Positions 1 through 64,000 of a DNA stretch of 64,000 nt are shown piece by piece (position 1 is the stretch's first letter; each line of letters begins with the position of its first letter). This DNA is from Pseudoxanthomonas wuyuanensis. Its GTDB lineage: Bacteria > Pseudomonadota > Gammaproteobacteria > Xanthomonadales > Xanthomonadaceae. The notes beneath the pieces are model-generated. The model made no database searches and was not told the origin of the DNA. It saw only the letters and a list, made by a program, of their open reading frames with translations. The stretch is from the NCBI RefSeq assembly GCF_900215535.1, contig NZ_OCND01000008.1, positions 1 through 64,000 of the forward strand, in the 5' to 3' direction. A program made the position numbers and the translations under genes.

Positions 1-59
1 GGAATGCGGCCGATGCCGGGGAAGTATTCGCGGGTACCGATGTAGGGAGTGCTGGTCAT
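1..59 (-). CDS. xylA: Xylose isomerase, N-terminal fragment cut by window edge
   Basis: Only the first 19 codons lie in the window; they begin at the ATG at 59 and include YIGTREYFPGIG, the characteristic start of the class of xylose isomerases found next to xylulokinase in xanthomonads. The enzyme converts D-xylose to D-xylulose in the cytoplasm. It follows the xylulokinase gene on the same strand after a 96-base gap filled by a purine-rich tandem repeat, so it is probably the last enzyme of the xyloglucan operon. The catalytic His and metal-binding residues are outside the window. The call rests on a short match plus context. Confidence 0.8.
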   Translation of the reverse strand, partial: MTSTPYIGTREYFPGIGRI

Positions 60-96
60 GGCTGGTCTACTGGGGAGTGGGGAATGAGAAATGAGA

Positions 97-138
97 AATG
101 AGGAGTGAGAAATGAGGAGTGAAAAATGAGGAGTGAGG
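97..138. repeat. Three 14-bp purine-rich tandem repeats
   Basis: Units at 97-110, 111-124 and 125-138 share AATGAGGAGTGA followed by two variable purines. Related but shorter GAGAAATGAG words extend the tract to about 75. It lies between xylB and xylA. A similar purine-rich family occurs at 55084-55154. It may be a mutable spacer; no function is evident. Confidence 0.8.
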
Positions 139-155
139 GGTGGAAGGCTGCTGGC

Positions 156-1688
156 CTATGCGCTTCCCAGTCCCGGGTCCCCCGCCCCCAGTCCCGGCTT
201 TTCGTACCACCGACGGACCGCATCCAGGTGACTGAGAAAGCGCCGGTAGCCTTCGTCATAGGCGGCCGTACGCACCGTATCGGGCTGGGCCGACAACGCG
301 GGTTCCAGTGCCACATGCTCCGTCGCCAGCGCCGCCAACGATACCGCGTCGCCGCGTTCATGGCGCAGCGACCATAGCGCCTGCAGCGCCGCGCCGAACG
401 CGGCGCCTTCGGCCTGCTCCGGTACGTCCACCGGCAAGCCGAACACATCGGCCACCATCTGCCGCCACGCGGCGCTCTTGCTGCCGCCGCCGGTCAGCAC
501 GATGCGCTCGAAGGCCATGCCCGCGCGCACGAAAGCGTCGTAGCCGTATTTCAGGCTGTAGGTAGCGCCCTCCATCGCCGCGCGGTAGGCATTGGCCGGG
601 GTGAGGTTCAGCAGATCCATGCCCATCAGCGCGGCGCGGGCGTTGGGCAGGTCGGGGGTGCGCTCGCCGTTGAAGAACGGCAGCAGGGTCAACCCGCCCG
701 CGCCCGGCTGGGTGGCATCGATCAGTGCGTCGCCATCGCGCGTCTGCAAACCGAACAGGCGTGCCACGTTTTCGGTAGCCACGGTGCAGTTCATCGTGCA
801 AATCAGCGGCAGCCAGCCGCCGGAGGAAGAACAGAACGCCGCCCAGGCGCCGTCAGCGTCGACGACCGGCCGGTCGGCATAGGCGAACAGCGTACCGGAG
901 GTGCCCAGGCTCATCGACAACCGTCCGGCCACCACACTGCCGGTGCCGATGGCCGCCATCATGTTGTCGCCGCCGCCCACCGCCACGCGCACGCCCTGCG
1001 GGAGACCCAGCGTATCCGCCACGCCGGGCAGCACGGCAAACGTGGTGCCCAATTCCACCAGCGGCGGCAGGCATTCGGAAAGATCGCGCTGCGGGTCGAT
1101 CGCGGCCAGCAGTTCCGGCGACCAGCGCCGCGTGCGCACGTCCAGCCAACCGGTACCGGAAGCATCGCCGTACTCGGTGAAGCGTTCGCCGGTCAGCCAG
1201 AAGTTGAGGTAGTCATGCGGCAGCAGGATGGTCGCCAGCCGCGCATAGGCGTCCGGCCGGTGCTTGCGCGTCCACGGCAGTTTGGAAGCGGTATAGCCGG
1301 CCAGGATGGGATTGCCGGCCAACCCGATGCAGCGCTGCGCACCGCCCACGGCTTCCATGATCTCGTCGCATTCGCGCTGGCTGCTGGTATCGCACCACAG
1401 CTTGGCCGGCGCCAGCACCGCACCGTTGCGGTCCAAAGGCACGAAGCCGTGCTGCTGTCCCGATACCGACAAGGCGGCGATTCCGGCGCGCGTGGCCGCA
1501 TCCAGTTGCGCGAAGCAGGCGCGCACGCCGTCGATCCACCACGAAGCCAGCTGTTCGCGGCTGCCGTCTTCGCTGCTGGCGAGTTCCAGCGGCGCGCTGG
1601 TGGCCGCCACCACCTGCCGGCGTTCGGGGTCGTAGACGACCAGCTTGATGCTCTGGGTACCCGCATCGAGGCCGGCGACCAGACTCAT
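156..1688 (-). CDS. xylB: Xylulokinase
   Basis: This 510-residue FGGY-family kinase phosphorylates D-xylulose to xylulose 5-phosphate for the pentose phosphate pathway. Visible features are the N-terminal phosphate-binding DAGTQS (8-13), SGQQHG near 76-81, ASGTGWLDVRTRRWS near 176-190, and the expected catalytic Asp241 in VGGGDNMMA. The length is normal for the family. The start at 1688 (MSLVAGLDAG) is preferred over an in-frame ATG six codons upstream because family members begin immediately before the glycine-rich strand. It sits 55 bases after the GH95 gene and before xylA, so the xylose released by the alpha-xylosidase of the same operon has its catabolic pair next door. Substrate is inferred from the xylA neighbour; other FGGY kinases look similar. 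Confidence 0.92.
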   Translation of the reverse strand: MSLVAGLDAGTQSIKLVVYDPERRQVVAATSAPLELASSEDGSREQLASWWIDGVRACFAQLDAATRAGIAALSVSGQQHGFVPLDRNGAVLAPAKLWCDTSSQRECDEIMEAVGGAQRCIGLAGNPILAGYTASKLPWTRKHRPDAYARLATILLPHDYLNFWLTGERFTEYGDASGTGWLDVRTRRWSPELLAAIDPQRDLSECLPPLVELGTTFAVLPGVADTLGLPQGVRVAVGGGDNMMAAIGTGSVVAGRLSMSLGTSGTLFAYADRPVVDADGAWAAFCSSSGGWLPLICTMNCTVATENVARLFGLQTRDGDALIDATQPGAGGLTLLPFFNGERTPDLPNARAALMGMDLLNLTPANAYRAAMEGATYSLKYGYDAFVRAGMAFERIVLTGGGSKSAAWRQMVADVFGLPVDVPEQAEGAAFGAALQALWSLRHERGDAVSLAALATEHVALEPALSAQPDTVRTAAYDEGYRRFLSHLDAVRRWYEKPGLGAGDPGLGSA

Positions 1689-1743
1689 GCGGAAGCCCGG
1701 CCGCACCGGGCCTGCCCGGCGCTGTCCGGGGTACGACGCTTGT

Positions 1744-4119
1744 TCATGCTTTCACCAGCTTGCCATTGCGTAGACGCAACGCGGCCGATTGGCCCGCGCG
1801 CAGTTCGATATCCAGATTCTGTCCGCCATACACTACGTCATAGCGCCCGCCGCGTTCGCTGCGCAGCAGCATGGTGTGCAACTGGCCGTCCTTCCAGCTC
1901 AGATCCACCGTGGCGGCATTGCGCACCTTCAGTCCGCTTGCCGAACCCGCACGCCATTCGGCCGGCAGCGCCGGCAACAGGAAGATCGAGCCGCCCCAGC
2001 TTTGCAGCAGCATCTCGGTGATGCCTGCGGTGCCACCGAAGTTGCCATCGATCTGGAACGGCGGATGCGCGTCGAACAGGTTGGGATAGGTCCGCTGCGG
2101 ACTCAGCAGCATGCGCAGGATCTTCAGCGCGCGCTCGCCGTCGCGCAATCGCGCCCACAGGTTCAGGCGCCAGCCGATGCCCCAACCGGTGGCGTCGTCG
2201 CCGCGGATTTCCAGCGACCGCCTGGCCGCCGCCGCCAGCTCCGGCGTATCGCGCACGTTGATCTGGGTACTGGGATGCAGCGCATACAGATGCGACACAT
2301 GGCGGTGGTTGATTTCCGGCGCCTGCATGTCCCAGTCTTCGCGCCATTCCTGCAGCTGGCCGGCGCCGCCGATACGGTCGCGCGGCAATCGTTCGCGCAG
2401 CTGCTGCAGTTGCTGCGCGAAGTCCGCATCCACGCCCAGCAAACCGGCGGCCTGGATGCACTGGGCGAACAGATCGCGCAGCAGCTGCGAATCCATCGCC
2501 GGGCCGGCGCAGACCGCGGCGCCGTGCGGGTGCTCGTTCTCCGGTGACATCGACGGATTGGTGACCATCTCGCCGGTGGCCGGATCGCGCACCAGGGTGG
2601 CGGCGAAGAATTCGGCCGCGCCCTTGAACAGCGGATAGATCCTGCGCAGATAGGCCGGGTCGCGGCCGTAGTCCCAGCGGTCCCACAGCGCCTGCAACAG
2701 CCAGGCGCCGCCCATCGGCCACAGGCCCCACTGCGCGCCATCGATGGGACTGGTCTGCCGCCACAGATCGGTATTGTGGTGCATCACCCAGCCGGGCGCA
2801 CCGTACATGGTCCGGGCGGTACGCGCACCGGCTTCGGCCAGTTCGAACAGCATGCGTTCCAGCGGTTCCACGCACTCGGGCAGCGCGTTGGATTCGCTGG
2901 GCCAGTAGTTCATCTCGGTGTTGATGTTGACCGTGTACTTGCTTTCCCACGGCGGCGACATCAGGTCGTTCCAGATGCCCTGCAGATTGGCCGGCTGGGT
3001 ACCGGGCCGCGAACTGGAAATCAGCAGATAGCGCCCGAACTGGTGGTACAGCGCCGCCAAAGCCGGGTCATCGCCGTTGGCGAAGTTCTCTACACGCTCG
3101 TCGGTCGGCAACCGTCCGCCGTCGCCGTGGCCCAGATCGATGGCAACCCGGCGGAACAGGCGCTGGTGCTCGGCCACATGCGCTGCGCGCAAGGCTTCGA
3201 AGCCGCGCTTCTGCGCCGCTTCCAACTGCCGCTGCGAAATCGCTTCCGGATCGCCCCCGATATCGTCGTAACGGCGGTAGCTGGTGGCGGCGGTCGCCAG
3301 CAGCAGCACCTCATCCGCGCCTTCAATCTCGATGCGTTCGCCGCGCACGCGCATCGAACCGCCACGCGGAATCGCCCGGACCCGCGTCGCGAAGGTCAGC
3401 TTGCCTTCGATGCCATGGCGCGATCCGTTGCGGCCGCGCAGCAGCAGGCCGTCTTCTCCGGCAACCACTTCCGACTGCTGATCGCTGTCCAGCGCCACCC
3501 GCAGGTCGATGGCGCCCGGCCGGTCGGTCGACAACCGCATCACCACGCATTGGTCCACCGGCGAAACAAACGCCTCGCGGGTGTGCAGCGTCTTCCAGGT
3601 GTGGAACTGCGTGCGCGCTATCGCGGTGTCCAGATCGAGTTCGCGGCGGTACTCGGAGGTATCCGGAACGTCGCGGATGTCCAGCACCAGATCGGCCAGC
3701 GGCTGATAAGGCATCTGCTTCATCGGGCGCGCCATCATCTTGGCATTGGCCAGCGCTTCGGCTTCGGCATACTTGCCGGCGAAGATCAGCCGGCGCACTT
3801 CCGGCAATGCTTCCAACGCGTCCGGCGACGTCGGGTCGTACGGACCGCCGGCATACAGCGTGTCTTCGTTGAGCTGCAGGCGTTCGTGTTCGATACCGCC
3901 CCAGACCATCGCCCCCAGCCGGCCGTTGCCCAACGGCAGGGCTTCCACCCAGCGCGTGGCCGGCCGCCGGTACCAGAGCTTGAGCGCATCGGCGCTGGCG
4001 GCGCCGCCGGATACCGGCTGCGCCGCCGCGGTTGCGAACGCCCGCGGCGCCAGGCCGGCAAGCGCGAGTCCCGCGCTCACCGCCTTCAACAACGCCCGTC
4101 GCGTCGTGTCGATGCTCAT
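1744..4119 (-). CDS. GH95 alpha-L-fucosidase (Tat-type signal)
   Basis: This 791-residue glycoside hydrolase family 95 protein removes alpha-1,2-linked L-fucose from xyloglucan side chains; some GH95 members act on alpha-L-galactose instead. The N-terminus has a twin-arginine-like RRALLKAV followed by a hydrophobic stretch ending near AFA (residues 7-29), suggesting periplasmic export. The N-terminal beta domain (about 45-300) is followed by an (alpha/alpha)6 barrel with NINTEMNYWP (398-407), the SPENEH catalytic glutamate region (Glu526/Glu528) and QIDGNFGG with Asp691, matching the Asn/Glu/Asp residues used by this inverting family. It starts 8 bases after the alpha-xylosidase gene, so the two are surely cotranscribed. 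Family assignment is firm; fucose as substrate is inferred from family and locus. Confidence 0.9.
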   Translation of the reverse strand: MSIDTTRRALLKAVSAGLALAGLAPRAFATAAAQPVSGGAASADALKLWYRRPATRWVEALPLGNGRLGAMVWGGIEHERLQLNEDTLYAGGPYDPTSPDALEALPEVRRLIFAGKYAEAEALANAKMMARPMKQMPYQPLADLVLDIRDVPDTSEYRRELDLDTAIARTQFHTWKTLHTREAFVSPVDQCVVMRLSTDRPGAIDLRVALDSDQQSEVVAGEDGLLLRGRNGSRHGIEGKLTFATRVRAIPRGGSMRVRGERIEIEGADEVLLLATAATSYRRYDDIGGDPEAISQRQLEAAQKRGFEALRAAHVAEHQRLFRRVAIDLGHGDGGRLPTDERVENFANGDDPALAALYHQFGRYLLISSSRPGTQPANLQGIWNDLMSPPWESKYTVNINTEMNYWPSESNALPECVEPLERMLFELAEAGARTARTMYGAPGWVMHHNTDLWRQTSPIDGAQWGLWPMGGAWLLQALWDRWDYGRDPAYLRRIYPLFKGAAEFFAATLVRDPATGEMVTNPSMSPENEHPHGAAVCAGPAMDSQLLRDLFAQCIQAAGLLGVDADFAQQLQQLRERLPRDRIGGAGQLQEWREDWDMQAPEINHRHVSHLYALHPSTQINVRDTPELAAAARRSLEIRGDDATGWGIGWRLNLWARLRDGERALKILRMLLSPQRTYPNLFDAHPPFQIDGNFGGTAGITEMLLQSWGGSIFLLPALPAEWRAGSASGLKVRNAATVDLSWKDGQLHTMLLRSERGGRYDVVYGGQNLDIELRAGQSAALRLRNGKLVKA

Positions 4120-4127
4120 GCGTGCGC

Positions 4128-6977
4128 TTACTGGCCGGCCGGGCGGCGGACCGTCAGCGCCGTGCCGTCGTACTGCACGGTGGCATCGGTGGCCGGTTCC
4201 AGCGCACCGGCGTCGGCGCGCGGACCGCTGACCCAGCGCACGCGGATTTCCCGTTGCGCCTGCATGCCCGGGAACGCACCTTCGCGCGCGCCGATGCTCA
4301 GCTCACCGGTCTGTTCGTTCCACGCCAGCGGGATGCGGCTGAACTCGCCCTTCTCGTAGCCATAGCCCTTGCCGTCATCCTCGTACAGCGAGAACTGGCC
4401 GTCGGCACCGGTGTAGACCACCACGGTCAGCGGTGCGTCCGCCTTTTCGTCCACGTACTGCTGCACCGGTCCGGTCGGCACGATGGCGCCGGCACGCACG
4501 AACAACGGCATGCGCGTCAGTGGTGCGGCCGCAGTGATGGTCTGGCCGCCGTCATAACGCTGACCGCTGTTGAAATCGATCCACGACGTGCCCGCAGGCA
4601 GATAGACCTGGCGGCTGGTGGCCTTGAACTCGGTCACCGGCGCGACCAGGAAGGCCGGCCCGAACAGGTACTGATCGTTGATGTCGCGGACCTTGGCATC
4701 GCCCGGGAAATCCATCGCCATTCCGCGCATCATGCTGCCGTCGCGGTGGTAGGTATCGCCCGCCAGCGTGTAGATGTACGGCAGCAGCGTGTAGCGCAGC
4801 CGGTTGTAGTAGGCCAGGCTGTCGTAGACCGGGGTGCCTTCCGGGGCGATGTTCCAGATTTCGCGGTACGGGAACTGGCCGTGCGAGCGGAAGATCGGCG
4901 CGAAGGCGCCGAACTGGAACCAGCGCAGGTTCAGTTCGCGCCATTCGGCCAGGTGCGCAGGCTCCTGGTTCTCGTAGCGCTTCTCCACCGCAAAGCCGCC
5001 GATGTCGAAGGTCCAGTTGGGCAGGCCCGACATCGAGATGTTCACGCCAGCGGAGATCTGGTCGCGCAGATCGTCCCAGCGCGACACCACGTCGCCGCTC
5101 CACACCGCGGTGGCGTTGCGCTGGGTGCCGGCATAGCCCTTGCGCGACAGGATGAACACGCGCTTGTCCGGTTCGGCGGCACGGTCGCCCTGGTAGACGC
5201 CATGGGTATGCGGCAGCGGGTAGGAATTGAAGAACTCGGTGGAAGACCCGATGGCGGTCGGTGTGGTGCGCGCCTTGCGCTCGCCGACGTCGATGTTGGA
5301 ATGCAGATCCGGCTCGTCGGCGTCCAGCCACCAGGCATCGAACCCCTTGCTGTTGAGCTTTTCGTTCATCTGGCGCCAGAAGATGGCCTGCGCCTTCTCC
5401 GAGTACGGATCGTAGAACGAGCTCAGATAGCCTTCGCCAATCCAGTCCTTCTCGCCCACTTCGATGTTGCGCTTGTACATGAAGCCGGCGGCGTCCAGTT
5501 CCTTGTAGTTGTCGGTGGTGGGATAGAACTTGGGCCACACCGAAATCATGATCTGCGCGTGCATGTCGTGCACCTGCTTGACCATGCCGTCCGGATCCGG
5601 GAAGTGCGTCTTGTCGAAATCGTGCGAACCCCAGGCGTCCACCGGCCAGTACGACCAGTCCAGCACGATGTTGTCGATGGGCAGCTTGCGCTTGCGGTAC
5701 TCGGCCAGCGCGCCGACCAGTTCGTCCTGCGATTTGTAGCGTTCGCGGCTCTGCCAGAAGCCGTAGGCCCACTTGGGCAGCAGCACCGACTTGCCGGTCA
5801 GCTGGCGGTAGCCGGCAATGACCTGATCGGACGAATCGCCGGCGACGAAGTAGTAGTCCACCATCTGCCCGGCTTCGGACCACAGCGACAGATCCCTGGC
5901 TTCATCGGCCGGCAGCGGGTCCCGGTGCAGCAGCGCGATGTAGCTGGGGTCGATCAGATCCCACTGGATCCTGACCTTGCGGCGCTGGCCCGGCTGCATC
6001 TCCAGCGCGAACTCGTGGTGCCAGGGATTCCAGTTCTGCCGCCAGCGGTCGATGGTCAGTTCGCCGTCGACCCACAGTTTGGCGTACTCGCTGGCGTACA
6101 GCGAGAAAGTGTGGCGGCCGGCGCTCTGCGCCTCGATTTCGCCTTCCCACACCACCTGCATCTTCTGGCTCTCCGTGCCCTTGCCTTCGGCCGGAAAGTT
6201 CGCCAGATCCTTGATGTACTGGTAGTTGACTTCGGTTTCGCGGCGCTCGACCTTCTGCACGCCGTCGACCAGGTAACGCGCGGTCAGCGCACCTTCCTCA
6301 CCGCCGGCGTCGTACAGCTTCAGGCGGTTCGATACCGGCTGCAGGCCGCGCGGGTCGCCCATCCGGGTGATGGAGTTGTTGTCCCACAGCAACCCATAGT
6401 TGCGGCTGGAGACCAGGAACGGCACCGCCATGTCGATATTGTGTTGCAGCAGCTCGACATCGCGGCCCTTCTGGTTCATCCAGCCCTGCTGGTGCTGGCC
6501 GAAACCGTAGATGGCCTCGTCATCGGGCGATTCGAAGCGCTGGCGGACGCTGAGGTAGGAGTTGCCCCCCACTTCCAGCGGCTCGAAGCTGCGGCCGCCT
6601 TCGACTTCCGACAGCATCGGCTTGCCCTGCTTGTCCAGGAAGCTGACCCGGCCGCTTTGCAGCGACACCTCTGCGGTCACTTCCGCGGTGGTCAGGCGCA
6701 GCGTGCCGTCGGCGCTGTCGACTTCGAATGCCGCATCCGACTTGCCGTCGCCGACCCGCATCAGGCTGGGACTGCGCTGGAAGTCGCCATCGGGGTCGGC
6801 GCTGACCCGGATGATGCCGGCATCCACCACTTGCAGGCGCACCGGAGCGGCCCCTTCCTGCGACGGACGCACGATGACGCCGTTGTCGGTCTTTTCATAG
6901 GCCTGCCCGGCCTTGTCGCCGCCGCAGCCGGCCAGCAACGCCACCAGCGGCAGGGTCAACCCGATTAGATAACGCAT
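4128..6977 (-). CDS. GH31 alpha-xylosidase with PA14 domain, lipoprotein
   Basis: This 949-residue protein carries a lipobox LLAGC (Cys18), so it is probably an envelope-anchored lipoprotein. Order of domains: N-terminal beta-sandwich, a PA14-like carbohydrate-binding insert at about 225-360 (EIEAQSAGRHTFSLYASEY...LWVDG), then the GH31 (beta/alpha)8 barrel with WWLDADEPDLHSN (nucleophile Asp552) and WSGDVVSRWDDLR (acid/base Asp629), then C-terminal beta domains. This layout matches the alpha-xylosidases that strip the non-reducing xylose of xyloglucan oligosaccharides. A 93-base spacer separates it from GH35, and it abuts GH95. Alpha-glucosidase activity cannot be excluded by motif alone, but the insert and locus favour alpha-xylosidase. 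Confidence 0.9.
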   Translation of the reverse strand: MRYLIGLTLPLVALLAGCGGDKAGQAYEKTDNGVIVRPSQEGAAPVRLQVVDAGIIRVSADPDGDFQRSPSLMRVGDGKSDAAFEVDSADGTLRLTTAEVTAEVSLQSGRVSFLDKQGKPMLSEVEGGRSFEPLEVGGNSYLSVRQRFESPDDEAIYGFGQHQQGWMNQKGRDVELLQHNIDMAVPFLVSSRNYGLLWDNNSITRMGDPRGLQPVSNRLKLYDAGGEEGALTARYLVDGVQKVERRETEVNYQYIKDLANFPAEGKGTESQKMQVVWEGEIEAQSAGRHTFSLYASEYAKLWVDGELTIDRWRQNWNPWHHEFALEMQPGQRRKVRIQWDLIDPSYIALLHRDPLPADEARDLSLWSEAGQMVDYYFVAGDSSDQVIAGYRQLTGKSVLLPKWAYGFWQSRERYKSQDELVGALAEYRKRKLPIDNIVLDWSYWPVDAWGSHDFDKTHFPDPDGMVKQVHDMHAQIMISVWPKFYPTTDNYKELDAAGFMYKRNIEVGEKDWIGEGYLSSFYDPYSEKAQAIFWRQMNEKLNSKGFDAWWLDADEPDLHSNIDVGERKARTTPTAIGSSTEFFNSYPLPHTHGVYQGDRAAEPDKRVFILSRKGYAGTQRNATAVWSGDVVSRWDDLRDQISAGVNISMSGLPNWTFDIGGFAVEKRYENQEPAHLAEWRELNLRWFQFGAFAPIFRSHGQFPYREIWNIAPEGTPVYDSLAYYNRLRYTLLPYIYTLAGDTYHRDGSMMRGMAMDFPGDAKVRDINDQYLFGPAFLVAPVTEFKATSRQVYLPAGTSWIDFNSGQRYDGGQTITAAAPLTRMPLFVRAGAIVPTGPVQQYVDEKADAPLTVVVYTGADGQFSLYEDDGKGYGYEKGEFSRIPLAWNEQTGELSIGAREGAFPGMQAQREIRVRWVSGPRADAGALEPATDATVQYDGTALTVRRPAGQ

Positions 6978-7045
6978 GCTGCTACTCCCTTCGTAACCAC
7001 TCGATTCGTTTGGCGGGACCGGCTTGGCCGGCCCCGGTCTGCATC

Positions 7046-7063
7046 GGCGGAGCGCGCTCCGCC
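7046..7063. repeat. 18-bp perfect palindrome between GH35 and GH31
   Basis: GGCGGAGCGCGCTCCGCC can fold into a GC-only hairpin in the 93-base spacer. A related sequence built on GGCGGAGC occurs at 57340-57360, so this belongs to a dispersed palindromic family. No T-run follows it on either strand, which argues for an mRNA-stabilising or REP-like role rather than a terminator. Confidence 0.7.
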
Positions 7064-7070
7064 ATCAGGA

Positions 7071-8816
7071 TCAGTACGTTGCCAGCTTCACTCTCAGCAG
7101 TTGCGGCGCGCTGGAGAAGTTGAGGCCGTAGTCGGTCTGGTCGCCGTTCCAGCGGCGCTGGAACACCCACTCGCCGTCCACGTACGTGCCTTCGTCCACG
7201 TAATCGTAGATCTGGCGCCCGGCCACGGCCGGATCCGCGGCATGGAGATTGATGCGCGCATGCGCGCCGGCAACCAGGAACTCGTCCGGCCCCAGCTGCA
7301 CCACCAGCGCACGGCCGATGGGCTCCGGGTTGCCGGGTGGCTCGCCCTGGAACCAGAACTGCGGCACGCCGTAGGTCACCGTCATGTTCCAGCGGTCATC
7401 GATCTTCAGCGTCTGCACCGGCTGGCCCGGTTGCTCGGCGGTGCCGCGCACCTTGCCCTCGAAGCTGGCCTGGGCAATCACGCGCGCCGCCGGGCGAACG
7501 ATGGCGTAGTTCAGCGCGAACGATGCCAGCGTCTCCTCGTCCATGTGCTTGGCTCCGAGCGGCCAGTTGGAATAGCGCGAATAGTCGACGCCGAACGGCG
7601 CCCAGCCGATCGCCTGCTGGCCCAGCGCGGAGAAGAAATAGCGCGAATACTCCTCGCGGTTGCCGGTCTCGGCCACGAACAACGGGTTGTCCGGCCGCGA
7701 ATAGCGCTCCAGCACCGTGGTGTAGTGCGTGTACTCAGGCATGTAGATATCCGGCGCGAACAGGTCGATATGCGGCGCCGCGGCTTCATACACATCCAGC
7801 ACGTTGTCGGTCGGCCCGCCGCTGGCGTACTGCCCCGGCTGGCCCGGATTGAACGGTCCGCGCAGCGCGCCATTGATGTACATCGGCAGCGGGTAGGCCG
7901 CCTTGCCGGCTTCGGCCACCTGGTCGATGTAGTGGGCGATATGCCAGGCATGGAAGAACTCGTCGGCATCGGCGCCGAACGCTTCGCGCCAGGTGCCTGG
8001 CGACTTGCCAAACTTCTTCAGCAGGACTTCGGGCACCGGGCCCTCGAACAGCTGCTGCGCCAACGGAGAGAAGTCGCGCACGCTGCCGTAGGTACCCGGC
8101 TCGTTCTGCGGCTGCACCATGATCACGGTGCGCTGCGGGTCGGCGGCCTTCAGGTGCTTCATCAGTTCGACGAAGGCCTTGCGGTCGGCATCCAGCGTGG
8201 CCTGGGCGTGCGGCGACAGCGAGTTCAGCGTGCGCCCGTCGGCGGTGATCACGCGCGGGAAACGGGCGTTGTCCAGCTTCACCCAGGCCGGCGCGTAGTT
8301 GGGCCCGTTGTTCTTCCAGGTGGCGAACCACAGCAGGATCAGCCGCACGTCGCGTTCGCGTGCCTGCGCCAGCAGGGTGTCGACGAACGAGAAATCGAAC
8401 TGGCCTTCGGTCGGCTCGACCTGCTCCCAGGCAACCGGCACCATCACCGTATTCGGCTTGACCACGTCGATCGCCGGCCAGACGTTTTCCAGCGCGGCCG
8501 GGTAGTTGCTGGAATTGTTGACCTGCGCGCCCAGGATCAGGAACGGTTGGCCATCCACCAGCAGCGCGTGGCGGCCGCTTTCGGTCACCACTTTCGGAAT
8601 CGGCGCTTCAGTCGCGGCCGCAGTCGCCGCCGCCGGCGCGGCGGCGGCGGTCTTGCCGGCATCGGCATCGACGTCCGCGCCCGCAGGGGCAGACGGCTTG
8701 CCGCCGCAACCTGCAAGCAGCCCCGACAGAAGAAGCACTGCCGCCCCGAGACGGGAGGCTTTCGCGTGCGACGGCGGCGACGCCCCGGGACCATCTGCGT
8801 ACGATCGTTTCGTCAT
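7071..8816 (-). CDS. GH35 beta-galactosidase, lipoprotein
   Basis: This 581-residue GH35 enzyme is expected to remove the beta-1,2-galactosyl cap from xyloglucan side chains. After an unusually long charged leader (about 25 residues) comes a hydrophobic segment and lipobox LLAGC (Cys37), then an Ala/Pro-rich linker to about residue 75. Catalytic glutamates are visible in MVQPQNEPGTYG (Glu239, acid/base) and FVAETGNREE (Glu383, nucleophile). The C-terminal part is a beta domain of the kind found in bacterial GH35 proteins. The ATG at 8816 is chosen; a GTG four codons upstream overlaps the CE20 stop codon and is the alternative. Position between CE20 and alpha-xylosidase supports sequential deacetylation, degalactosylation and dexylosylation. 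Confidence 0.88.
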   Translation of the reverse strand: MTKRSYADGPGASPPSHAKASRLGAAVLLLSGLLAGCGGKPSAPAGADVDADAGKTAAAAPAAATAAATEAPIPKVVTESGRHALLVDGQPFLILGAQVNNSSNYPAALENVWPAIDVVKPNTVMVPVAWEQVEPTEGQFDFSFVDTLLAQARERDVRLILLWFATWKNNGPNYAPAWVKLDNARFPRVITADGRTLNSLSPHAQATLDADRKAFVELMKHLKAADPQRTVIMVQPQNEPGTYGSVRDFSPLAQQLFEGPVPEVLLKKFGKSPGTWREAFGADADEFFHAWHIAHYIDQVAEAGKAAYPLPMYINGALRGPFNPGQPGQYASGGPTDNVLDVYEAAAPHIDLFAPDIYMPEYTHYTTVLERYSRPDNPLFVAETGNREEYSRYFFSALGQQAIGWAPFGVDYSRYSNWPLGAKHMDEETLASFALNYAIVRPAARVIAQASFEGKVRGTAEQPGQPVQTLKIDDRWNMTVTYGVPQFWFQGEPPGNPEPIGRALVVQLGPDEFLVAGAHARINLHAADPAVAGRQIYDYVDEGTYVDGEWVFQRRWNGDQTDYGLNFSSAPQLLRVKLATY

Positions 8817-8821
8817 CGGAA

Positions 8822-10750
8822 TCACCACTCGGTTGTACGGAACGGCGAAGCCGGCAGGCCTTCGCGGTTGCTCAGATCGGCGTCGGTGGGATTGTCGCGC
8901 CAGGCATAGCGCACCGCGGCCGGTTGCGGCACCTGGCTGCTGTGCACCATCACCGTGGCGCCGACGATACGCGCCTGCGCCGGGTGGAACACCCGGTCGG
9001 CGCCGGCGATCTCGAAGCCGTGCACTTCATCGCCGCCGCCACGCACGGCCAGCGTGCTGCCCTGCAGCTCGAAACTCAGCACGGCGCGGTGGTCCTGGAC
9101 CGTCATGCCGCGGTAGACCGGCCCCGAGTACACCAGCTTCTGGCCGTAGGCCAGATGCCGGGCGGCCAGCGCCAGGCGGTGGCCGACGGTGCGCTTGTCG
9201 CGCGGATGGATGTCGTCGGCGTCGCCGACATCGATGATCACCGCCTGCGCGGTGGCCGGCAGCGCCAGCGTTGCGCTCTGCGATTCGCGCAGCACCGCCC
9301 ACGGGCTCTGCACGTTGCCCTGCGCGTCGGCGGTGTCGCCGGCGGAAATCCAGTTGGCCAACTGCGCCCACAGGAACGGCAGTTCCGGCGCATTCCAGTC
9401 CGCGCGCCAGCCGCGGATCATCGCGGCGAACAGCTCACGGTACCGTTGGTCGCCGCCCGGATAGGCATTGGACTCGCCCTGGTACCAGATGAAACCGCGC
9501 AACGGATACGGCTGCAGCGGGCGGATCATCTGGTTGTACAGCAGCGAATCGATCTGGTTCACGCCATCCTGCAATGCGACGCGGATACCGGCGGTGCGGA
9601 ACTTCCACGTGTCCGCGAGCGGCCGGCGCTGGCCGCCGGCCGGCTGCAGGTACACCTGCGCGGCGCTGCCGCCGATGCCGCCGTTGCCGCCGGTGTCGGT
9701 CACCTTCACCGCGATGGTGTTCAGGCCCGGACGCAGCACCGCCGCCGGCACCTTGTACACGCGCGGCACGTTCCAGCTCCTCTCCATGCCGCCGATCCGC
9801 TGGCCATTGACCCAGGCGATGTCGTCGTCGTCGATCTGGCCCAGGCCGAGTTCGAGGTCGCCTTTCGCCTCGCGGGCGCTCAGTTCGAACGTGGCGCGGT
9901 ACCAGGCGACGCCGTCCATCCCGGCATAGCCTTGCGTTTCCCACAAGGCCGGCACGCGGATGTCGGCCCAGTCGGATTCGTCCAGCCCGGCCACCGTCCA
10001 ATCCGCGTCCTGTGCGGGCGGCGCTTGCCAACGCGCTGTCAGCGCCTGCGTCTTGGCCGCTATCTCATCGTGCTTCGCTTGCCTCTGGCGCATCTTCTCC
10101 GCCAATGCGGCCGCATCGAGGCCGAGCATGTCCGGATCCATCCAGGCCTCGATCGAGCTGCCGCCCCAGCTGCTGTCGATAATGCCGATAGGCACGCCGG
10201 TGGTTTTGCGCAGTTCCTGGGCGAAGTAATAGGCCACGGCCGAAAAGTCGGCCACCGCCTGCGGCGATGCCGAGGCCCAGGCGCCGCCGGTCAGCCGCGC
10301 TTGCGGCTTTTCGGACCACGACTGGGGTACCTTGAAATGCCGTATCTGCGGATCGTCGGCGCGGGCGATCTCCGCTTCGGCACCGTCGGTCTCGCGCAGC
10401 GGCCATTCCATGTTCGACTGCCCCGAGGCCAGCCATACATCGCCGACCAGCACGTCCTGCACGGTGACGGTTTCGCCGTCGCCGCGCACGCGCAGCGCAT
10501 AAGGACCGCCGGCGGCATGCGCGGGCAGTTCGACGCGCCAGCTGCCATCGGCAGCCGCCTTCGCCGTAGCGCTGCGGCCATCGAAATCGACCTGAACCTT
10601 CGCGCCCGGCGAGGCCCAGCCCCACACCGGCAACGGCCGGTCGCGCTGCACTACGGCGCCATCGGAAAACAGCAGTGGCAGCTCAACCCGCGCCTGCGCG
10701 CATGGCGACAGCAGCAGCAACACCCCCAGCCAGGCAAGGGAGGGCTTCAT
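8822..10750 (-). CDS. CE20-type xyloglucan acetylesterase
   Basis: This 642-residue SGNH-type esterase has a signal peptide (about 1-20, ending AQA). The catalytic serine is in LASGQSNMEW (Ser112) and the Asp/His pair is in DDIHPRDKRTVGH (about 512-521). Between the halves of the esterase fold lies a beta-sandwich insert (about 240-370, with VNGQRIGGMERSW). That split arrangement is the hallmark of carbohydrate esterase family 20, founded on an enzyme of the Xanthomonas xyloglucan locus. It removes O-acetyl groups from galactosyl residues of xyloglucan so that GH35 can act. Its ATG overlaps the GH2 stop codon (ATGA), so translation is coupled. Generic annotation pipelines would call it sialate O-acetylesterase, which I consider misleading here. 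Confidence 0.85.
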   Translation of the reverse strand: MKPSLAWLGVLLLLSPCAQARVELPLLFSDGAVVQRDRPLPVWGWASPGAKVQVDFDGRSATAKAAADGSWRVELPAHAAGGPYALRVRGDGETVTVQDVLVGDVWLASGQSNMEWPLRETDGAEAEIARADDPQIRHFKVPQSWSEKPQARLTGGAWASASPQAVADFSAVAYYFAQELRKTTGVPIGIIDSSWGGSSIEAWMDPDMLGLDAAALAEKMRQRQAKHDEIAAKTQALTARWQAPPAQDADWTVAGLDESDWADIRVPALWETQGYAGMDGVAWYRATFELSAREAKGDLELGLGQIDDDDIAWVNGQRIGGMERSWNVPRVYKVPAAVLRPGLNTIAVKVTDTGGNGGIGGSAAQVYLQPAGGQRRPLADTWKFRTAGIRVALQDGVNQIDSLLYNQMIRPLQPYPLRGFIWYQGESNAYPGGDQRYRELFAAMIRGWRADWNAPELPFLWAQLANWISAGDTADAQGNVQSPWAVLRESQSATLALPATAQAVIIDVGDADDIHPRDKRTVGHRLALAARHLAYGQKLVYSGPVYRGMTVQDHRAVLSFELQGSTLAVRGGGDEVHGFEIAGADRVFHPAQARIVGATVMVHSSQVPQPAAVRYAWRDNPTDADLSNREGLPASPFRTTEW

Positions 10751-12600
10751 TGTTCAATCTCCTGGTAGTAGTTCCGGATCACCTGCCACGCCAGCTTGCG
10801 CTCGCCATGCTCGGACAGCAGGCCCTTGCGGTTATATCCGTTCTGGAAAGGATGCAGGCGCACCGGCGAGCGGAAATCCGACATGACCCACGGCGCCACG
10901 CCGCGCAGGAACGGAATCCGCCTGAGCATGCGCAGCTGCTTGTCGTAGAACTCCGCCTGGAATTCCTCGTTCCAGGCACTGGCCACATCGCTGGCGCCAC
11001 GATTGCCCAGCCGCGCCTCGGCGCCGAACTCGGTGATCAGCAGCGGCTTTCCGAACGGCTTCCACTCCGCCTGCTCGGGTTCGACCGGCCAGGGCGTGTA
11101 CCAGCCGAAATATTCGTTGACGCCGACCACGTCCAGCGACGCGATCAGCGGATCGGCAAAGGCCAGCGTATTGCCGTGGAAACCGGGCCCGTAGAAGGCG
11201 GCGCTGACCAGGCGGGTCGCATCCAGCTGCCGGCTGTACTGCGCCAGCGCCGCAAGCGCGGCATTGCGTTCGGGGCTGGGCGCGGTTTCGTTGGCGATGC
11301 CCCACAGCGCAACCGCCGCGCGGTTGCGGTCGCGGCCGATCATCTCGGCCAGCATCGCTTCCATCTTGCCGCGCATGTCCGCATCGGCGAAGTCGATGCC
11401 CTGGTAGACCGGAATTTCCTGCCACAGCAGCAGCCCCATGCGGTCGGCCAGGCGCACCAGGTGTTCGCTGTAGGGATAGTGCGCCAGACGGATGAAGTTG
11501 GCGCCCAGTTGCCTGGCCTGTTCCAGCAGCCGCTGCGCGTCTTCCTGCGAATGGGCGCGGCGGCTGTCGATCTCTTCGTGCAGATTGACCCCGCGCAGGA
11601 AGATGGGCTCGCCGTTGAGCAGTATCTCGTCGCCACGCACGGCAATGCTGCGGAAACCGATGTCTTCCTCCACCGCATCCTGCGGCGTGGATACCGCAAC
11701 GCGGTACAGCCTGGGGTTCGTCGGCGACCATAGCGCGAAAGGCGCCTGGAACTGCAGCTTCGCCACACCATCGGCGCCGGCCTGCACGCGTACATCCACG
11801 TCCAGTTCGGCAATGCGCACGCGCACCGGTTGCCGCGGCGCGGTGCCGGCCAGCTTCACCCAGCCTTCGACCTGATTCAGTGAGCCTGGCGCCAGCTGGA
11901 TGGCGTAGTCCTGGATGTAGGTCGCCGGGGTTTCCACCAGATCCACGTCGCGGGTCAACCCGCCGTAATTGAACCAGTCAAAGCCTTGCGCCGGAATGCC
12001 GTCGCGGCGACGCTCGTTGTTGACATGCACCATCAGGCGGTTTTCGCCGTCGCGCACCTTGTCGGTCAGTTCGAACTGGAACGGGGTGAAGCCGCCTTCG
12101 TGGCTGCCCAGCTTTTCGCCGTTGAGGAAGACATCGGCCTGATAGTTGGCGCCGCCGAAATGGACGAACAGGCGCCGCCCATTCTTGCTCGCGACGGTTC
12201 GGTCATAGTCGAACGCTTTGCGGTACCACACCGATCCTTCCAGCCAAGTCAGTTCCGGGCGCTGGGTATTGAAGTCGCCGGGTACGTCCAGGGTGAAGCT
12301 GTCGTCGAAACCGTACTCGTAGAAATCGTGCTTGCCGGTGGCGGTCTTGTCCTTCCACGCCGCCTTCCACTCGCCAATGCCCGAGCCGTAGGCATCCACC
12401 ATGGCTTGCCAGGCACCGTTGAGGCTGCGCCGCTGGCGTGCCGGCACATTGGTCAGCGGCGCCGGAACCGCGGTAGCCGCCTCCACGACCGGAGCGGACG
12501 TGGTAGCGGCATCCTGCGGTCGAGCCGTGTATCCCTGCGCCTGCGCCAACAGCGGCGAGCACATCAAAAGAATGGCGGTGAACTTGCGAACGCAGCGCAT
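10747..12600 (-). CDS. GH2 family glycosidase of the xyloglucan locus
   Basis: A 617-residue secreted GH2 protein: signal peptide at 1-21 (RKFTAILLMCSPLLAQAQ), sugar-binding jelly roll (about 60-240, with VWYRKAFDYDR and NYQADVFLNGEKLG), immunoglobulin-like domain (about 240-310) and TIM barrel. Acid/base Glu is in WGIANETAP and the nucleophile Glu in LLITEFGAEA. It lacks the C-terminal domains of long beta-galactosidases and resembles the beta-glucuronidase/beta-galactosidase length class. The start at 12600 is chosen because the signal peptide begins there; an in-frame ATG at 12663 would add 21 polar residues. Specificity is not clear from sequence: beta-galactosidase, beta-glucuronidase and alpha-L-arabinosidase-like GH2 activities are all possible. 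Confidence 0.8.
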   Translation of the reverse strand: MRCVRKFTAILLMCSPLLAQAQGYTARPQDAATTSAPVVEAATAVPAPLTNVPARQRRSLNGAWQAMVDAYGSGIGEWKAAWKDKTATGKHDFYEYGFDDSFTLDVPGDFNTQRPELTWLEGSVWYRKAFDYDRTVASKNGRRLFVHFGGANYQADVFLNGEKLGSHEGGFTPFQFELTDKVRDGENRLMVHVNNERRRDGIPAQGFDWFNYGGLTRDVDLVETPATYIQDYAIQLAPGSLNQVEGWVKLAGTAPRQPVRVRIAELDVDVRVQAGADGVAKLQFQAPFALWSPTNPRLYRVAVSTPQDAVEEDIGFRSIAVRGDEILLNGEPIFLRGVNLHEEIDSRRAHSQEDAQRLLEQARQLGANFIRLAHYPYSEHLVRLADRMGLLLWQEIPVYQGIDFADADMRGKMEAMLAEMIGRDRNRAAVALWGIANETAPSPERNAALAALAQYSRQLDATRLVSAAFYGPGFHGNTLAFADPLIASLDVVGVNEYFGWYTPWPVEPEQAEWKPFGKPLLITEFGAEARLGNRGASDVASAWNEEFQAEFYDKQLRMLRRIPFLRGVAPWVMSDFRSPVRLHPFQNGYNRKGLLSEHGERKLAWQVIRNYYQEIEQ

Positions 12601-12666
12601 GCCAGCCCCGTCAGGGAAGTTCAAGCCCACAGAATGCGTACTGATGTTATTTGGCTCCTTCATGGC

Positions 12667-14865
12667 TCAGCGCGGATCGCCATATACAATTCCTCGGCCG
12701 CCGGTGGCGAAGTACACCCTGCCATACAACCGCGGGTCCCCGGTGACGCTATAGATCTTGCCGAAGCGGTGCGCATCGTCATCGATGCACTGCCAACTGT
12801 TGCCGTCATCGTCAGAACGGAACAGGCCGGTCTTGCCCGCGACCTGGCCGAACAGATACAGCGTCGGCGTCGTGCTGCCCTGCCTGGGTTTGCCCAATCC
12901 CAGCGAGAAGGCGTTTTCGACGCTTGGCAGCCGCTCCAGATTGCCTGCCGACCAGCGCAGCAGGCCGCGCCAAGACGCGGTGAGATAGACCACGGCGCTG
13001 CGCTGCGGGTCGGGATGGAGCTCGGGGCGGAACCAGTCGCCGAATTCGCCGACCGCGCCCTGGACCTCCTTGAACTCGACGCCGCCGTTGCCGCTGACGT
13101 ACAGCTTGCCGGTCGCGCCATCGAATCCGTAATAGATGCCTTCGTCGACGCGATCGGCTTCGATTACCGCGGTGCCCGGCACGCCTTTGACCTTCTGCCA
13201 ACGCCCGCCGAAGTCGGCGGTGATCCAGGCGCCGGCGTTCTTCGGCTGCCAGATCACGCGCTTGCCGTCGGCGGCGATGGTGATGTGGCCGGCGCCCTCG
13301 CCTTCCGGCGGTTCGCTGGCGAACAGCTTCCAGTTCTTTCCGCCATCCAGCGAGTACGCTGCGCGCACCTCGTTATTGTTGCGATGGCGTACTGTGCCGC
13401 TGCGCACGATGATCGCCGGCGCCTGTCCGGCATAGGCGATGCTTTCGCCGTTTGTCAGCCGCGGCCCGGCAAACTGCAGCGGCGGCACGGCCAGGTCGTC
13501 ATGGCGGAAACCATCGATGTCGCCGATTGCGCTGAGCAGATGCGCACCTTCCGGCGGGCTGATCAAGTCCAGCGGGACGGTTTCTTCCAGGTAAGTGTTC
13601 TTGAACCACCACTGCACGCGCGACGTGCCGTCATCGAACGCGGTCAGATTGCGTGAGGCCCAGATGCCGTAGCCGGTGACGAACATCGCTTCATCGGAAT
13701 TGAACGGGTCGATTTCGATATCGGCCATCCAGTGCGGCGTGTGATCCGCCGTCCACGCCGAGATGCTGTGGTCGAAGTACGAACGTGCGAACAGCGGCTG
13801 CCAGCTGGCGCCGCCATCGGTGCTGCGGAAGATGTCGTCGTGTGGGCCGTAACGGGTGAATGTGCTGGCCAGCAGAACCTGCGGATTCTGCGGATCCACC
13901 GTCACCGCACCCCAACCGAAACCATCGCCCTCGGTGTCGGTGGATTGCGGCGCCGGCGTGATGTCGGTCCAGGCGCCGGTGGTGGGAACGAACTTCCACA
14001 CCGCGCCGTCGCTCATCTTGTCCGGACCCGGCAAGTCGGCATAGCTCAAGTAGTAGGTACCGTCGCTGCCGCGAGCCATATGGTTGGGGCGCAGCCCAAC
14101 CGGCTGTCCCTCCACCGCTTTCCAGCTGCGGCCGGCATCTTCGGAGACGTAGAGACTGGTTTCCTGCGTGGAAACGCCGGCATAGATGCGCGGCGTCGGC
14201 GCACCCGGCTGGCCGCTGACCGGATCGAATTCGACGAAGACGATGCCGATCCGCTGCTCGCCGTTCCAGCCCGGGACGCCCGCCGCGGACGAAGACGCGA
14301 TGGCGGGAAAACTCTTCATTTTCGACCAGCGTGCGCCGTGGTCTTCGCTACGCCACAAACCATCGCGGCGGGTGCCGAACAGCAGCACGCGGCCATCATT
14401 GGGATCCACCGCCAACCGTTCGCCATTGCCGCGCGAAAGCTCGTTGCCGCCCAGCTTGAACGGCAGATCGGTGCGCTGGAATGTGGCGCCGCGATCCTGC
14501 GAGCGCAGAATGGCGCCGTTGCCGACCTTGGGATTGGTATAGGTGCCGGCGGCCAGATACACGCGCGAAGTATCGGATGGATCGATGGCCAAGCTCTCGA
14601 TACCGGTCAGATTGACGTCCTCGACGCCGATCCAGTCGGTCAGCGCCACCCAGCGCTTGCCCGCATCGTCCCAGCGATAGGCTCCGCCCACATCGGTGCG
14701 CGCATAAGCCAGCCCGCGTTCGCCCGGGTGATAGGTCAGCCCGGTGACGAAACCGCCGCCGCCGATGGCCACGTTCTGCCAGCGGTAAGGCGCATCCGCC
14801 GCACCCGCCAATGGCGCCGCACACCCCAACAATACAAGCAGAACCGGTCGCAAGCGCCACCTCAT
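12667..14865 (-). CDS. GH74 endo-xyloglucanase, secreted
   Basis: This 732-residue enzyme has the two-propeller GH74 architecture, with repeated sialidase-like turns such as RSQDRGATFQ, RSEDHGARWSK, SEDAGRSWKA and RSTDGGASWQP. Catalytic Asp residues are recognisable in ARTDVGGAYRW (Asp58) and AIGDIDGFRHD (about 447-457). It cleaves the glucan backbone of xyloglucan, producing the oligosaccharides imported by the adjacent receptor. The signal sequence ends near LLGCAAPLAGAA; a lipoprotein-type cut before Cys14 is possible but the lipobox is weak. I chose the ATG at 14865; in-frame ATGs at 14886 and 14931 are alternatives, the last having a GGAG 11 bases upstream. It is separated from the receptor gene by a terminator and has its own regulatory element. 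Confidence 0.9.
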   Translation of the reverse strand: MRWRLRPVLLVLLGCAAPLAGAADAPYRWQNVAIGGGGFVTGLTYHPGERGLAYARTDVGGAYRWDDAGKRWVALTDWIGVEDVNLTGIESLAIDPSDTSRVYLAAGTYTNPKVGNGAILRSQDRGATFQRTDLPFKLGGNELSRGNGERLAVDPNDGRVLLFGTRRDGLWRSEDHGARWSKMKSFPAIASSSAAGVPGWNGEQRIGIVFVEFDPVSGQPGAPTPRIYAGVSTQETSLYVSEDAGRSWKAVEGQPVGLRPNHMARGSDGTYYLSYADLPGPDKMSDGAVWKFVPTTGAWTDITPAPQSTDTEGDGFGWGAVTVDPQNPQVLLASTFTRYGPHDDIFRSTDGGASWQPLFARSYFDHSISAWTADHTPHWMADIEIDPFNSDEAMFVTGYGIWASRNLTAFDDGTSRVQWWFKNTYLEETVPLDLISPPEGAHLLSAIGDIDGFRHDDLAVPPLQFAGPRLTNGESIAYAGQAPAIIVRSGTVRHRNNNEVRAAYSLDGGKNWKLFASEPPEGEGAGHITIAADGKRVIWQPKNAGAWITADFGGRWQKVKGVPGTAVIEADRVDEGIYYGFDGATGKLYVSGNGGVEFKEVQGAVGEFGDWFRPELHPDPQRSAVVYLTASWRGLLRWSAGNLERLPSVENAFSLGLGKPRQGSTTPTLYLFGQVAGKTGLFRSDDDGNSWQCIDDDAHRFGKIYSVTGDPRLYGRVYFATGGRGIVYGDPR

Positions 14866-15218
14866 CTGCGCACCAAAGGAAACCATCCTGTTGGTCGAAG
14901 CGCGTGAAGCAGAAGCGGAAATCAGCGACATCGGCAAACGGTCTCCATCAGGCGTGGTAACAACGGAAGCGACGAACCGGGCGAAGAAGCCACCCGCCTG
15001 CGCCCATGCGAGGGAGAGACTGCGCGGACAGAGGCGGGTGGACATGCCGGATGCCTGCTGCGCCGACCATCGCCCAAGACGCATTGGCATCCCTACTTCG
15101 GAAGCATCGGCGCCCCTTCCCGATGGCTGGAACAGTGCGAGTAGTTCCTGGCGCAGAAACGCAGCATGCGAAGCAAAACGAAACTCAGTTCAACCGCAGG
15201 ATAGGCGGCCGAGCCATT

Positions 15219-15252
15219 CCATACCAATGAAATATTCGCCGCGATCTATACC
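15219..15252 (-). promoter_or_regulatory. Shared operator upstream of GH74
   Basis: On the plus strand it reads CCATACCAATGAAATATT, eight variable bases, then TCTATACC. The same two blocks with the same spacing occur at 18638-18671 before the receptor, and a 21/30 match lies at 19782-19811 before the dgo operon. The core is an imperfect dyad with arms ACCAAT and ATTCGC around GAAAT. Likely target of the LysR protein encoded at 18767-19726 (inference). Confidence 0.7.
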
Positions 15253-15382
15253 TCTACCGAATGATGCAACGCACCATGTTAGTGGGAATCCGTGGATTGC
15301 AGGGTTTGCCGTGCAAAGACAACATCGACAGCGGTGAATCGTGCTGCGGCAGTCAAACTCTGATCAGCAGCGGAGCACCCGG

Positions 15383-15419
15383 CAAAGAAAAGGGGAGGGG
15401 TTGTGCCTCCCCTCCCCTT
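15383..15419 (-). terminator. Rho-independent terminator of the TonB receptor gene
   Basis: A perfect 11-bp stem (AAGGGGAGGGG at 15390-15400 with CCCCTCCCCTT at 15409-15419) and an 8-base loop, followed on the minus strand by TTTCTTT. It starts 16 bases after the receptor stop codon and separates that transcript from GH74. Confidence 0.88.
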
Positions 15420-15434
15420 GCAACCATATCGCGC

Positions 15435-18389
15435 TTAGAACGTGACGCGGAGCGTCGCAGCGTAGCGCCTGTCGTTGACGTACCAGGAGGTGACGCGACG
15501 GCCGGCGCCGTTCTGGTCCATGATGGTGCGCTGCTCGGCGTTGTTGATATTGTTCACTTCCAGGCCGAGCGAGATCTTGTCATTGAACTTGTAGAAGATC
15601 GAACCGTCCAGCTGGCCGAAGGCATCGCTGTACACCGGTAGCTTCCAGGCGATGCCGCCGTCGCCGCCGTTGTAGCCATTGGGTCCGATCGACAGCAGGT
15701 ACTCGCTGCGCCAGTTGTAGGCCAGACGGATCTGCCAAGGTCCCTTCTCGTAGAACGCAGCCACGTTGTAGGAGTTCTTGGACAGGCCATCGGCCGGCAG
15801 GTCGCCGAATGTCGAGCCATCGGTGTCGACCGGCTGCGTATCCAGATTGTTCGGCACCTTGGTGGAGCTGTCGATGTAGGTGTAGTTGGCCGACATGCCG
15901 AATCCGTCGAACGGAGCCGGCAGGAAGTCGAAGAACTGGGTCCAGCCGATCTCCGCACCTTGGACGCGTGCCGTACCGACGTTCACCGGGCGCGTGATCA
16001 GGTATTCGTATTCGTTGCCGTCGGCGCCCGGATAGGTAACGAACTGCGACTGGCGACGGAAGTAGTCCTTGATGTCCTTGCGGAAGAAGTTGACCCAGGC
16101 CATGCCGCCCTTGTCCGGATCGAAATACCACTCCAGCGACAGATCGAACTGGTTGGCCTTCATCGGCTCCAGGTACGGGTTGTCGTAGGAACTGCCGGTC
16201 AGATCCAGATCGGTGACCGGCAGCGTCTGGATGGGGTCATCCGGACCCGGCTGCTCAATGCCAGTCTTCGGGCTGGCGTTCAGTACCTGATAGGCCTGCA
16301 TGTCGCTGAACGCCGGACGGGCGATGGCCTTGGACGCGGCGAAACGCAGGATGACGTTATCGATCGGTTCCCAGCGCATATTCAGGCTTGGCAGGACGTC
16401 TGTATAGGAGTTGCTGGCCTTGACGGGCTCCGATTCGCCTGCACCCAGGTAGGGCGCATAGGCAACATTCGGGTAGATCAGATAACCGCTGGCGGCGTTT
16501 TCGGTGCGCACCACGCGCACGCCGATGTTGCCGTCCAGACGTGCATTGTCCAATCCGAAATTCAGCATCGCATAGGCGCCCCGGGTCGTTTCGCTCTGGA
16601 TGTTGGTGTGCTGCTCATCCAGTTCCGTGGTCGAGTAAGAGATGCAGCAGGCGTAATACGGGGCAGCGGCATCGTGGATGGCCTGGTAGCTGCCCGGAAA
16701 ACCAAGTGCCGTCGCCAGCACCGGCGCATAGAAGCCCCCCGGCGTGTTGGCGTCGCCGCGATAGAAGTTGTTGAACGTATTCAGGTGCACCAGGCTGGAA
16801 TTGATTTCGCTGTTGAGGTCCAGCGGTGGCATCCCATTGGTCAGCGCCCATCCCTGCATCCAGGTCTGGAACACCGGCTTCCAGTTATAGCCGGTATCGA
16901 TGCTGGTGGCATCGCGTTCGGTCACGCGCACGCCGAACTTGACCGCCTTGATAAAGCCGTTGTCGAAGCTGTGCTTGAGGTCGGCGCGCCAGGTCAACTG
17001 CTCGGCTTCGTTGTCGTCCCGATGGTCCATCGTGAAACCCCAATAGTAATTGTTGGGGTTACCGGTGAACTGCTCGTCGACGCCGATCGACGGCCTGCCG
17101 CCCCTGAGGTCGACATCGATATACGGCACGTTGACGCCCAATGACACCGTGGAATCCAGGACGTTGGTGGTGGCCTTGATGTACTGGAAGTCGGTGGTCA
17201 GTTCGGTGGCTTCGCTGAGCGACCACTTCAGGCCCAGCGAGAAATCGGTGGTCTTGGATTTGCGGTGGGAGGCGCGGATATCCGTGCCCATCGGAACGCC
17301 ACCGGGCTGGGTGAGCCGGCCGGAGCGGAACACGTTGCCGTCCAGCTCATAGGGCTGGCTGGTGTCGAGCCCTACCGCAAGTGGATCGTTCGAGACGAAG
17401 ATGGCATCCTCGTTCCAGAGTTCGTCGTATCTGCTCTGGAAGGCGGTGGCGTAGAGTTCGACGTCGTCGCTGGGGCGCCACTGCAGGGCCACGTAGGCGC
17501 CTTGGCGCTCGCGTTCGTATTCCAAGGTGCGCCAGTCGGCGCCGCGCGGCAGCCACAGGTTCTCGTTGGTGCCGTCGCCGTTGAGATCGGTATTGCTGTT
17601 GTTGAAGAACGGGCGCACGAACATGCCGTCGGTGCGGGTGGCCAGCTCCGAGTGCGTGATATCGACCAGCAAGCCGACCTTGCCGGCGCCGGTGTCCCAG
17701 GTATTGCTGTACAGCGCGGAAGCGGTAGGCTTCCATTTCTCGGAGAAGTCGCCGTAGTTCCCGCTGAGGCTGCCGCTGATGCGCTGGCCATCGAAATCGA
17801 ACGGCATGAAGGTGCGCAGATCCACGCTGCCGCCCAGACCGCCCTCGATCATGTCGGCCTTCTGGTTCTTGTAGACGTCCACGCCGGCCATCAGTTCGGC
17901 TGGCACGTCGGCGAAGCTCAGGGCGCGGCCACCGGAGGCGGAGAAGCTGTCGCGGCCGTTGAGTTCGGACCGGACCTGGGTCAAGCCACGCACCTGCACG
18001 CCGCCGCCTTCAGCTGAGAAGTGTTCCGGATCGCCCACCGACAGGAAGCGGTCGATGGTTACGCCGGGGATGCGCGACAGCGTTTCGGTGATGCTGCGGT
18101 CGGGCAGCGCGCCGATGTCCAGCGCGGTAACCGAGTCGACGAAGGTGTCGGAGTCGCGCTTGATATCCTGGGCGCGGTAAACCGAACCGCGGATGCCGGT
18201 GACGACGACCGTCTGCAGCTCGGTGGTGGCCTTCTCTCCCTCTTCTTCCGAAGGCGCGGCCTGTTGCGCATAGGCCGGCGCCGACAGCATCAGGGCGACG
18301 CCCAGCGCCAGCGCAGTGGGTTGCAGCTTGTGGCCGTTGTGACGACCCGCACGATGGACCGCCGCGCGGCGGCTCTGACGCGATGACAT
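15435..18389 (-). CDS. TonB-dependent receptor for xyloglucan oligosaccharides
   Basis: This 984-residue outer-membrane protein imports glycan oligosaccharides with energy from TonB-ExbBD. Features: signal peptide (about 1-41, ending APAYAQQ), a TonB-box-like TELQTVVVTGIRGS at about 53-66, a plug domain to about 180 (DIGALPDRSITETLSRIPGV, QVRGLTQVRSELNGRD), and a long beta-barrel ending in the aromatic C-terminus AATLRVTF. The start at 18389 is supported by a strong ribosome-binding site GGGAGGG eight bases upstream. It is the first gene of the xyloglucan region and the only TonB receptor in the window, so it may serve the second cluster too. Substrate is inferred from the locus; the family (Caulobacter-type TonB receptors for plant glycans) is clear. 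Confidence 0.9.
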   Translation of the reverse strand: MSSRQSRRAAVHRAGRHNGHKLQPTALALGVALMLSAPAYAQQAAPSEEEGEKATTELQTVVVTGIRGSVYRAQDIKRDSDTFVDSVTALDIGALPDRSITETLSRIPGVTIDRFLSVGDPEHFSAEGGGVQVRGLTQVRSELNGRDSFSASGGRALSFADVPAELMAGVDVYKNQKADMIEGGLGGSVDLRTFMPFDFDGQRISGSLSGNYGDFSEKWKPTASALYSNTWDTGAGKVGLLVDITHSELATRTDGMFVRPFFNNSNTDLNGDGTNENLWLPRGADWRTLEYERERQGAYVALQWRPSDDVELYATAFQSRYDELWNEDAIFVSNDPLAVGLDTSQPYELDGNVFRSGRLTQPGGVPMGTDIRASHRKSKTTDFSLGLKWSLSEATELTTDFQYIKATTNVLDSTVSLGVNVPYIDVDLRGGRPSIGVDEQFTGNPNNYYWGFTMDHRDDNEAEQLTWRADLKHSFDNGFIKAVKFGVRVTERDATSIDTGYNWKPVFQTWMQGWALTNGMPPLDLNSEINSSLVHLNTFNNFYRGDANTPGGFYAPVLATALGFPGSYQAIHDAAAPYYACCISYSTTELDEQHTNIQSETTRGAYAMLNFGLDNARLDGNIGVRVVRTENAASGYLIYPNVAYAPYLGAGESEPVKASNSYTDVLPSLNMRWEPIDNVILRFAASKAIARPAFSDMQAYQVLNASPKTGIEQPGPDDPIQTLPVTDLDLTGSSYDNPYLEPMKANQFDLSLEWYFDPDKGGMAWVNFFRKDIKDYFRRQSQFVTYPGADGNEYEYLITRPVNVGTARVQGAEIGWTQFFDFLPAPFDGFGMSANYTYIDSSTKVPNNLDTQPVDTDGSTFGDLPADGLSKNSYNVAAFYEKGPWQIRLAYNWRSEYLLSIGPNGYNGGDGGIAWKLPVYSDAFGQLDGSIFYKFNDKISLGLEVNNINNAEQRTIMDQNGAGRRVTSWYVNDRRYAATLRVTF

Positions 18390-18621
18390 GGTTGTTCCCT
18401 CCCAGGACTCAAACGATGACTGAATTATGTTGTGCGGACCGTGTGCGTCTACGCGCAGCGACAGTCCATTGGGTTCAACTGGTGTTGGTTTTCGCTTCCG
18501 GCGTGCGGATGGCCGGTTTTCCGCCGGTACCGCCGCCACTGCCCCGATGGGCCATCTGACTGTCCTGCCTGTCGTGTCAGAGGTCACAAAACCGTCAAGC
18601 AACGACTTCGTGCGCAGCATA

Positions 18622-18639
18622 GGCATGGCATGCCATGCC
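18622..18639. promoter_or_regulatory. 18-bp perfect palindrome next to the receptor operator
   Basis: GGCATGGCATGCCATGCC is its own reverse complement. It overlaps the first two bases of the shared operator and lies between that operator and the possible -10 box, the position of a repressor site or a second dimer site. GH74 has only a degraded counterpart (ATGGC and GCCTAT words) at the same place. Confidence 0.65.
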
Positions 18640-18671
18640 ATACCAATGAAATATTGGTCGACTTCTATACC
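18638..18671 (-). promoter_or_regulatory. Shared operator upstream of the TonB receptor
   Basis: Plus-strand blocks CCATACCAATGAAATATT and TCTATACC, separated by eight bases, are identical to those before GH74. Here the core is a perfect inverted repeat: ACCAAT, GAAAT, ATTGGT. It lies about 250 bases upstream of the receptor ATG. Confidence 0.75.
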
Positions 18672-18766
18672 TGTTTTGGAATAGGTGGGCCGAGTCGGCC
18701 GGCCTGTGGCGGGCTAGGCCGGGCCATCAATGGGGGGTGCCGCCGTTTTCAGTAGCGCCGGGGAAG

Positions 18767-19726
18767 TCACCGGCCCGACGGCTCCGGATACAACCGACGG
18801 GCGGTCGTTCGCAGGGCATCCAGCACCCGCTCGGCACCCGGCGACAGCAGTTGGTCGCGACGGCGGATGATGCCGAACGATTCCATGCGCACGCCCAGAT
18901 CGATGGCGACCACGTTCATCTGCGCGGTCTGCAGGTATGGAGCTACCGATTCGGCCGGCAGTGCGGCCAACAGGTCGCTATGGCGCAGCAGGTGGATGAT
19001 CACCGGCAGCGAGGCGGTCTCAACGATGTTCTGCGGCGGCGACAGTCCGTATTCCAGGAACATCGAATCCAGCCGCGCACGCAGCACGCTGGCCGCAGGC
19101 GGCATGATCCAGCCGTATTCCAGTAGGTCCGCATGGCTCACCTGGCTGCGCCCGGCCAGCGGATGGCCGGCGCGCACGATGACCGAGTGCGGCTCGTCCG
19201 CCAGCGGCTCGAACTGCAGTTCGCCGGCGCCTTCCGGGCCGATGATGCGGCCGATGACGATGTCCAGTTGCCCATCCAGCAGCTTGGCCACCAGCGGCCG
19301 GCTGTAGTCCATTTCCACCCGGATCAGGATGCCGGGAAAATCCCGTTTGATCGCGGCAATCGCCTGCGGCACCAGATTGGTGCCGGGATTGACCACGGTG
19401 CCGATGGCGGCCTGGCCGGTCAGCCCGCTGCGCAGCGATGCGATCTCGTCGTAGCCGCGGCCGATCTCCGACAGCGCCGAACGCGCCCGGCGGATCAGCA
19501 CCTGCCCGTACCAGGTCGGCTCCACGCCGCGGGCGTGGCGGTCGAACAGCGGCACTCCCAGCAGGCTCTCCATCTCGGCCAGCAGCTTGGATGCCGCCGG
19601 CTGGGTCATGTTGGCGGCTTCGGCCGCGCGCAGCACCGAACGTTGTTCGTACAGGTGCAGCAGCAACAGCAAGTGACGGGTTTTCAACCGCGACGCGTTG
19701 AACCAGCTGGTGCTCGGTTGGACCAT
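18767..19726 (-). CDS. LysR-family regulator, probably of galactose/xyloglucan genes
   Basis: A 319-residue LysR-type transcription factor. The N-terminal winged helix-turn-helix spans about 14-75 (LYEQRSVLRAAEAANMTQPAASKLLAEMESLLGVPLFDR), followed by a linker helix and a two-lobed effector domain (about 105-300). The HTH and effector parts resemble the GbpR-type LysR proteins that control sugar-binding and galactose genes. It diverges from the galactonate operon, the classic LysR arrangement, and lies just upstream of the TonB receptor on the same strand. The candidate binding site at 19782-19811 is in its divergent promoter and recurs before the receptor and GH74, so I infer control of all three. 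The inducer may be galactose or a galactonate intermediate. Confidence 0.87.
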   Translation of the reverse strand: MVQPSTSWFNASRLKTRHLLLLLHLYEQRSVLRAAEAANMTQPAASKLLAEMESLLGVPLFDRHARGVEPTWYGQVLIRRARSALSEIGRGYDEIASLRSGLTGQAAIGTVVNPGTNLVPQAIAAIKRDFPGILIRVEMDYSRPLVAKLLDGQLDIVIGRIIGPEGAGELQFEPLADEPHSVIVRAGHPLAGRSQVSHADLLEYGWIMPPAASVLRARLDSMFLEYGLSPPQNIVETASLPVIIHLLRHSDLLAALPAESVAPYLQTAQMNVVAIDLGVRMESFGIIRRRDQLLSPGAERVLDALRTTARRLYPEPSGR

Positions 19727-19781
19727 ACGGCGACCTTCCCTTCCTCGATTGCAGTGCTGTGCCGTTCAAGTATTCGCACGA

Positions 19782-19811
19782 GGAATAGCATATGACGAAA
19801 ATTTCATTTGT
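19782..19811 (+). promoter_or_regulatory. Shared operator in the LysR-dgo divergent promoter
   Basis: Read from the minus strand it matches the receptor operator at 22 of 30 bases, including ACNAATGAAAT, then TT, GTC and CTAT/CC positions. Relative to the plus-strand dgo genes its orientation is the same as that of the other two copies relative to their genes. A GGCTATTGG word about 21 bases downstream is at the spacing of the possible -10 boxes of the other two promoters. Confidence 0.62.
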
Positions 19812-19866
19812 CGAATATATATTTGCGAGCAAGGCTATTGGGGTGTAATGCCAGTTCCGCGAGGAA

Positions 19867-19888
19867 GCGCCGGTGCAGATTCCGGCGC
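19867..19888 (+). other. Hairpin in the dgo leader
   Basis: GCGCCGG and CCGGCGC form a perfect 7-bp GC stem with the 8-base loop TGCAGATT. It lies within the predicted leader, 110 bases before the small ORF. No T-run follows, so it is not an ordinary terminator; it may be a folded 5' leader element. Confidence 0.5.
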
Positions 19889-19998
19889 CCGACCGGCCTG
19901 GAAAAACGCACCGCCAGCACACCCGTGTACGACTGTCCTGCACAAGGAGGGCGGCGGCCAATGTCGTTCAAGTGCATGTCCTGCCTGGAGGAGGGTCC

Positions 19999-20154
19999 AT
20001 GGCGTATTTCATCGGCATCGTCGAAGCCGCCGGCTGCCTGCCGGCGCACCCACTGCGCCTGCCCGCATCCCACCGCAGCGTTGGGGCTGGCCGAACACCG
20101 GCATCCGGCGGCTGGCGCACGCCGGCGGCGGCATTGCGGCCGGTCCGCCCATGA
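19999..20154 (+). CDS. Small leader ORF coupled to the KDPGal aldolase gene
   Basis: This possible 51-residue peptide begins MAYFIGIVEAAGCLPAH and becomes Pro/Ala/Arg-rich; I recognise no family. It deserves listing because it has the best ribosome-binding site of the operon (GGAGGAGG, 5 bases before its ATG) and its TGA overlaps the ATG of the aldolase gene (ATGA at 20151), whereas the aldolase start itself has no Shine-Dalgarno sequence. Translation of the aldolase is therefore probably coupled to this ORF. An overlapping ORF from 19961 in another frame also has AAGGAGG before it. It could be a regulatory leader peptide, a real microprotein, or chance. Confidence 0.45.
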   Translation: MAYFIGIVEAAGCLPAHPLRLPASHRSVGAGRTPASGGWRTPAAALRPVRP

Positions 20155-20786
20155 CGGATGACGCTACCCTGGCCACGCCGACATTCCGGTTGCCGCTGAT
20201 CGCCATCCTGCGCGGCATTGGCCCGCAGGAAACATTGGCGCATGTGCAGGCGCTGATCGAGGAAGGCTACGACGCCATCGAGATTCCGCTCAATTCGCCG
20301 GACTGGGCGCGCAGCATCGGCGATGCGGTAAAGGCGTTCGGCGAACGCGCCTGGATCGGCGGCGGCACCGTATTGACACCGGTTGATGTCGACGCCCTGA
20401 CGGATCTGGGCGCGCGTTTCATCGTCACCCCCAACACCGATCCGCTGGTCATCGCGCATGCGCGGCGGCGCGGCCTGCAGGTCGTGGCCGGTTTTGCCAC
20501 TGCCAGCGAAGCCTTTGCCGCCATTGCCGCCGGCGCGCAGATGCTCAAGCTGTTTCCCGCTTCCACTTACGGGACCGGCCATGTACGCGCACTGCGCGCG
20601 GTATTGCCGTCCCTTCCCTTGTTCGTCGTCGGTGGCGTCAGCGCCAGCGCGCTGTCCGGCTACCTCTCGGCCGGCAGCTGCGGCGCCGGCATCGGCGGCG
20701 AACTCTACAAACCAGGTCAGCCGGTCGAGCGCACGCGGGAAAACGCGCGCGCCTTCCGGCAAGCCTATCTGGATACCCTGTCATGA
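20151..20786 (+). CDS. dgoA: 2-dehydro-3-deoxy-6-phosphogalactonate aldolase
   Basis: This 211-residue class I aldolase splits KDPGal into pyruvate and glyceraldehyde 3-phosphate in the De Ley-Doudoroff route. It shows LIAILRGI (16-23), Glu44 in [22 protein letters not shown], and the Schiff-base Lys133 in [11 protein letters not shown]. KDPGal rather than KDPG specificity is inferred from the following dgoD and dgoK genes. The start MTDDATL is consistent with the family; upstream codons in frame have no conserved features. It overlaps the leader ORF at its start and dgoD at its end (ATG at 20783 inside the TCATGA), so the operon is tightly packed. Confidence 0.93.
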
Positions 20787-21931
20787 AGATTGTGCGCCTC
20801 AGCACTTACCACGCCGCGCCGCGCTGGCTGTTCCTCAAGGTCGAGACCGACGAGGGCATCACCGGCTGGGGCGAACCGGTCATCGAGGGCCGTGCGCAGA
20901 CCGTGGAAGCGGCCGTGCACGAGCTGTCCGACTACCTGATCGGCCAGGATCCGTCGCGCATCAACGACCTCTGGCAGACCCTGTACCGCGGCGGCTTCTA
21001 TCGCGGCGGCGCGGTGCTGATGAGCGCCATCGCCGGCATCGACCAGGCCCTGTGGGACATCAAGGGCAAGGCGCTGGGCGTGCCGGTGTACGAACTGCTG
21101 GGCGGCAAGGTGCGCGACCGCATGAAGACCTACCGCTGGGTCGGCGGCGACCGGCCCGCCGACATCATCGCGCAGATCCACGAACTGAAGGCGCTGGGTT
21201 TCGACACCTTCAAGTTCAACGGCACCGAAGAGCTGCGCCTGATCGACAACGCCGCCGCCATCGATGCGGCGGTGGCCAAGGTCGCCGAGATCCGCGGCGC
21301 GTTCGCCAACGATGTCAGCTTCGGCATCGATTTCCACGGCCGCGTCAGCGTGCCGATGGCGCGCGTGCTGCTGCGCGAACTGGAGCCGTACCGGCCGCTG
21401 TTCGTCGAAGAGCCGGTGCTGCCGGAACAATCCGAGTACTACCGCCGGCTGGCCGATTCGACCTCGATTCCGTTGGCGGCCGGCGAGCGCATGTACTCGC
21501 GCTTCGAGTTCAAGCAGGTGCTGGCCGATGGCGGCCTGTCGATCCTGCAGCCGGATCTTTCGCATGCCGGCGGCATCACCGAATGCTTCAAGATTGCGGC
21601 GATGGCCGAAGCCTACGACGTCGGCTTTGCGCCGCACTGCCCGCTGGGCCCGGTGGCGCTGGCGGCCTGTCTGCAGGTCGACTTCGTCGCCCACAATGCG
21701 GTGCTGCAGGAACAGAGCATCGGCATCCACTACAACAACGGCGCGGATCTGCTGGATTACGTGCTGAACAAGGAGGATTTCCGCTGCGACAACGGCGACA
21801 TCGCCGCATTGCCCAAGCCGGGACTGGGCGTGGAAATGGACGAGCAGAGGCTGCTGGAAGCCAGCCGCCATCCCCCGGCCTGGCGCAATCCGCTGTGGCG
21901 CCACGCCGATGGCAGCATTGCCGAGTGGTGA
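20783..21931 (+). CDS. dgoD: D-galactonate dehydratase
   Basis: A 382-residue enolase-superfamily enzyme that dehydrates D-galactonate to 2-dehydro-3-deoxygalactonate. The residues used by characterised galactonate dehydratases are all in place: metal ligands Asp183, Glu209 and Glu235 ([27 protein letters not shown]), His185, and the catalytic His near 285 in [10 protein letters not shown]. Length and spacing match the family exactly. It overlaps dgoA by four bases and is followed within a few bases by the lactonase gene. This is the most specific enzyme of the set and fixes the pathway as galactonate degradation. Confidence 0.95.
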
Positions 21932-21935
21932 GCCG

Positions 21936-22856
21936 GTGAGCCGCCTCGACGAAAGCGGCTCCGCGCTGGCCACGCTGGCCATCGACAGCCGCTGCGTGCT
22001 GGCCGAATGCGTGCTGTGGTGCGAGCGCCGCCAGACGCTGTTCTGGACCGATATCGATGCCGCGCAGCTGTGGATGCATACGCCCGGCAGCGGCGTAACC
22101 CGGCAGTGGTCGCTGCCTGAAAAACTGGGCAGCCTGGCGCTGTGCGACGACGGCCGGTTGCTGCTGGCGCTGGCCAAACGGCTGGCGCTGGCGGACGTGG
22201 ACGGCGCGACGGACTCGCTGCCGCTGCAGTACCTGGCCGATATCGAACCGGATCTGGCCCATACCCGCAGCAACGACGGCCGCTGCGACCGCGACGGCAA
22301 TTTCGTCTTCGGCACCAAGAGCGAGCGCTCCGATCGGGCGCCGGCGGGATCGTTCTACCAGTTTTCCACGCGACACGGCCTGCGCCGCCTGCCGCTGCCG
22401 CACGCCGTCATCCCCAACTCGATCTGCTTCAGCATTGACGGCCGGACGATGTACTACTGCGACTCGGTGCAGCCGGCGATCTTCCGCTGCAACTACGACG
22501 CGGCCGGCGCCGGCGTTTCCGACGCGCGCGTCCTTGTCGCGCTGGAGCACCCGGATGGCTCGCCGGACGGTTCCATCATCGACGCCGAAGGCTGCCTGTG
22601 GAACGCGCAATGGGGCGCCGGCCAGGTGGTGCGCTACCGCCCCGACGGCAGTACCGACCGCGTGGTCGCGGTTCCGGTGAAAAATCCTTCCTGCTGCGCG
22701 ATTGGCGGCGATGCGATGGACCGGCTCTACATCAGCAGCGCGCGCGCGGAACTGGAAGCCGATGAGCTGGCGGCCATGCCGGCTTCCGGCGGCATCTTCC
22801 AATGGCCGCTTGGGCGCGCGCTCGGGCTGCCGGAAAGCAGGTTCCTGACCGCATGA
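21936..22856 (+). CDS. SMP-30/gluconolactonase-family lactonase (likely galactonolactonase)
   Basis: This 306-residue six-bladed propeller of the SMP-30/LRE family hydrolyses sugar lactones to acids; here D-galactono-lactone to galactonate is the obvious role. Metal-site motifs of the family are visible: LAECVLWCERRQTLFWTDID near the start (Glu ligand), RSNDGRCDRDGNFVFG, PNSICFSIDGRTMYYCDS and SPDGSIIDAEGCLWNAQWG. The GTG at 21936 gives the normal N-terminus; an ATG at 21909 would overlap dgoD by 23 bases. Its TGA overlaps the dgoK ATG. Arabinolactonase is an alternative, but the dgo neighbours argue for galactonolactone. Confidence 0.83.
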   Translation: MSRLDESGSALATLAIDSRCVLAECVLWCERRQTLFWTDIDAAQLWMHTPGSGVTRQWSLPEKLGSLALCDDGRLLLALAKRLALADVDGATDSLPLQYLADIEPDLAHTRSNDGRCDRDGNFVFGTKSERSDRAPAGSFYQFSTRHGLRRLPLPHAVIPNSICFSIDGRTMYYCDSVQPAIFRCNYDAAGAGVSDARVLVALEHPDGSPDGSIIDAEGCLWNAQWGAGQVVRYRPDGSTDRVVAVPVKNPSCCAIGGDAMDRLYISSARAELEADELAAMPASGGIFQWPLGRALGLPESRFLTA

Positions 22857-23755
22857 TTGCCGTCGACTGGGGCACCAGCAGCCTGCGCGTCTACCGGCTC
22901 GATGCCGGCGGCGCGGTTATCGCCCAGCGCCGCGCCGACCTCGGTATCGCCGCCTGCCAGGGGCAGTTCGCCGCCACCCTGCTGGCGCAGATCGAAGGTT
23001 GGGACGATCCGTGCATCGTCCTGTCCGGCATGGTCGGCAGCCGCCAGGGCTGGATGGAGGTGCCCTACGTCGATTGCCCCGCCGACGCGGCAACGCTGGC
23101 CGCGGGCGTGGTAAGCCTGCAGCCGCCGGAACTGCCGGGCCGCACGCTTTGGTTCGTCCCCGGCGTTGCCGACCGCAGCAACAGCCAGACGCCCGACGTG
23201 ATGCGCGGCGAGGAAGCCCAGATCTGCGCGCTGATCGAAGCGCTCAATCACGGCAGCCACATGATCTGCCTGCCCGGCACCCACAGCAAATGGGTCACCG
23301 TAAACCAGGGCCGCATCGACGGCATCAGCACCGCCATGACCGGCGAGGTCTACGCGGTGATGCGCCAGCACAGCCTGTTGGGCAGGTCGATGAACCAGGA
23401 GGAGACGCGCTTTGACGCCTTCGCCTTCGATGCCGGCCTGCGCCGCAGCGGCATGGCGGGCGGGTTGCTGCACCATCTGTTCGGCGTGCGGACGGCCGCA
23501 TTGTTTGACCAGCTCTCGGCCAGCGAATTGCCGTCGTATCTGTCCGGCCTGCTGATAGGCCATGAAATCCGCGCCTCGGACCTGTTCCAGCGGGTGCCGC
23601 GGCCGGTGCAGGTGCACCTGATCGGCAGCGACCGGCTGTTGTCGGCGTATGCGCATGCGCTGGTCTCGCTGGGCGTTGGCGTGCAACGGCACTCCGAACA
23701 ACTGGCCGCCACCGGCATCCATCGCATCGCGCGACAGCGCGGGCTGATCGACTGA
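22853..23755 (+). CDS. dgoK: 2-dehydro-3-deoxygalactonokinase
   Basis: A 300-residue sugar-acid kinase that phosphorylates KDGal for the aldolase. It begins IAVDWGTSSLRVYRLD (phosphate-binding loop), has SGMVGSRQGWMEVPYV, PDVMRGEEAQI and PGTHSKWV, all typical of DgoK, and is of normal length. The ATGA overlap with the lactonase gene shows translational coupling. With dgoD and dgoA it completes galactonate breakdown. A galactose dehydrogenase, needed for the first step, is not in the window. Confidence 0.93.
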   Translation: MIAVDWGTSSLRVYRLDAGGAVIAQRRADLGIAACQGQFAATLLAQIEGWDDPCIVLSGMVGSRQGWMEVPYVDCPADAATLAAGVVSLQPPELPGRTLWFVPGVADRSNSQTPDVMRGEEAQICALIEALNHGSHMICLPGTHSKWVTVNQGRIDGISTAMTGEVYAVMRQHSLLGRSMNQEETRFDAFAFDAGLRRSGMAGGLLHHLFGVRTAALFDQLSASELPSYLSGLLIGHEIRASDLFQRVPRPVQVHLIGSDRLLSAYAHALVSLGVGVQRHSEQLAATGIHRIARQRGLID

Positions 23756-23761
23756 AACAGG

Positions 23762-23830
23762 ACGCAGCTGGCGCTGCGTTCCCCTCTCCCGCAAGAGGAG
23801 AGGGCACACGCGCAGCGGGTGGGAGAGGGG
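23762..23830. terminator. Convergent intergenic hairpins after dgoK
   Basis: ACGCAGC and GCTGCGT form a short hairpin directly after dgoK (23762-23779). A second, larger inverted repeat pairs CCCCTCTCCC (23781-23790) with GGGAGAGGGG (23821-23830), with an inner CCCTCTCC/GAGGAGAGGG pairing. This pyrimidine/purine arrangement is common between convergent genes in xanthomonads. No long T-run, so termination is inferred. Confidence 0.55.
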
Positions 23831-23913
23831 CGGGCGCAGCGCGTGCTTTCCGTGTTGCCTGATGCACGCCTCCTTTCCCGCGCCTTTCGATAGCCGAAGT
23901 CTCCCGGATCGCC

Positions 23914-25008
23914 TCAGGGCGAAACCGCGCGCCGCCCCAGCGCCGGATCATCGGTGAAGAATCCGTCGATGCCGGCGGCCACATAGGCGCGGATTTCGGC
24001 AATCGAAGCGGCCGGGTTGCGGGTAGCGGGCTTGTCGTCCGTCCACAGCGCGCGCGGCAAAAACGCCTGCTCCGGGCGAAAGGTGTACGCCATCACCTGC
24101 AGGCCGGCGGCATGCGCATCGCGCACCAGATCGGTCGGTGCGCCCAGCCGGCCTTCGCCGTCAAGCGGGATGACCAAGCGCGCATCGGGCCCGATGATGC
24201 TGGCGTACCCGGCAATCCGCTGCAGCCCCGCCGGCGTCAGCATCTGCCCGTAACTCGGGGCATCGCTGTCGTCCATCGCATCCGCCGGCTTACCGCCGGG
24301 CTCATCGATCAGCTGCAGCAGGCGGATATTGGAATGCGCATCGGCCATGCGCTCATGCAGGTAGCGCAGATTGCCGCTTTCGAACGACTGGAGCACCACC
24401 GGCGCGCGACGCGTGTAGTCGTGCGCCGCCAGCTCCTGCAGCAGGCGGTCTTCCATCGCCAGTCCGAGCTGGCGGAAATGGGTCGAATGCTTGATCTCCG
24501 GGATTAGGCCGATGACCCGGCCGCGCCGTGCGGATTCGTCGGCCAGCAACCGGATGATCTCCGCCAGCGTGGGAATCTCGAACCGGCCATCGTAGGCGGT
24601 GCTGCGCAGCTGCGGCAGACGTTCGCGTGCGCGCAGCGTCTTCAGTTCGGCCAGGGTGAAGTCCTCGCTGAACCAGCCTTCCTGCGTCTTGCCGTCGATG
24701 GTCGCGCTGCGCCGGCGGCCGGCGAATTCCGGGTGCTGCGCGACATCGGTGGTGCCGCCGATCTCGTTCTCGTGGCGCGCCACCAGCACGCCATCGCGGG
24801 TGGACACCAGATCCGGCTCTATGTAATCCGCGCCGTCCTCGATCGCCTGCAGATAGGCGGCCAGTGTGTGCTCCGGGCGCAGCGCGCTGGCGCCACGATG
24901 GGCGATGACCAGCACCTGGGGCTGGGCAGAAGGATGGACGGTGTCCGCGGCGATAGGCATGGCCATCACGATAGCAGCGGCCAGGACGATGATGCGAAGC
25001 AGGAACAT
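23914..25008 (-). CDS. Periplasmic glycerophosphodiester phosphodiesterase
   Basis: This 364-residue GDPD-family enzyme hydrolyses deacylated phospholipid head groups to glycerol 3-phosphate and an alcohol. A signal peptide covers about 1-21 (LLRIIVLAAAIVMAMPIAA). Catalytic motifs are IAHRGASALRPEHT, DYIEPDLVSTRDGVLVARHE and LIPEIKHS, and the C-terminus has GIDGFFTDDPALG. Its size and the periplasmic signal match the GlpQ type. The start at 25008 follows a CGGAGA ribosome-binding site. It is the last minus-strand gene after the large glycan cluster but is separated from it by 407 bases and a strong hairpin, so membership of that operon is doubtful. Confidence 0.9.
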   Translation of the reverse strand: MFLLRIIVLAAAIVMAMPIAADTVHPSAQPQVLVIAHRGASALRPEHTLAAYLQAIEDGADYIEPDLVSTRDGVLVARHENEIGGTTDVAQHPEFAGRRRSATIDGKTQEGWFSEDFTLAELKTLRARERLPQLRSTAYDGRFEIPTLAEIIRLLADESARRGRVIGLIPEIKHSTHFRQLGLAMEDRLLQELAAHDYTRRAPVVLQSFESGNLRYLHERMADAHSNIRLLQLIDEPGGKPADAMDDSDAPSYGQMLTPAGLQRIAGYASIIGPDARLVIPLDGEGRLGAPTDLVRDAHAAGLQVMAYTFRPEQAFLPRALWTDDKPATRNPAASIAEIRAYVAAGIDGFFTDDPALGRRAVSP

Positions 25009-25415
25009 GAAGATCTCCGGACGCCGATTCCGCAACCACGACAACCATCGCTCAGATAGCGCAAAGCCCGGCAGGCAACCGGGCTTGGCGCACAACGTGG
25101 GAGGAGAGAGGCCGCGTTGCTGCGATGATTCTCCGCTCCGATTGTTGCCCTGGCATGACAGGTGCTGCGGCAACAGGACCGCAAGACGTAAAGACCGGGG
25201 CGCTGCTGACCGGAAATTTCGACTTGCGGCGCGCAGCGATGAATACTGCTCAGGCCCGCAGAATCGCATTGCCCATGGGCGCAGCGTCAGCCGCGGCCAT
25301 CAGCGGTGGCGTTGCGGCAGAAGACGTTCCCCGCACAATCATCGGCGCGGCCCGGTACGGGAATGAAGTGCCTGTTGGTCGCGGACAGCCGCGGCCGCGC
25401 CCGGCGGCGGCATCG
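25009..25415. other. 407-base intergenic region between the GH2 gene and the phosphodiesterase gene
   Basis: No gene I can support. A strong hairpin lies at 25059-25091. The part next to the GH2 stop is GC-rich with a minus-strand open stretch ending at 25250 (TPPLMAAADAAPMGNAILRA), which matches no family I know and has no start signal. Confidence 0.5.
25059..25091. terminator. Strong GC hairpin upstream of the phosphodiesterase gene
   Basis: AAGCCCGG (25064-25071) pairs with CCGGGCTT (25079-25086); flanking GCGC words extend the stem past one mismatch. No T-run follows on either strand, so it could be a Rho-aided end of the glycan cluster transcript or a leader structure of the phosphodiesterase mRNA. 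Confidence 0.5.
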
Positions 25416-28007
25416 TCAATGCGCTGGCTTGGCAAACACCTGCACCTCGCTGAGCATGGCCGGGTGCTCGGGCGTGACGGCGGGGAAGCGGATGCGCAGG
25501 AAGGCCGCCGTCTTCCCGCCCTCGAACAGCGCGATCTCGTGTTTCTTGCGCCCGCCCTTGGCTTCGGCCACCTGTTGCCAGTCGCTGGCGTCCTTGCTGA
25601 TCTCGACAACGAAATCCGGCCCTCGGTCGTCGGGCATCGTCACCGACAGCCAATGCAGCGCGTACACGTTCTCCAGATGGACAAGCCAGTAGGCTGGGCC
25701 GTCCTTGGCGCTGGCCCGCCACCATGTGCCGTCCTGGCCATCGTTGGCCAAGGGCGCGGCATGGCCGGGCTCGGCGCCGCTGGTCGCGGTGGGCCGGCTG
25801 TTGGTCACGTTGATCGGGTCGCCCGCAAGCGCCTTGCGGGTGATCGGCGGGTAGCTGATGACCGCCTGGTCCGGAGCCAGCGGCGAGACGCCTGGCACGA
25901 AGGGATCCGGCCCCGTCGTCGTGATCGTGATGCGCGCCGGCTTCAGGCCCGGCGAGGTGGCTTCGATCACGCTTTCGCCGGCAAAGTAGGATCGGAACGT
26001 GATCGCGGCCTGGCCGTCGCGGATGGCGACCATGGACGTGTTGCTGAAGCGGATCCTGCGGCCGGTGGGAAATTTGCCCGGACCGCTGACGATGGTCAGG
26101 GTCACGTCGGGCGAGTTGCTCAGCGCCCTGCCCGCCTCGTCCTGCACGGTCACCACCAGATGCGCATCGTCCAGTCCCTGGGTGCCGCGGATCCGCGTCT
26201 GGCTGGCGGCCAGGTGCAACTGCGCCGGCTTGCCTTCCACCGGCCAGGTCGGCGGCGCAATGCCGCGGTAGTGCTCGCGGTACCAGTGGTACTGGCGCTT
26301 GGGCAGGCGGAAGTAGTCGATGAAGCCCATCGAACCGAACTCGACCGAGGCAATGGAGCCATGGTCGAAAGCGCACCACAGCGCCTCGCCCGAGCGCCAG
26401 GGGTAGCGCCACGAATAGGGTTTGCCGCTGGCCTTCTGATCCGGAGTTTCGGGCATGAGACCGAAGCCGGGCTCGTAGGCGCCGGGGCGGTCGACCATGG
26501 TCGAGCCGTACTCCGACACCATCGATGGAATGCCGGGGTCCAGGAACAACGTGGCGCCGTCGCCGTTGTAGCCGGCCACATCGCCCAGCTTGTCTATTTC
26601 GCCACGCTGCGCGCCGCCGATGGCCACCGGCCGCGTCGGGTCGAGCTGGCGCATGAAGTCCGCCTGCCGCTTGAGGAAATCGCGCATCGGCGCCATCGCC
26701 TCGCCCACGGTGAAGAACGGCTCGTTGCTGGCGCTCCAGATGACGATGGATGGATGGTTGCGGTGGATGCGGATCATCTCCGCCGTCTGCTGCAGCACGC
26801 TGGCCTCGAACTCGGGCCGGTCGGCCGGGTCGGGCGGGTAGGCACTGGACAGCCAGCTGCCGTCGGCGCCGAAGCCGCCAATGCCCCAGAACGGCGCTTC
26901 CGACCAGAACAGCAGGCCGATCTCGTCGGTGGCCTTGGAGAACGCAGGCGAGTGCGGGTAGTGCGAGCCGCGGATGAAGTTGAAGCCGGCGTCCTTGATC
27001 ATCTGCACGTCGCGCCGCGCCGCGCCGTCGGTCACGCCGTCGCCCCAGCCGGCATGGTCCTGGTGCACGTTGGCGCCGATCATGTACAGGTGCCTGCCGT
27101 TTAGGAAGAAGCCCCGGTCGGCGGTGAATTCGATGGTGCGGATACCGAACGGCGTCCGGTAGCGATCGACCGGCTTGCCGTCCACGTGCAGGCGGCTCAC
27201 CAGCGTGTAGAGGTAGGGCCGGTCGGGCGACCACAGCCGCGGCCTGGCGATTTCGGGAAGCGTTTGCTCGTAGATCACGGTGCCAGCGGCCGGCACTACG
27301 CGCTCGCTGCGCTGCACCGCGACCCGCTTGCCGTCGGCGTCGAGCACTTCGGAAACCAGTTCCACCGTCACCGGCGCACCGGCGCGGTCGTTCCTCACCT
27401 CGGTCTGCACGCGCACCGTGGCGCGTTCGTCGGACACCTGCGGCGTGGTCACGAAGGTGCCGTACCAGGCCACATGTACGGGATCGGTGACGACCAGGCG
27501 CACATTGCGGTAGATGCCGCCGGAGAACACATGCTCGCCGGCGCGCGGCGCCACACGGGCGTTCCACTCGTTGTTGACGTGCACGGCCAGCAGGTTGTCG
27601 CCTGCCTTCACGTAGGGAGTGATGTCGACGCTGAAGCCGGTGTAGCCGCCGACGTGGCGGCCCGCCTTCTGTCCGTTGACCCAGACCGCGGCGTCCTGGA
27701 ACACGCCGTCGAACTCCAGCGTGATGCGCTTGCCGATGGCGCTGGCCGGCACTTCCAATTGCTTGCGATACCAGCCATGACCGACATAGAAACCGGTGCC
27801 CAGGAAGTACGGCTCCGAGAACGAATGCGGCAGGTCCGCGCGGCGCCAGGCCGCCGTGTCGTGGTCCACCGCCTGCGCGCCCGCCGGGTTGCCGAGCGTG
27901 AAGCTCCAGTCGCGGTTGATCACCTCGCTGCTGCGCGGATCCGCGCAGGCAAGGTTGGCGAGAAGGCTGATGCACACAGCCATCGCAAGCTGCAGAAAGT
28001 TCTTCAT
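25416..28007 (-). CDS. GH2 beta-galactosidase with C-terminal discoidin-like domain
   Basis: An 863-residue secreted GH2 enzyme. Signal peptide 1-22 (FLQLAMAVCISLLANLACA); jelly roll about 25-180 (WRRADLPHSF, HGWYRKQLEV, VWVNGQKAGRHVGGYTGFSVD); Ig-like domain; TIM barrel with GSHYPHSPAF, acid/base Glu in IWSASNEPFF and nucleophile Glu in PSMVSEYGSTM; invasin/Ig-like domain; and a C-terminal F5/8 type C (CBM32-like) module from about 720 (WWRASAKDGPAYWLVHLENVYALHWLSV). The start at 28007 is favoured by an AGG nine bases upstream; an ATG at 28025 overlaps the preceding ORF stop. Beta-galactosidase is the likeliest activity given the galactosidase neighbours; beta-glucuronidase is possible. Confidence 0.85.
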   Translation of the reverse strand: MKNFLQLAMAVCISLLANLACADPRSSEVINRDWSFTLGNPAGAQAVDHDTAAWRRADLPHSFSEPYFLGTGFYVGHGWYRKQLEVPASAIGKRITLEFDGVFQDAAVWVNGQKAGRHVGGYTGFSVDITPYVKAGDNLLAVHVNNEWNARVAPRAGEHVFSGGIYRNVRLVVTDPVHVAWYGTFVTTPQVSDERATVRVQTEVRNDRAGAPVTVELVSEVLDADGKRVAVQRSERVVPAAGTVIYEQTLPEIARPRLWSPDRPYLYTLVSRLHVDGKPVDRYRTPFGIRTIEFTADRGFFLNGRHLYMIGANVHQDHAGWGDGVTDGAARRDVQMIKDAGFNFIRGSHYPHSPAFSKATDEIGLLFWSEAPFWGIGGFGADGSWLSSAYPPDPADRPEFEASVLQQTAEMIRIHRNHPSIVIWSASNEPFFTVGEAMAPMRDFLKRQADFMRQLDPTRPVAIGGAQRGEIDKLGDVAGYNGDGATLFLDPGIPSMVSEYGSTMVDRPGAYEPGFGLMPETPDQKASGKPYSWRYPWRSGEALWCAFDHGSIASVEFGSMGFIDYFRLPKRQYHWYREHYRGIAPPTWPVEGKPAQLHLAASQTRIRGTQGLDDAHLVVTVQDEAGRALSNSPDVTLTIVSGPGKFPTGRRIRFSNTSMVAIRDGQAAITFRSYFAGESVIEATSPGLKPARITITTTGPDPFVPGVSPLAPDQAVISYPPITRKALAGDPINVTNSRPTATSGAEPGHAAPLANDGQDGTWWRASAKDGPAYWLVHLENVYALHWLSVTMPDDRGPDFVVEISKDASDWQQVAEAKGGRKKHEIALFEGGKTAAFLRIRFPAVTPEHPAMLSEVQVFAKPAH

Positions 28008-28024
28008 GCCGTTGGCCTGCCGCA

Positions 28025-28483
28025 TCAGAGCACCGCCGCGATCCGCGCCATGATCGCGTCGTGCGCGGCGACCGTGATGCCGCCGGGAAAACGCTCGTGG
28101 CCGGCAATGATGTTGCCATCGGCATCACGGCTCTTCTGCCAGCGGTCGCCGATGACGATGTACCGATAGCCGGCGTCGTTCATGCCGGAAGCGGCCATCG
28201 CATCGGCTTGCCGGCGCGCCGGCGTCTCGTCGATATCGCAGGCGTACTTATTCCACGAGTTCCAGCCGAAGTCAGGTGCCGCGGGATCGTCGTCGGCCTT
28301 GGCGAGGAAGAAGGCCCGGGTGCCGTGGCCGAGATCCTGCGCTGGATCCGAAGCATGGCCAAGGGCGAAGCGCCAGCCATCGTCGACGCGCGTACGCTGG
28401 CGCTGACTGTCCGCCGCCGCGGGGGCGCCGGCGATGAGGGTCGCGATCGCGAGCGCGGCGCTCAGCAGGAAGTGCTTGCTCAT
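28025..28483 (-). pseudogene. Composite remnant: GH2 N-terminus joined to GH27 fragments
   Basis: An open 152-codon frame, but its content is a patchwork. Residues 1-25 are a signal peptide, 26-70 read like a GH2 jelly-roll start (TRVDDGWRFALGHASDPA, then DPAAPDF), and from GWNSWNKYACDIDE it switches to GH27 sequence nearly identical to residues 45-108 of the GH27 gene at 30598-31806. After FPGGI it jumps to the extreme GH27 C-terminus (TVAAHDAIMARIAAVL versus TVASHGVIMVRITPVL). Both catalytic Asp residues and most of the barrel are gone, and the conserved IIDDCW is IVIGDRW. This points to at least two deletion or recombination joints involving a GH2 gene and a duplicated GH27 gene. The frame is intact, so a small secreted product could still be made. 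Confidence 0.75.
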
Positions 28484-28523
28484 GGGAAGGCAGGAGATTG
28501 CAGGTGTTGAAGGCATCGGTGGG

Positions 28524-30584
28524 TCACTTTTCCAGCAGCTCCACGCCCAGCGCCTCCAGGCGCAGTTCGCCTTCCCAGCGCTGGCCACCGAGCACGCCCT
28601 TCATCGTGCCGTCGATCGGCACGTCCACCGGCGACCAGTTGGTGTTGACGTAGAGCGTGCGGCCCTCGACCGTGCGCGCGTACACGCCATCGGGCGTCTG
28701 CGGCCCCGGCTCGATGCCGACGCTGGCGTACAGCTGGCCCAGCAGCGGCCGCATGATCTGCGCTTGCGCCGTCGTGGCGACGTAGATCGCCCTGCCCTTG
28801 CCGAAGTTGTTGACCGTGATGGCCGGTGGGTTGCCGTCGAAGTTGCTGAAGCGCGCCAGCACCTGGGCGGTGGAGAGCTCCAGGACCTCGAAGTGGTCGA
28901 CCGTGCTTTCGATCTCCTCGTCGCCCAGCTTGAACGTGCCGTTCCGGTCGTAGAACTCGTTGGTGCGCAGGCCGAAGACGTCGGTCAGGCCACCGGGCTT
29001 GGGTGTGGCGTACCACTGGTTGTTCTCGTCCACCTTGGCCGACTGCGCCGTCATGATCACCGTGCCGCCTTCGGCGACGAACTTGCGCACCGCCTCGGTC
29101 GAGGCCTTGTCCAGCAGGTACATGCCGGGCAGGATGATCAGCCGGTAGCGGCTCAGGTCTTCGTACGAGAGCTTGATGACGGCGACGTCGACGTTGTCCT
29201 TGAGCAGCGGCTCGAAGGCGCCATGGGCCTGCTTCAGATAGGGCGCCTTGATGTACTGGCGCACGGTGTTGGTGGGGCCGTTCGGGCTGGTGGCGTGCAC
29301 GTTCTCGAACGAGTAGGCGATGGCCACCTTCGGCTCCACCTTGCGCGGGAAACCCAGCTTCTCCAGCTTGGCGTAGTCCCCGGCGATGCGTGCCCACTCG
29401 GCCAGCCGCCAGGATGGCCGGTCATCGTGGTCGATCAGGCCCCACAGCGCCTGCTCCTCGCCGCCGAGGTGGCTGTTGAAGGTCCAGGCAAGCGCCGCCT
29501 GGCCACCCATCAGCAGCACGAAGTGCGCCCACATGCGCGACCAGCCCTTGCTGCCGTACGAGCCCGCGCCACCGGCGGTGAACTCGTTGAACCAGGTGGG
29601 CGTCGCCATGCCGCCCTTGATGAGCGAGGCCTGCCAGCCACCGCTGACGGCGTCGCCGGCGTAGTAGCCCATGGCGCCGAACGTGGTGTGCTGGCGGTAG
29701 CTGCCCAGGAAGTCGAAGCCCTTGCGCGACGACCAGTCCCAGTAGTTCGACAGTACCGGTTTGTCAGGCGTGTTCTTGCGGCGCACCGCCTCCCGGTCGC
29801 TCAAAACGGCGAGGGTCATGTCGGACCAGAAGCGTCGCAGGTCCAGGTAGCGCTCGGCCGGGCCGGGGCCGTCGGCAAGGGGCAGGCGCACCTCGTCCCA
29901 CTGGCCGATGCGGCGCGACCAGCGCTGCGTGGCCCAGGCCTTGTTCAGCGCATCGATGCTGCCGTAGCGCTGCTTCAGCCATTCGATGAAGCGCTCGCGG
30001 TCGGCCTCGGAATACGACATGAAGCCGTTGCCGATCTCGTTGTCGTAGCCCACGGCCAGCAGCGCCGGGTGCCTGGCGTAGCGCTTGGTGAGCGTGTCGG
30101 CCATGCGCGTGGCCAGGCGCCGGTAGTCCGGGTCGGCGGTGTTGTCCATGTAGCGCTCGGCCGGCGCCAGGCGCGTGCCGGCCTGGTTGACGATGTCCAC
30201 GCCCGGGTACTTGTGGTGCAGCCACATCGGCGCCGGCTGGCCGGGGATGTCGAGGATGACCTGGATACCGGCGGCATGCACTTCGTCCATCACGGCGTCG
30301 AAATGCCTGAAGTCGAACTTGCCTTCCTCAGGCTCGAAGTAGTCCCACGCCAGGTCGCCCACGCGCACGACCTTGAAGCCGGACTGCTTCATCAGCGCGA
30401 CGTCGTATTTGACCTGCGCCAGCGTGCGGTCCACCGGCTGGTAGTTCACGCCGGCGAACAGCTGGCCAGCGCCGGGCCAGTCGGTGCGGCCTTGCGGGCT
30501 TTGGGCGTCCTGGGCTATGGCGTCATAGGTCAGCGTGGCTGCGGCAAGGGCGCAGGCGGCGACGATGTTCCTGAGCTGGTTCAT
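28524..30584 (-). CDS. GH42 beta-galactosidase, secreted
   Basis: A 686-residue GH42 enzyme with an N-terminal signal peptide (about 1-24). Domains in order: TIM barrel (about 35-400) with acid/base Glu183 in GYDNEIGNG and nucleophile Glu334 in TWFNEFTAGG; a glutaminase-like trimerisation domain (about 420-620, LSRYRLIILPGMYLLDKAS, GGTVIMTAQSAKVD); and a small C-terminal beta domain. GH42 enzymes release terminal beta-galactose from oligosaccharides; the export signal is uncommon in the family, whose best known members are cytoplasmic, and suits periplasmic trimming. Thirteen bases separate it from GH27, and the composite remnant follows it. Confidence 0.9.
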   Translation of the reverse strand: MNQLRNIVAACALAAATLTYDAIAQDAQSPQGRTDWPGAGQLFAGVNYQPVDRTLAQVKYDVALMKQSGFKVVRVGDLAWDYFEPEEGKFDFRHFDAVMDEVHAAGIQVILDIPGQPAPMWLHHKYPGVDIVNQAGTRLAPAERYMDNTADPDYRRLATRMADTLTKRYARHPALLAVGYDNEIGNGFMSYSEADRERFIEWLKQRYGSIDALNKAWATQRWSRRIGQWDEVRLPLADGPGPAERYLDLRRFWSDMTLAVLSDREAVRRKNTPDKPVLSNYWDWSSRKGFDFLGSYRQHTTFGAMGYYAGDAVSGGWQASLIKGGMATPTWFNEFTAGGAGSYGSKGWSRMWAHFVLLMGGQAALAWTFNSHLGGEEQALWGLIDHDDRPSWRLAEWARIAGDYAKLEKLGFPRKVEPKVAIAYSFENVHATSPNGPTNTVRQYIKAPYLKQAHGAFEPLLKDNVDVAVIKLSYEDLSRYRLIILPGMYLLDKASTEAVRKFVAEGGTVIMTAQSAKVDENNQWYATPKPGGLTDVFGLRTNEFYDRNGTFKLGDEEIESTVDHFEVLELSTAQVLARFSNFDGNPPAITVNNFGKGRAIYVATTAQAQIMRPLLGQLYASVGIEPGPQTPDGVYARTVEGRTLYVNTNWSPVDVPIDGTMKGVLGGQRWEGELRLEALGVELLEK

Positions 30585-30597
30585 GGTGTATGCCTCG

Positions 30598-31806
30598 TCA
30601 GAGCACCGGCGTGATCCGCACCATGATCACGCCATGCGAGGCGACCGTGCCGCCGTAGCTGCCGCGCACGCCTTTCGAAACCTGCTTGTTCCACAGGTCC
30701 TTCACGTCAGCCGTCAGGCCGGCGGGCAGGTTGAGCTGGTCCCAGCTCACCTTCATTTCCGCCGGTGCGTCGCCGCGGTTGAACAACACCACCGCATGCT
30801 CGCCGCCCTTCAGCGGGCGCGCCCATATCTCCAGCTCGCCTTGCTTCCAGATGCGCCGCGCCTGCTGGCCCAACGGGTCCTGGTCGACGGCAATGACGTC
30901 GGCATTGGTGAGAATGCGGCGGGTGTCCGCGTCCATCGCCGACAGGTCGTTGCCGGCGATGAGCGGCGCCGCCAGCATCGCCCACAGCGAGAAATGCGAT
31001 TCGTATTCGGTGGTCGTCATGCCACCGTTGCCGACCTCCAGCATGTCCGGGTCGTTCCAGGCGTTGGGCCCGGAATGGCGCCAGCGCTCGACCTGCAGGT
31101 CGAGGATGTTGGTCATGCCGAGCGAATAGTCCTTCTTGCCCTCCCATGCATCGAAGATGTCGCCGGTAGTGCGCCACAGGTGGCCCACCGGCTGCGCCCA
31201 GCGTTCGGGGTGGTTGTCGCCCCATTCGCATATCGACAGCACGATGTCGCGCCCGGACTCGCGCAGCGCCTTGGCCATGAGGGTGTAGGCGGCCTCGGCG
31301 TTGCGGGTGCCGGTGTAGCACCAGTCGTACTTCAGGTAGTCCACGCCCCACTTGGCGTACTGGCGCGCGTCCTGGAACTCGTGGCCGGCGCTGCCGGGGC
31401 GGCCGCCGCAGGTGAGCGCGCCGGCGTCGGAATAGAGGCCGAACTTCAAGCCTTTGCTGTGCACGTAGTCGGCCAGTGCCTTGATGCCGCTGGGGAAGCG
31501 CTCGGGGTCGGCGACGATGTTGCCGTCGGCATCGCGGCTCTTCTGCCAGCAGTCGTCGATGATGATGTACTGGTAGCCGGCGTCCTTCATGCCCGAAGCG
31601 GCCATCGCATCGGCCTGCCGGCGCACCAGCGCCTCGTCGATATCGCAGGCGTACTTGTTCCACGAATTCCAGCCCATCGGCGGCGTGGCCGCCAGGACCG
31701 GCTTGGGCGCGTCGAGCTTGAGCGTCTCGTGGGCATGGGCAGGCGCAGCGGCGGCCACGCCGGACAAGGCGATGACGTGTACAGCGCGTCGGATCAGGGA
31801 ATGCAT
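30598..31806 (-). CDS. GH27 alpha-galactosidase, secreted
   Basis: This 402-residue clan-D enzyme has a signal peptide (about 1-25, ending AHA), MGWNSWNKYACDID at the start of the barrel, IIIDDCWQ, GLYSDAGALTCGGRPGS, the nucleophile Asp161 in YLKYDWCY and the acid/base Asp216 in WRTTGDIFD, and a C-terminal beta-sandwich. It removes terminal alpha-galactose; beta-L-arabinopyranosidase is an alternative activity of close relatives. A fragmentary second copy of the same gene is embedded in the remnant at 28025-28483. It is 13 bases upstream of GH42, so the cluster handles both anomers of galactose. Confidence 0.92.
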   Translation of the reverse strand: MHSLIRRAVHVIALSGVAAAAPAHAHETLKLDAPKPVLAATPPMGWNSWNKYACDIDEALVRRQADAMAASGMKDAGYQYIIIDDCWQKSRDADGNIVADPERFPSGIKALADYVHSKGLKFGLYSDAGALTCGGRPGSAGHEFQDARQYAKWGVDYLKYDWCYTGTRNAEAAYTLMAKALRESGRDIVLSICEWGDNHPERWAQPVGHLWRTTGDIFDAWEGKKDYSLGMTNILDLQVERWRHSGPNAWNDPDMLEVGNGGMTTTEYESHFSLWAMLAAPLIAGNDLSAMDADTRRILTNADVIAVDQDPLGQQARRIWKQGELEIWARPLKGGEHAVVLFNRGDAPAEMKVSWDQLNLPAGLTADVKDLWNKQVSKGVRGSYGGTVASHGVIMVRITPVL

Positions 31807-31858
31807 GACAGGTTCTCTGTAAGGAGTGGCTTGGAGGGAATGCGTGTCGGTTTGGCGT

Positions 31859-33169
31859 TCAGCGCGGCATGTCGTCGAGCGCCGAGTAATAGCCGTTCGT
31901 GAAACTGGCGATGACGTCGTCCTGGTTGTATGGCAGATGCTGGAGCAGCAACAACGCGACCGTGCGTTCCTGCGGGTCGATCTGCACGAAGGTCGTTGCC
32001 GCGCCTTCCCAGCCGAAGGCGCCGGGGGAGCCGAGCGTGAAGCCCTCGCCTGGGTCGGTCAGCACCCGCACGCCGAGACCGAAGCCCTGACCCGGGGCGC
32101 CGGAGGGATGCGGGTCGGCAAGGTGCTTTAGATGGTTGGAGGCCATCAACGCCACCGTCTTGCGGCCGAGGATGCGAACCCCGTCGAGCTGCCCGCCGTT
32201 GAGCAGCATCTGCGCGAAGCGCACATAATCGGCGGCCGTCGAATACAGACCGCCGCCGCCACTCAGGATGCCGTGGTCAGGCCCTGCTTCGATGGCGTTG
32301 GCCCATCCGCTCGGCACCAACCGGTCCTGGTTGTCGCGCTCGTAGACGGTCGCCAGGCGCGCGAGCTTGCCTGCCGGCACCCAGAAGCCGGTGTCGACCA
32401 TGCCGAGGGGGGCGAAGATGCGCTCGCGCAGAAAGGCGTCCAGGCGCTGGCCCGAGGCCTTCTCGACGACCGCGCCCAGGATGTCGGTGCTGATGCCGTA
32501 GCGAAAGCGCGTGCCGGGCTGCTCGCTGAGCGGTACCGCCGCCAGGCGTGCGATGAAGTCGTCCAGATCGGCCGCCTCCCACAGCTTGGCGCGCTGCATC
32601 AGCGCCATCGGCAAGGCATCGGCGGACCAGCTCTCGTCGTAGTAATAGCCCGAGCTGTGCGTGAGCAGGTCGCGGATCGTGATCGAGCGCCGGGCGGGCT
32701 CCAGCCGCGGCGCGTCGGCGGTGCCGCCGACCACCACCTGCCTGTCCTTCAGCCCGGGCAGGTACTTCTCCACCGGATCGTCCAGCTTCAGGCGCCCGTC
32801 CTCGAGCAGGGTGAGGACGGCCACCGAGGTCACGATCTTGGACATCGAGAAGATGCGGACGATGGAGTCCTTCTCGAGCGGCTTCCGGCGGTCGATGTCC
32901 TGCCAGCCGTGCGCGCGCCAGTCGACGATCCTGCCGTCGCGCGCGATCAGCACGATGCAGCCGGAATACCGGCCGGCCGCGACCTCATCTTCGATGCGGC
33001 GGTGAAGCGCGTCCAGCCGCTGCGGCGAAAACCCGGCCGCTTTCGGCGCGACCGCCGGCAATGGCGCTGGCGCGGCGTCGCCGGCATGCACTGGGGTCAG
33101 GCACTGCAGCAGCAGGGCGCCGAGCACGGCCAGCGATGGGAACAGACGGCCAAAGGGGGGCGATGTCAT
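31859..33169 (-). CDS. Secreted serine hydrolase of the beta-lactamase/esterase class
   Basis: A 436-residue protein with a signal peptide (about 1-30) and the class C beta-lactamase/DD-peptidase fold. The SxxK motif is FSMSK (Ser108, Lys111) and the tyrosine motif is YGIS (Tyr224). Other family features are KYLPGLKDRQ, TIRDLLTHSSGYYYDE and GGGGLYSTAADYVRFAQMLLNGG. Such proteins are esterases, D-aminopeptidases or lactamases. Its location inside a glycan-degradation operon, directly after a CE20-like esterase gene, suggests it removes an ester substituent (acetyl or similar) from the polysaccharide; that is inference from context only. Confidence 0.82.
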   Translation of the reverse strand: MTSPPFGRLFPSLAVLGALLLQCLTPVHAGDAAPAPLPAVAPKAAGFSPQRLDALHRRIEDEVAAGRYSGCIVLIARDGRIVDWRAHGWQDIDRRKPLEKDSIVRIFSMSKIVTSVAVLTLLEDGRLKLDDPVEKYLPGLKDRQVVVGGTADAPRLEPARRSITIRDLLTHSSGYYYDESWSADALPMALMQRAKLWEAADLDDFIARLAAVPLSEQPGTRFRYGISTDILGAVVEKASGQRLDAFLRERIFAPLGMVDTGFWVPAGKLARLATVYERDNQDRLVPSGWANAIEAGPDHGILSGGGGLYSTAADYVRFAQMLLNGGQLDGVRILGRKTVALMASNHLKHLADPHPSGAPGQGFGLGVRVLTDPGEGFTLGSPGAFGWEGAATTFVQIDPQERTVALLLLQHLPYNQDDVIASFTNGYYSALDDMPR

Positions 33170-33233
33170 TCAGGCTCCTCGATCCATCAACGAAAGCGGG
33201 TGCGCGGTGGCCGATGTCGCATGAGATCGCGGC

Positions 33234-35186
33234 TCAGCGCCCATACCGCCGCCCGGCCGACTCCAGCGGCCAGTCGTCGGTGCGCAACGGTGGCAGCGGC
33301 AGGCCGTCGCCGCCGACGACATTGGCCTCGCTCGGGTTGTTGACCCAGGCATAGCGCGCCGCCACAGGCGTCGGCACGGCGGGGCTGTGCAGCACGATGC
33401 GATCGCCGTCGAAGCGGCCTTGCGCCGACACCCAGCGGCGGTCGGCGCCGGCCAGGAGGAAGCCGCGCAGCGGCTCGCCGGCGCGGGCGGTGCGCAGGCC
33501 GCCGGCGGTGTCGCCGAAACGCAGGTGGATCTCGCCGTCCCGGGCCTCGTGACCCACAAGGCGTGGGCCGCCGGCCGGCGCGGCGCGCAGGCCGAACTGG
33601 TGCATCGCCAGCGCGGCCAGCCGATGGCCGAGGGTGCGCTTGTTGCGCGGATGGATGTCGACCTCATCGCCGACGTCGATCGCCGTGGCCATGCCCGTGT
33701 GCGGCAATGCCAGGGCCGCGGCCTGGCTTTCGCGCAGTTCGGCCCAGCCACCCGCGCCAGGGATGTTCTCGGCCAGTGGCAGCCAAGCCGCGAGCTGCAC
33801 GAACAGGAAGGGCAGATCGGGGTCGCCGAACTGGCCGCGCCAGTCCTGGATCAGGCGCTGGAAACCATCGGCATAGGCGGCGGCGCGGCCTGAGTTCTCC
33901 TCGCCCTGATACCAGAGCACGCCGCGCACCGACAGGCCATGCAGCGGCGCGATCAGGCCGTTGTGGCCCAAGGTCGGCGCATCGTTGGCGGCGGGTCCCG
34001 CCGCGGCCTTTACCTGCTCGACGCGCGCGCGCCAGCTGCCGGCCAGGGAGACGGCGCCGGCCGCGGTATCCAGCCGCAGCGCGGCGGCCTCGCCGTGGAT
34101 ACCGCCGCCGCCGCCGCTGTCGGTCACACGCACGGCAATCCAGTTGGCGCCCTCGCGCAGCACGCCGGCGGGCAGCGCATAACGGCGCGGCTGCTCCCAG
34201 CCGCACTGGCCGCCGACGCGCTGGCCGTTGACCCAGGTCTCGTCGCAATCATCCACCTTGGCCAGGTGCAGTTCGGCCGCGCCGGCCGCTTGGGCGGCGC
34301 TCAGCTCAACCCGCTTGCGCATCCAGACCACGCCGTCAAGGTTGGCCAGACCCTGGCCTTCCCACTCGTGCAGCGCGTCGAGCTTCGGCCAGTTGCCGTC
34401 GATGTCTTCGGCGGCCGACCAACGGCTCGCGTCCACGCCCTGCAGTGGCAGGCCCGGCTGCCAGGTGGCCACGCGTTCTTGCAACTGCCGGCGCACCACG
34501 GCAGCGTAGGCCGCGTTGTCGGCCGACAGCGCACGCACCGCTGGCGCGAGGTCGGGGTCCTGCAGGGCGGCATCGCGGCGCACCCAGGTCTCCAGCATGG
34601 AGCCGCCCCAGGCGGTGTTGATGAGGCCGATGGGCACGCCCTGTACTGCCTGCATCTGGCGCGCGAAGTGGTAGCCGATGGCGCTGAACTCCCCTACCCG
34701 GCCGGGCTCGGCCACGACCCAGGGCGCGGGCGCGATCTCGGCCTCGGGCTTCACGCTGGCGCGATGCGGTACGCGCAGGTGGCGCAGCTGCGGGTTCTGC
34801 GGCGACGCGACCTCTTCAGGGCCGGTGTCGGTCTGCGCCAGCGGCCACTCCATGTTGGACTGGCCACCGAGCAGCCAGACGTCACCGATCAGCACGTCGC
34901 GCAGCTCAACGGTCTGGTCGCCCTTGACGCGCAGGCGGTGCGGGCCGCCGGCCGGTAGCGCGGCCAGTTGCACGTGCCAGCGGCCGTCGGCACCGACGCG
35001 TGTACTGGCCTTGCGGTCGGCCAGTTCCACGGTCAGCGTCTGGCCGGGCGTGGCCTGGCCCCACAGGCGCAGCGGGCGATCGCGCTGCAACACCATGTGC
35101 TCGCCGAACACGGGGGACAGGCGCACTTCGGCCTGGGCGGTGGCCGCCAGCAAAGCCAGCAACAGGGACAAGGCTGTTTTCTTCAT
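33234..35186 (-). CDS. Second CE20-like carbohydrate acetylesterase
   Basis: A 650-residue paralogue of the esterase at 8822-10750: same signal peptide type (1-19, ending AQA), VLIGDVWLLGGQSNMEW with Ser110, a beta-sandwich insert around 265-380 (TWVNGQRVGGQCGWEQPRRY), GVLWYQGEEN, and VDIHPRNKRTLGHRLA with the Asp/His pair. Retention of the insert argues for the same carbohydrate esterase family rather than sialate esterase. It lies between GH51 and the serine hydrolase. Why one genome segment needs two is not evident: they may act on different acetyl positions or on substrates of the two clusters. Confidence 0.82.
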   Translation of the reverse strand: MKKTALSLLLALLAATAQAEVRLSPVFGEHMVLQRDRPLRLWGQATPGQTLTVELADRKASTRVGADGRWHVQLAALPAGGPHRLRVKGDQTVELRDVLIGDVWLLGGQSNMEWPLAQTDTGPEEVASPQNPQLRHLRVPHRASVKPEAEIAPAPWVVAEPGRVGEFSAIGYHFARQMQAVQGVPIGLINTAWGGSMLETWVRRDAALQDPDLAPAVRALSADNAAYAAVVRRQLQERVATWQPGLPLQGVDASRWSAAEDIDGNWPKLDALHEWEGQGLANLDGVVWMRKRVELSAAQAAGAAELHLAKVDDCDETWVNGQRVGGQCGWEQPRRYALPAGVLREGANWIAVRVTDSGGGGGIHGEAAALRLDTAAGAVSLAGSWRARVEQVKAAAGPAANDAPTLGHNGLIAPLHGLSVRGVLWYQGEENSGRAAAYADGFQRLIQDWRGQFGDPDLPFLFVQLAAWLPLAENIPGAGGWAELRESQAAALALPHTGMATAIDVGDEVDIHPRNKRTLGHRLAALAMHQFGLRAAPAGGPRLVGHEARDGEIHLRFGDTAGGLRTARAGEPLRGFLLAGADRRWVSAQGRFDGDRIVLHSPAVPTPVAARYAWVNNPSEANVVGGDGLPLPPLRTDDWPLESAGRRYGR

Positions 35187-35271
35187 GGTTTGTGGGTTTG
35201 GACGTGATGGGCCGGAGTGCAGTCAGGCGCCGCAGCGCGCCAGGCATGCACGGCGCTAGCCGTAGAGACAG

Positions 35272-36813
35272 TCATTTCGGCACGCTCACCACGACGATCG
35301 ACTTCGGCGGCAGCTCCAGCGCCAGCGGCGTGCCGTCCGTTCCCGCTTGGTAGGGCGCCGGCACCAGCGCATCCGGCTGCGCGAAGGTGTTGTGCGCGTC
35401 CATCGCGCCGGCGGTCAGCACCCGGCCCTGGGCGACGCCGCTGAGGTTGGTCTGCACCCGCGCCGGCCGTTGCGGATCCAGGTTGACCAGCGCGAGCACC
35501 AGGCTGCCGTCGGCCGCACGCGCCGCCGAGACATCCACCGACGGCAGCTCGATGTCGCCCTCGCGCCAGCGCGGCGCCTGCAGTTCGGCCTTGAGCGGCG
35601 TTGCGCCGCGGAACGGCTTGTACAGATCGAAGGCGTGATAGGTGGGCGTGAGGGTCATGCGCGGACCGTCGGTCAGCGCCATGGCCTGCAGCACGTTGAC
35701 CATCTGCGCGATGTTGGCCATCTTCACCCGCTCGGTATGGCGGTGGAACACGTTGAACGACAACGCGGCCACCAACGCGTCGCGCAGCGTGTTCTGCTGC
35801 TGCAGGAAGCCCGGATTGGATCCCGGCTCCGGATCGTGCCAGGTGCCCCACTCGTCCACGTAGAGCGCGACGCGCTTGTCCGGATCGTGCTTGTCCATGA
35901 TGCCGACCGTGGTCACGATGCGCTTCTCGATGTCCATCGCCACCTGCAGCGCCTTGGCCCATTGGCCGGCGTCGAAACCGGTGGCGCCGCCCTTCTTCTC
36001 CCAGGTGCCGGCCACCGTGTAGTAGTGCAACGTCAGCGCGTCCATGTGCTTGGCCGACCGCGCCATCATCACCTCGGTCACGTGGTCGTCACCGGTGCCG
36101 TCGCCGGAGGCCGCGCGCACCACCGGCGCATGCAGGAAGGTCGCGTACTGGTTGTGCAGGTCGGCCTGGTACTCCGGCCGCATGTTGCCGCCGCAGCCCC
36201 AGCTCTCGTTGCCGACGCCGAAATACTTCACCTTCCACGGCTGGTCGCGGCCGTTGCGGCGGCGCTCCTGGGCCAGCGTGGACTGGCTGTCGGAGGTCAT
36301 GTACTCCAGCCACTGCGCCATCGCCCGCGGCGGCATCGAGCCCATGTTGCCGGCAAGATAGGCCTCGCTGTCGAGCAGCTCGACCAGGTCCATGAACTCG
36401 TGCGTGCCGACGCGGTTGCTCTCGGGCACCTTGCCCCACCATTTGTTCAGCCGTACCGGCCGCTTGGCCGGATCGCCGATGCCGTCGCGCCAATCGTAGT
36501 CGTCGGCGAAGCAGCCGCCGGGCCAGCGCATCACCGGCACCTCGAGACGGCGCAGCGCCTCGACCAGATCGTTGCGCCAGCCGCGGGTGTTGGGGATCTT
36601 CGATTCCGGTCCCACCCACAGTCCGTCGTAGACGCCGGTACCCAGGTGCTCGACGAAGTGACCGTAGATCTCCGGCTCGATGCGGGCGCCGGCGGCGTCG
36701 GTCGCGACGGTCAGGCGCACTTGCGCGGGTTCGGCGGCGGTGGCCGCGGCGGTGCACACGGACAGTGCCAGGATTGCGGCATGCAGCAGTTTCGCTTTCA
36801 TCTTCATCCTCAT
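35272..36813 (-). CDS. GH51 alpha-L-arabinofuranosidase, secreted
   Basis: A 513-residue GH51 enzyme that releases terminal alpha-L-arabinofuranose. Signal peptide at about 1-27 (MKAKLLHAAILALSVCTAAATA). The barrel shows EIYGHFVEHLGTGVYDGLWV, RWPGGCFADDYDWRDGIG, acid/base Glu203 in GVGNESWGCGG and nucleophile Glu321 in YVDEWGTWHD, followed by a C-terminal beta domain. Three closely spaced ATGs (36813, 36807, 36801) are possible starts and none has a strong ribosome-binding site. Arabinofuranosyl side chains occur on some xyloglucans (for example of solanaceous plants), which would explain this gene beside GH74 and GH9; arabinan or arabinoxylan fragments are alternatives. Many GH51 members are cytoplasmic, so the signal peptide is notable. 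Confidence 0.9.
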   Translation of the reverse strand: MRMKMKAKLLHAAILALSVCTAAATAAEPAQVRLTVATDAAGARIEPEIYGHFVEHLGTGVYDGLWVGPESKIPNTRGWRNDLVEALRRLEVPVMRWPGGCFADDYDWRDGIGDPAKRPVRLNKWWGKVPESNRVGTHEFMDLVELLDSEAYLAGNMGSMPPRAMAQWLEYMTSDSQSTLAQERRRNGRDQPWKVKYFGVGNESWGCGGNMRPEYQADLHNQYATFLHAPVVRAASGDGTGDDHVTEVMMARSAKHMDALTLHYYTVAGTWEKKGGATGFDAGQWAKALQVAMDIEKRIVTTVGIMDKHDPDKRVALYVDEWGTWHDPEPGSNPGFLQQQNTLRDALVAALSFNVFHRHTERVKMANIAQMVNVLQAMALTDGPRMTLTPTYHAFDLYKPFRGATPLKAELQAPRWREGDIELPSVDVSAARAADGSLVLALVNLDPQRPARVQTNLSGVAQGRVLTAGAMDAHNTFAQPDALVPAPYQAGTDGTPLALELPPKSIVVVSVPK

Positions 36814-36965
36814 TGCGTCAGTCGTTCGTCGTCGTTTCGTCGGTGCTTTACGGGTCAACTCGCAGCGGGCGGGAGCCGAACCGGCCAGCGTCAGCCAGGC
36901 GCTTGCGAACGCCGCCGAAGCCGGCCTGGACCTTCCGGCGCACATGCCGGCCGGATCGTGGCGCG

Positions 36966-39044
36966 TTACTTCGCATATCGCGCCAGCAGCCGGATGTAGG
37001 CGGTCTGGTAGCCGGTGGAGTTCTCGGTGATCGGCCACGAGTTCAGCGGCCAGCCGTCGTTGAAATCCTTGTACGCCTTCTGCCCCGGTTGACCGTACGG
37101 CGGCGAGGGCCGGGCCGGGCCGCACCTGGGCGATATGCCAGGACAGCGTTCGTCCCAGTCGTACTGGGTACTGTTGGGACCGCCCACCAGGAAGCCCGGC
37201 GCGGGGCCGTACTGCGAATCGCGCACGCTGTCCCACGCGCTGCCGTCGGCGAACCACGAGTGGAAGAACTGGTCGACCGAGTTCTCCGCGCCCCAGGCGC
37301 CCATGTTGGACAGGTACACCTTGCCCAGCGGGTTGACGCCGTGCAGATAGTGCAAGTAGGCAGCGCCTGCGTCGGCGATCTCCGCGGGACTGTGCTGGCT
37401 CAGGCCGTACAGCCCCTGGTCGGCGAACATGCCGCCCAAGAGCGCCTTTATTCCGTTGCTGCCCCAATGGTAGGAGTCGAGGTGGGCGCGGTAAGGGTCG
37501 CGCCGATCCGCGACGGCGCCCCAGCCGGCATAGTCCGGGCGGTCCCACAACTCCGTGTAGCGGCTGCGGATAGCTTGCGCCACGTTGGCCGTCGCACCCG
37601 GCAGCGATGCGTAGTAAAGCAGCGGGCGGTTCACGCCGGTATCGTAGGGCGACAGCCACCACGACTTCATCATCGGCGTTTCGGTGTAGTTGCTGTCGAC
37701 GTAGGTGCGGTAGGCCGCTTCGCCGGTCAATGCGTACAGATAGATCGCCGCCACCAGGCGCAACCGGGCGCGGCCCTCGTCGTTGGTTTCCTGCTGGCCT
37801 GCACCCAGGCCGGCGGTGCCGTGGGCCGCATCGTTGTTGTAGAAGAGCACGCTGGGATTGGCGATGGCCCAGTCCCAGGCCCGCTTTGCGCGCTGCCTGA
37901 GATCGGCAGCGTAGGTGTCGTAGGCCGGTTTGTTCAACGATGCATAGACCCGGGCGCCATAGGCGTAGGCCGCTGCGGAGGCCAGCGTCGCCGAGGTGCT
38001 CGCATTGCCGTACAGGCTCTGCCGGGTGGCGGCCGAAGGCCGGCCGCCGCCGTCGGCCGACGCCAGCCCCACGATGGACAGCACGGAGCCATCGCCGTTC
38101 TGCATCCGCACCAGCCAGTCCATGCCCCACTTCACCTCGTCCAGAATGTCGGGCACGCCGTTGCCGGATTCGGGAAGGTTGAAGTCGTCGGTCCACACCG
38201 ATGGGTTCTCGGTGTAGGCGTGCAGCAGGTCGATGGCGTAGCTTGCGCCCCAGCTGGTGTACTTGTTGAGATCGCCGGCGTCGTACCAGCCGCCATGCAG
38301 ATCGCGCTGGGTCGATGCATCGCCGGCCGCGTTGTAGCGGCGTGCCTGGGTGTCCTGCAGCGGGCCCATGTGGCTGGCGCCGTCGGCCCATTTGCTGCCC
38401 GCGTACTGCGCAAGCTTGGCGTGGCCGGCACGCTGGTAGAAGAAGGTGCGCACCGCCTGCACCAGCACCGGCCGGTAGACGTTGGCGCCGATTTCGAAGC
38501 GGGCCGAGCGGACGTTGCGCGCCGCATCCACCACCTGGTAGCTGCCGGGCGCGGTGACGGCGCTGAAGTCGAAGTGCCAGACGCTGTCGCCGGACGAGGC
38601 GTCGACCGCTCCGCTCTTCCAAGGCGTGGGCGAACCGCTGAACACAATGGTATTCGTCGCCGTATTGACCACCTGCAGCGTTGCGCTTGGAATGTACTGG
38701 TCCGCGCTGTCGAAGCCGTTCACCGGGTTGCGCAGCACGGCCACCTTCTTCAGGCCGGGCAGATAGCCGAACTGATCGACCACGATGAACGGACCGTTGC
38801 CCACGAGGCCGGTCAGCATCGGGGGGAGAGGGCCTGCCATGATTCGGGGCGTCGAGGTCGCCGGTTCCGCAGCGGCGGCTACGGGCGCTACCGCTGTTGC
38901 GGCCGCGGCTGCAGGTTTGGACTCGGCTGTGGGCGCTGACGACGGCGACGGGGTTCGGCCGCCACCTCCGCAGGCCGCCAGGCCGGCCACCATGGCCAGC
39001 AGAACGGACAGGGTTGCGGTATCCCTTGAATATCGTTGCGTCAC
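36966..39044 (-). CDS. GH9 endoglucanase, lipoprotein with Ala/Pro/Ser linker
   Basis: This 692-residue protein starts with GTG (39044), preceded by GGAG at eight bases. Cys25 in GLAACGGGG marks a lipoprotein, followed by a low-complexity linker to about residue 75. Next come an Ig-like CelD_N domain (about 85-185) and the (alpha/alpha)6 GH9 barrel with HGGWYDAGDLNKY (Asp255/Asp258), RAHLDSYHWGSNG near the end, and the catalytic Glu674 in ENSTGYQ. GH9 enzymes cleave beta-1,4-glucans; several in xyloglucan loci are endo-xyloglucanases. The first 75 residues, the ribosome-binding site and even the codons are close copies of those of the GH74 gene immediately upstream, so the anchor-linker segment has been duplicated onto a different catalytic domain. 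Confidence 0.9.
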   Translation of the reverse strand: MTQRYSRDTATLSVLLAMVAGLAACGGGGRTPSPSSAPTAESKPAAAAATAVAPVAAAAEPATSTPRIMAGPLPPMLTGLVGNGPFIVVDQFGYLPGLKKVAVLRNPVNGFDSADQYIPSATLQVVNTATNTIVFSGSPTPWKSGAVDASSGDSVWHFDFSAVTAPGSYQVVDAARNVRSARFEIGANVYRPVLVQAVRTFFYQRAGHAKLAQYAGSKWADGASHMGPLQDTQARRYNAAGDASTQRDLHGGWYDAGDLNKYTSWGASYAIDLLHAYTENPSVWTDDFNLPESGNGVPDILDEVKWGMDWLVRMQNGDGSVLSIVGLASADGGGRPSAATRQSLYGNASTSATLASAAAYAYGARVYASLNKPAYDTYAADLRQRAKRAWDWAIANPSVLFYNNDAAHGTAGLGAGQQETNDEGRARLRLVAAIYLYALTGEAAYRTYVDSNYTETPMMKSWWLSPYDTGVNRPLLYYASLPGATANVAQAIRSRYTELWDRPDYAGWGAVADRRDPYRAHLDSYHWGSNGIKALLGGMFADQGLYGLSQHSPAEIADAGAAYLHYLHGVNPLGKVYLSNMGAWGAENSVDQFFHSWFADGSAWDSVRDSQYGPAPGFLVGGPNSTQYDWDERCPGISPRCGPARPSPPYGQPGQKAYKDFNDGWPLNSWPITENSTGYQTAYIRLLARYAK

Positions 39045-39238
39045 TGTTTACTCCACATCGATGTCGGGCGATAAGGAAAACCTCGGACAGGCGATCCGGT
39101 GATGGTTTAGCACTGCACGCTTACAACTGCGACGGACTCCGCCGGCCACTCGAACGTCAGTGGCAGGCCGATGCATATGGCCACCGCAAAGCGGAAATGG
39201 CGGGTCGGTTCGCGTGTTCATAGCGGGCATCGCCCCGT

Positions 39239-41662
39239 TCACCTGCCGCGCTCGACTTTGAGCGACTCGCTGCGGAGCTGCACGGGTTTGGGCAGGCTCA
39301 GTCCGCTTACCTGCGGCGCCACCGGTGTTCCGTAGACGATGCCGCGCCCGACGGTGCTCATATAGACCACACCTTCGATGTTCATGTCGCCGACCACGAA
39401 CTGCCCGTTGCCCGGGCCGCCGAACTGGTGGGCATCGTCGTTGATGCGGATCCAGTTCGCGCCCTGATTGGCCGACCGATACAGACCGCGCTTGCCGCCA
39501 TCAACCGTTCCCCAAATGAACACGGTCGGGTAGCTTGCCCCGCTCATCGGCTTGCCGAAGCCCACCGCGCTGCAGTCGGTGACATTGGGCAGCTTGACGA
39601 AGGATGCACCAGAGTTGGTCGAACGGCTCAGCCCGCCCGAACGCAGCGCCACCCACACGTCACCCTCGCGGCCAGGGGCCGGGCGTATCAAGGTGGAACC
39701 ACCGGCCGCGAGCGTGGCCGCCACGCCGAAGCTGGCACCGCCGTCGGTGCTGACGAGAACGACGCCGTTGCTGTTGTCGTAGGCATAGAACTTGTTCGCA
39801 TTGACCGGATCGGCCACCGGGCGCAGGGCGTTCGTGCCCAGGCCGGTCACCGTGGTCCAGGTCGGACTCGCGCTGGCGAAGTTGGTCGAACGGTAGGTCG
39901 TCGTGGTGTCGCCGATCCGGATGCCGTGCAGCAGCGTGCCGCCGTTCGCCGAAAGGGCGACCACGCTGTCCCTGGTGTTGCTGCTGTCGCTCGGAAGCTT
40001 CGTCGACACTTCGGTCCAGGTAGCGCCTGTGTCGCTCGATCGGAACACCTGCTTGATGCCGGCGCGCACCACGACCGGCGTGTTGGCGGGAGCCACCGCC
40101 AGCCCGGTGGTGGTGCCCATGCGCGGCATGTGGATCGGCGCATAGGCGTCGATGTTGGCATGGCGGAAACCGTCATAGTCGCCGATCACCGACAGCAGCG
40201 GCCCGCCGGGCACGCTGACCAGCCCGAGAGGCACGGTCTCTTCCAGTCCCCTGACCGCAAACGTCCAGGTCGCCGGATTGGCTTCGATGTTGGCGCTGCG
40301 GAAGACGCCATTGCCCGAGGTCACCCACGCCGACCGGGTGTCGAACGGATCGAATTCGATGCTGCTCGCCCAGTGGATGCTGTTCCCGCCGATCCAGGTC
40401 ACGCCGTCGGTGTCGAGCGTGAAGCCGCGCTGCACGACGTTAGTCCAGCTGCTGCCGCCGTTGGTGGTGAGCAGAAACTGGTCGCCCCAGTTGTTGCCTT
40501 GCTGCATCCATGTGTTGATGGTCGAAACGAGCACGCGCTGCGGATTGTTCGGATCGACCGACACTCCGGAGAACGCGCCATTGATGCCGGCGGGCGTCAC
40601 ATTGGTCCAGCCGCCGCTGGCAACGTTGTATCGCCACACCTGGCCGGCATCCATGGGCTCGGGCTGGCTCCAGTTGCCGTGCGGGCCGGCTCCGTTGCCA
40701 TAAGTGAGGTACAGGTTGCCGTCTCCAGCCAGCGCCGCGCGCTGCGGCATGTAGTTCGCCGGCGCGCTGGCCACGGGAGTGAAGGTGCTGCCGGCGTTGT
40801 CGCTGCGATAGAGGTTGGGACCCACCGAGCCGTAGCGCGACACGCCCACGAAGATGCGCTGCGCCACGCCGCCGGCGACGCTGGACGGATCCGGCAGCAC
40901 GAAGCTGATGCCGGCCTCGTTGGGTGTGGTGGTAACGGGCAGCGAGCCCACGCGCACGAAACTCACGCCGGCATCGGTGCTCTTGAACAGCCCGTTGTTG
41001 CGCGAGCCCACATACAGCACGTTGCTGTTGCCCGGGTCGACCTGCATCTTCTCACCGTTGCCGCGGCCCATGCCATTGCCGTGGACGCGGAACTGCGCGG
41101 TCACGTCGGTCACGCGCGAGAAGGTGGCGCCGTAGTCGCTGGAGCGCATCACCGCGGTCTTGCCGCCGCTGAAGTACGAGGTGCCGGCCAGCGCGTAGAC
41201 CACGGCCGGGTCCTTGGGATCGAGCGCAAGCGACTCGATTCCCATCAGGCCTACGTCCTCTTCCGACAGGAAGTCATGCAGGGGGATCCACCGGCCGGTG
41301 GCGTGGTCCCATCGGTAGGCGCCGCCCACATCGGTGCGGGCGTAGACCAGGTTCCGCTGGGTCTTGCTCGGGATTACCGCCGACACATAGCCGCCGCCAC
41401 CCATCGCGACGTTGCCCCAGCGATAGCGGGTCGGGATCAACCTCGCAGGAAGGGGGCCTGCCATTATCCGCGGTGTCGAAGTGGCGGGTTGCGCAGCCGC
41501 GGCTGTGGTTGCGACAGCGGTCGCGGCAACTGCTGCCTGTTTGGATGCAGGCGATGACGACGGCAACGAGGTCCGGCCGCCACCTCCGCAGGCCGGCAGG
41601 CCGGCCACCAGGCCGAACAGAACGGACAGGGCCACCATGCCCCGCAGATATCGCTGTGTCAT
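39239..41662 (-). CDS. GH74 endo-xyloglucanase, lipoprotein
   Basis: An 807-residue GH74 enzyme, the second in the window. Lipoprotein leader with Cys25 in GLPACGGGG (Pro at -2 is unusual for a lipobox), then an Ala/Ser linker to about residue 75. Twin seven-bladed propellers follow, with repeats such as RSSDYGATFSRV, KSTDAGVSFVRV, TTNGGSSWTNV and RSSDTGATWTEV. Catalytic Asp residues: Asp111 in ARTDVGGAYRWD and the Asp of VIGDYDGFRHA. The C-terminus carries a short polar tail. Probably a surface or periplasmic endo-xyloglucanase feeding this cluster, in contrast to the GH74 at 12667-14865, which has an ordinary or ambiguous signal. A 194-base gap with no gene separates it from GH9. Confidence 0.9.
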   Translation of the reverse strand: MTQRYLRGMVALSVLFGLVAGLPACGGGGRTSLPSSSPASKQAAVAATAVATTAAAAQPATSTPRIMAGPLPARLIPTRYRWGNVAMGGGGYVSAVIPSKTQRNLVYARTDVGGAYRWDHATGRWIPLHDFLSEEDVGLMGIESLALDPKDPAVVYALAGTSYFSGGKTAVMRSSDYGATFSRVTDVTAQFRVHGNGMGRGNGEKMQVDPGNSNVLYVGSRNNGLFKSTDAGVSFVRVGSLPVTTTPNEAGISFVLPDPSSVAGGVAQRIFVGVSRYGSVGPNLYRSDNAGSTFTPVASAPANYMPQRAALAGDGNLYLTYGNGAGPHGNWSQPEPMDAGQVWRYNVASGGWTNVTPAGINGAFSGVSVDPNNPQRVLVSTINTWMQQGNNWGDQFLLTTNGGSSWTNVVQRGFTLDTDGVTWIGGNSIHWASSIEFDPFDTRSAWVTSGNGVFRSANIEANPATWTFAVRGLEETVPLGLVSVPGGPLLSVIGDYDGFRHANIDAYAPIHMPRMGTTTGLAVAPANTPVVVRAGIKQVFRSSDTGATWTEVSTKLPSDSSNTRDSVVALSANGGTLLHGIRIGDTTTTYRSTNFASASPTWTTVTGLGTNALRPVADPVNANKFYAYDNSNGVVLVSTDGGASFGVAATLAAGGSTLIRPAPGREGDVWVALRSGGLSRSTNSGASFVKLPNVTDCSAVGFGKPMSGASYPTVFIWGTVDGGKRGLYRSANQGANWIRINDDAHQFGGPGNGQFVVGDMNIEGVVYMSTVGRGIVYGTPVAPQVSGLSLPKPVQLRSESLKVERGR

Positions 41663-41753
41663 CGCTTACTCCACTTCGCTGCAGGAGATGAGTCATGGGG
41701 TTGAGACGGCGCCGCGGCAGAGATGCTGATGACCAGGGCCCGGAACGTCGCAT

Positions 41754-43700
41754 TCATTGGCCCAATGGTTCCAGGATCACCGCAGCACCACCAGCAGACG
41801 AAAGGTGTAAGGCAAGGGCGTCGCGCGCGGTCACGATGCGTTCGCTGCGCTGCACGTCGTCGGGTGCCTCGCCGTCTTCCCACACCGTCGCGCGGTAGCG
41901 GCCCTCGGGCAGGAAGTCCAACGGCACGCGCGCGGTACGCGCGTCGTCGGCGGTCATCGCGCCCACATACCAGGCCGCGCCCGAGCGCCGCGCCAGCACG
42001 ATGTCGCGTCCCGGCTCGCCGGACAGGAAGCGGGTTTCGTCCCAGGCAGTGGGCACGCGGCGGATGAATTCGAAGCCGGCCGCGTCGCGATAGGCATCCG
42101 GATCGTCGGCCACCATCTGCAGCGGGCTGTCGTAGACCACGAACATCGCCAGCGCCTGACCACGGGTGGTCTGGGTGAACGGCAGCACGTCGCGCACTTC
42201 GAACGTCGCGGGCGTGCGGTTGCGGAAACCGCCCGGCGTGTAATCCATCGGACCGGTAAGCATGCGCGTGTACGGCAGCATCAGGTTGTGGCGCGCGGTG
42301 ATGAGCGGGGTCCACTTGTTCCACTCCGCACCCATCACTCCTTCCTGGGTGATGAAGTTCGGGTAGGTGCGCTGCAGGCCGGCAGGCATGTAGGCGCCGT
42401 GCAGGTTCAGCAGCAGCCTGCGTTCGGCGGTGGCCGCCGCAATGCGCTCGTGGAAGTCGACCATTTCCTGGTCGTCGCGCTCCATGAAGTCGACCTTGAT
42501 GCCGCGGATGCCCCAGCGCACCCAGGTATCCAGTACCTCGTCCATGCGCGCGGCCATGTGCTGCCAGTGCACCCACAACAGCAGGCCCACGCCTTTGGAT
42601 TCGGCGTAGCGCACCAGGGCGGGCATGTCCACGCCATCGACCGGACGGGTGAGATCGGTTTCCGGGTGCGCTTCGCAGCACGGGCCGCTGCCCCAGGCCC
42701 AGCCGGCGTCCAGCAGCGCATAGGGCAGGCCGGATTCGGCGGCGAAATCGATGTAACGGCGGAAAGCGTCCATCTCCGCCGTGGCGCCTTCGCTGGGCCC
42801 GGACCACCAGTTCCAGGCCGCCTTGCCGGGCTTGACCCAGCTGAAGTCGCCCTGCGGCGGCGGGTTGAGGTTGCCCACCAGCGGCGAGGCGATGAGGTCG
42901 CCCGCGCGGTCAGCCATCATCACCACGCGCCAGGCCGTCCTCAGCCCGCCGCGGGAGACATACGCCGGCCCCTCTCGCCCCGGCACCGCCGACAGGCGCA
43001 CCTGCATGGCCGCGCCCTGGCGCCACAGCGACGCACCCGTGTAGCCCTGCAGATAGGACTGGGTGATGGCGTAGTGCGAACGGCCCGAGGCGGTGGCGCA
43101 CACCAGCGGCACGTCGTAGCCCTTGTCGGTGGCCAGTTCCGAGATGCGCTGGCGCTCGAAGGGTTTTTCGTGCGAAGGGTCGAACTCGGTGGCCAGGCAC
43201 GACGGATCGTCCGCCGGCACGAAGGCGGTGCGCTCGCCGCGCAGCCGTACCGGCGCCGGGTCGTCGATGCGGTAGCGGAACGCAACGCCATCGTCGTAGG
43301 CGCGCACGTCGATGATGAGCCTGCGCGCGGGCGCGTCCGTTTCGCGGAACGTCAGCGTGGCGCCGCGGTAACGGTCGCGCGCCACCGATGCCTTGGTCGC
43401 GACCAGGGGAATGTCGCGGTCCTCCTCGGTGTCTTGACGGCTTTCCAGCGCCAGCGCGCCGAACGCAGGCGCACCGTCCAGGTCCAGTCCCAGCGGTGAC
43501 GTGGCGATGACGGTTTCCCCCCGCCGCAGTACCGAGAATCCACTGCCGTCGTCGTCGATGCGGATGACGGCATCGCCGCTCGGCGAGGCGACCGACTGCG
43601 GGCCTGCCACGGCGGTTCCCGTCATGGCGGCCCAGCACACTGCGGCAGTCGCCGCAAACAGCCTCTTCTGCATCTTCACGGAATAGCCCTCATTCTTCAT
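41754..43700 (-). CDS. GH97 glycosidase, retaining type (likely alpha-galactosidase)
   Basis: A 648-residue GH97 protein: signal peptide (to about 32), N-terminal beta-super-sandwich (about 35-285), TIM barrel and C-terminal beta domain. GH97 has inverting alpha-glucosidases with a Glu base and retaining alpha-galactosidases with an Asp nucleophile. Here GIKVDFMERDDQEMVDFH provides Asp404 at the nucleophile place, pointing to the retaining alpha-galactosidase type; the acid/base Glu is in FITQEGVMGAEW. The start at 43700 overlaps the GH31 stop as ATGA, favouring it over the ATG at 43673. Together with GH27 the cluster has two alpha-galactosidase candidates, which may divide alpha-galactosides or beta-L-arabinosides between them. 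Confidence 0.87.
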   Translation of the reverse strand: MKNEGYSVKMQKRLFAATAAVCWAAMTGTAVAGPQSVASPSGDAVIRIDDDGSGFSVLRRGETVIATSPLGLDLDGAPAFGALALESRQDTEEDRDIPLVATKASVARDRYRGATLTFRETDAPARRLIIDVRAYDDGVAFRYRIDDPAPVRLRGERTAFVPADDPSCLATEFDPSHEKPFERQRISELATDKGYDVPLVCATASGRSHYAITQSYLQGYTGASLWRQGAAMQVRLSAVPGREGPAYVSRGGLRTAWRVVMMADRAGDLIASPLVGNLNPPPQGDFSWVKPGKAAWNWWSGPSEGATAEMDAFRRYIDFAAESGLPYALLDAGWAWGSGPCCEAHPETDLTRPVDGVDMPALVRYAESKGVGLLLWVHWQHMAARMDEVLDTWVRWGIRGIKVDFMERDDQEMVDFHERIAAATAERRLLLNLHGAYMPAGLQRTYPNFITQEGVMGAEWNKWTPLITARHNLMLPYTRMLTGPMDYTPGGFRNRTPATFEVRDVLPFTQTTRGQALAMFVVYDSPLQMVADDPDAYRDAAGFEFIRRVPTAWDETRFLSGEPGRDIVLARRSGAAWYVGAMTADDARTARVPLDFLPEGRYRATVWEDGEAPDDVQRSERIVTARDALALHLSSAGGAAVILEPLGQ

Positions 43701-46663
43701 GGCGTGAAACGTAGTTCGACCGGCTCGCCATGGAAGCGCACAGTCCTGGTCTGGGCGCGGCCGCCGGGGCGCGAGGGCATCAGCCGCACGTTCAACGTGC
43801 GCTGCCCGGTCATGCCGGGGAAACCGCCTTCGCGGGCGCCGATACGCAACGTATGCTGCGCATCATCCCAGGCAAGCGCGACGGTGGCGTACTCGCCCTT
43901 CTCGTAGCGGTAGCTCTCGCCGTCGTCGTCGTACAGCGTGAAGCGACCGTCGGCGCCGGGATAGATGCGGACTTCGTATGGCGCGTCCGGCTTCTCGTCG
44001 ACGTGCTGGACCACCGGCCCCAACGGCACGATCGAACCGGCGCGCACGAACAGCGGAAACTCGTCGATCGCATAGCGCCGCGCCGCGCTGGCGCCGCCGG
44101 CATGGCGCTGGCCGGTCCAGAAGTCGTACCAGTCCGTACCGGCCGGCAGCAGCGTGGCCTGCCTCGGATCGAGTCGCCGCTGGTGCTCTGCCAGGGCGAT
44201 GCGCTCGCTCGGCGTGCGCCAGGCCAGCCGCATCGACCGGCCGCCGCCCTTCTGGAAATAGTCGATGCGCACGCGCACCGCCTGGCCCTTGCGCAGGTCG
44301 ACGCGCGCGCCGGCGAAACGCGCACCGGATTCCTTCCAGTCCTCGACGACGAGCTTGTCGTCGAGCCAGACGCGGAAGCCGTCGTCGCCCTCGACGCCGA
44401 TCTCGTGCTCGCCATCCTCGGCCGCGATGATCTGGCCCTGCCAGCGCGCCGAGAAATTCTGCAACCCGTCCAGGCCAGCCGGCACGCTGTCCAGCGGCGG
44501 GCCGGGCCAATGGTGTTCGGCCTGCAGGTCGACAGTACGGCTGGCGAGCTCTTCGAACTCCATGCCGCGGTAGTACTCGAGCTCCAGGCCCGGTTGGCCG
44601 CCGGGCGTGCGCAGCTGCGTCGCCGGCACCGTGGGCGGCGGCGGCAGTTCGGCATGGAACATCGGCCTGGTGATCGGCTGCACCAGGAACGCCGGGCCGA
44701 ACATATAGGTATCGTCCACGCGGCGCAGCGCCTGCTGGTCCGGGAAATCCATCGGCAGGCCGCGCATCATCGTGTAGCCGTCGTGCGTGCTGGCCCAGGC
44801 CAGGCTGTAGATGTAGGGCAGCAGGCGATAGCGCAGCTCGGCGGCGCGGCGGATCGAGCGGTACACCGCCGGCTCGAGTGCCTTGAATGCCCAGGGCTCG
44901 CGTTCGATCGAGGTGCCGTGGATGCGGTAGATCGGATTGAAGATGCCGAACTGGTTCCAGCGCGCGAACAGTTCGCGGTAGGCCGGGTCGCGTTCGCCGC
45001 CGGGCGCGTTGACGAAGAAGCCGCCGACATCCTGGGTCCAGTACGGCAGGCCCGCCATCGAGACGTTCAGGCCGCCGGCGATCTGCGCGCGCAGCGCGTC
45101 CCAGCCGGCGGTGGTGTCGCCCGACCATGGCATCGCGGCATAGCGCTGCTGCCCGGCCCAGGCGGAACGGGTCAGGGTGAACACGCGCTTGTCGCCGAGA
45201 TCGGCGCTGGCGCGCTGGCCTTCGTAGACGCCGCGCGTCGTCGGCAGGCTGTAGACGTTGAGGTAGCGCCCGAAGTCGCCCATGGCATTGCGGCCCAGGC
45301 GCTTGATGTCGGCCTCCACCTCGGCCGGGTCGTGCGCGGCACCGCCCACCTCCACTTCGGTGCCATCCATCCACAGCGCATCGACGCCGATGTCGAACAG
45401 GCCCTTCTTCGCATGCTTGAAGTAGATGGCTTGGCCTTCCTCACTGAAGGCGTCGTAGATGCGCGCCCGCTTGGAGATCCAGTGCAGCGGCTCGAAGCGC
45501 AATCCCTTGGCATCGAGTTCACGCGCCAATGCGGTGTCGTTGCCGACCGACGGCCAGATCGACACCATCAGCCGGGTGTTCAGATCATCATGCAGCGTGC
45601 GCACCATGCCGGCGGGGTCGGGATAGCGCTCGGGGTCCCAGACCATGCCGCTCCAGTTGCCGTCCCACTCGCCGTCCTTCTGTCCGCCCCAGTACTGCCA
45701 GTCCTGCACGATCACATCCAGCGGGAAGCGTTCGCGGCGAAAGCGCCGCACCACTTCCAGCAGACGCTGCTGCGTGGCATAGCGTTCCTTGCTCATGAAC
45801 AGCCCGAACGCGTACTTCGGGAACATCGGCGCGGCACCGGTGAGGTGGCGGTAGCCGGCGATCACCTCGTCCATCGTGTCGCCGGCCACAAGGTAGTAGT
45901 CGACGCCGGCAGGCGCGTTCTCGGCACCGAAGGCAGCGCCCTGCGGGCCGTCGGAGAACGTCATCTTCGAATACGTGTCCCACAGCAGCCCATAGCGGCG
46001 CGTGGACACCATGAACGGCACGACGATGCCGATGTTGGTCTGCACCATCAGCACGTCGCGGCCGCGGTAGTCCATGTACGGTTCGTTGTACTGGCCCAGG
46101 CCGTAGAGCGATTCGTCGGCCGTCAGCGCAAAGCGCTGCTCGACGGCATAGGTTTCGGTTCCCGAAGGTTCGGTGGCCGGCGTGAGCACCGGCGCATCCT
46201 GCTCGCGGACCAGCGGCGTGCCGTCGGGGCGTTGGAACGCGACAGTCCCGGCGCGCTTGTCGACGACCACGCGCAGCCCGGGCCCGGCGACGGTGAGCGC
46301 GTCGGCGGACTCCGCGATGTCCAGATGCGGTTCCTGCGGCGACGCCACCACCACCAGGCTGGGCTGCCGGGTATGCGATTGGCCCTTGTGCGCGGACACG
46401 CGCACGACGCCGTCGCCGTAGAAGAGCACGCTCTTGGTAATGCCGCCGGTCTGGAACTGCACGCCGCCGGCCACCCGCAGCCAGCCGAATCCGGCATGAG
46501 CCTCCATAGGCAGACGTTGCAACTGTCCCGCGCCATCCAGCGCGCTGGGCGGCTCTGCCGCGTGCGCCGTCCAAGCGCCGGCCAATGCGGCACCGACAAG
46601 GCTTCCGACCAGCGCGCGACGGCCGGCCGAACGGATCCTCGATACTCCCAGACCGATGCTCAC
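43697..46663 (-). CDS. GH31 glycosidase with PA14 domain in the C-terminal half
   Basis: A 988-residue GH31 enzyme, probably an alpha-xylosidase. It starts with GTG at 46663, which overlaps the GH29 stop codon (GTGA), followed by a signal peptide (about 1-36). The N-terminal beta domain has YGLGQYNEPYMDYRGRD; the barrel has VIVQDWQYWGG, nucleophile Asp433 in ALWMDGTEVE and acid/base Asp516 in MPWSGDTTAGWD. Unlike the GH31 at 4128-6977, its PA14-like module (about 690-820, LEYYRGMEFEEL, FRVWLDDKLVVEDW) sits after the barrel, inserted before the last beta domain. The different motif (DGTEVE versus DADEPD) suggests a different GH31 subgroup and possibly different specificity. Confidence 0.87.
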   Translation of the reverse strand: MSIGLGVSRIRSAGRRALVGSLVGAALAGAWTAHAAEPPSALDGAGQLQRLPMEAHAGFGWLRVAGGVQFQTGGITKSVLFYGDGVVRVSAHKGQSHTRQPSLVVVASPQEPHLDIAESADALTVAGPGLRVVVDKRAGTVAFQRPDGTPLVREQDAPVLTPATEPSGTETYAVEQRFALTADESLYGLGQYNEPYMDYRGRDVLMVQTNIGIVVPFMVSTRRYGLLWDTYSKMTFSDGPQGAAFGAENAPAGVDYYLVAGDTMDEVIAGYRHLTGAAPMFPKYAFGLFMSKERYATQQRLLEVVRRFRRERFPLDVIVQDWQYWGGQKDGEWDGNWSGMVWDPERYPDPAGMVRTLHDDLNTRLMVSIWPSVGNDTALARELDAKGLRFEPLHWISKRARIYDAFSEEGQAIYFKHAKKGLFDIGVDALWMDGTEVEVGGAAHDPAEVEADIKRLGRNAMGDFGRYLNVYSLPTTRGVYEGQRASADLGDKRVFTLTRSAWAGQQRYAAMPWSGDTTAGWDALRAQIAGGLNVSMAGLPYWTQDVGGFFVNAPGGERDPAYRELFARWNQFGIFNPIYRIHGTSIEREPWAFKALEPAVYRSIRRAAELRYRLLPYIYSLAWASTHDGYTMMRGLPMDFPDQQALRRVDDTYMFGPAFLVQPITRPMFHAELPPPPTVPATQLRTPGGQPGLELEYYRGMEFEELASRTVDLQAEHHWPGPPLDSVPAGLDGLQNFSARWQGQIIAAEDGEHEIGVEGDDGFRVWLDDKLVVEDWKESGARFAGARVDLRKGQAVRVRIDYFQKGGGRSMRLAWRTPSERIALAEHQRRLDPRQATLLPAGTDWYDFWTGQRHAGGASAARRYAIDEFPLFVRAGSIVPLGPVVQHVDEKPDAPYEVRIYPGADGRFTLYDDDGESYRYEKGEYATVALAWDDAQHTLRIGAREGGFPGMTGQRTLNVRLMPSRPGGRAQTRTVRFHGEPVELRFTP

Positions 46664-48234
46664 GCGAGTCCCTGCCCCCGCAGCTTCAGCGCAATCGCCG
46701 CCTGTCCGGCAAGGCCGTCCGGCAGCCTGATTTCCAGCCCCTTGCGGCTGCGCTCGAACGACAGGCTTTCCGCCGAGCCCAGCGCTTCGACGCGCTCGAT
46801 GCTGCCCGGTGCCAGCGCCGATTCCTCGGCCAGCGTCTGGATGCGCAGCACGCCGTCGCGCGGCCAGCCCATCACGATGGCATACAGCGCGCCGTCTTTG
46901 GCGGTGAAGCGGACGTCCTCGGCGGTGTACGCCGCGCTTTCGTTGAAAGCGCCACTGGCGGTCTCGGTGGGCCCTTCGCCATGGACGGCCCAGGGACGCG
47001 TCCCGTGAATCGCCTCGGCATTGGTGCCCATCCATTGCGCCAGATCGGACAACAAGGTCTGCGATTCCAGCGGCAGGCTGCCATCGGGATAGAGCGCGAC
47101 GTTGAGGAGCATGTTGCCGTTCTTGCTGACGATATCGGCGAGCATGCGAATGACATCGGGCGCGGTCTTGTATTTATCGTCGTCGGCGAAGAACCAATCG
47201 CCGTTGGATGTATCGGTCTGCCAGGGCCGCGGATTGATTCCGCTCATCACCCCGCGTTCCACATCCTGCACGCAGGCTTCGGGATAGAACTCCCCGGAAC
47301 CCAGCGCCTTGCAGTTGTAAACCGCCTCAAGGCGGCCCTGCTTCGCAATGTTGCTGTTGTAATAGTGGGCGATGAGCGAGCGCCCCACTTCTCCAAACGG
47401 TATGCCGCCATCGGAATAGAGCAGGTCCGGTTCGTAGTTGTCGATCAGATCGCGGACGCGGTTGAACCAGATCTGATGGAACGCGGGACTGGTCGTGTAC
47501 CAGGTCTCATGCCCCTTGTACGGTTCGTCGTGCTTCGGGTGGTAGAGATCCGCGTATCGGGCATCGGCGCCGTCATAGTCGACGCCGAGCTTGGGCCAGA
47601 ACTGATCGTACTGGTGACTCGGCCAAAACCAGTTGTGACTGGCGCCCAGGTGCTCGGACACACCGAAGCGCAGCCCACGCCGGCGGGCAGCATCGCGCCA
47701 TGCGCCAACGATATCCCGCTTGGGCCCCATGGCGAGAGCGTTCCAGCGATGATGGCGCGAGTTCCATAAATCGAAGTTGTCGTGATGCACGCCCATGCTG
47801 ACGAAGTATTTCGCGCCGGCAGCGACATAGCGATCCATCAACGCTTCCGGATCGAACTTCTCCGCCTTCCACAGTGGGATGATGTCCTTGTAACCGAACT
47901 CGGATGGATGTCCGTAATGCTTCACATGATGGGCATAGTGCGGATGCCCGGGGACGTACATGAAGCGCGCGTACCAGTCGCCCGAACGCGGGACGGCTTG
48001 CGGCCCCCAGTGCGCCCAGATGCCGAACTTGGCGTCGCGGAACCACGCCGGCGTCTGGTAAGTCTTCAGCGATTCCACGCTCGGCTGAAACGGCCCGCTG
48101 GCGATCGGCAACTGATCGGCAGCCGTGGGCGCTGGGCTGCCTTGACCCGCGCGATCCTGATGTGCCTGTGCGGCGGCGTTCATACCGACCGCAGCCCAGA
48201 ACGGTGCTCCCAACAAGGATCGCCTGCTTACCAT
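46660..48234 (-). CDS. GH29 alpha-L-fucosidase
   Basis: A 524-residue retaining alpha-L-fucosidase, first gene of the large minus-strand cluster. The N-terminus SRRSLLGAPFWAAVG is twin-arginine-like. Family landmarks: KFGIWAHWGPQAVP, YFVSMGVHHDNFDLWNSRHHRWNA, FGVSEHLGASHNW and the nucleophile Asp275 in DLLYSDGGIP, followed by SKNGNMLLNVALYPDG and a C-terminal beta-sandwich. It would remove fucose from xyloglucan or other glycans. GH29 retains configuration whereas the GH95 enzyme at 1744-4119 inverts, so the region holds two unrelated routes to fucose. It has a promoter element 134 bases upstream shared with the divergent GH2 gene. Confidence 0.92.
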   Translation of the reverse strand: MVSRRSLLGAPFWAAVGMNAAAQAHQDRAGQGSPAPTAADQLPIASGPFQPSVESLKTYQTPAWFRDAKFGIWAHWGPQAVPRSGDWYARFMYVPGHPHYAHHVKHYGHPSEFGYKDIIPLWKAEKFDPEALMDRYVAAGAKYFVSMGVHHDNFDLWNSRHHRWNALAMGPKRDIVGAWRDAARRRGLRFGVSEHLGASHNWFWPSHQYDQFWPKLGVDYDGADARYADLYHPKHDEPYKGHETWYTTSPAFHQIWFNRVRDLIDNYEPDLLYSDGGIPFGEVGRSLIAHYYNSNIAKQGRLEAVYNCKALGSGEFYPEACVQDVERGVMSGINPRPWQTDTSNGDWFFADDDKYKTAPDVIRMLADIVSKNGNMLLNVALYPDGSLPLESQTLLSDLAQWMGTNAEAIHGTRPWAVHGEGPTETASGAFNESAAYTAEDVRFTAKDGALYAIVMGWPRDGVLRIQTLAEESALAPGSIERVEALGSAESLSFERSRKGLEIRLPDGLAGQAAIALKLRGQGLA

Positions 48235-48368
48235 GATGTTTTCTCCTCACCATTTGCTCGTTGTCATGCGGCGTGGCGGCGAGGGCCGCCTTGGGGGCGC
48301 CTGGGGGGGGGCGCCCCGCCGATTCTGCTGGCTGCGGGGATATGCCACAAATGCATGAAACACCATCA

Positions 48369-48387
48369 TCTATATACGAATTGATAT
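48369..48387 (-). promoter_or_regulatory. ATATCA-N6-ATATAGA element before GH29
   Basis: On the minus strand it reads ATATCA, six bases, ATATAGA, the same blocks and spacing as the copy before the divergent GH2 gene and in the same orientation relative to its gene. The sequence CTATAT...ATATAG is also dyad-symmetric. It is AT-rich against a high-GC background, as expected for a regulator site. Confidence 0.6.
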
Positions 48388-48555
48388 AGGTGGACGGCGG
48401 CGCTCATCCCGCCGCGGATCGCTGAAGGTCGCAAGCAGCGGGTATCAGTCGCTCAAGAGCCTGAAGTACCTGACCGTGCCCATGCCGCCTGACACCACCG
48501 GCTGAAGCGCGAAGACCTGCGTCGCATGTTGAAATCCACCGAGTGGAAGAGATCC

Positions 48556-48574
48556 ATATCAGAATCGATATAGA
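48556..48574 (+). promoter_or_regulatory. ATATCA-N6-ATATAGA element before GH2
   Basis: Plus-strand copy, with GAATCG as the six-base spacer, ending 85 bases before the GH2 start. The pair suggests that both arms of this cluster answer to one regulator, which is not encoded in the window. Confidence 0.6.
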
Positions 48575-48659
48575 ATCCGGCGATATTGTTATTTTCTAAG
48601 TATCAATAGGCCTTGTAGCATCAGGACGCTAAGCGTCGATGGGCGATCAGGAGGCCACT

Positions 48660-51116
48660 ATGAGAATGTTTCAGCCCCCGAAACGGCGCCTCGTGGCCGC
48701 ATTGCTCATGGCAATCGCCGCATCGCCGGCCTGGGCGGAAGTCCGCAGCCTGTCGCAGGACTGGCGGTTCCATGCCGGCGAGGCCCAGGGCGCGGAACGC
48801 AGCGCCTTCGACGACCAGGCCTGGCAACGGGTGGCCGTGCCGCACGACTTCTCGATCATGGACAGGGCCGATGGGGGCGGCCTCGATAAGAGCGCGCCGT
48901 TCGATGCCAACGCCATCAGCGGCCAGGACTCGGGTTATCTGCCCGGCGGCATCGGCTGGTACCGCCGCCAGCTGACCCTCACGGCGGAAGAAGCGTCGCG
49001 CATCGTGCGGCTGAACTTCGAGGCCGTGTACATGGATGCCGACATCTGGGTCAATGGCGAGCACCTGAAGAAGCACCGCTACGGCTACACCGCCTTCAGC
49101 GTCGACCTGACCGGCAAGATTCGCGCCGGCGACAACGCCATCGTCGTGCGCGTCGACCATGCCGACCCGTCATCGCGCTGGTATGCCGGCTCCGGGCTGA
49201 TCCGGCCTGTCGCGCTGGAAATCCTGGATCCGGTGCATATCGAACCCGAGAGCGTATTCGTCGCAACGCCGGTGGCGGCCGAAGACCGTGGCGTGGTTGC
49301 GGTGCGCGCCGCCATCGCCAATCGATCGGGCAAGACGCAATCGGCCGAATGGGTGACCCGGGTGGTGGCGGCCAACGGCCAGACCGTGGCCGAGGCGCGG
49401 CAGACGCATACGGTGACCGCCGGTGCGCGCGTGCAGCCTTCATTGGAACTGACCGTGGCCAGGCCAAGCCTGTGGTCGCCGGATTCCCCCAATCTCTACA
49501 CGCTGGTGCAGGAGGTTCGCATCGGTGGCGCAACCGTCGACGAGCGGCGCACCCGCTTCGGCATCCGCACAATCGCCCTGGACGCCGCCAATGGTCTGCG
49601 CATCAACGGCCAGCCGGTGCTGCTGCGCGGCGGCAACATCCACCACGACAACTACATGATCGGCGCTGCCGGCGCGCCCGACGCGGAGGCGCGCAAGGTC
49701 GCGCTGATGAAGGCCGCCGGCTACAACGCCATCCGCAGCGCGCACAATCCGGCCAGCCAGGCCACGCTGGATGCCGCGGACGAGCTGGGCATGCTGGTCA
49801 TCAACGAGGCCTTCGACAGCTGGAACAAGCACAAGAAGCCGCTGGACTATTCGCGCTTCTTCGCCGAGAACTGGCAGCACGACATCGACAGCATGGTCGT
49901 CAGCGGTCGCAACCATCCCAGTGTGCTGTTCTGGAGCATCGGCAACGAGATTCCCGAGGACGGCACGCCCGAGGGCGTGGCAACCGGCCGCAAGCTCGCC
50001 GAGCGCGTGCGCAGCCTGGACCCGACCCGGCCGGTCACCCAGGGCATCAATGCCGATCCGCCCAGGAGCACGGCCCAGGCCGCGGTCCTGGATGTGGTCG
50101 GCTACAACTATCACGCCCACGTCTTCGCCGAGGAGCACCAGCGACTCCCCGAGCTGACCATGTACACCTCCGAATCGTTGCCGAAGGATCTGTTTGCCTA
50201 TTGGCGCGCCGTAGAAACCATGCCGTGGGTGATCGGAGACTTCGTCTGGACCGCGGTCGACTACCTGGGCGAAGCCGGCATCGGCTGGATGGGCTACAGC
50301 CAGGACTGGCAGAAGCTTGGCCCCTACCCCTGGCATCTGGCGTACTGCGGCGAGATCGACGCGACCGGACGGCTGCGCCCGGCGGCCTACTACCGCCAGG
50401 TCGTATGGAAGACCGGCACCACGCCGATCTCCGCCTTCGTCCGTCAGCCCAAGGGCAGCGAAGACCTGCCCGACCGCGACTTCTACCCGACTACGCCGCC
50501 GCACCTGGACTGGTCGCTGGACGACGTCCATCCCAGTTGGACCTGGCCGGGACAGGAAGGCCGGCGCCAGGAAGTGGTGGTCTATTCGGAGTTCCCGGAA
50601 GTGGAACTGTTCCTCAACGGCAAGAGCCTGGGCCGCAAACCGGTCGACGAGGGCAGCGAATACAAGACCGCCTATGACGTGCCCTACGCGCCCGGGCGCC
50701 TGCTCGCCGTGGGCTATCGCGATGGGCGCGAAGCCGGGCGCTGGGAACTGCGTACGGCGGGCGCGCCGGCTGTTGCCGTCGCAACGGCGGACCGTTCGCA
50801 GCTCTCCGCCAATGGCGAGGATCTGCTCTACGTCACCGTGGAACTGCACGACGCTGACGGCACGCCCATCTATGCCCGCAACGATGACCGCCAGGTGCGC
50901 GTGCGCGTGAGCGGCGCGGGCACGCTGGCCGGCATCGGCAACGGCAATCCGATCGACGTTTCCAGCTTCCAGTCCGGCGAACGCAAGACCTTCCACGGGC
51001 GCGCGGTTGCCGTGGTCCGCGCCGGCACCCAGGCCGGCCCCATCGTCATCGATATCGAAACCGAAGGCCTGCCCTCCCGCCAGCTGCGGCTGGACGCGGT
51101 GACGCCGCAGTTCTGA
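48660..51116 (+). CDS. GH2 beta-galactosidase, secreted
   Basis: An 818-residue GH2 enzyme divergent from the rest of the cluster. Signal peptide to about residue 26 (RRLVAALLMAIAASPAWA); jelly roll with DWRFHAGEAQG and AVPHDFSIMD; WVNGEHLKKHRYGYTAFSVDLT; Ig-like domain; barrel with RGGNIHHDN, IRSAHNPASQ, acid/base Glu in FWSIGNEIPED and nucleophile Glu in TMYTSESLPK; then a malectin/Ig-like C-terminal part (EVELFLNGKSLGRKPV, LLYVTVELHDADGTPIYARNDD). This domain order (with a DUF4982-type segment) is typical of beta-galactosidases in polysaccharide loci. The start at 48660 follows a perfect AGGAGG six bases upstream. It is the third GH2 gene in the window. Confidence 0.9.
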   Translation: MRMFQPPKRRLVAALLMAIAASPAWAEVRSLSQDWRFHAGEAQGAERSAFDDQAWQRVAVPHDFSIMDRADGGGLDKSAPFDANAISGQDSGYLPGGIGWYRRQLTLTAEEASRIVRLNFEAVYMDADIWVNGEHLKKHRYGYTAFSVDLTGKIRAGDNAIVVRVDHADPSSRWYAGSGLIRPVALEILDPVHIEPESVFVATPVAAEDRGVVAVRAAIANRSGKTQSAEWVTRVVAANGQTVAEARQTHTVTAGARVQPSLELTVARPSLWSPDSPNLYTLVQEVRIGGATVDERRTRFGIRTIALDAANGLRINGQPVLLRGGNIHHDNYMIGAAGAPDAEARKVALMKAAGYNAIRSAHNPASQATLDAADELGMLVINEAFDSWNKHKKPLDYSRFFAENWQHDIDSMVVSGRNHPSVLFWSIGNEIPEDGTPEGVATGRKLAERVRSLDPTRPVTQGINADPPRSTAQAAVLDVVGYNYHAHVFAEEHQRLPELTMYTSESLPKDLFAYWRAVETMPWVIGDFVWTAVDYLGEAGIGWMGYSQDWQKLGPYPWHLAYCGEIDATGRLRPAAYYRQVVWKTGTTPISAFVRQPKGSEDLPDRDFYPTTPPHLDWSLDDVHPSWTWPGQEGRRQEVVVYSEFPEVELFLNGKSLGRKPVDEGSEYKTAYDVPYAPGRLLAVGYRDGREAGRWELRTAGAPAVAVATADRSQLSANGEDLLYVTVELHDADGTPIYARNDDRQVRVRVSGAGTLAGIGNGNPIDVSSFQSGERKTFHGRAVAVVRAGTQAGPIVIDIETEGLPSRQLRLDAVTPQF

Positions 51117-51130
51117 CCGGCACAGCACAC

Positions 51131-51171
51131 CCGGCACCCACATGCGTCCGCGCGGCGTGTGCGGGTGCCGG
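51131..51171 (+). terminator. Hairpin after the GH2 gene
   Basis: CCGGCACCC pairs with GGGTGCCGG, and the stem continues past one mismatch with two wobble pairs. It lies 14 bases after the GH2 stop codon. No T-run follows, so termination strength is uncertain. Confidence 0.55.
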
Positions 51172-51305
51172 ACTGCTTGACCTTGAACCTTGACCGCGAT
51201 GTTTCCATCCGAACGGTGGACCAAGGGACGCGGGTGCGATAGATGCACCCGACAAGTCATTGTGAAAGCTCCGCCAGGTGTCAGGCACCTCCGCATCACT
51301 AGAAG

Positions 51306-51413
51306 TCAGTGACGCCAACCGTCGCCGAGGCTTTGATACAGCGATATCGGCACCATGGCGCGATTGTCGCCGCCGTCCCACGGCGGCAGCGTCATCTGCG
51401 GCAACAACGACTA
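51306..51413 (-). pseudogene. Possible remnant of an outer-membrane efflux protein C-terminus
   Basis: On the minus strand a 34-codon stretch between two stops ends VPISLYQSLGDGWRH, which resembles the conserved final residues of NodT/OprM-type outer-membrane factors (LYKALGGGW). No start and no further homologous sequence was seen upstream, so if genuine it is a relic. The adjacent MacA-like exporter operon would need such a protein. Short match, low certainty. Confidence 0.25.
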
Positions 51414-51643
51414 TGTGCACGTACCGCTGCCGAACAGGTCAGACAGTTCCGTGCGGCGGCGGCAGAACCTGCGGTTAGTGAAATGCACGAAAAGACCGGC
51501 AGGCGCCTACCCGGCACGCACCTGGCATTGGCGTTCGCTGCAGGGTGAGTCATCAATGTCGGCAGGTGCCGGGACGGATAGACTGCTGACCTAATGTAAC
51601 GTCAAACCTCATGCCCGTATCGACCGCCCCCAAAGCGGTGAAT

Positions 51644-51706
51644 TGTGGGAGCGGCTTCAGCCGCGACGCCCCGTCGCGGATGATCGCGGCTGAAACCGCG
51701 ATCACA
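51644..51706. repeat. Intergenic inverted repeat of the GGAGCGGCTTCAGCCGC type
   Basis: Arms GCGGCTTCAGCCGCGA (51651-51666) and TCGCGGCTGAAACCGC (51684-51699) are complementary except for one base. From general knowledge, elements beginning TGTGGGAGCGGCTTCAGCCG are dispersed in xanthomonad genomes. It sits between convergently and divergently oriented units ahead of glmS. Confidence 0.75.
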
Positions 51707-51785
51707 GAAGAAGCGGCTACTGGCAGGCCAGAGCAATCGTTGGATCAACTCTTCCCAAACGCCAACCATAAAGCGCCGTCGGCAA

Positions 51786-53612
51786 TCACTCCACCGTCAC
51801 CGACTTGGCCAGGTTGCGCGGCTTGTCGACGTCGGTGCCGCGCGCCAGCGCGGTGTGGTAGGCCAGCAGTTGCACCGGGATGGTGTGGATGATCGGGCTC
51901 AGCACGCCGGCGTGGCGCGGAGTGCGGATCACGTGCACGCCTTCGGACTCGCTGAAGTTGCTGTCCTGGTCGGTGAACACGAACAGCTCGCCGCCGCGCG
52001 CGCGCACTTCCTGCATGTTGGACTTCACCTTCTCCAGCAGCTTGTCGTTGGGCGCGATCACCACCACCGGCATGTCGGCATCGACCAGCGCCAGCGGGCC
52101 GTGCTTGAGTTCGCCGGCCGGATAGGCCTCGGCGTGGATGTAGGAGATTTCCTTCAGCTTGAGCGCGCCTTCCAGCGCAATCGGGTAGTGCAGGCCGCGG
52201 CCGAGGAATAGCGCGTCGGACTTGGGCGCGAAGCGTTCGGCCCATAGCGCGATCTGCGGCTCCAGATTCAGCGCATGCTGCACGCTGCCGGGCAGAAAGC
52301 GCAGTTCTTCCAGATAGCCGGCTTCTTCCTCTTCGGAAATACGCCCATGCAGCTTGCCCAGCACCACGGTCAGCTGGAACAACGCGGCCAGCTGGGTGGT
52401 GAAGGCCTTGGTCGAGGCGACGCCGATTTCGGCGCCGGCGCGGGTATAGCAGACCAGTTCGCTGGCGCGCGGGATGGCGCTTTCGGGCACGTTGCAGATC
52501 GACAGCGTGTGCTGGTGGCCCAGCGACTTGGCGTATTTCAGCGCTTCCATCGTGTCCAGGGTTTCGCCGGACTGGGAGATGGTGACGATCAGATGCTTGG
52601 GGTTGGCGTAGGCGGCGCGGTAGCGGTATTCGCTCGCGATTTCGACGCTGCAGGGCAGTCCTGCGATGGCCTCGATCCAGTAGCGCGCGGTCATGCCGGC
52701 GTAGTAGCTGGTGCCGCAGGCGAGGATCTGCACGCCTTCGACATCCTTCAGCACCGCTTCGGCATTGGCGCCGAACAAGGTGGGCAGGAAGCCGCCGTCG
52801 ATGGTCGCCTCGATGGTGTCGGCAATCGCACGCGGCTGCTCGTGGATTTCCTTCTGCATGAAGTGGCGGTAGGGGCCCAGCTCCAGCGAGGCCAGCGACA
52901 CGTCGGACAGATGCACTTCGCGCTGCACCAGCTGGTCGTCGCCATCGAACACGCGTACCGAGGTCCGGGTCAGTTCGGCGGTGTCGCCCTCTTCCAGGAA
53001 GATCACCTGGCGGGTGGCCTGGATGATGGCCGAAACGTCGGAGGCGACGAAGTTCTCGCCTTCGCCCAGGCCTATCAGCAGCGGGCAGCCCATCCGCGCG
53101 CAGACCATGCGTTCGGGTTCGGCGCGGCTGACCACCGCCAGCGCGTAGGCGCCGGTCAGTTCCTTGACCGTGCGCTGCAAGGCGGCCAGCAAATCGTTGC
53201 CCTGCTTGAGGTAATGGTGCATCAGGTGGGCGATGACTTCGGTATCGGTCTGCGATTCGAATTCATAGCCCAGCTGGCGCAGGCGCTCGCGCTGCTCTTC
53301 GTGGTTCTCGATGATGCCGTTGTGCACCAGCGCCACGCCGTGGCTGATGTGCGGATGGGCGTTGGCCTCGGTGACGCCGCCGTGGGTGGCCCAGCGGGTA
53401 TGGCCGACGCCGAGCCGGGCATTGAAGCCTTCCTGGCCGGCCGCGGCCTCCATTTCGGCGACCCGGCCGGTACGGCGCACCCGGCGCACGTCGCGGCCAT
53501 CGATGACGGCAATGCCCGCCGAATCGTAGCCGCGGTATTCCAGCCGCTTCAGTCCCTCGATCAGGACCGGAACCACATCGCGATCCGCGATCGCACCGAC
53601 AATGCCGCACAT
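51786..53612 (-). CDS. glmS: Glutamine--fructose-6-phosphate aminotransferase
   Basis: A 608-residue enzyme that makes glucosamine 6-phosphate from fructose 6-phosphate and glutamine, the first step toward UDP-GlcNAc. It begins [13 protein letters not shown]; Cys1 of the processed protein is the glutaminase nucleophile. The amidotransferase half has [19 protein letters not shown] and EVIAHLMHH. Two SIS domains follow, with [44 protein letters not shown] and [12 protein letters not shown] at the C-terminus. The start at 53612 is fixed by the catalytic Cys. It is divergent from the sigma-54-controlled exporter operon, and glmU lies at the far end of that operon. Confidence 0.97.
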
Positions 53613-53654
53613 AGGCTGCAATCCATCCTTCAGTTCGAAAAACGCAATTCTACT

Positions 53655-53714
53655 TGTCCGCTGCGGACACGGACTGTCCGGCAGGTGTCCGCGGACGCCC
53701 GGACAGCCTGTCCG
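53655..53714 (+). promoter_or_regulatory. Cluster of TGTCCG/CGGACA dyads, likely enhancer for the sigma-54 regulator
   Basis: Two perfect 6-3-6 palindromes, TGTCCG CTG CGGACA (53655-53669) and CGGACA GCC TGTCCG (53700-53714), flank two further overlapping half-site pairs (53670-53680 and 53686-53697). The cluster ends 35 bases before the -24 element. Spaced dyads of this kind upstream of a -24/-12 promoter are the usual binding sites of NtrC-family activators. Confidence 0.75.
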
Positions 53715-53749
53715 CAGTCAACAACCCCATTTAAATCATCAACTTGCGT

Positions 53750-53766
53750 TTGGCACGCATTCTGCT
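53750..53766 (+). promoter_or_regulatory. Sigma-54 (-24/-12) promoter of the exporter operon
   Basis: TTGGCACGCATTCTGCT matches the sigma-54 consensus (TGGCACG, four bases, TTGCW) with one deviation in the -12 box and the correct 12-base spacing between GG (53752) and GC (53764). Predicted transcription start is near 53777, just ahead of the adaptor gene ATG at 53794. Confidence 0.8.
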
Positions 53767-53793
53767 TTGTTCAGCAGGTCACTCTAATAACGC

Positions 53794-55071
53794 ATGCCAT
53801 CGATGATTCGGGACACCTCCGCCCAAGACCGTCCGTTGTCCACCCCCGCCGCCAGCGCGCGCTGGAAGCGCTGGCTGCTGCCGGCCGCCGGTGCGGCGCT
53901 GTTGCTGCTTGGCATCGTATTCGTCGCCCGCGGCTGGTTGTCCGGGTCCAGCTCGTTCGATGCCTCCCGCGTGCGCATCGCCGAGGTCAAGCGCGGCGAC
54001 CTGGTCCGCGACATCGCCGCCGATGGCCGGGTCATCGCCGCCAACAGCCCCACCCTGTACGCCGTTGCCAGCGGCGTGGTCACGCTGAAGGTGGTGGCCG
54101 GCGACAAGGTCGAAGCGGGCCAGGTGCTGGCCGAGATCGACAGCCCGGAGCTGCGCAGCAAACTGGCGCAGGAACAGACCACGCTGGCCAGCCTGCAGGC
54201 CGAAGCCGACCGCACCGGTCTGGACGCGGCGGTCACCCGTGCCAGCGCGCGCAAGGCCGTTGATCAGGCCGAAATCGAGCGGCTGGCCGCCGAACGCGAT
54301 CTCAAGCGCTACCAGCGCGCCTTTGAAGCCGGCGCGCTGCCGCAGATCGATCTGATGAAAGCGCAGGACCAGCTCAAGAAGGCCGAGATCGGACTGAGTC
54401 ATGCGCGCAACGATGCCGGCCTGCAGGGCCGCGGCGCCGGCCTGGATGCGCGCAACAAGCAGTTGCTTGCCGAACGCCAGCGCGCGGTGGTGGCCGAAGT
54501 GCAACGCCAGGTCGATGCGCTGACCCTGCGCGCTCCCTTCGATGGCCAGGTCGGCCAGGTACAGGCGCCGCAGCGGACCAACCTGGCGCTCAACGCACCG
54601 GTGCTGACCGTGGTGGATCTGTCGGTGTTCGAAGTGGAAATCCGCGTTCCGGAAAGTTTTGCCCGCGATCTGGCCATCGGCATGCCGGCTACGCTGACCA
54701 GCAACGGCGCGCCGTTCCCCGGCGAGATCTCGGCGGTGTCGCCGGAAGTGGTCAACGGCGAAGTCACCGCCCGCATCCGCTTCTCCGACAAGCAGCCGCC
54801 CGGCCTGCGCCAGAACCAGCGCCTGTCGGCGCGGGTGATGATGGATACCCGCCGCAACGTGATGATGGTCGAGCGCGGCCCGTTCGTCGAACAGGGCGGC
54901 GGTCGCTACGCCTACGTCATGGAAGGCGGTTCCGCGGTACGCCGCCCGGTGCAACTGGGCGTCAGCAGCCTCAGCGCAGTCGAAGTGCTGGACGGCCTGA
55001 AACCCGGCGACAAGGTCGTCGTCTCCGGAAGCGATCTGTTCGGCGATGCCGAGCGTGTATCCGTTAACTAG
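53794..55071 (+). CDS. MacA-like periplasmic adaptor (membrane fusion protein)
   Basis: A 425-residue HlyD/RND-type adaptor linking an inner-membrane ABC transporter to an outer-membrane channel. One N-terminal membrane segment (about 25-46, WLLPAAGAALLLLGIVFVARG); barrel-sandwich halves with YAVASGVVTLKVVAGDKVEAGQVLAEIDSPEL and LRAPFDGQVGQVQAPQRTNLAL; a coiled-coil hairpin between (about 125-245, rich in Glu/Ala/Lys); a beta-barrel; and a membrane-proximal C-terminal domain (VQLGVSSLSAVEVLDGLKPGDKVVVSG). An ATG at 53803 is an alternative start; neither has a strong ribosome-binding site. It is the first gene of the sigma-54 operon. Partners are the ATPase and permeases downstream; the outer-membrane channel is not nearby. 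Confidence 0.88.
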   Translation: MPSMIRDTSAQDRPLSTPAASARWKRWLLPAAGAALLLLGIVFVARGWLSGSSSFDASRVRIAEVKRGDLVRDIAADGRVIAANSPTLYAVASGVVTLKVVAGDKVEAGQVLAEIDSPELRSKLAQEQTTLASLQAEADRTGLDAAVTRASARKAVDQAEIERLAAERDLKRYQRAFEAGALPQIDLMKAQDQLKKAEIGLSHARNDAGLQGRGAGLDARNKQLLAERQRAVVAEVQRQVDALTLRAPFDGQVGQVQAPQRTNLALNAPVLTVVDLSVFEVEIRVPESFARDLAIGMPATLTSNGAPFPGEISAVSPEVVNGEVTARIRFSDKQPPGLRQNQRLSARVMMDTRRNVMMVERGPFVEQGGGRYAYVMEGGSAVRRPVQLGVSSLSAVEVLDGLKPGDKVVVSGSDLFGDAERVSVN

Positions 55072-55083
55072 AAACGAGTGGAG

Positions 55084-55154
55084 AGGAACGAGAAACGAGT
55101 AAAAGCAAAAGCAATCCCTCACTCCTCACTACTCGTTCCTCGTTTCTCGTTCCT
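55084..55154. repeat. Purine/pyrimidine inverted repeat between adaptor and ATPase genes
   Basis: AGGAACGAGAAACGAG (55084-55099) and its exact complement CTCGTTTCTCGTTCCT (55139-55154) enclose further AACGAG and CTCACT words. The transcript could fold into a 16-bp hairpin inside the operon and reduce or stabilise downstream expression. It belongs to the same purine-rich class as 97-138. Confidence 0.75.
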
Positions 55155-55187
55155 AGCTCCCCACCCATCCCAAAAGAGAAAACCGCC

Positions 55188-55910
55188 ATGCTAGAAATGC
55201 GCCAGGTATCCAAGGTCTACCGCACCGAACAGGTGGAAACGCACGCGTTGCGCTCGCTGGATTTGCACGTCCGCGAGGGCGAGTTCGTCGCCGTCACCGG
55301 TCCATCCGGTTCCGGCAAGACCACCTTCCTCAACATCGCCGGTCTGCTGGAGACCTTCACCGGCGGCCAGTTCCTGCTGGACGGGCAGGACGTCAGCGGC
55401 CTGAACGATGATGCGCGCTCGCGCCTGCGCAACCAGAAGATCGGCTTCATCTTCCAGGGCTTCAACCTGATTCCGGATCTGAACCTGTTCGACAACGTCG
55501 ACGTGCCGCTGCGCTACCGCGGCATGCCGGCCAGCGAGCGCAGGCAGCGTATCGAGGAAGCGCTGGCGCGGGTGGGACTGGGTTCGCGGATGAAGCATTT
55601 CCCGGCCGAGCTTTCCGGCGGCCAGCAACAGCGCACCGCCATCGCCCGCGCGCTGGCCGGCAGCCCGCGCCTGCTGTTGGCCGACGAACCCACCGGCAAT
55701 CTGGATTCGCAGATGGCCCGTGGCGTGATGGAACTGATGGAGGAAATCAACCGCCAGGGCACCACCATCGTCATGGTCACCCACGATCCCGAACTGGCCG
55801 CGCGCGCGCAGCGCAATGTGCACATCGTCGATGGCATGGCCACCGACCTGTCGGTGGAGCCGGCGCTGATCCGTGCGGCGCAATCGGCCGAAGCCGGCGC
55901 GTCGGCGTAG
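55188..55910 (+). CDS. ABC transporter ATPase of the MacB/LolD type
   Basis: A 240-residue cytoplasmic ATPase with Walker A GPSGSGKTT (about 39-47), Q-loop FIFQGFNLIPDL, signature LSGGQQQRTAIARAL, Walker B LLLADEPTGNLD and H-loop MVTHDPE. The sequence around the signature and the EPTGNLD motif place it with MacB/LolD/FtsE-like ATPases that power mechanotransmission rather than classic transport. It is a stand-alone ATPase rather than fused to the permease as in MacB, so it must pair with the FtsX-type permeases encoded next to it. A 116-base spacer containing an inverted repeat separates it from the adaptor gene. Confidence 0.93.
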   Translation: MLEMRQVSKVYRTEQVETHALRSLDLHVREGEFVAVTGPSGSGKTTFLNIAGLLETFTGGQFLLDGQDVSGLNDDARSRLRNQKIGFIFQGFNLIPDLNLFDNVDVPLRYRGMPASERRQRIEEALARVGLGSRMKHFPAELSGGQQQRTAIARALAGSPRLLLADEPTGNLDSQMARGVMELMEEINRQGTTIVMVTHDPELAARAQRNVHIVDGMATDLSVEPALIRAAQSAEAGASA

Positions 55911-55996
55911 CGGCGGCACCCGCACGCGCCGCTGCGCGCAGTTCCCCACCCCGACGAATCATCCGGTGCGCCAGGGCGCACCCTATGGAGACCGCC

Positions 55997-57307
55997 ATGT
56001 TCGGCTACTACTTCAACCTTGCTCTGCGCAGCTTCAAGCGCAACCGGGCACTCACCGCACTGATGGTGCTGGCCATCGCGCTTGGCATCGGCGCCAGCAT
56101 GACCACGCTGACGGTGTTCTACGTGCTGTCCGGCGATCCGATTCCGCACAAGAGCGACAAGCTGTTCTACCCGCGCATCGACCCACGCACGATGAACGGC
56201 TTCAGCCCCGGCGACGATCCGGAAGAACAGATGACGCGCTTCGATGCCGAGGCGCTGCTGCGCGACAACAAGGCCGACCGTCAGGCAGTGATGAGTGGCG
56301 GGCAGGTGGCGGTGGAATCGGAAGAAGGCCAGATTGCGCCTTTCTCGGTGGATTCGCGCTACACCTCTGCCGACTTCTTCCCGATGTTCGACGTGCCGTT
56401 CCGCTACGGCAACGGCTGGAACGCGGCCGATGACGAAGCGCGCGCCCGCGTGGCGGTGATCTCCAGGGCGCTTAACGACAAGCTGTTCGAGGGCGGCAAC
56501 AGCGTGGGCAAAACCCTGCATGCCGCAGGGCATACGTTCCGCATCGTAGGCGTGATGGACCAATGGCGGCCCACGCCAAAATTCTACGATATGACCAACG
56601 ACCGCTTCACCGAGGTCGAGCAGATCTTCGTGCCGTTCTGGACTTCGCGTGCACTGAAGCTGGGTACCCAGGGCAACATGAACTGCTGGGGCGACACCAG
56701 CACCGAGGAAGAAGGCGCCTACGGTCCAAACGCACCGTGCTCATGGCTGCAGTACTGGGTGGAGCTGGGTTCGGCGGAGAAGGTCGACACCTACAAGCAG
56801 TACCTGGCCAACTACTCGGACCAGCAGCGCGCGGCCGGCCGATTCGAGCGGCCCACCAACGTGCGCCTGCACAGCGTGATGGAGTGGCTGGACGAGAAAA
56901 ACGCGGTGCCGGGCGATGTGCGCCTGCAGCTGTGGCTGGCCTTCGGCTTCCTGGCAGTCTGCCTGCTCAACACCGTTGGCCTGCTGTTGGCCAAGTTCCT
57001 GGGCCGCTCCTCGCAAATTGGCGTACGCCGCGCGCTCGGTGCCACCCGCGCGGCCATCTTCAGCCAGTGTCTGGTCGAAGCCGGCACGATTGGCCTGGTC
57101 GGCGGTGTCCTGGGTCTGGTGCTGGCGTGGCTGGGGCTATGGGCAGTACGCCAGCAACCGGCCGGTTATGCGGAGCTGGCGCATATGGACATGCAGATGC
57201 TGCTGACCACCTTCGCCCTGGCCATTCTGGCCAGCCTGCTGGCCGGCATGCTGCCGGCCTGGCGGGCGATGCAGGTGACCCCCGCCATCCAGCTGAAGAG
57301 CCAGTAG
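55997..57307 (+). CDS. FtsX/MacB-type ABC permease 1
   Basis: A 436-residue permease with one membrane helix near the N-terminus (about 18-42, ALTALMVLAIALGIGASMTTLTVF), a large periplasmic MacB_PCD-like domain (about 45-310, with DVPFRYGNGW and VAVISRALNDKLFEGGNSVGKTLHAAG) and three helices in the last 130 residues (LAFGFLAVCLLNTVGLLLAKFLG, GTIGLVGGVLGLVLAWLGLWA, FALAILASLLAGMLPAWRA). The RRALGATRAAIFSQCLVEA motif between helices 2 and 3 is the coupling element contacting the ATPase. The start at 55997 has GGAG seven bases upstream; an ATG four codons earlier has none. Confidence 0.9.
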   Translation: MFGYYFNLALRSFKRNRALTALMVLAIALGIGASMTTLTVFYVLSGDPIPHKSDKLFYPRIDPRTMNGFSPGDDPEEQMTRFDAEALLRDNKADRQAVMSGGQVAVESEEGQIAPFSVDSRYTSADFFPMFDVPFRYGNGWNAADDEARARVAVISRALNDKLFEGGNSVGKTLHAAGHTFRIVGVMDQWRPTPKFYDMTNDRFTEVEQIFVPFWTSRALKLGTQGNMNCWGDTSTEEEGAYGPNAPCSWLQYWVELGSAEKVDTYKQYLANYSDQQRAAGRFERPTNVRLHSVMEWLDEKNAVPGDVRLQLWLAFGFLAVCLLNTVGLLLAKFLGRSSQIGVRRALGATRAAIFSQCLVEAGTIGLVGGVLGLVLAWLGLWAVRQQPAGYAELAHMDMQMLLTTFALAILASLLAGMLPAWRAMQVTPAIQLKSQ

Positions 57308-57339
57308 CCCCGCGCCCGCTCCGTTACGCCATCAGCACC

Positions 57340-57360
57340 GGGCGGAGCAATGCTCCGCCC
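57340..57360. repeat. GGGCGGAGC palindrome between permease genes 1 and 2
   Basis: GGGCGGAGC and GCTCCGCCC form a 9-bp stem with a 3-base loop. The same word GGCGGAGC forms the palindrome at 7046-7063, showing a dispersed family. It lies in the 74-base gap inside the operon. Confidence 0.7.
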
Positions 57361-57381
57361 CACACGAATCCGGAGATACCC

Positions 57382-58605
57382 ATGGACATCCGCCCCATCC
57401 TTTCCACCCTGGCCCGGCACAAGACCGCCGCAGCGCTGATCGTGCTGGAAGTCGCGCTGTCGTGCGCGATCATCTGCAACGCGGTTTTCCTTATCAACAA
57501 CCGCCTTGAGCGCATGCAACGTCCGACCGGCCTGGCCGACAACGAAATCGTGCGCATCAATATCGGAGGCATCGGCCAGGATGAGGACGCCGATGCACGG
57601 GTCAAGCAGGACGTTGCCAGCTTGCGTGCCCTTCCAGGCGTCAAGGCGGCCAACAGCATCAACCATGTTCCGTTCGACAACTCGTCCTGGAACAGCTCGG
57701 TCAGCCTGCAGCCCAACCAGCCCATGCCCAACCTCAGCGCCAACGTCTATCTGGGCGAAGGCGTGATCGACACCTTCGGACTAACGTTGGTGGAAGGGCG
57801 CGATTTCACTGCGGACGAATACCAGAACTGGACTGTGCTGAACAAACCGAACACCAAGAACTACATCCATTCCGTTATCCTCAGCCGCGATGTCGCCAAC
57901 AAGCTGTTCCCCGGCGAAAGCGCAGTCGGCAAGAACATCTATTCCTGGAACAGTGACGACGTTCCGCATCGCGTTGTCGGCGTAGTGGATCGCCTGATCC
58001 GCACCAACGACTTCGGCGGCCCTGCCCAATCCGGGTACACGATAATCCTGCCGGTCCGTGACCTGACGATGGGCCGCTTCGTGCTGCGCACCTCGCCGGA
58101 GCGGCGTGAGGAAGTTCTGAAGGCCGCCGTGGCGCAGTTGGAGAAGAACAGCGCGCGACGGCTGATCCTGCGCGAAGGCACGTTCACCGATGTCATCCAG
58201 GACTACTACCGGCAGGACCGCGCCATGGCCTGGTTGCTGGTGGCGGTGATCCTGGCGCTGCTGGTGGTGACGGCACTGGGCATCGTCGGCCTGGCCAGCT
58301 TCTGGGTGCAGCAGCGCACCAAGCAGATCGGCATCCGCCGCGCGCTGGGCGCCACCAAGGGCCAGGTCCTGCGTTATTTCCAGACCGAGAACTTCCTGCT
58401 GGCCAGCATCGGCATCGTTATCGGCATGGCGCTGGCTTTTGCCATCAACCAGATGCTGATGGGCAAGTACGAGCTGCCGCGGCTACCGCTGTTCTACCTG
58501 CCGGTCGGCGCGGTACTGCTGTGGCTGCTGGGCCAGATCGCCGTCTACGGGCCCGCCCGCAAAGCCGCGTCGGTACCCCCGGCGGTAGCGACGCGTACGG
58601 CGTGA
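57382..58605 (+). CDS. FtsX/MacB-type ABC permease 2
   Basis: A 407-residue permease with the same plan as its neighbour: N-terminal helix (about 16-40, ALIVLEVALSCAIICNAVFLINN), periplasmic domain (GLTLVEGRDFTADEYQ, VILSRDVANKLFPGESAVGKNI) and three C-terminal helices (MAWLLVAVILALLVVTALGIVGLASFW, LASIGIVIGMALAFAINQMLM, LPVGAVLLWLLGQIAVYGPAR). QRTKQIGIRRALGATKGQVLRYFQTEN is the coupling motif. GGAG seven bases before the ATG supports the start. It is probably the heterodimer partner of permease 1. Confidence 0.9.
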   Translation: MDIRPILSTLARHKTAAALIVLEVALSCAIICNAVFLINNRLERMQRPTGLADNEIVRINIGGIGQDEDADARVKQDVASLRALPGVKAANSINHVPFDNSSWNSSVSLQPNQPMPNLSANVYLGEGVIDTFGLTLVEGRDFTADEYQNWTVLNKPNTKNYIHSVILSRDVANKLFPGESAVGKNIYSWNSDDVPHRVVGVVDRLIRTNDFGGPAQSGYTIILPVRDLTMGRFVLRTSPERREEVLKAAVAQLEKNSARRLILREGTFTDVIQDYYRQDRAMAWLLVAVILALLVVTALGIVGLASFWVQQRTKQIGIRRALGATKGQVLRYFQTENFLLASIGIVIGMALAFAINQMLMGKYELPRLPLFYLPVGAVLLWLLGQIAVYGPARKAASVPPAVATRTA

Positions 58606-58655
58606 CCCTGGATATTGCGCACGACCGCGCGAGCAGACAGCAGGAGACCACGGGC

Positions 58656-59870
58656 GTGCGACCACGGCTTCTTCTGCTGGCTCGTCACCCTGTTCTGGTG
58701 ATGGGACTGGTTGCGCAGCTGAGTATCGGATATCTGCTCATCTGTGCTGCCGGCTCTTCGCTTGTCTCGTTCAAGAGGGCAGAATCGGCGCCCAGCGGCA
58801 TCGCGCATGATGAGCTGTTGCTGGTATATCCGTTGCGACTTGCGAATGGTCAGCATGTCCGTACAGCGGATGCGCTGGAGTCGATGCGCAGAATCGACGG
58901 TGTAGAGCGCGTGGCCGTCGCCAATCAGTCCCCGCTTGGATACAGCTCCTGGAACTCGTCGATAGGAATCAGCCCACGCCCGGCATCGCCGTTGATTTCA
59001 TCCATCTATCTGGCCGGCGATCACTGGCTGGAAACGATCGGTGCCTCAATGCATAGCGGTCGCGATTTCCTACCCGGCGAATACAAAGCTTTTGGCGGCG
59101 ACCCGTTCCTGATGTACGACTCGCCCCTTCCAGTCATATTGACTGCCTCGCTTGCGCATCGCCTGTACCCTGGCCAGGATCCGCTGCAGCGTTCCGTATA
59201 TCTCCATCCTGGGTTTCCGGCTTATGTCGTCGGCGTCATCGAAGACATCCCGTTACCGATGAATGGCCGCCACCTCAATCAAGGCACGCTCGGTTTGATC
59301 TTGCCCATGCGCATGGAAAGCGCGGCTGGTGCCCACTTCCTTCTTCGGGCGGCCGCTGACGATCGCGAACAGGTAGCGCTCGATGTCGAACATGCGCTTC
59401 GCACTGCCTATCCGTCCTGGGTTGTCACTTCCCCGGTGACTCTGTCTTCACTCCGTGCCGAAGATCTTCTGCTGGACAGGAAGCGTTTTCAGCTATCCGC
59501 ACTGACCATGGCAGGATGGATGGTACTGACGGTGTTGGCATTCATCGTGGCCGGACAGTGGTGGCTGCAACGCCATTCACAGGAGTTGGGCCTACGGCGC
59601 GCGCTCGGCGCTAGTCTGCGTCAGATCACCAGCGAACTCAGGGTGGAATGTCTACTGGTGAGCGGCGCGGGTATCGCCGTCGGCTTCGCATTGTCACGAC
59701 TGGCACCAGCCAGCTCCTTGCCCTCGATGTTTGGCGCATCTTCCCAGCTCGCCATACCTGCTTCCGTCTTGCTGGTCGCGCTGGTCCAACTGGTGGTGAC
59801 ATGGACCGTCCGCAGGATCGGGAAAATTCCGCCCCACCTCGTCAGCCGCAGCCCATCGGTTAGGCTATAG
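58656..59870 (+). CDS. FtsX/MacB-type ABC permease 3
   Basis: A 404-residue third permease. N-terminal helix (about 10-30, VLVMGLVAQLSIGYLLICAAGSS), periplasmic region with DHWLETIGASMHSGRDFLPGEY and VILTASLAHRLYPGQDPLQRSVY, and C-terminal helices (LTMAGWMVLTVLAFIVAGQWWL, LLVSGAGIAVGFALSRLAP, AIPASVLLVALVQLVVTWTVRRIG). The coupling motif is SQELGLRRALGASLRQITSELRVE. The GTG at 58656 has AGGAG nine bases upstream and gives the usual short N-terminus; a GTG at 58602 overlapping the previous stop is the alternative. It appears more diverged than the first two and may be a late duplicate of permease 2, whose NSSWNSS motif is echoed here as YSSWNSS. Confidence 0.87.
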   Translation: MRPRLLLLARHPVLVMGLVAQLSIGYLLICAAGSSLVSFKRAESAPSGIAHDELLLVYPLRLANGQHVRTADALESMRRIDGVERVAVANQSPLGYSSWNSSIGISPRPASPLISSIYLAGDHWLETIGASMHSGRDFLPGEYKAFGGDPFLMYDSPLPVILTASLAHRLYPGQDPLQRSVYLHPGFPAYVVGVIEDIPLPMNGRHLNQGTLGLILPMRMESAAGAHFLLRAAADDREQVALDVEHALRTAYPSWVVTSPVTLSSLRAEDLLLDRKRFQLSALTMAGWMVLTVLAFIVAGQWWLQRHSQELGLRRALGASLRQITSELRVECLLVSGAGIAVGFALSRLAPASSLPSMFGASSQLAIPASVLLVALVQLVVTWTVRRIGKIPPHLVSRSPSVRL

Positions 59871-59872
59871 GC

Positions 59873-61210
59873 ATGCCAACCATCCTAGTCATCGATGACA
59901 ATCGCGCGGTCAGCACCGCACTGGAAGTGCTGTTCTCGCTGCACGACATCAATACCTTGCATGCCGAATCGCCCGAGGCCGGGCTGGCGCTGCTGGAGCA
60001 GAGCGAAGTCGACCTGGTAATCCAGGACATGAACTTCAGCGCCGACACCACTTCCGGTGCCGAAGGCGAAGCGCTGTTTGCCGCCATCCGCCAGCGCCAC
60101 CCCGACCTGCCTATCATCCTGCTGACCGCGTGGACCCATCTGGAAGGCGCCATCGGCCTGATCAAGGCCGGCGCGGTCGACTACCTGGCCAAACCCTGGG
60201 ACGACCGCAAGCTGCTGGGCACGGTCAACAATCTGCTGGAGCTGGCCGAAGCGCGCAACGAACTGGACCGCCGCCGCGCGCGCGAACGCCGCAGCCGCGA
60301 TCAGCTGGCCCAACGCTACGACCTGCGCAACCTGGTGTTCGAAGACCCGGCCAGCGAGCGGGTGATCGCGCTGGCCTGCCAAGTGGCGCGTTCGGACCTG
60401 CCGGTGCTGATCACCGGCCCCAATGGCGCCGGCAAGGAAAAGATCGCCGAAATCATCCAGGCCAATTCCGCGGTCAGGAACGGACCGTTCGTCACCCTCA
60501 ACTGCGGCGCGCTGCCGTCGGAACTGATCGAGGCCGAACTGTTCGGTGCCGACGCCGGCGCCTACACCGGCGCCAACAAGGCGCGCGAAGGCAAGTTCGA
60601 GGCCGCCGACGGCGGCACCTTGTTCCTGGATGAGATCGGCAATCTGCCGCTGGCCGGACAGATGAAACTGCTGCGCGTGCTGGAAACCGGCCGCTTCGAG
60701 CGGCTGGGTTCCAATCGCGAGCGCACGGTGTCGGTACGCGTGATCAGCGCCACCAATGCGGACCTGACCACGATGATCCGCGACGGCAGCTTTCGCGAGG
60801 ATCTGTACTACCGGCTCAACGCCATCGAACTGAACCTGCCGCCGCTGGCCGAACGCCCGGGCGACATCCTGCCGTTGGCCGAGCGCTTCTGCCCCGAAGA
60901 CAAGCCTATCGGCGAGACGGCGCGCGCCGCGCTGCTGCGGCACGCCTGGCCCGGCAATGTACGCGAGCTGCGCAACGTCATCCAGCGCGCCGGCCTGCTG
61001 GCGCAGGGCGAACGCATCGAGGCGGCGGATTTGAACCTGCCCAAGCCTGCCCCAGCCAGGCCGGCCGGCGGCGAGGAGCCGGATCGCGCCGCGGTGGAAG
61101 CGGCGCTCAATCGCGCGCGCGGCGTGATCGCCCAGGCGGCGGCGGAGCTGGGCATGAGCCGGCAGGCGCTGTACCGGCGCATGGATCGCTTTGGTATTCC
61201 GCGAGAATGA
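59873..61210 (+). CDS. Sigma-54-dependent response regulator (NtrC family)
   Basis: A 445-residue activator: receiver domain (1-125) with phosphoacceptor Asp52 (LVIQDMNF) and the usual Lys in YLAKPW; AAA+ domain (about 150-370) with Walker [10 protein letters not shown], Walker [11 protein letters not shown] and the sigma-54-contacting loop GAYTGA (229-234); and a C-terminal Fis-type helix-turn-helix ([25 protein letters not shown]). The loop has Tyr instead of the common Phe (GAFTGA), a natural variant generally regarded as functional. Two bases separate it from permease 3, and its ATGA overlap with the kinase gene shows coupling. It is the obvious activator of the sigma-54 promoter at 53750-53766. 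Confidence 0.94.
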
Positions 61211-62556
61211 TGCGCCGTTCGCTTGCCGGCCGCCTGCTGTTGTGGCTGCTGCCTTCGCTGGCGGCGGCCATCGCGTTGCCGCTGCTGTTGCACGCGTGGC
61301 TGCAGGATTCGCGGTTGGCTTTCCTGTTGTCGGCATTGGTGACGCTGCCTTTGCTGATGCTGGCGGTACGGCGCGCGCTGAAGCCAATGAACGCGTTGTT
61401 CCGCGCGCTGTCCGGCAGCGTCAACAGCTACCGCGACGGCGAATACAACTTCAGCATCCACTGGCGCGGCAGCGACGAACTGGCCGAACTGGTGCGCGCG
61501 CATGGCGAACTCGGCGATGTGCTGCGCGAGCAGCGGCAGAACCTGGTCCAGCGCGAACTGCTGCTCGATACGATGGTGCAGAACACGCCAGTGGCGATGC
61601 TGCTGGTGGCACCCGGTGGCGATGGCGTGCGCCGGGTGGTGTTCGCCAACCTGGCCGCGCGCAAGCTGCTGCACGGCGGCTGGAAACTGGAAGGCCAGGA
61701 TTTCGAGGCGCTGTTGGGCAAGGCGCCGGTGGAAATGCGCGAGGCCCTGCAGCGCGGCGGCGACAGCCTGTTCGCGGTCGGGCAGGAAGACAGCGAAGGC
61801 GATGAGCAGGTCTACCATCTGGCGCGCCGGCATTTCCGCCTCAACGGCCGCCGCCATGAGCTGCTGCTGCTGCGGCTGCTGACCAGCGAACTGCGCCGGC
61901 AGGAAGTGATGACCTGGAAAAAGGTCATCCGCGTCATCAGCCACGAACTGAACAACTCGCTGGCGCCGATCGCTTCGCTGGCGCACTCGGGTTCGGAACT
62001 GGTGCGGCGCGGGCGCCATGAGCGCCTGGAGGAAGTCTTTTCCACCATCGAAGATCGCGCGCGCCATCTTGAGGGCTTCATCCGCGGCTACGCGCGCTTT
62101 GCCAAGCTGCCGCAGCCGCAGTTGCAGACCGTGCAGTGGGACCACTATCTGGCCGGACTGCAGCGCCAGATTGCGTTCACGCTGGAGCCCTGCGAACCCG
62201 GCCTGAGCAGCCGCATCGACCCGGCCCAGTTGGAGCAGGCGCTGTTGAACCTGCTGAAGAACGCCCACGAGGCCAGCGGCGATGCGGACATGCAGCAGCC
62301 GCACCAGGTCAGCGTACGCCTGAGCCGGCTGCCGGAATGGCTGCGGCTGGAGGTGATGGACCGCGGCAGCGGCATGAACGAGTCCGTGCTGCAGAACGCG
62401 CTGGTGCCGTTCTATTCGACCAAGCGCAACGGCACCGGCCTGGGCCTGGCGCTGACCCGCGAGATCGTCGAAGCCCACGGCGGCCGGCTGTCGCTGCACA
62501 ACCGCGAAGGCGGCGGGCTGTGCGTTGCCATCCAGTTGCCGGATTCACCCGCGTAG
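61207..62556 (+). CDS. Membrane sensor histidine kinase
   Basis: A 449-residue kinase with two N-terminal membrane helices (about 8-30 and 36-54) enclosing almost no periplasmic loop, a HAMP-like linker, a PAS-like cytoplasmic region (about 115-215), the phosphoacceptor His246 in RVISHELNNSLAPI, and an ATPase domain with LLNLLKNAHEAS (N box), MDRGSGMNE, FYSTKRNGTGLGLALTREIVEAHGG. The short periplasmic segment suggests that it senses membrane state or the exporter itself rather than a soluble ligand. It phosphorylates the regulator encoded just before it. NtrY-like kinases share this organisation. Confidence 0.92.
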   Translation: MMRRSLAGRLLLWLLPSLAAAIALPLLLHAWLQDSRLAFLLSALVTLPLLMLAVRRALKPMNALFRALSGSVNSYRDGEYNFSIHWRGSDELAELVRAHGELGDVLREQRQNLVQRELLLDTMVQNTPVAMLLVAPGGDGVRRVVFANLAARKLLHGGWKLEGQDFEALLGKAPVEMREALQRGGDSLFAVGQEDSEGDEQVYHLARRHFRLNGRRHELLLLRLLTSELRRQEVMTWKKVIRVISHELNNSLAPIASLAHSGSELVRRGRHERLEEVFSTIEDRARHLEGFIRGYARFAKLPQPQLQTVQWDHYLAGLQRQIAFTLEPCEPGLSSRIDPAQLEQALLNLLKNAHEASGDADMQQPHQVSVRLSRLPEWLRLEVMDRGSGMNESVLQNALVPFYSTKRNGTGLGLALTREIVEAHGGRLSLHNREGGGLCVAIQLPDSPA

Positions 62557-62574
62557 GGCGGGCTTCAGCCCGCC
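62557..62574. terminator. GGCGGGCT hairpin between kinase and glmU
   Basis: GGCGGGCT and AGCCCGCC form an 8-bp stem around a 2-base centre, directly after the kinase stop codon and facing the convergent glmU end. No T-run; likely a bidirectional or REP-like terminator. Confidence 0.55.
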
Positions 62575-62680
62575 GTCGTACATTCGGACATGTGGTTGCC
62601 GCGGAATTACAGAGGGCCTTCCCGTCGTTTCCTACCAAGGCCTTCCCATTGGCTCCCGCAACTGCCTGCTCCGTTGCCCG

Positions 62681-64000
62681 CTATTTCTTCACCGGCCGCC
62701 GCCAACCTTCGATGGTCCCCTGGCGCGCGCGCGCCACGGTCAGTTCTTCCGCCGGCGCATGCTTGGTGATCACCGACCCGGCACCGATGGTCGCGTTCCT
62801 GCCAAGCGTGACCGGCGCCACCAGCGACGAATTGGAGCCGACGAAAACGCCATCCTCGATGGTGGTGGTGAACTTGTTCACGCCGTCGTAGTTGCAGGTG
62901 ATGGTGCCGGCGCCGATGTTGACCTTGCTGCCGATCTCCGCATCGCCCAGGTAGCTCAGGTGATTGGCCTTGCTGCCAACACCCAGCCTGGCCTTCTTGG
63001 TTTCGACGAAGTTGCCGATATGCACGCCGTCGGCCAGCACCGTGCCCGGGCGCAGCCGCGCGTACGGGCCAATCTGCGCGGCGCCTTCGGTCACCACACC
63101 GTCCAGGTCGCAATGCGCGCGCACTTCGGTGCCGGGTCCCAGCTTCACGTCCTTCAGGCGGGTGAATGGTCCGATGCGGACGCCATCGGCCAGTTCCACG
63201 GTGCCCTCCAGCACCACATTGGCGTCGATTTCGACATCGCGGCCCACCGTCACCGTACCGCGCTGATCGAAGCGTGACGGATCCAGCAGGCGCGCGCCCT
63301 GCACGCACAGCGCACGGGCGGCGCGCTGCTGATAGGCGCGTTCCAGTTGCGCCAGCTGCCAGGGATCGTTGGCGCCTTCGGCCTCGATGGGATCGGTCAC
63401 CAGCACCATCTCGGCCGGGGTGAATTCCCGGGCCGCCGACGCGAACACGTCGGTCAGGTAATACTCGCCCTGTGCGTTCTCGTTGGACAGGGCCGACAGC
63501 CAGCGCTTCAGCGCGGTGGACTCGGCGGCGATGATGCCGGTATTGACGGTGCGGATCTGGCGCTGCTCGTCGCTGGCATCCTTGTGCTCCACGATGGCCG
63601 CTACGCGCCCTTCCACGTCGCGGACGATGCGGCCATAGCCGCTGGGGTCTTCGGGTTCGGCCACCAGCACCGCCAGTCGGCCCGGCGCTTCCAGCAGCCG
63701 ACGCAGCGTCTCCGGCCGGGTCAGCGGTACATCGCCGTACAGCACCAGCACCGTGGCCGCATCCGGCACGCCCGGCATCGCCTGCACGACCGCGTGGCCG
63801 GTGCCCAACTGCTGCGCCTGTTCGGCCCACAGCAGATCCGGCTGATCGGCAAACGCCGCCAGCACCTGCTCGCCGCCGTGTCCGTAAACGATATGGATGC
63901 CCGCGGGGTCCAGCGCGCGCGCCGCGGAAACCACATGTGCCAGCATCGGCCGTCCGGCGATGGGTTGCAGCACCTTGGGCAGCGCCGACTTCATCCGCTT
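62681..64000 (-). CDS. glmU: Bifunctional UDP-N-acetylglucosamine pyrophosphorylase, 5' end beyond window
   Basis: The 439 codons visible end normally at 62681; the reading frame runs off the window, and the first codons ([19 protein letters not shown]) lie just after the glycine-rich nucleotide-binding loop, so only about 15-20 residues are missing. The uridyltransferase half has [24 protein letters not shown] and GEYYLTDV; the acetyltransferase half is a left-handed beta-helix of hexapeptide repeats ([67 protein letters not shown]). It makes UDP-GlcNAc from the product of the glmS pathway. Confidence 0.96.

What the first reader, a model, noticed from the sequence alone, without database searches (positions are those of the whole stretch)
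15219..19811. One operator links the TonB receptor, GH74 and the galactonate operon
Seen: 18638-18671 and 15219-15252 share an 18-base block (CCATACCAATGAAATATT), an 8-base spacer and TCTATACC. On the other strand, 19782-19811 matches the receptor copy at 22 of 30 positions. All three have the same orientation relative to the gene they precede, and each is followed about 20 bases later by a CTAT-containing word that could be a -10 box. Inference: the LysR protein at 18767-19726 binds this element and ties xyloglucan uptake and depolymerisation to galactose breakdown. I know of no described site with this sequence.
Basis: partly seen in the sequence, partly recalled or inferred. Interest (0 to 1): 0.78.

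Follow-up and report, generated by a model that had tools for sequence, protein, structure and literature searches.

The report
Shared galactose-regulator operator for xyloglucan genes
A conserved DNA element in front of sugar-uptake, xyloglucan-cutting and galactose-breakdown genes very probably lets one regulator (a GamR-like LysR protein) switch them on together, a link I did not find stated in the passages I could read.

Summary
The receptor, GH74 and lysR/galactonate copies align without gaps over 39 bp, and the element recurs in Pseudoxanthomonas, Xanthomonas, Stenotrophomonas, Luteimonas, Lysobacter and Rhodanobacter. In the window's genome (4.67 Mb) a model trained only on relatives lists six places at E<=10: GH74, TonB receptor, an unlinked GH5, an unlinked GH43 pair, lysR/dgo, and the promoter of a LysR paralogue. 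In 38 genomes of the genus the receptor-type element occurs in 19 of 19 with the LysR orthologue and, below E 0.1, in 0 of 19 without it. In an unnamed genus that I take for Xanthomonas the element also precedes a TonB receptor-GH53 galactanase operon (11 of 11 loci fetched). The LysR protein is most likely GamR, the published galactose-metabolism regulator (XAC1767, beside the xyloglucan locus). Regulator and genes are known kinds; new, as far as I could search, is the operator and its extension of GamR control to xyloglucan and galactan capture. Binding, effector and activation are inferred. The copy directly before GH74 is lineage-specific, and one genome (G092) keeps sites in a decayed locus without the regulator.

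The parts
18633..18671 (-). Operator (class B) before the TonB-dependent receptor gene; strand given is that of the gene served; the site reads CCATGCCATACCAATGAAATATTGGTCGACTTCTATACC on +
   Evidence: E 3.7e-7 with a model from relatives
15214..15252 (-). Operator (class B) before the GH74 gene
   Evidence: E 1.6e-9
19782..19820 (+). Operator (class A) in the lysR-galactonate intergenic region; serves dgo (+) and probably lysR (-)
   Evidence: score 67.0; 30.7 with class B matrix; E 0.035
18616..18622 (-). Putative -10 region of the receptor promoter (CTATGCT)
   Evidence: position, recurrence; inference
15198..15204 (-). Putative -10 region of the GH74 promoter (CTATCCT)
   Evidence: inference
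19835..19841 (+). Putative -10 region of the galactonate operon (CTATTGG)
   Evidence: inference
18767..19726 (-). LysR-type regulator, probable GamR orthologue (319 aa)
   Evidence: Xanthomonas gene order
15435..18389 (-). TonB-dependent receptor (984 aa, TonB-Xanth-Caul)
12667..15090 (-). GH74 endo-xyloglucanase-like enzyme; best solved relative 7kn8 (E 2.1e-291), others named xyloglucanase
   Evidence: Pfam shows only BNR/sortilin repeats
10747..12663 (-). GH2 enzyme of the xyloglucan locus
8822..10750 (-). SASA-type carbohydrate esterase (best solved relative 7kmm)
7071..8828 (-). GH35-like beta-galactosidase (solved relatives 8fa4, 7kmn)
20151..20786 (+). 2-dehydro-3-deoxy-6-phosphogalactonate aldolase
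20783..21931 (+). galactonate dehydratase
   Evidence: 657.7 bits, cut-off 311
21909..22856 (+). SMP-30/gluconolactonase-like lactonase
22802..23755 (+). 2-keto-3-deoxygalactonokinase

Best explanation
The element is the operator of the LysR-type regulator at 18767-19726, which is most likely GamR, the galactose-metabolism regulator. A GamR oligomer is proposed to bind about 39 bp per promoter: an upstream half GGWATAG (in gene direction) and a dyad around ATTTCATT that reaches the -35 region, before a CTATGCT-like -10. At lysR/dgo the same site would serve both directions (activation of dgo, autoregulation of lysR), the classical LysR layout. When xyloglucan side chains release galactose (or it is oxidised to galactonate), GamR activates dgo to burn it, and also the outer-membrane receptor and the depolymerases (GH74; elsewhere in the genome a GH5 and a GH43 pair) that bring in more: a feed-forward loop keyed to galactose. 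SHOWN: the sequence element, its 39-bp gapless conservation, its orientation, its rarity, the genes it precedes, and its co-occurrence with this LysR gene in the genus. INFERRED: that this protein binds it, that binding activates, and that galactose or galactonate is the signal.
For: Matrices trained separately on lysR/dgo sites and on receptor-type sites of relatives each find the other class in the window, with nothing close behind (A: 67.0, 26.6, 24.7, then 13.6; B: 57.0, 51.0, 30.7, then 3.7). No hit >=15 of the lysR/dgo matrix in reversed sequences of the 51 named loci. Own genome: six hits at E<=10. Genus: the window's receptor/GH74 pattern occurs in 16 of 38 genomes, exactly the 16 with a LysR orthologue of >=85% identity; with model R1 19 of 19 against 0 of 19 below E 0.1. 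16 of these 19 lack a second, paralogue-like LysR match at E<=1e-60, and G128, which has only the paralogue, has no site. Of 135 sites >=20 in 68 loci, 63 are at lysR/dgo, 63 before a TonB receptor, 4 before GH74, 2 before the esterase, 1 at dgoA in a locus whose lysR is in two pieces, 2 unassigned by the rule (L047; L079, there 36 bp before its LysR match); 0 in reversed sequence. Sites also precede a GH43 pair and a GH5 gene, and in genus g17 a receptor-GH53 galactanase operon in 11 of 11 fetched loci, whose receptor is 25% identical to the window's, so gene ancestry does not explain the shared element. Literature: GamR is XAC1767 and the xyloglucan locus begins at XAC1768; xyloglucan oligosaccharides induce XAC1768-1774 and two unlinked GH43 genes in X. 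citri (PMC8245568, passages). GamR is described as a galactose-metabolism regulator in X. oryzae (passages).
Against: No binding or expression data. The class A and B arms differ (CGACAAATGAAATTTTCGTC against ATACCAATGAAATATT), so affinity may differ or a second protein may share the sites. The paralogous LysR at G000:C19 has almost the same recognition helix and a similar box before it. Receptor sites are linked to lysR on the chromosome, so co-occurrence is partly linkage, and GH74 never occurs without the LysR gene in the genus. R1 was trained partly on genus members, so only the negative half and the pattern are independent there. In g17, G092 keeps two sites on one contig although its best LysR match genome-wide is only 27% identical; locally only a 17-residue remnant of lysR is left, the receptor matches in two frames and GH74 is a remnant, so I read it as a decayed locus. 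G392 lacks both LysR orthologue and full-length sites. Rhodanobacter loci L055 and L074 have a receptor site but no lysR site >=20. 4 of 62 loci with a receptor have no receptor site. The GH43-pair site has no CTAT word at the expected distance. The primary GamR paper was not readable.
Confidence: 0.77

Rival explanations
1. The receptor/GH74 (class B) sites are bound by another LysR protein, such as the paralogue in the pentose-oxidation locus, and only resemble the lysR/dgo site because the proteins are relatives.
For: Paralogue 41% identical with a near-identical recognition helix; its own promoter carries AATGCAATTTT-N9-CTATACC; both proteins score best on the PcaQ model, below its cut-off. 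G092 keeps sites without the GamR-like gene.
Against: 16 of 19 genus genomes with class B sites lack a paralogue match at E<=1e-60, and G128, with the paralogue but without the GamR-like gene, has no site. Class B sites lie beside the GamR-like gene across genera.
Confidence: 0.1
2. GamR binds all sites but the signal is not galactose or galactonate (for example an oligosaccharide), or it acts as a repressor released by sugar.
For: The effector is unknown here; the dyad overlaps the presumed -35 region, compatible with repression too. In X. citri induction of the locus was shown with xyloglucan oligosaccharides.
Against: A common denominator of the targets is galactose: galactonate breakdown genes, xyloglucan (which can carry galactose) and GH53 galactanase. 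GamR is described as a galactose-metabolism regulator.
Confidence: 0.15
3. The element is a core-promoter feature or a dispersed repeat, not an operator.
For: It lies just upstream of -10-like words.
Against: Six places listed in 4.67 Mb; absent below E 0.1 from the 19 of 38 genus genomes that lack the regulator; same spacing in promoters of unrelated genes.
Confidence: 0.03

Closest known systems
GamR, LysR-type galactose-metabolism regulator (X. oryzae; XAC1767 in X. citri)
   Same: LysR protein beside a galactonate operon and next to the TonB receptors of the xyloglucan locus; the protein at that place is 74-76% identical in named Xanthomonas loci and 75-77% in the intact g17/g7 loci.
   Different: Targets named in the passages I saw are galactose metabolism and hrpG/hrpX; control of xyloglucan and galactan capture genes, and this 39-bp operator, are not stated there.
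Xanthomonas xyloglucan utilization locus (XyGUL, XAC1768-1774)
   Same: TonB receptor, GH74, esterase and GH35 in the same neighbourhood beside the LysR gene.
   Different: Window has one receptor where X. citri has two, and a GH2 gene between GH74 and the esterase; GH74 has its own operator copy.
PcaQ-type LysR regulators and LysR operators in general (T-N11-A; motif recalled)
   Same: Best NCBIfam model is PcaQ (201.2 bits); T-N11-A is present with invariant or nearly invariant ends.
   Different: Below the PcaQ cut-off of 303.8; no pca gene was among the families found for the neighbouring ORFs scanned.
XylR (LacI-type) and XygS/XygR (two-component) regulators of xylan/xyloglucan genes
   Same: Regulators of hemicellulose capture (seen as titles in reference lists).
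   Different: Other protein families.

Membership tests
GamR orthologue | LysR HTH plus substrate-binding domain | tested here: met
   PF00126 and PF03466
GamR orthologue | divergent from a galactose/galactonate operon | tested here: met
   dgo genes; same in relatives
GamR orthologue | beside xyloglucan TonB receptors as XAC1767 is beside XAC1768 | tested here: met
   window and g17 loci; X. citri numbering from PMC8245568
GamR orthologue | direct sequence comparison with XOO_2767 or XAC1767 | not tested
   neither record was fetched by name; 74-77% identity to the proteins at that place in named Xanthomonas and unnamed g17/g7 loci
GamR orthologue | binds the galactose operon promoter and activates it | not testable with these tools
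   primary paper not held
LysR-type operator | T-N11-A in the site (motif recalled) | tested here: met
   alignment columns 35 and 23 (A35 invariant, T23 at least 90%); weak test in an A+T-rich site
LysR-type operator | site in the divergent promoter of the regulator gene itself | tested here: met
   63 of 68 loci; 24-119 bp before the LysR match
PcaQ | NCBIfam curated score cut-off 303.8 | tested here: not met
   201.2 bits

The most novel reading that the evidence does not exclude
GamR is the master regulator of galactose-bearing wall polysaccharides in Lysobacteraceae: one operator type coordinates galactose breakdown with capture of xyloglucan and pectic galactan, including unlinked GH5, GH43 and GH53 loci, so a terminal side-chain sugar, not the backbone, is the signal for the whole xyloglucan system.
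Probability: 0.6. Interest if true: 0.65.

Novelty: new member of a known kind. Interest (0 to 1): 0.52.

Why it matters
Induction of the Xanthomonas xyloglucan locus by its oligosaccharides has been shown (PMC8245568, passages), but I saw no regulator named for it in the passages read. The operator gives a directly testable answer across a family of plant-associated and environmental bacteria, and a search model that predicts further members of the regulon.

Tried and rejected
Chance: rejected. Dispersed repeat or core promoter: rejected by rarity. Match G000:C14:198568 (2 mismatches): lies inside a long ORF (L128 8307-9881) and is not listed by model R1, taken as chance. Five further matches have 3 mismatches and were not followed. 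Window 48567-48605 (13.6 with the first matrix, 3.7 with the second) before a GH2 gene: taken as A+T-rich chance. g17 hits covering only model positions 7-26, 9-30 or 8-32: five loci fetched (L201-L205), not followed further. I did not look for the element at hrpG/hrpX. Structure prediction was not used: the fold is not in question. Rows dropped: L076, L077 and L079 were left out when collecting class B sites, and L049:9019 was left out of the class B matrix (32 sites). Alignment A1 keeps 29 of the 33 distinct class B sequences; left out were those of L064/L143, L049:9019, L068 and L137/L145. L076 and L077 were left out of the first matrix (45 of 47 sites).

Novelty searches: (listings and abstract starts); passages read. 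Of the papers held, only PMC8245568 has both 'XyGUL' and 'GamR'; it links GamR to hrpX, not, in the passages seen, to the xyloglucan genes. Supplements were not read. The abstract of the GamR paper is known to me only by recall and is not used as evidence beyond what quote.

Full report
1. Observation. The two copies at 15219-15252 and 18638-18671 and the third at 19782-19811 are in the sequence as described, and 22 of 30 identities are right. The skeleton AATGAAATNTT-N9-CTATNCC occurs three times in the window, each exact, against 0.08 expected at up to three mismatches.

2. What surrounds it. The window belongs to Pseudoxanthomonas: genome G127 of its genus and the named record of P. sacheonensis carry the LysR gene at the same coordinates. 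Genes: GH35-like, SASA esterase, GH2, GH74, TonB receptor, LysR, then divergently KDPGal aldolase, galactonate dehydratase, lactonase, KDGal kinase. Solved relatives of GH74, esterase and GH35 include 7kn8, 7kmm and 7kmn; by recall these come from the Xanthomonas xyloglucan study.

3. The lysR/dgo site is conserved. Of 51 named loci fetched with the LysR protein, 47 show a core within 4 substitutions of CAAATGAAATTTT upstream of lysR, mostly 53-77 bp before the start; L055, L067, L074 and L079 do not (L067 begins at lysR). A 39-bp matrix from 45 of these sites (effective number 9.2), without the window, has the consensus CTATGTTCGACAAATGAAATTTTCGGCATATTCTATTCC. It gives the window's own intergenic site 67.0, the receptor site 26.6 and the GH74 site 24.7; the next value is 13.6. 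On the 51 loci read backwards it gave no hit >=15 (largest 7.3).

4. The receptor-type site is conserved too. With this matrix, sites of the form CATGCCATACCAATGAAATATT-N9-CTATNCC appear downstream of lysR in many loci. A second matrix from 32 such sites, again without the window, scores GH74 57.0, receptor 51.0, lysR/dgo 30.7, next 3.7. 0 of 2000 column-permuted matrices reach the cross-class scores on the respective promoters. The two classes align without a gap over 39 bp.

5. Whole genome. A sequence-only model of 29 receptor-type sites from relatives (R1) lists six places in the window's genome at E<=10, from the best 150 of 657 candidates: GH74 1.6e-9, receptor 3.7e-7, C20:801715 1.5e-6, C20:794209 4.9e-4, lysR/dgo 0.035, C19:23827 0.56. 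C20:801715 lies 142 bp before a GH5-ricin gene; its best solved relative is named cellulase cel5D, and an exo-xyloglucanase (4w8a) and a xyloglucanase (2jep) are among the first five. C20:794209 lies 212 bp before two GH43 genes; for the first the best solved relatives are 7erl (named beta-xylanase), 7jvh (GH43_12) and BoGH43A, for the second GH43 enzymes 6ms3/6ms2. Both sites are in the right orientation. C19:23827 is the promoter of a LysR paralogue (41%) in a locus with xylose dehydrogenase-like, arabinonate dehydratase-like and alpha-ketoglutaric semialdehyde dehydrogenase-like genes.

6. Genus. The pattern from the window (up to 3 mismatches) hits 16 of 38 genomes, exactly those with a LysR orthologue of >=85% identity; 0 control matches. 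R1 finds receptor-type sites in 19 of 19 genomes with LysR at E<=1e-120 and nothing below E 0.1 in the other 19 (lowest 0.102, partial matches). R1 was partly trained on genus members, so the positive half is not independent. GH74 of >=60% identity occurs in 15 of 38 genomes, all with the LysR gene, so regulator and target cannot be separated inside the genus. 16 of the 19 have no paralogue match at E<=1e-60, and G128, with only the paralogue, has no site.

7. Other genera. In 68 loci (51 named, 17 unnamed) a combined matrix finds 135 sites >=20: 63 at lysR/dgo, 63 before a receptor, 4 before GH74, 2 before the esterase, 1 at dgoA (L145, where lysR is in two pieces), 2 unassigned; 0 in reversed sequence and 0 for each of 20 permuted matrices. 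The matrix was trained on 44 sites, many from these loci, so this shows where the sites lie rather than being an independent test. 58 of 62 loci with a receptor have the site before a receptor (without: L048, L058, L062, L078); 63 of 68 have the lysR site; 4 of 45 loci with GH74 have one directly before GH74. In L035 and L049 the second site precedes a second receptor.

8. Xanthomonas. Genus g17 is unnamed; I take it for Xanthomonas from gene order (LysR, two receptors, GH74, esterase as XAC1767-1771) and genome size. In its 13 loci the lysR/dgo site scores 59.4-65.3 with the first matrix and a class B site precedes a receptor, the second of two in 10 of them; in 3 of 13 a weaker one (10.4-13.5) precedes the first. 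R2 (combined model, window included) gives best E-values of 3.9e-7 or lower in 34 of 35 g17 genomes; G392 has only partial matches (0.112). G392 and G092 have no LysR orthologue (best match 27%). G392 thus fits; G092 does not at first sight, since it keeps two sites on one contig, but there only a 17-residue remnant of lysR remains, the receptor matches in two frames and GH74 is a remnant: a decayed locus. By my count of the list, 30 of 35 genomes have a further near-full-length match away from lysR (E 0.02-0.46). I fetched 11 of these 30: in 11 of 11 it precedes a TonB receptor-GH53 galactanase operon, right orientation, with CTTCTACCCT at the usual -10 distance. That receptor is 25% identical to the window's.

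9. Promoter geometry. In gene direction the order is GGWATAG, 12 bases, ATTTCATT, then about 21-26 bases to a CTAT word. In 70 receptor-type sites CTAT starts 7-12 bases beyond the element in 48 (CTA in 64), against 0 at 20-25; in 65 lysR/dgo-type sites at 12-17 in 36 (CTA in 50), against 3 (CTA in 4) at 25-30. The GH43-pair site lacks it. Inference: dyad centre near -41 to -45, upstream half near -60, as expected for a LysR activator; at lysR it would allow autoregulation.

10. Known or new. GamR is a published LysR regulator of galactose metabolism in X. oryzae that also affects hrpG/hrpX (quoted; primary paper not held). Vieira et al. 2021 identify GamR as XAC1767, show induction of XAC1768-1774 and two unlinked GH43 genes by xyloglucan oligosaccharides, and propose galactose acts through GamR on hrpX (PMC8245568, passages). 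I saw no statement that GamR controls the xyloglucan genes, nor this operator (searches listed in Tried and rejected). The unlinked GH43 pair found here by sequence alone is a parallel; orthology to XAC1275/XAC4183 was not tested.

11. Verdict. Real, conserved, and best read as the GamR operator joining galactose breakdown with xyloglucan (and in g17 galactan) capture. Binding and signal remain untested.

Noticed in passing
G000:C19 (L127:8862-9800, site 9827-9865): LysR paralogue (41%) in a Weimberg-type pentose-oxidation locus has a similar box (AATGCAATTTT-N9-CTATACC) in its promoter; a LysR sub-family with related operators.
   Followed up: partly
G000:C20 (L126:9209-16753): Unlinked GH43-GH43 pair and GH5-ricin gene each carry the operator, 212 and 142 bp upstream; possibly a second xyloglucan island of the same regulon.
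   Followed up: partly
window 39323-41464 (-): A second GH74 gene, 39% identical to the first; the window scans show no operator before it.
   Followed up: no
L055 and L074 (Rhodanobacter): Receptor-type operator is kept (49.6, 50.4) although no lysR intergenic site reaches threshold and no dgo gene was matched next to lysR.
   Followed up: no
L076, L077, L079 (beta-proteobacterial or MAG loci): More distant LysR relatives (52-54%) also have a related site (34-36 with the combined matrix) 36-70 bp before the LysR match, without matched dgo genes in the expected direction.
   Followed up: no
L044:7021-7812 (-): Stenotrophomonas operon has an SDR dehydrogenase (candidate galactose dehydrogenase) before the aldolase; in the window the stretch from the presumed -10 to 20151 (about 310 bp) is too short for one.
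   Followed up: partly
L145:7907-8847: LysR gene is in two pieces in this genome (G346) although lysR/dgo and receptor sites are present (64.8, 22.5).
   Followed up: no
L210 (G092:C294:1-6000): Decayed xyloglucan locus: 17-residue remnant of lysR, receptor in two frames, GH74 remnant, esterase kept; operator copies still recognisable.
   Followed up: partly
window 48567-48605 (-): Weak A+T-rich match about 30 bp before a GH2 gene at 48639; core not conserved.
   Followed up: partly
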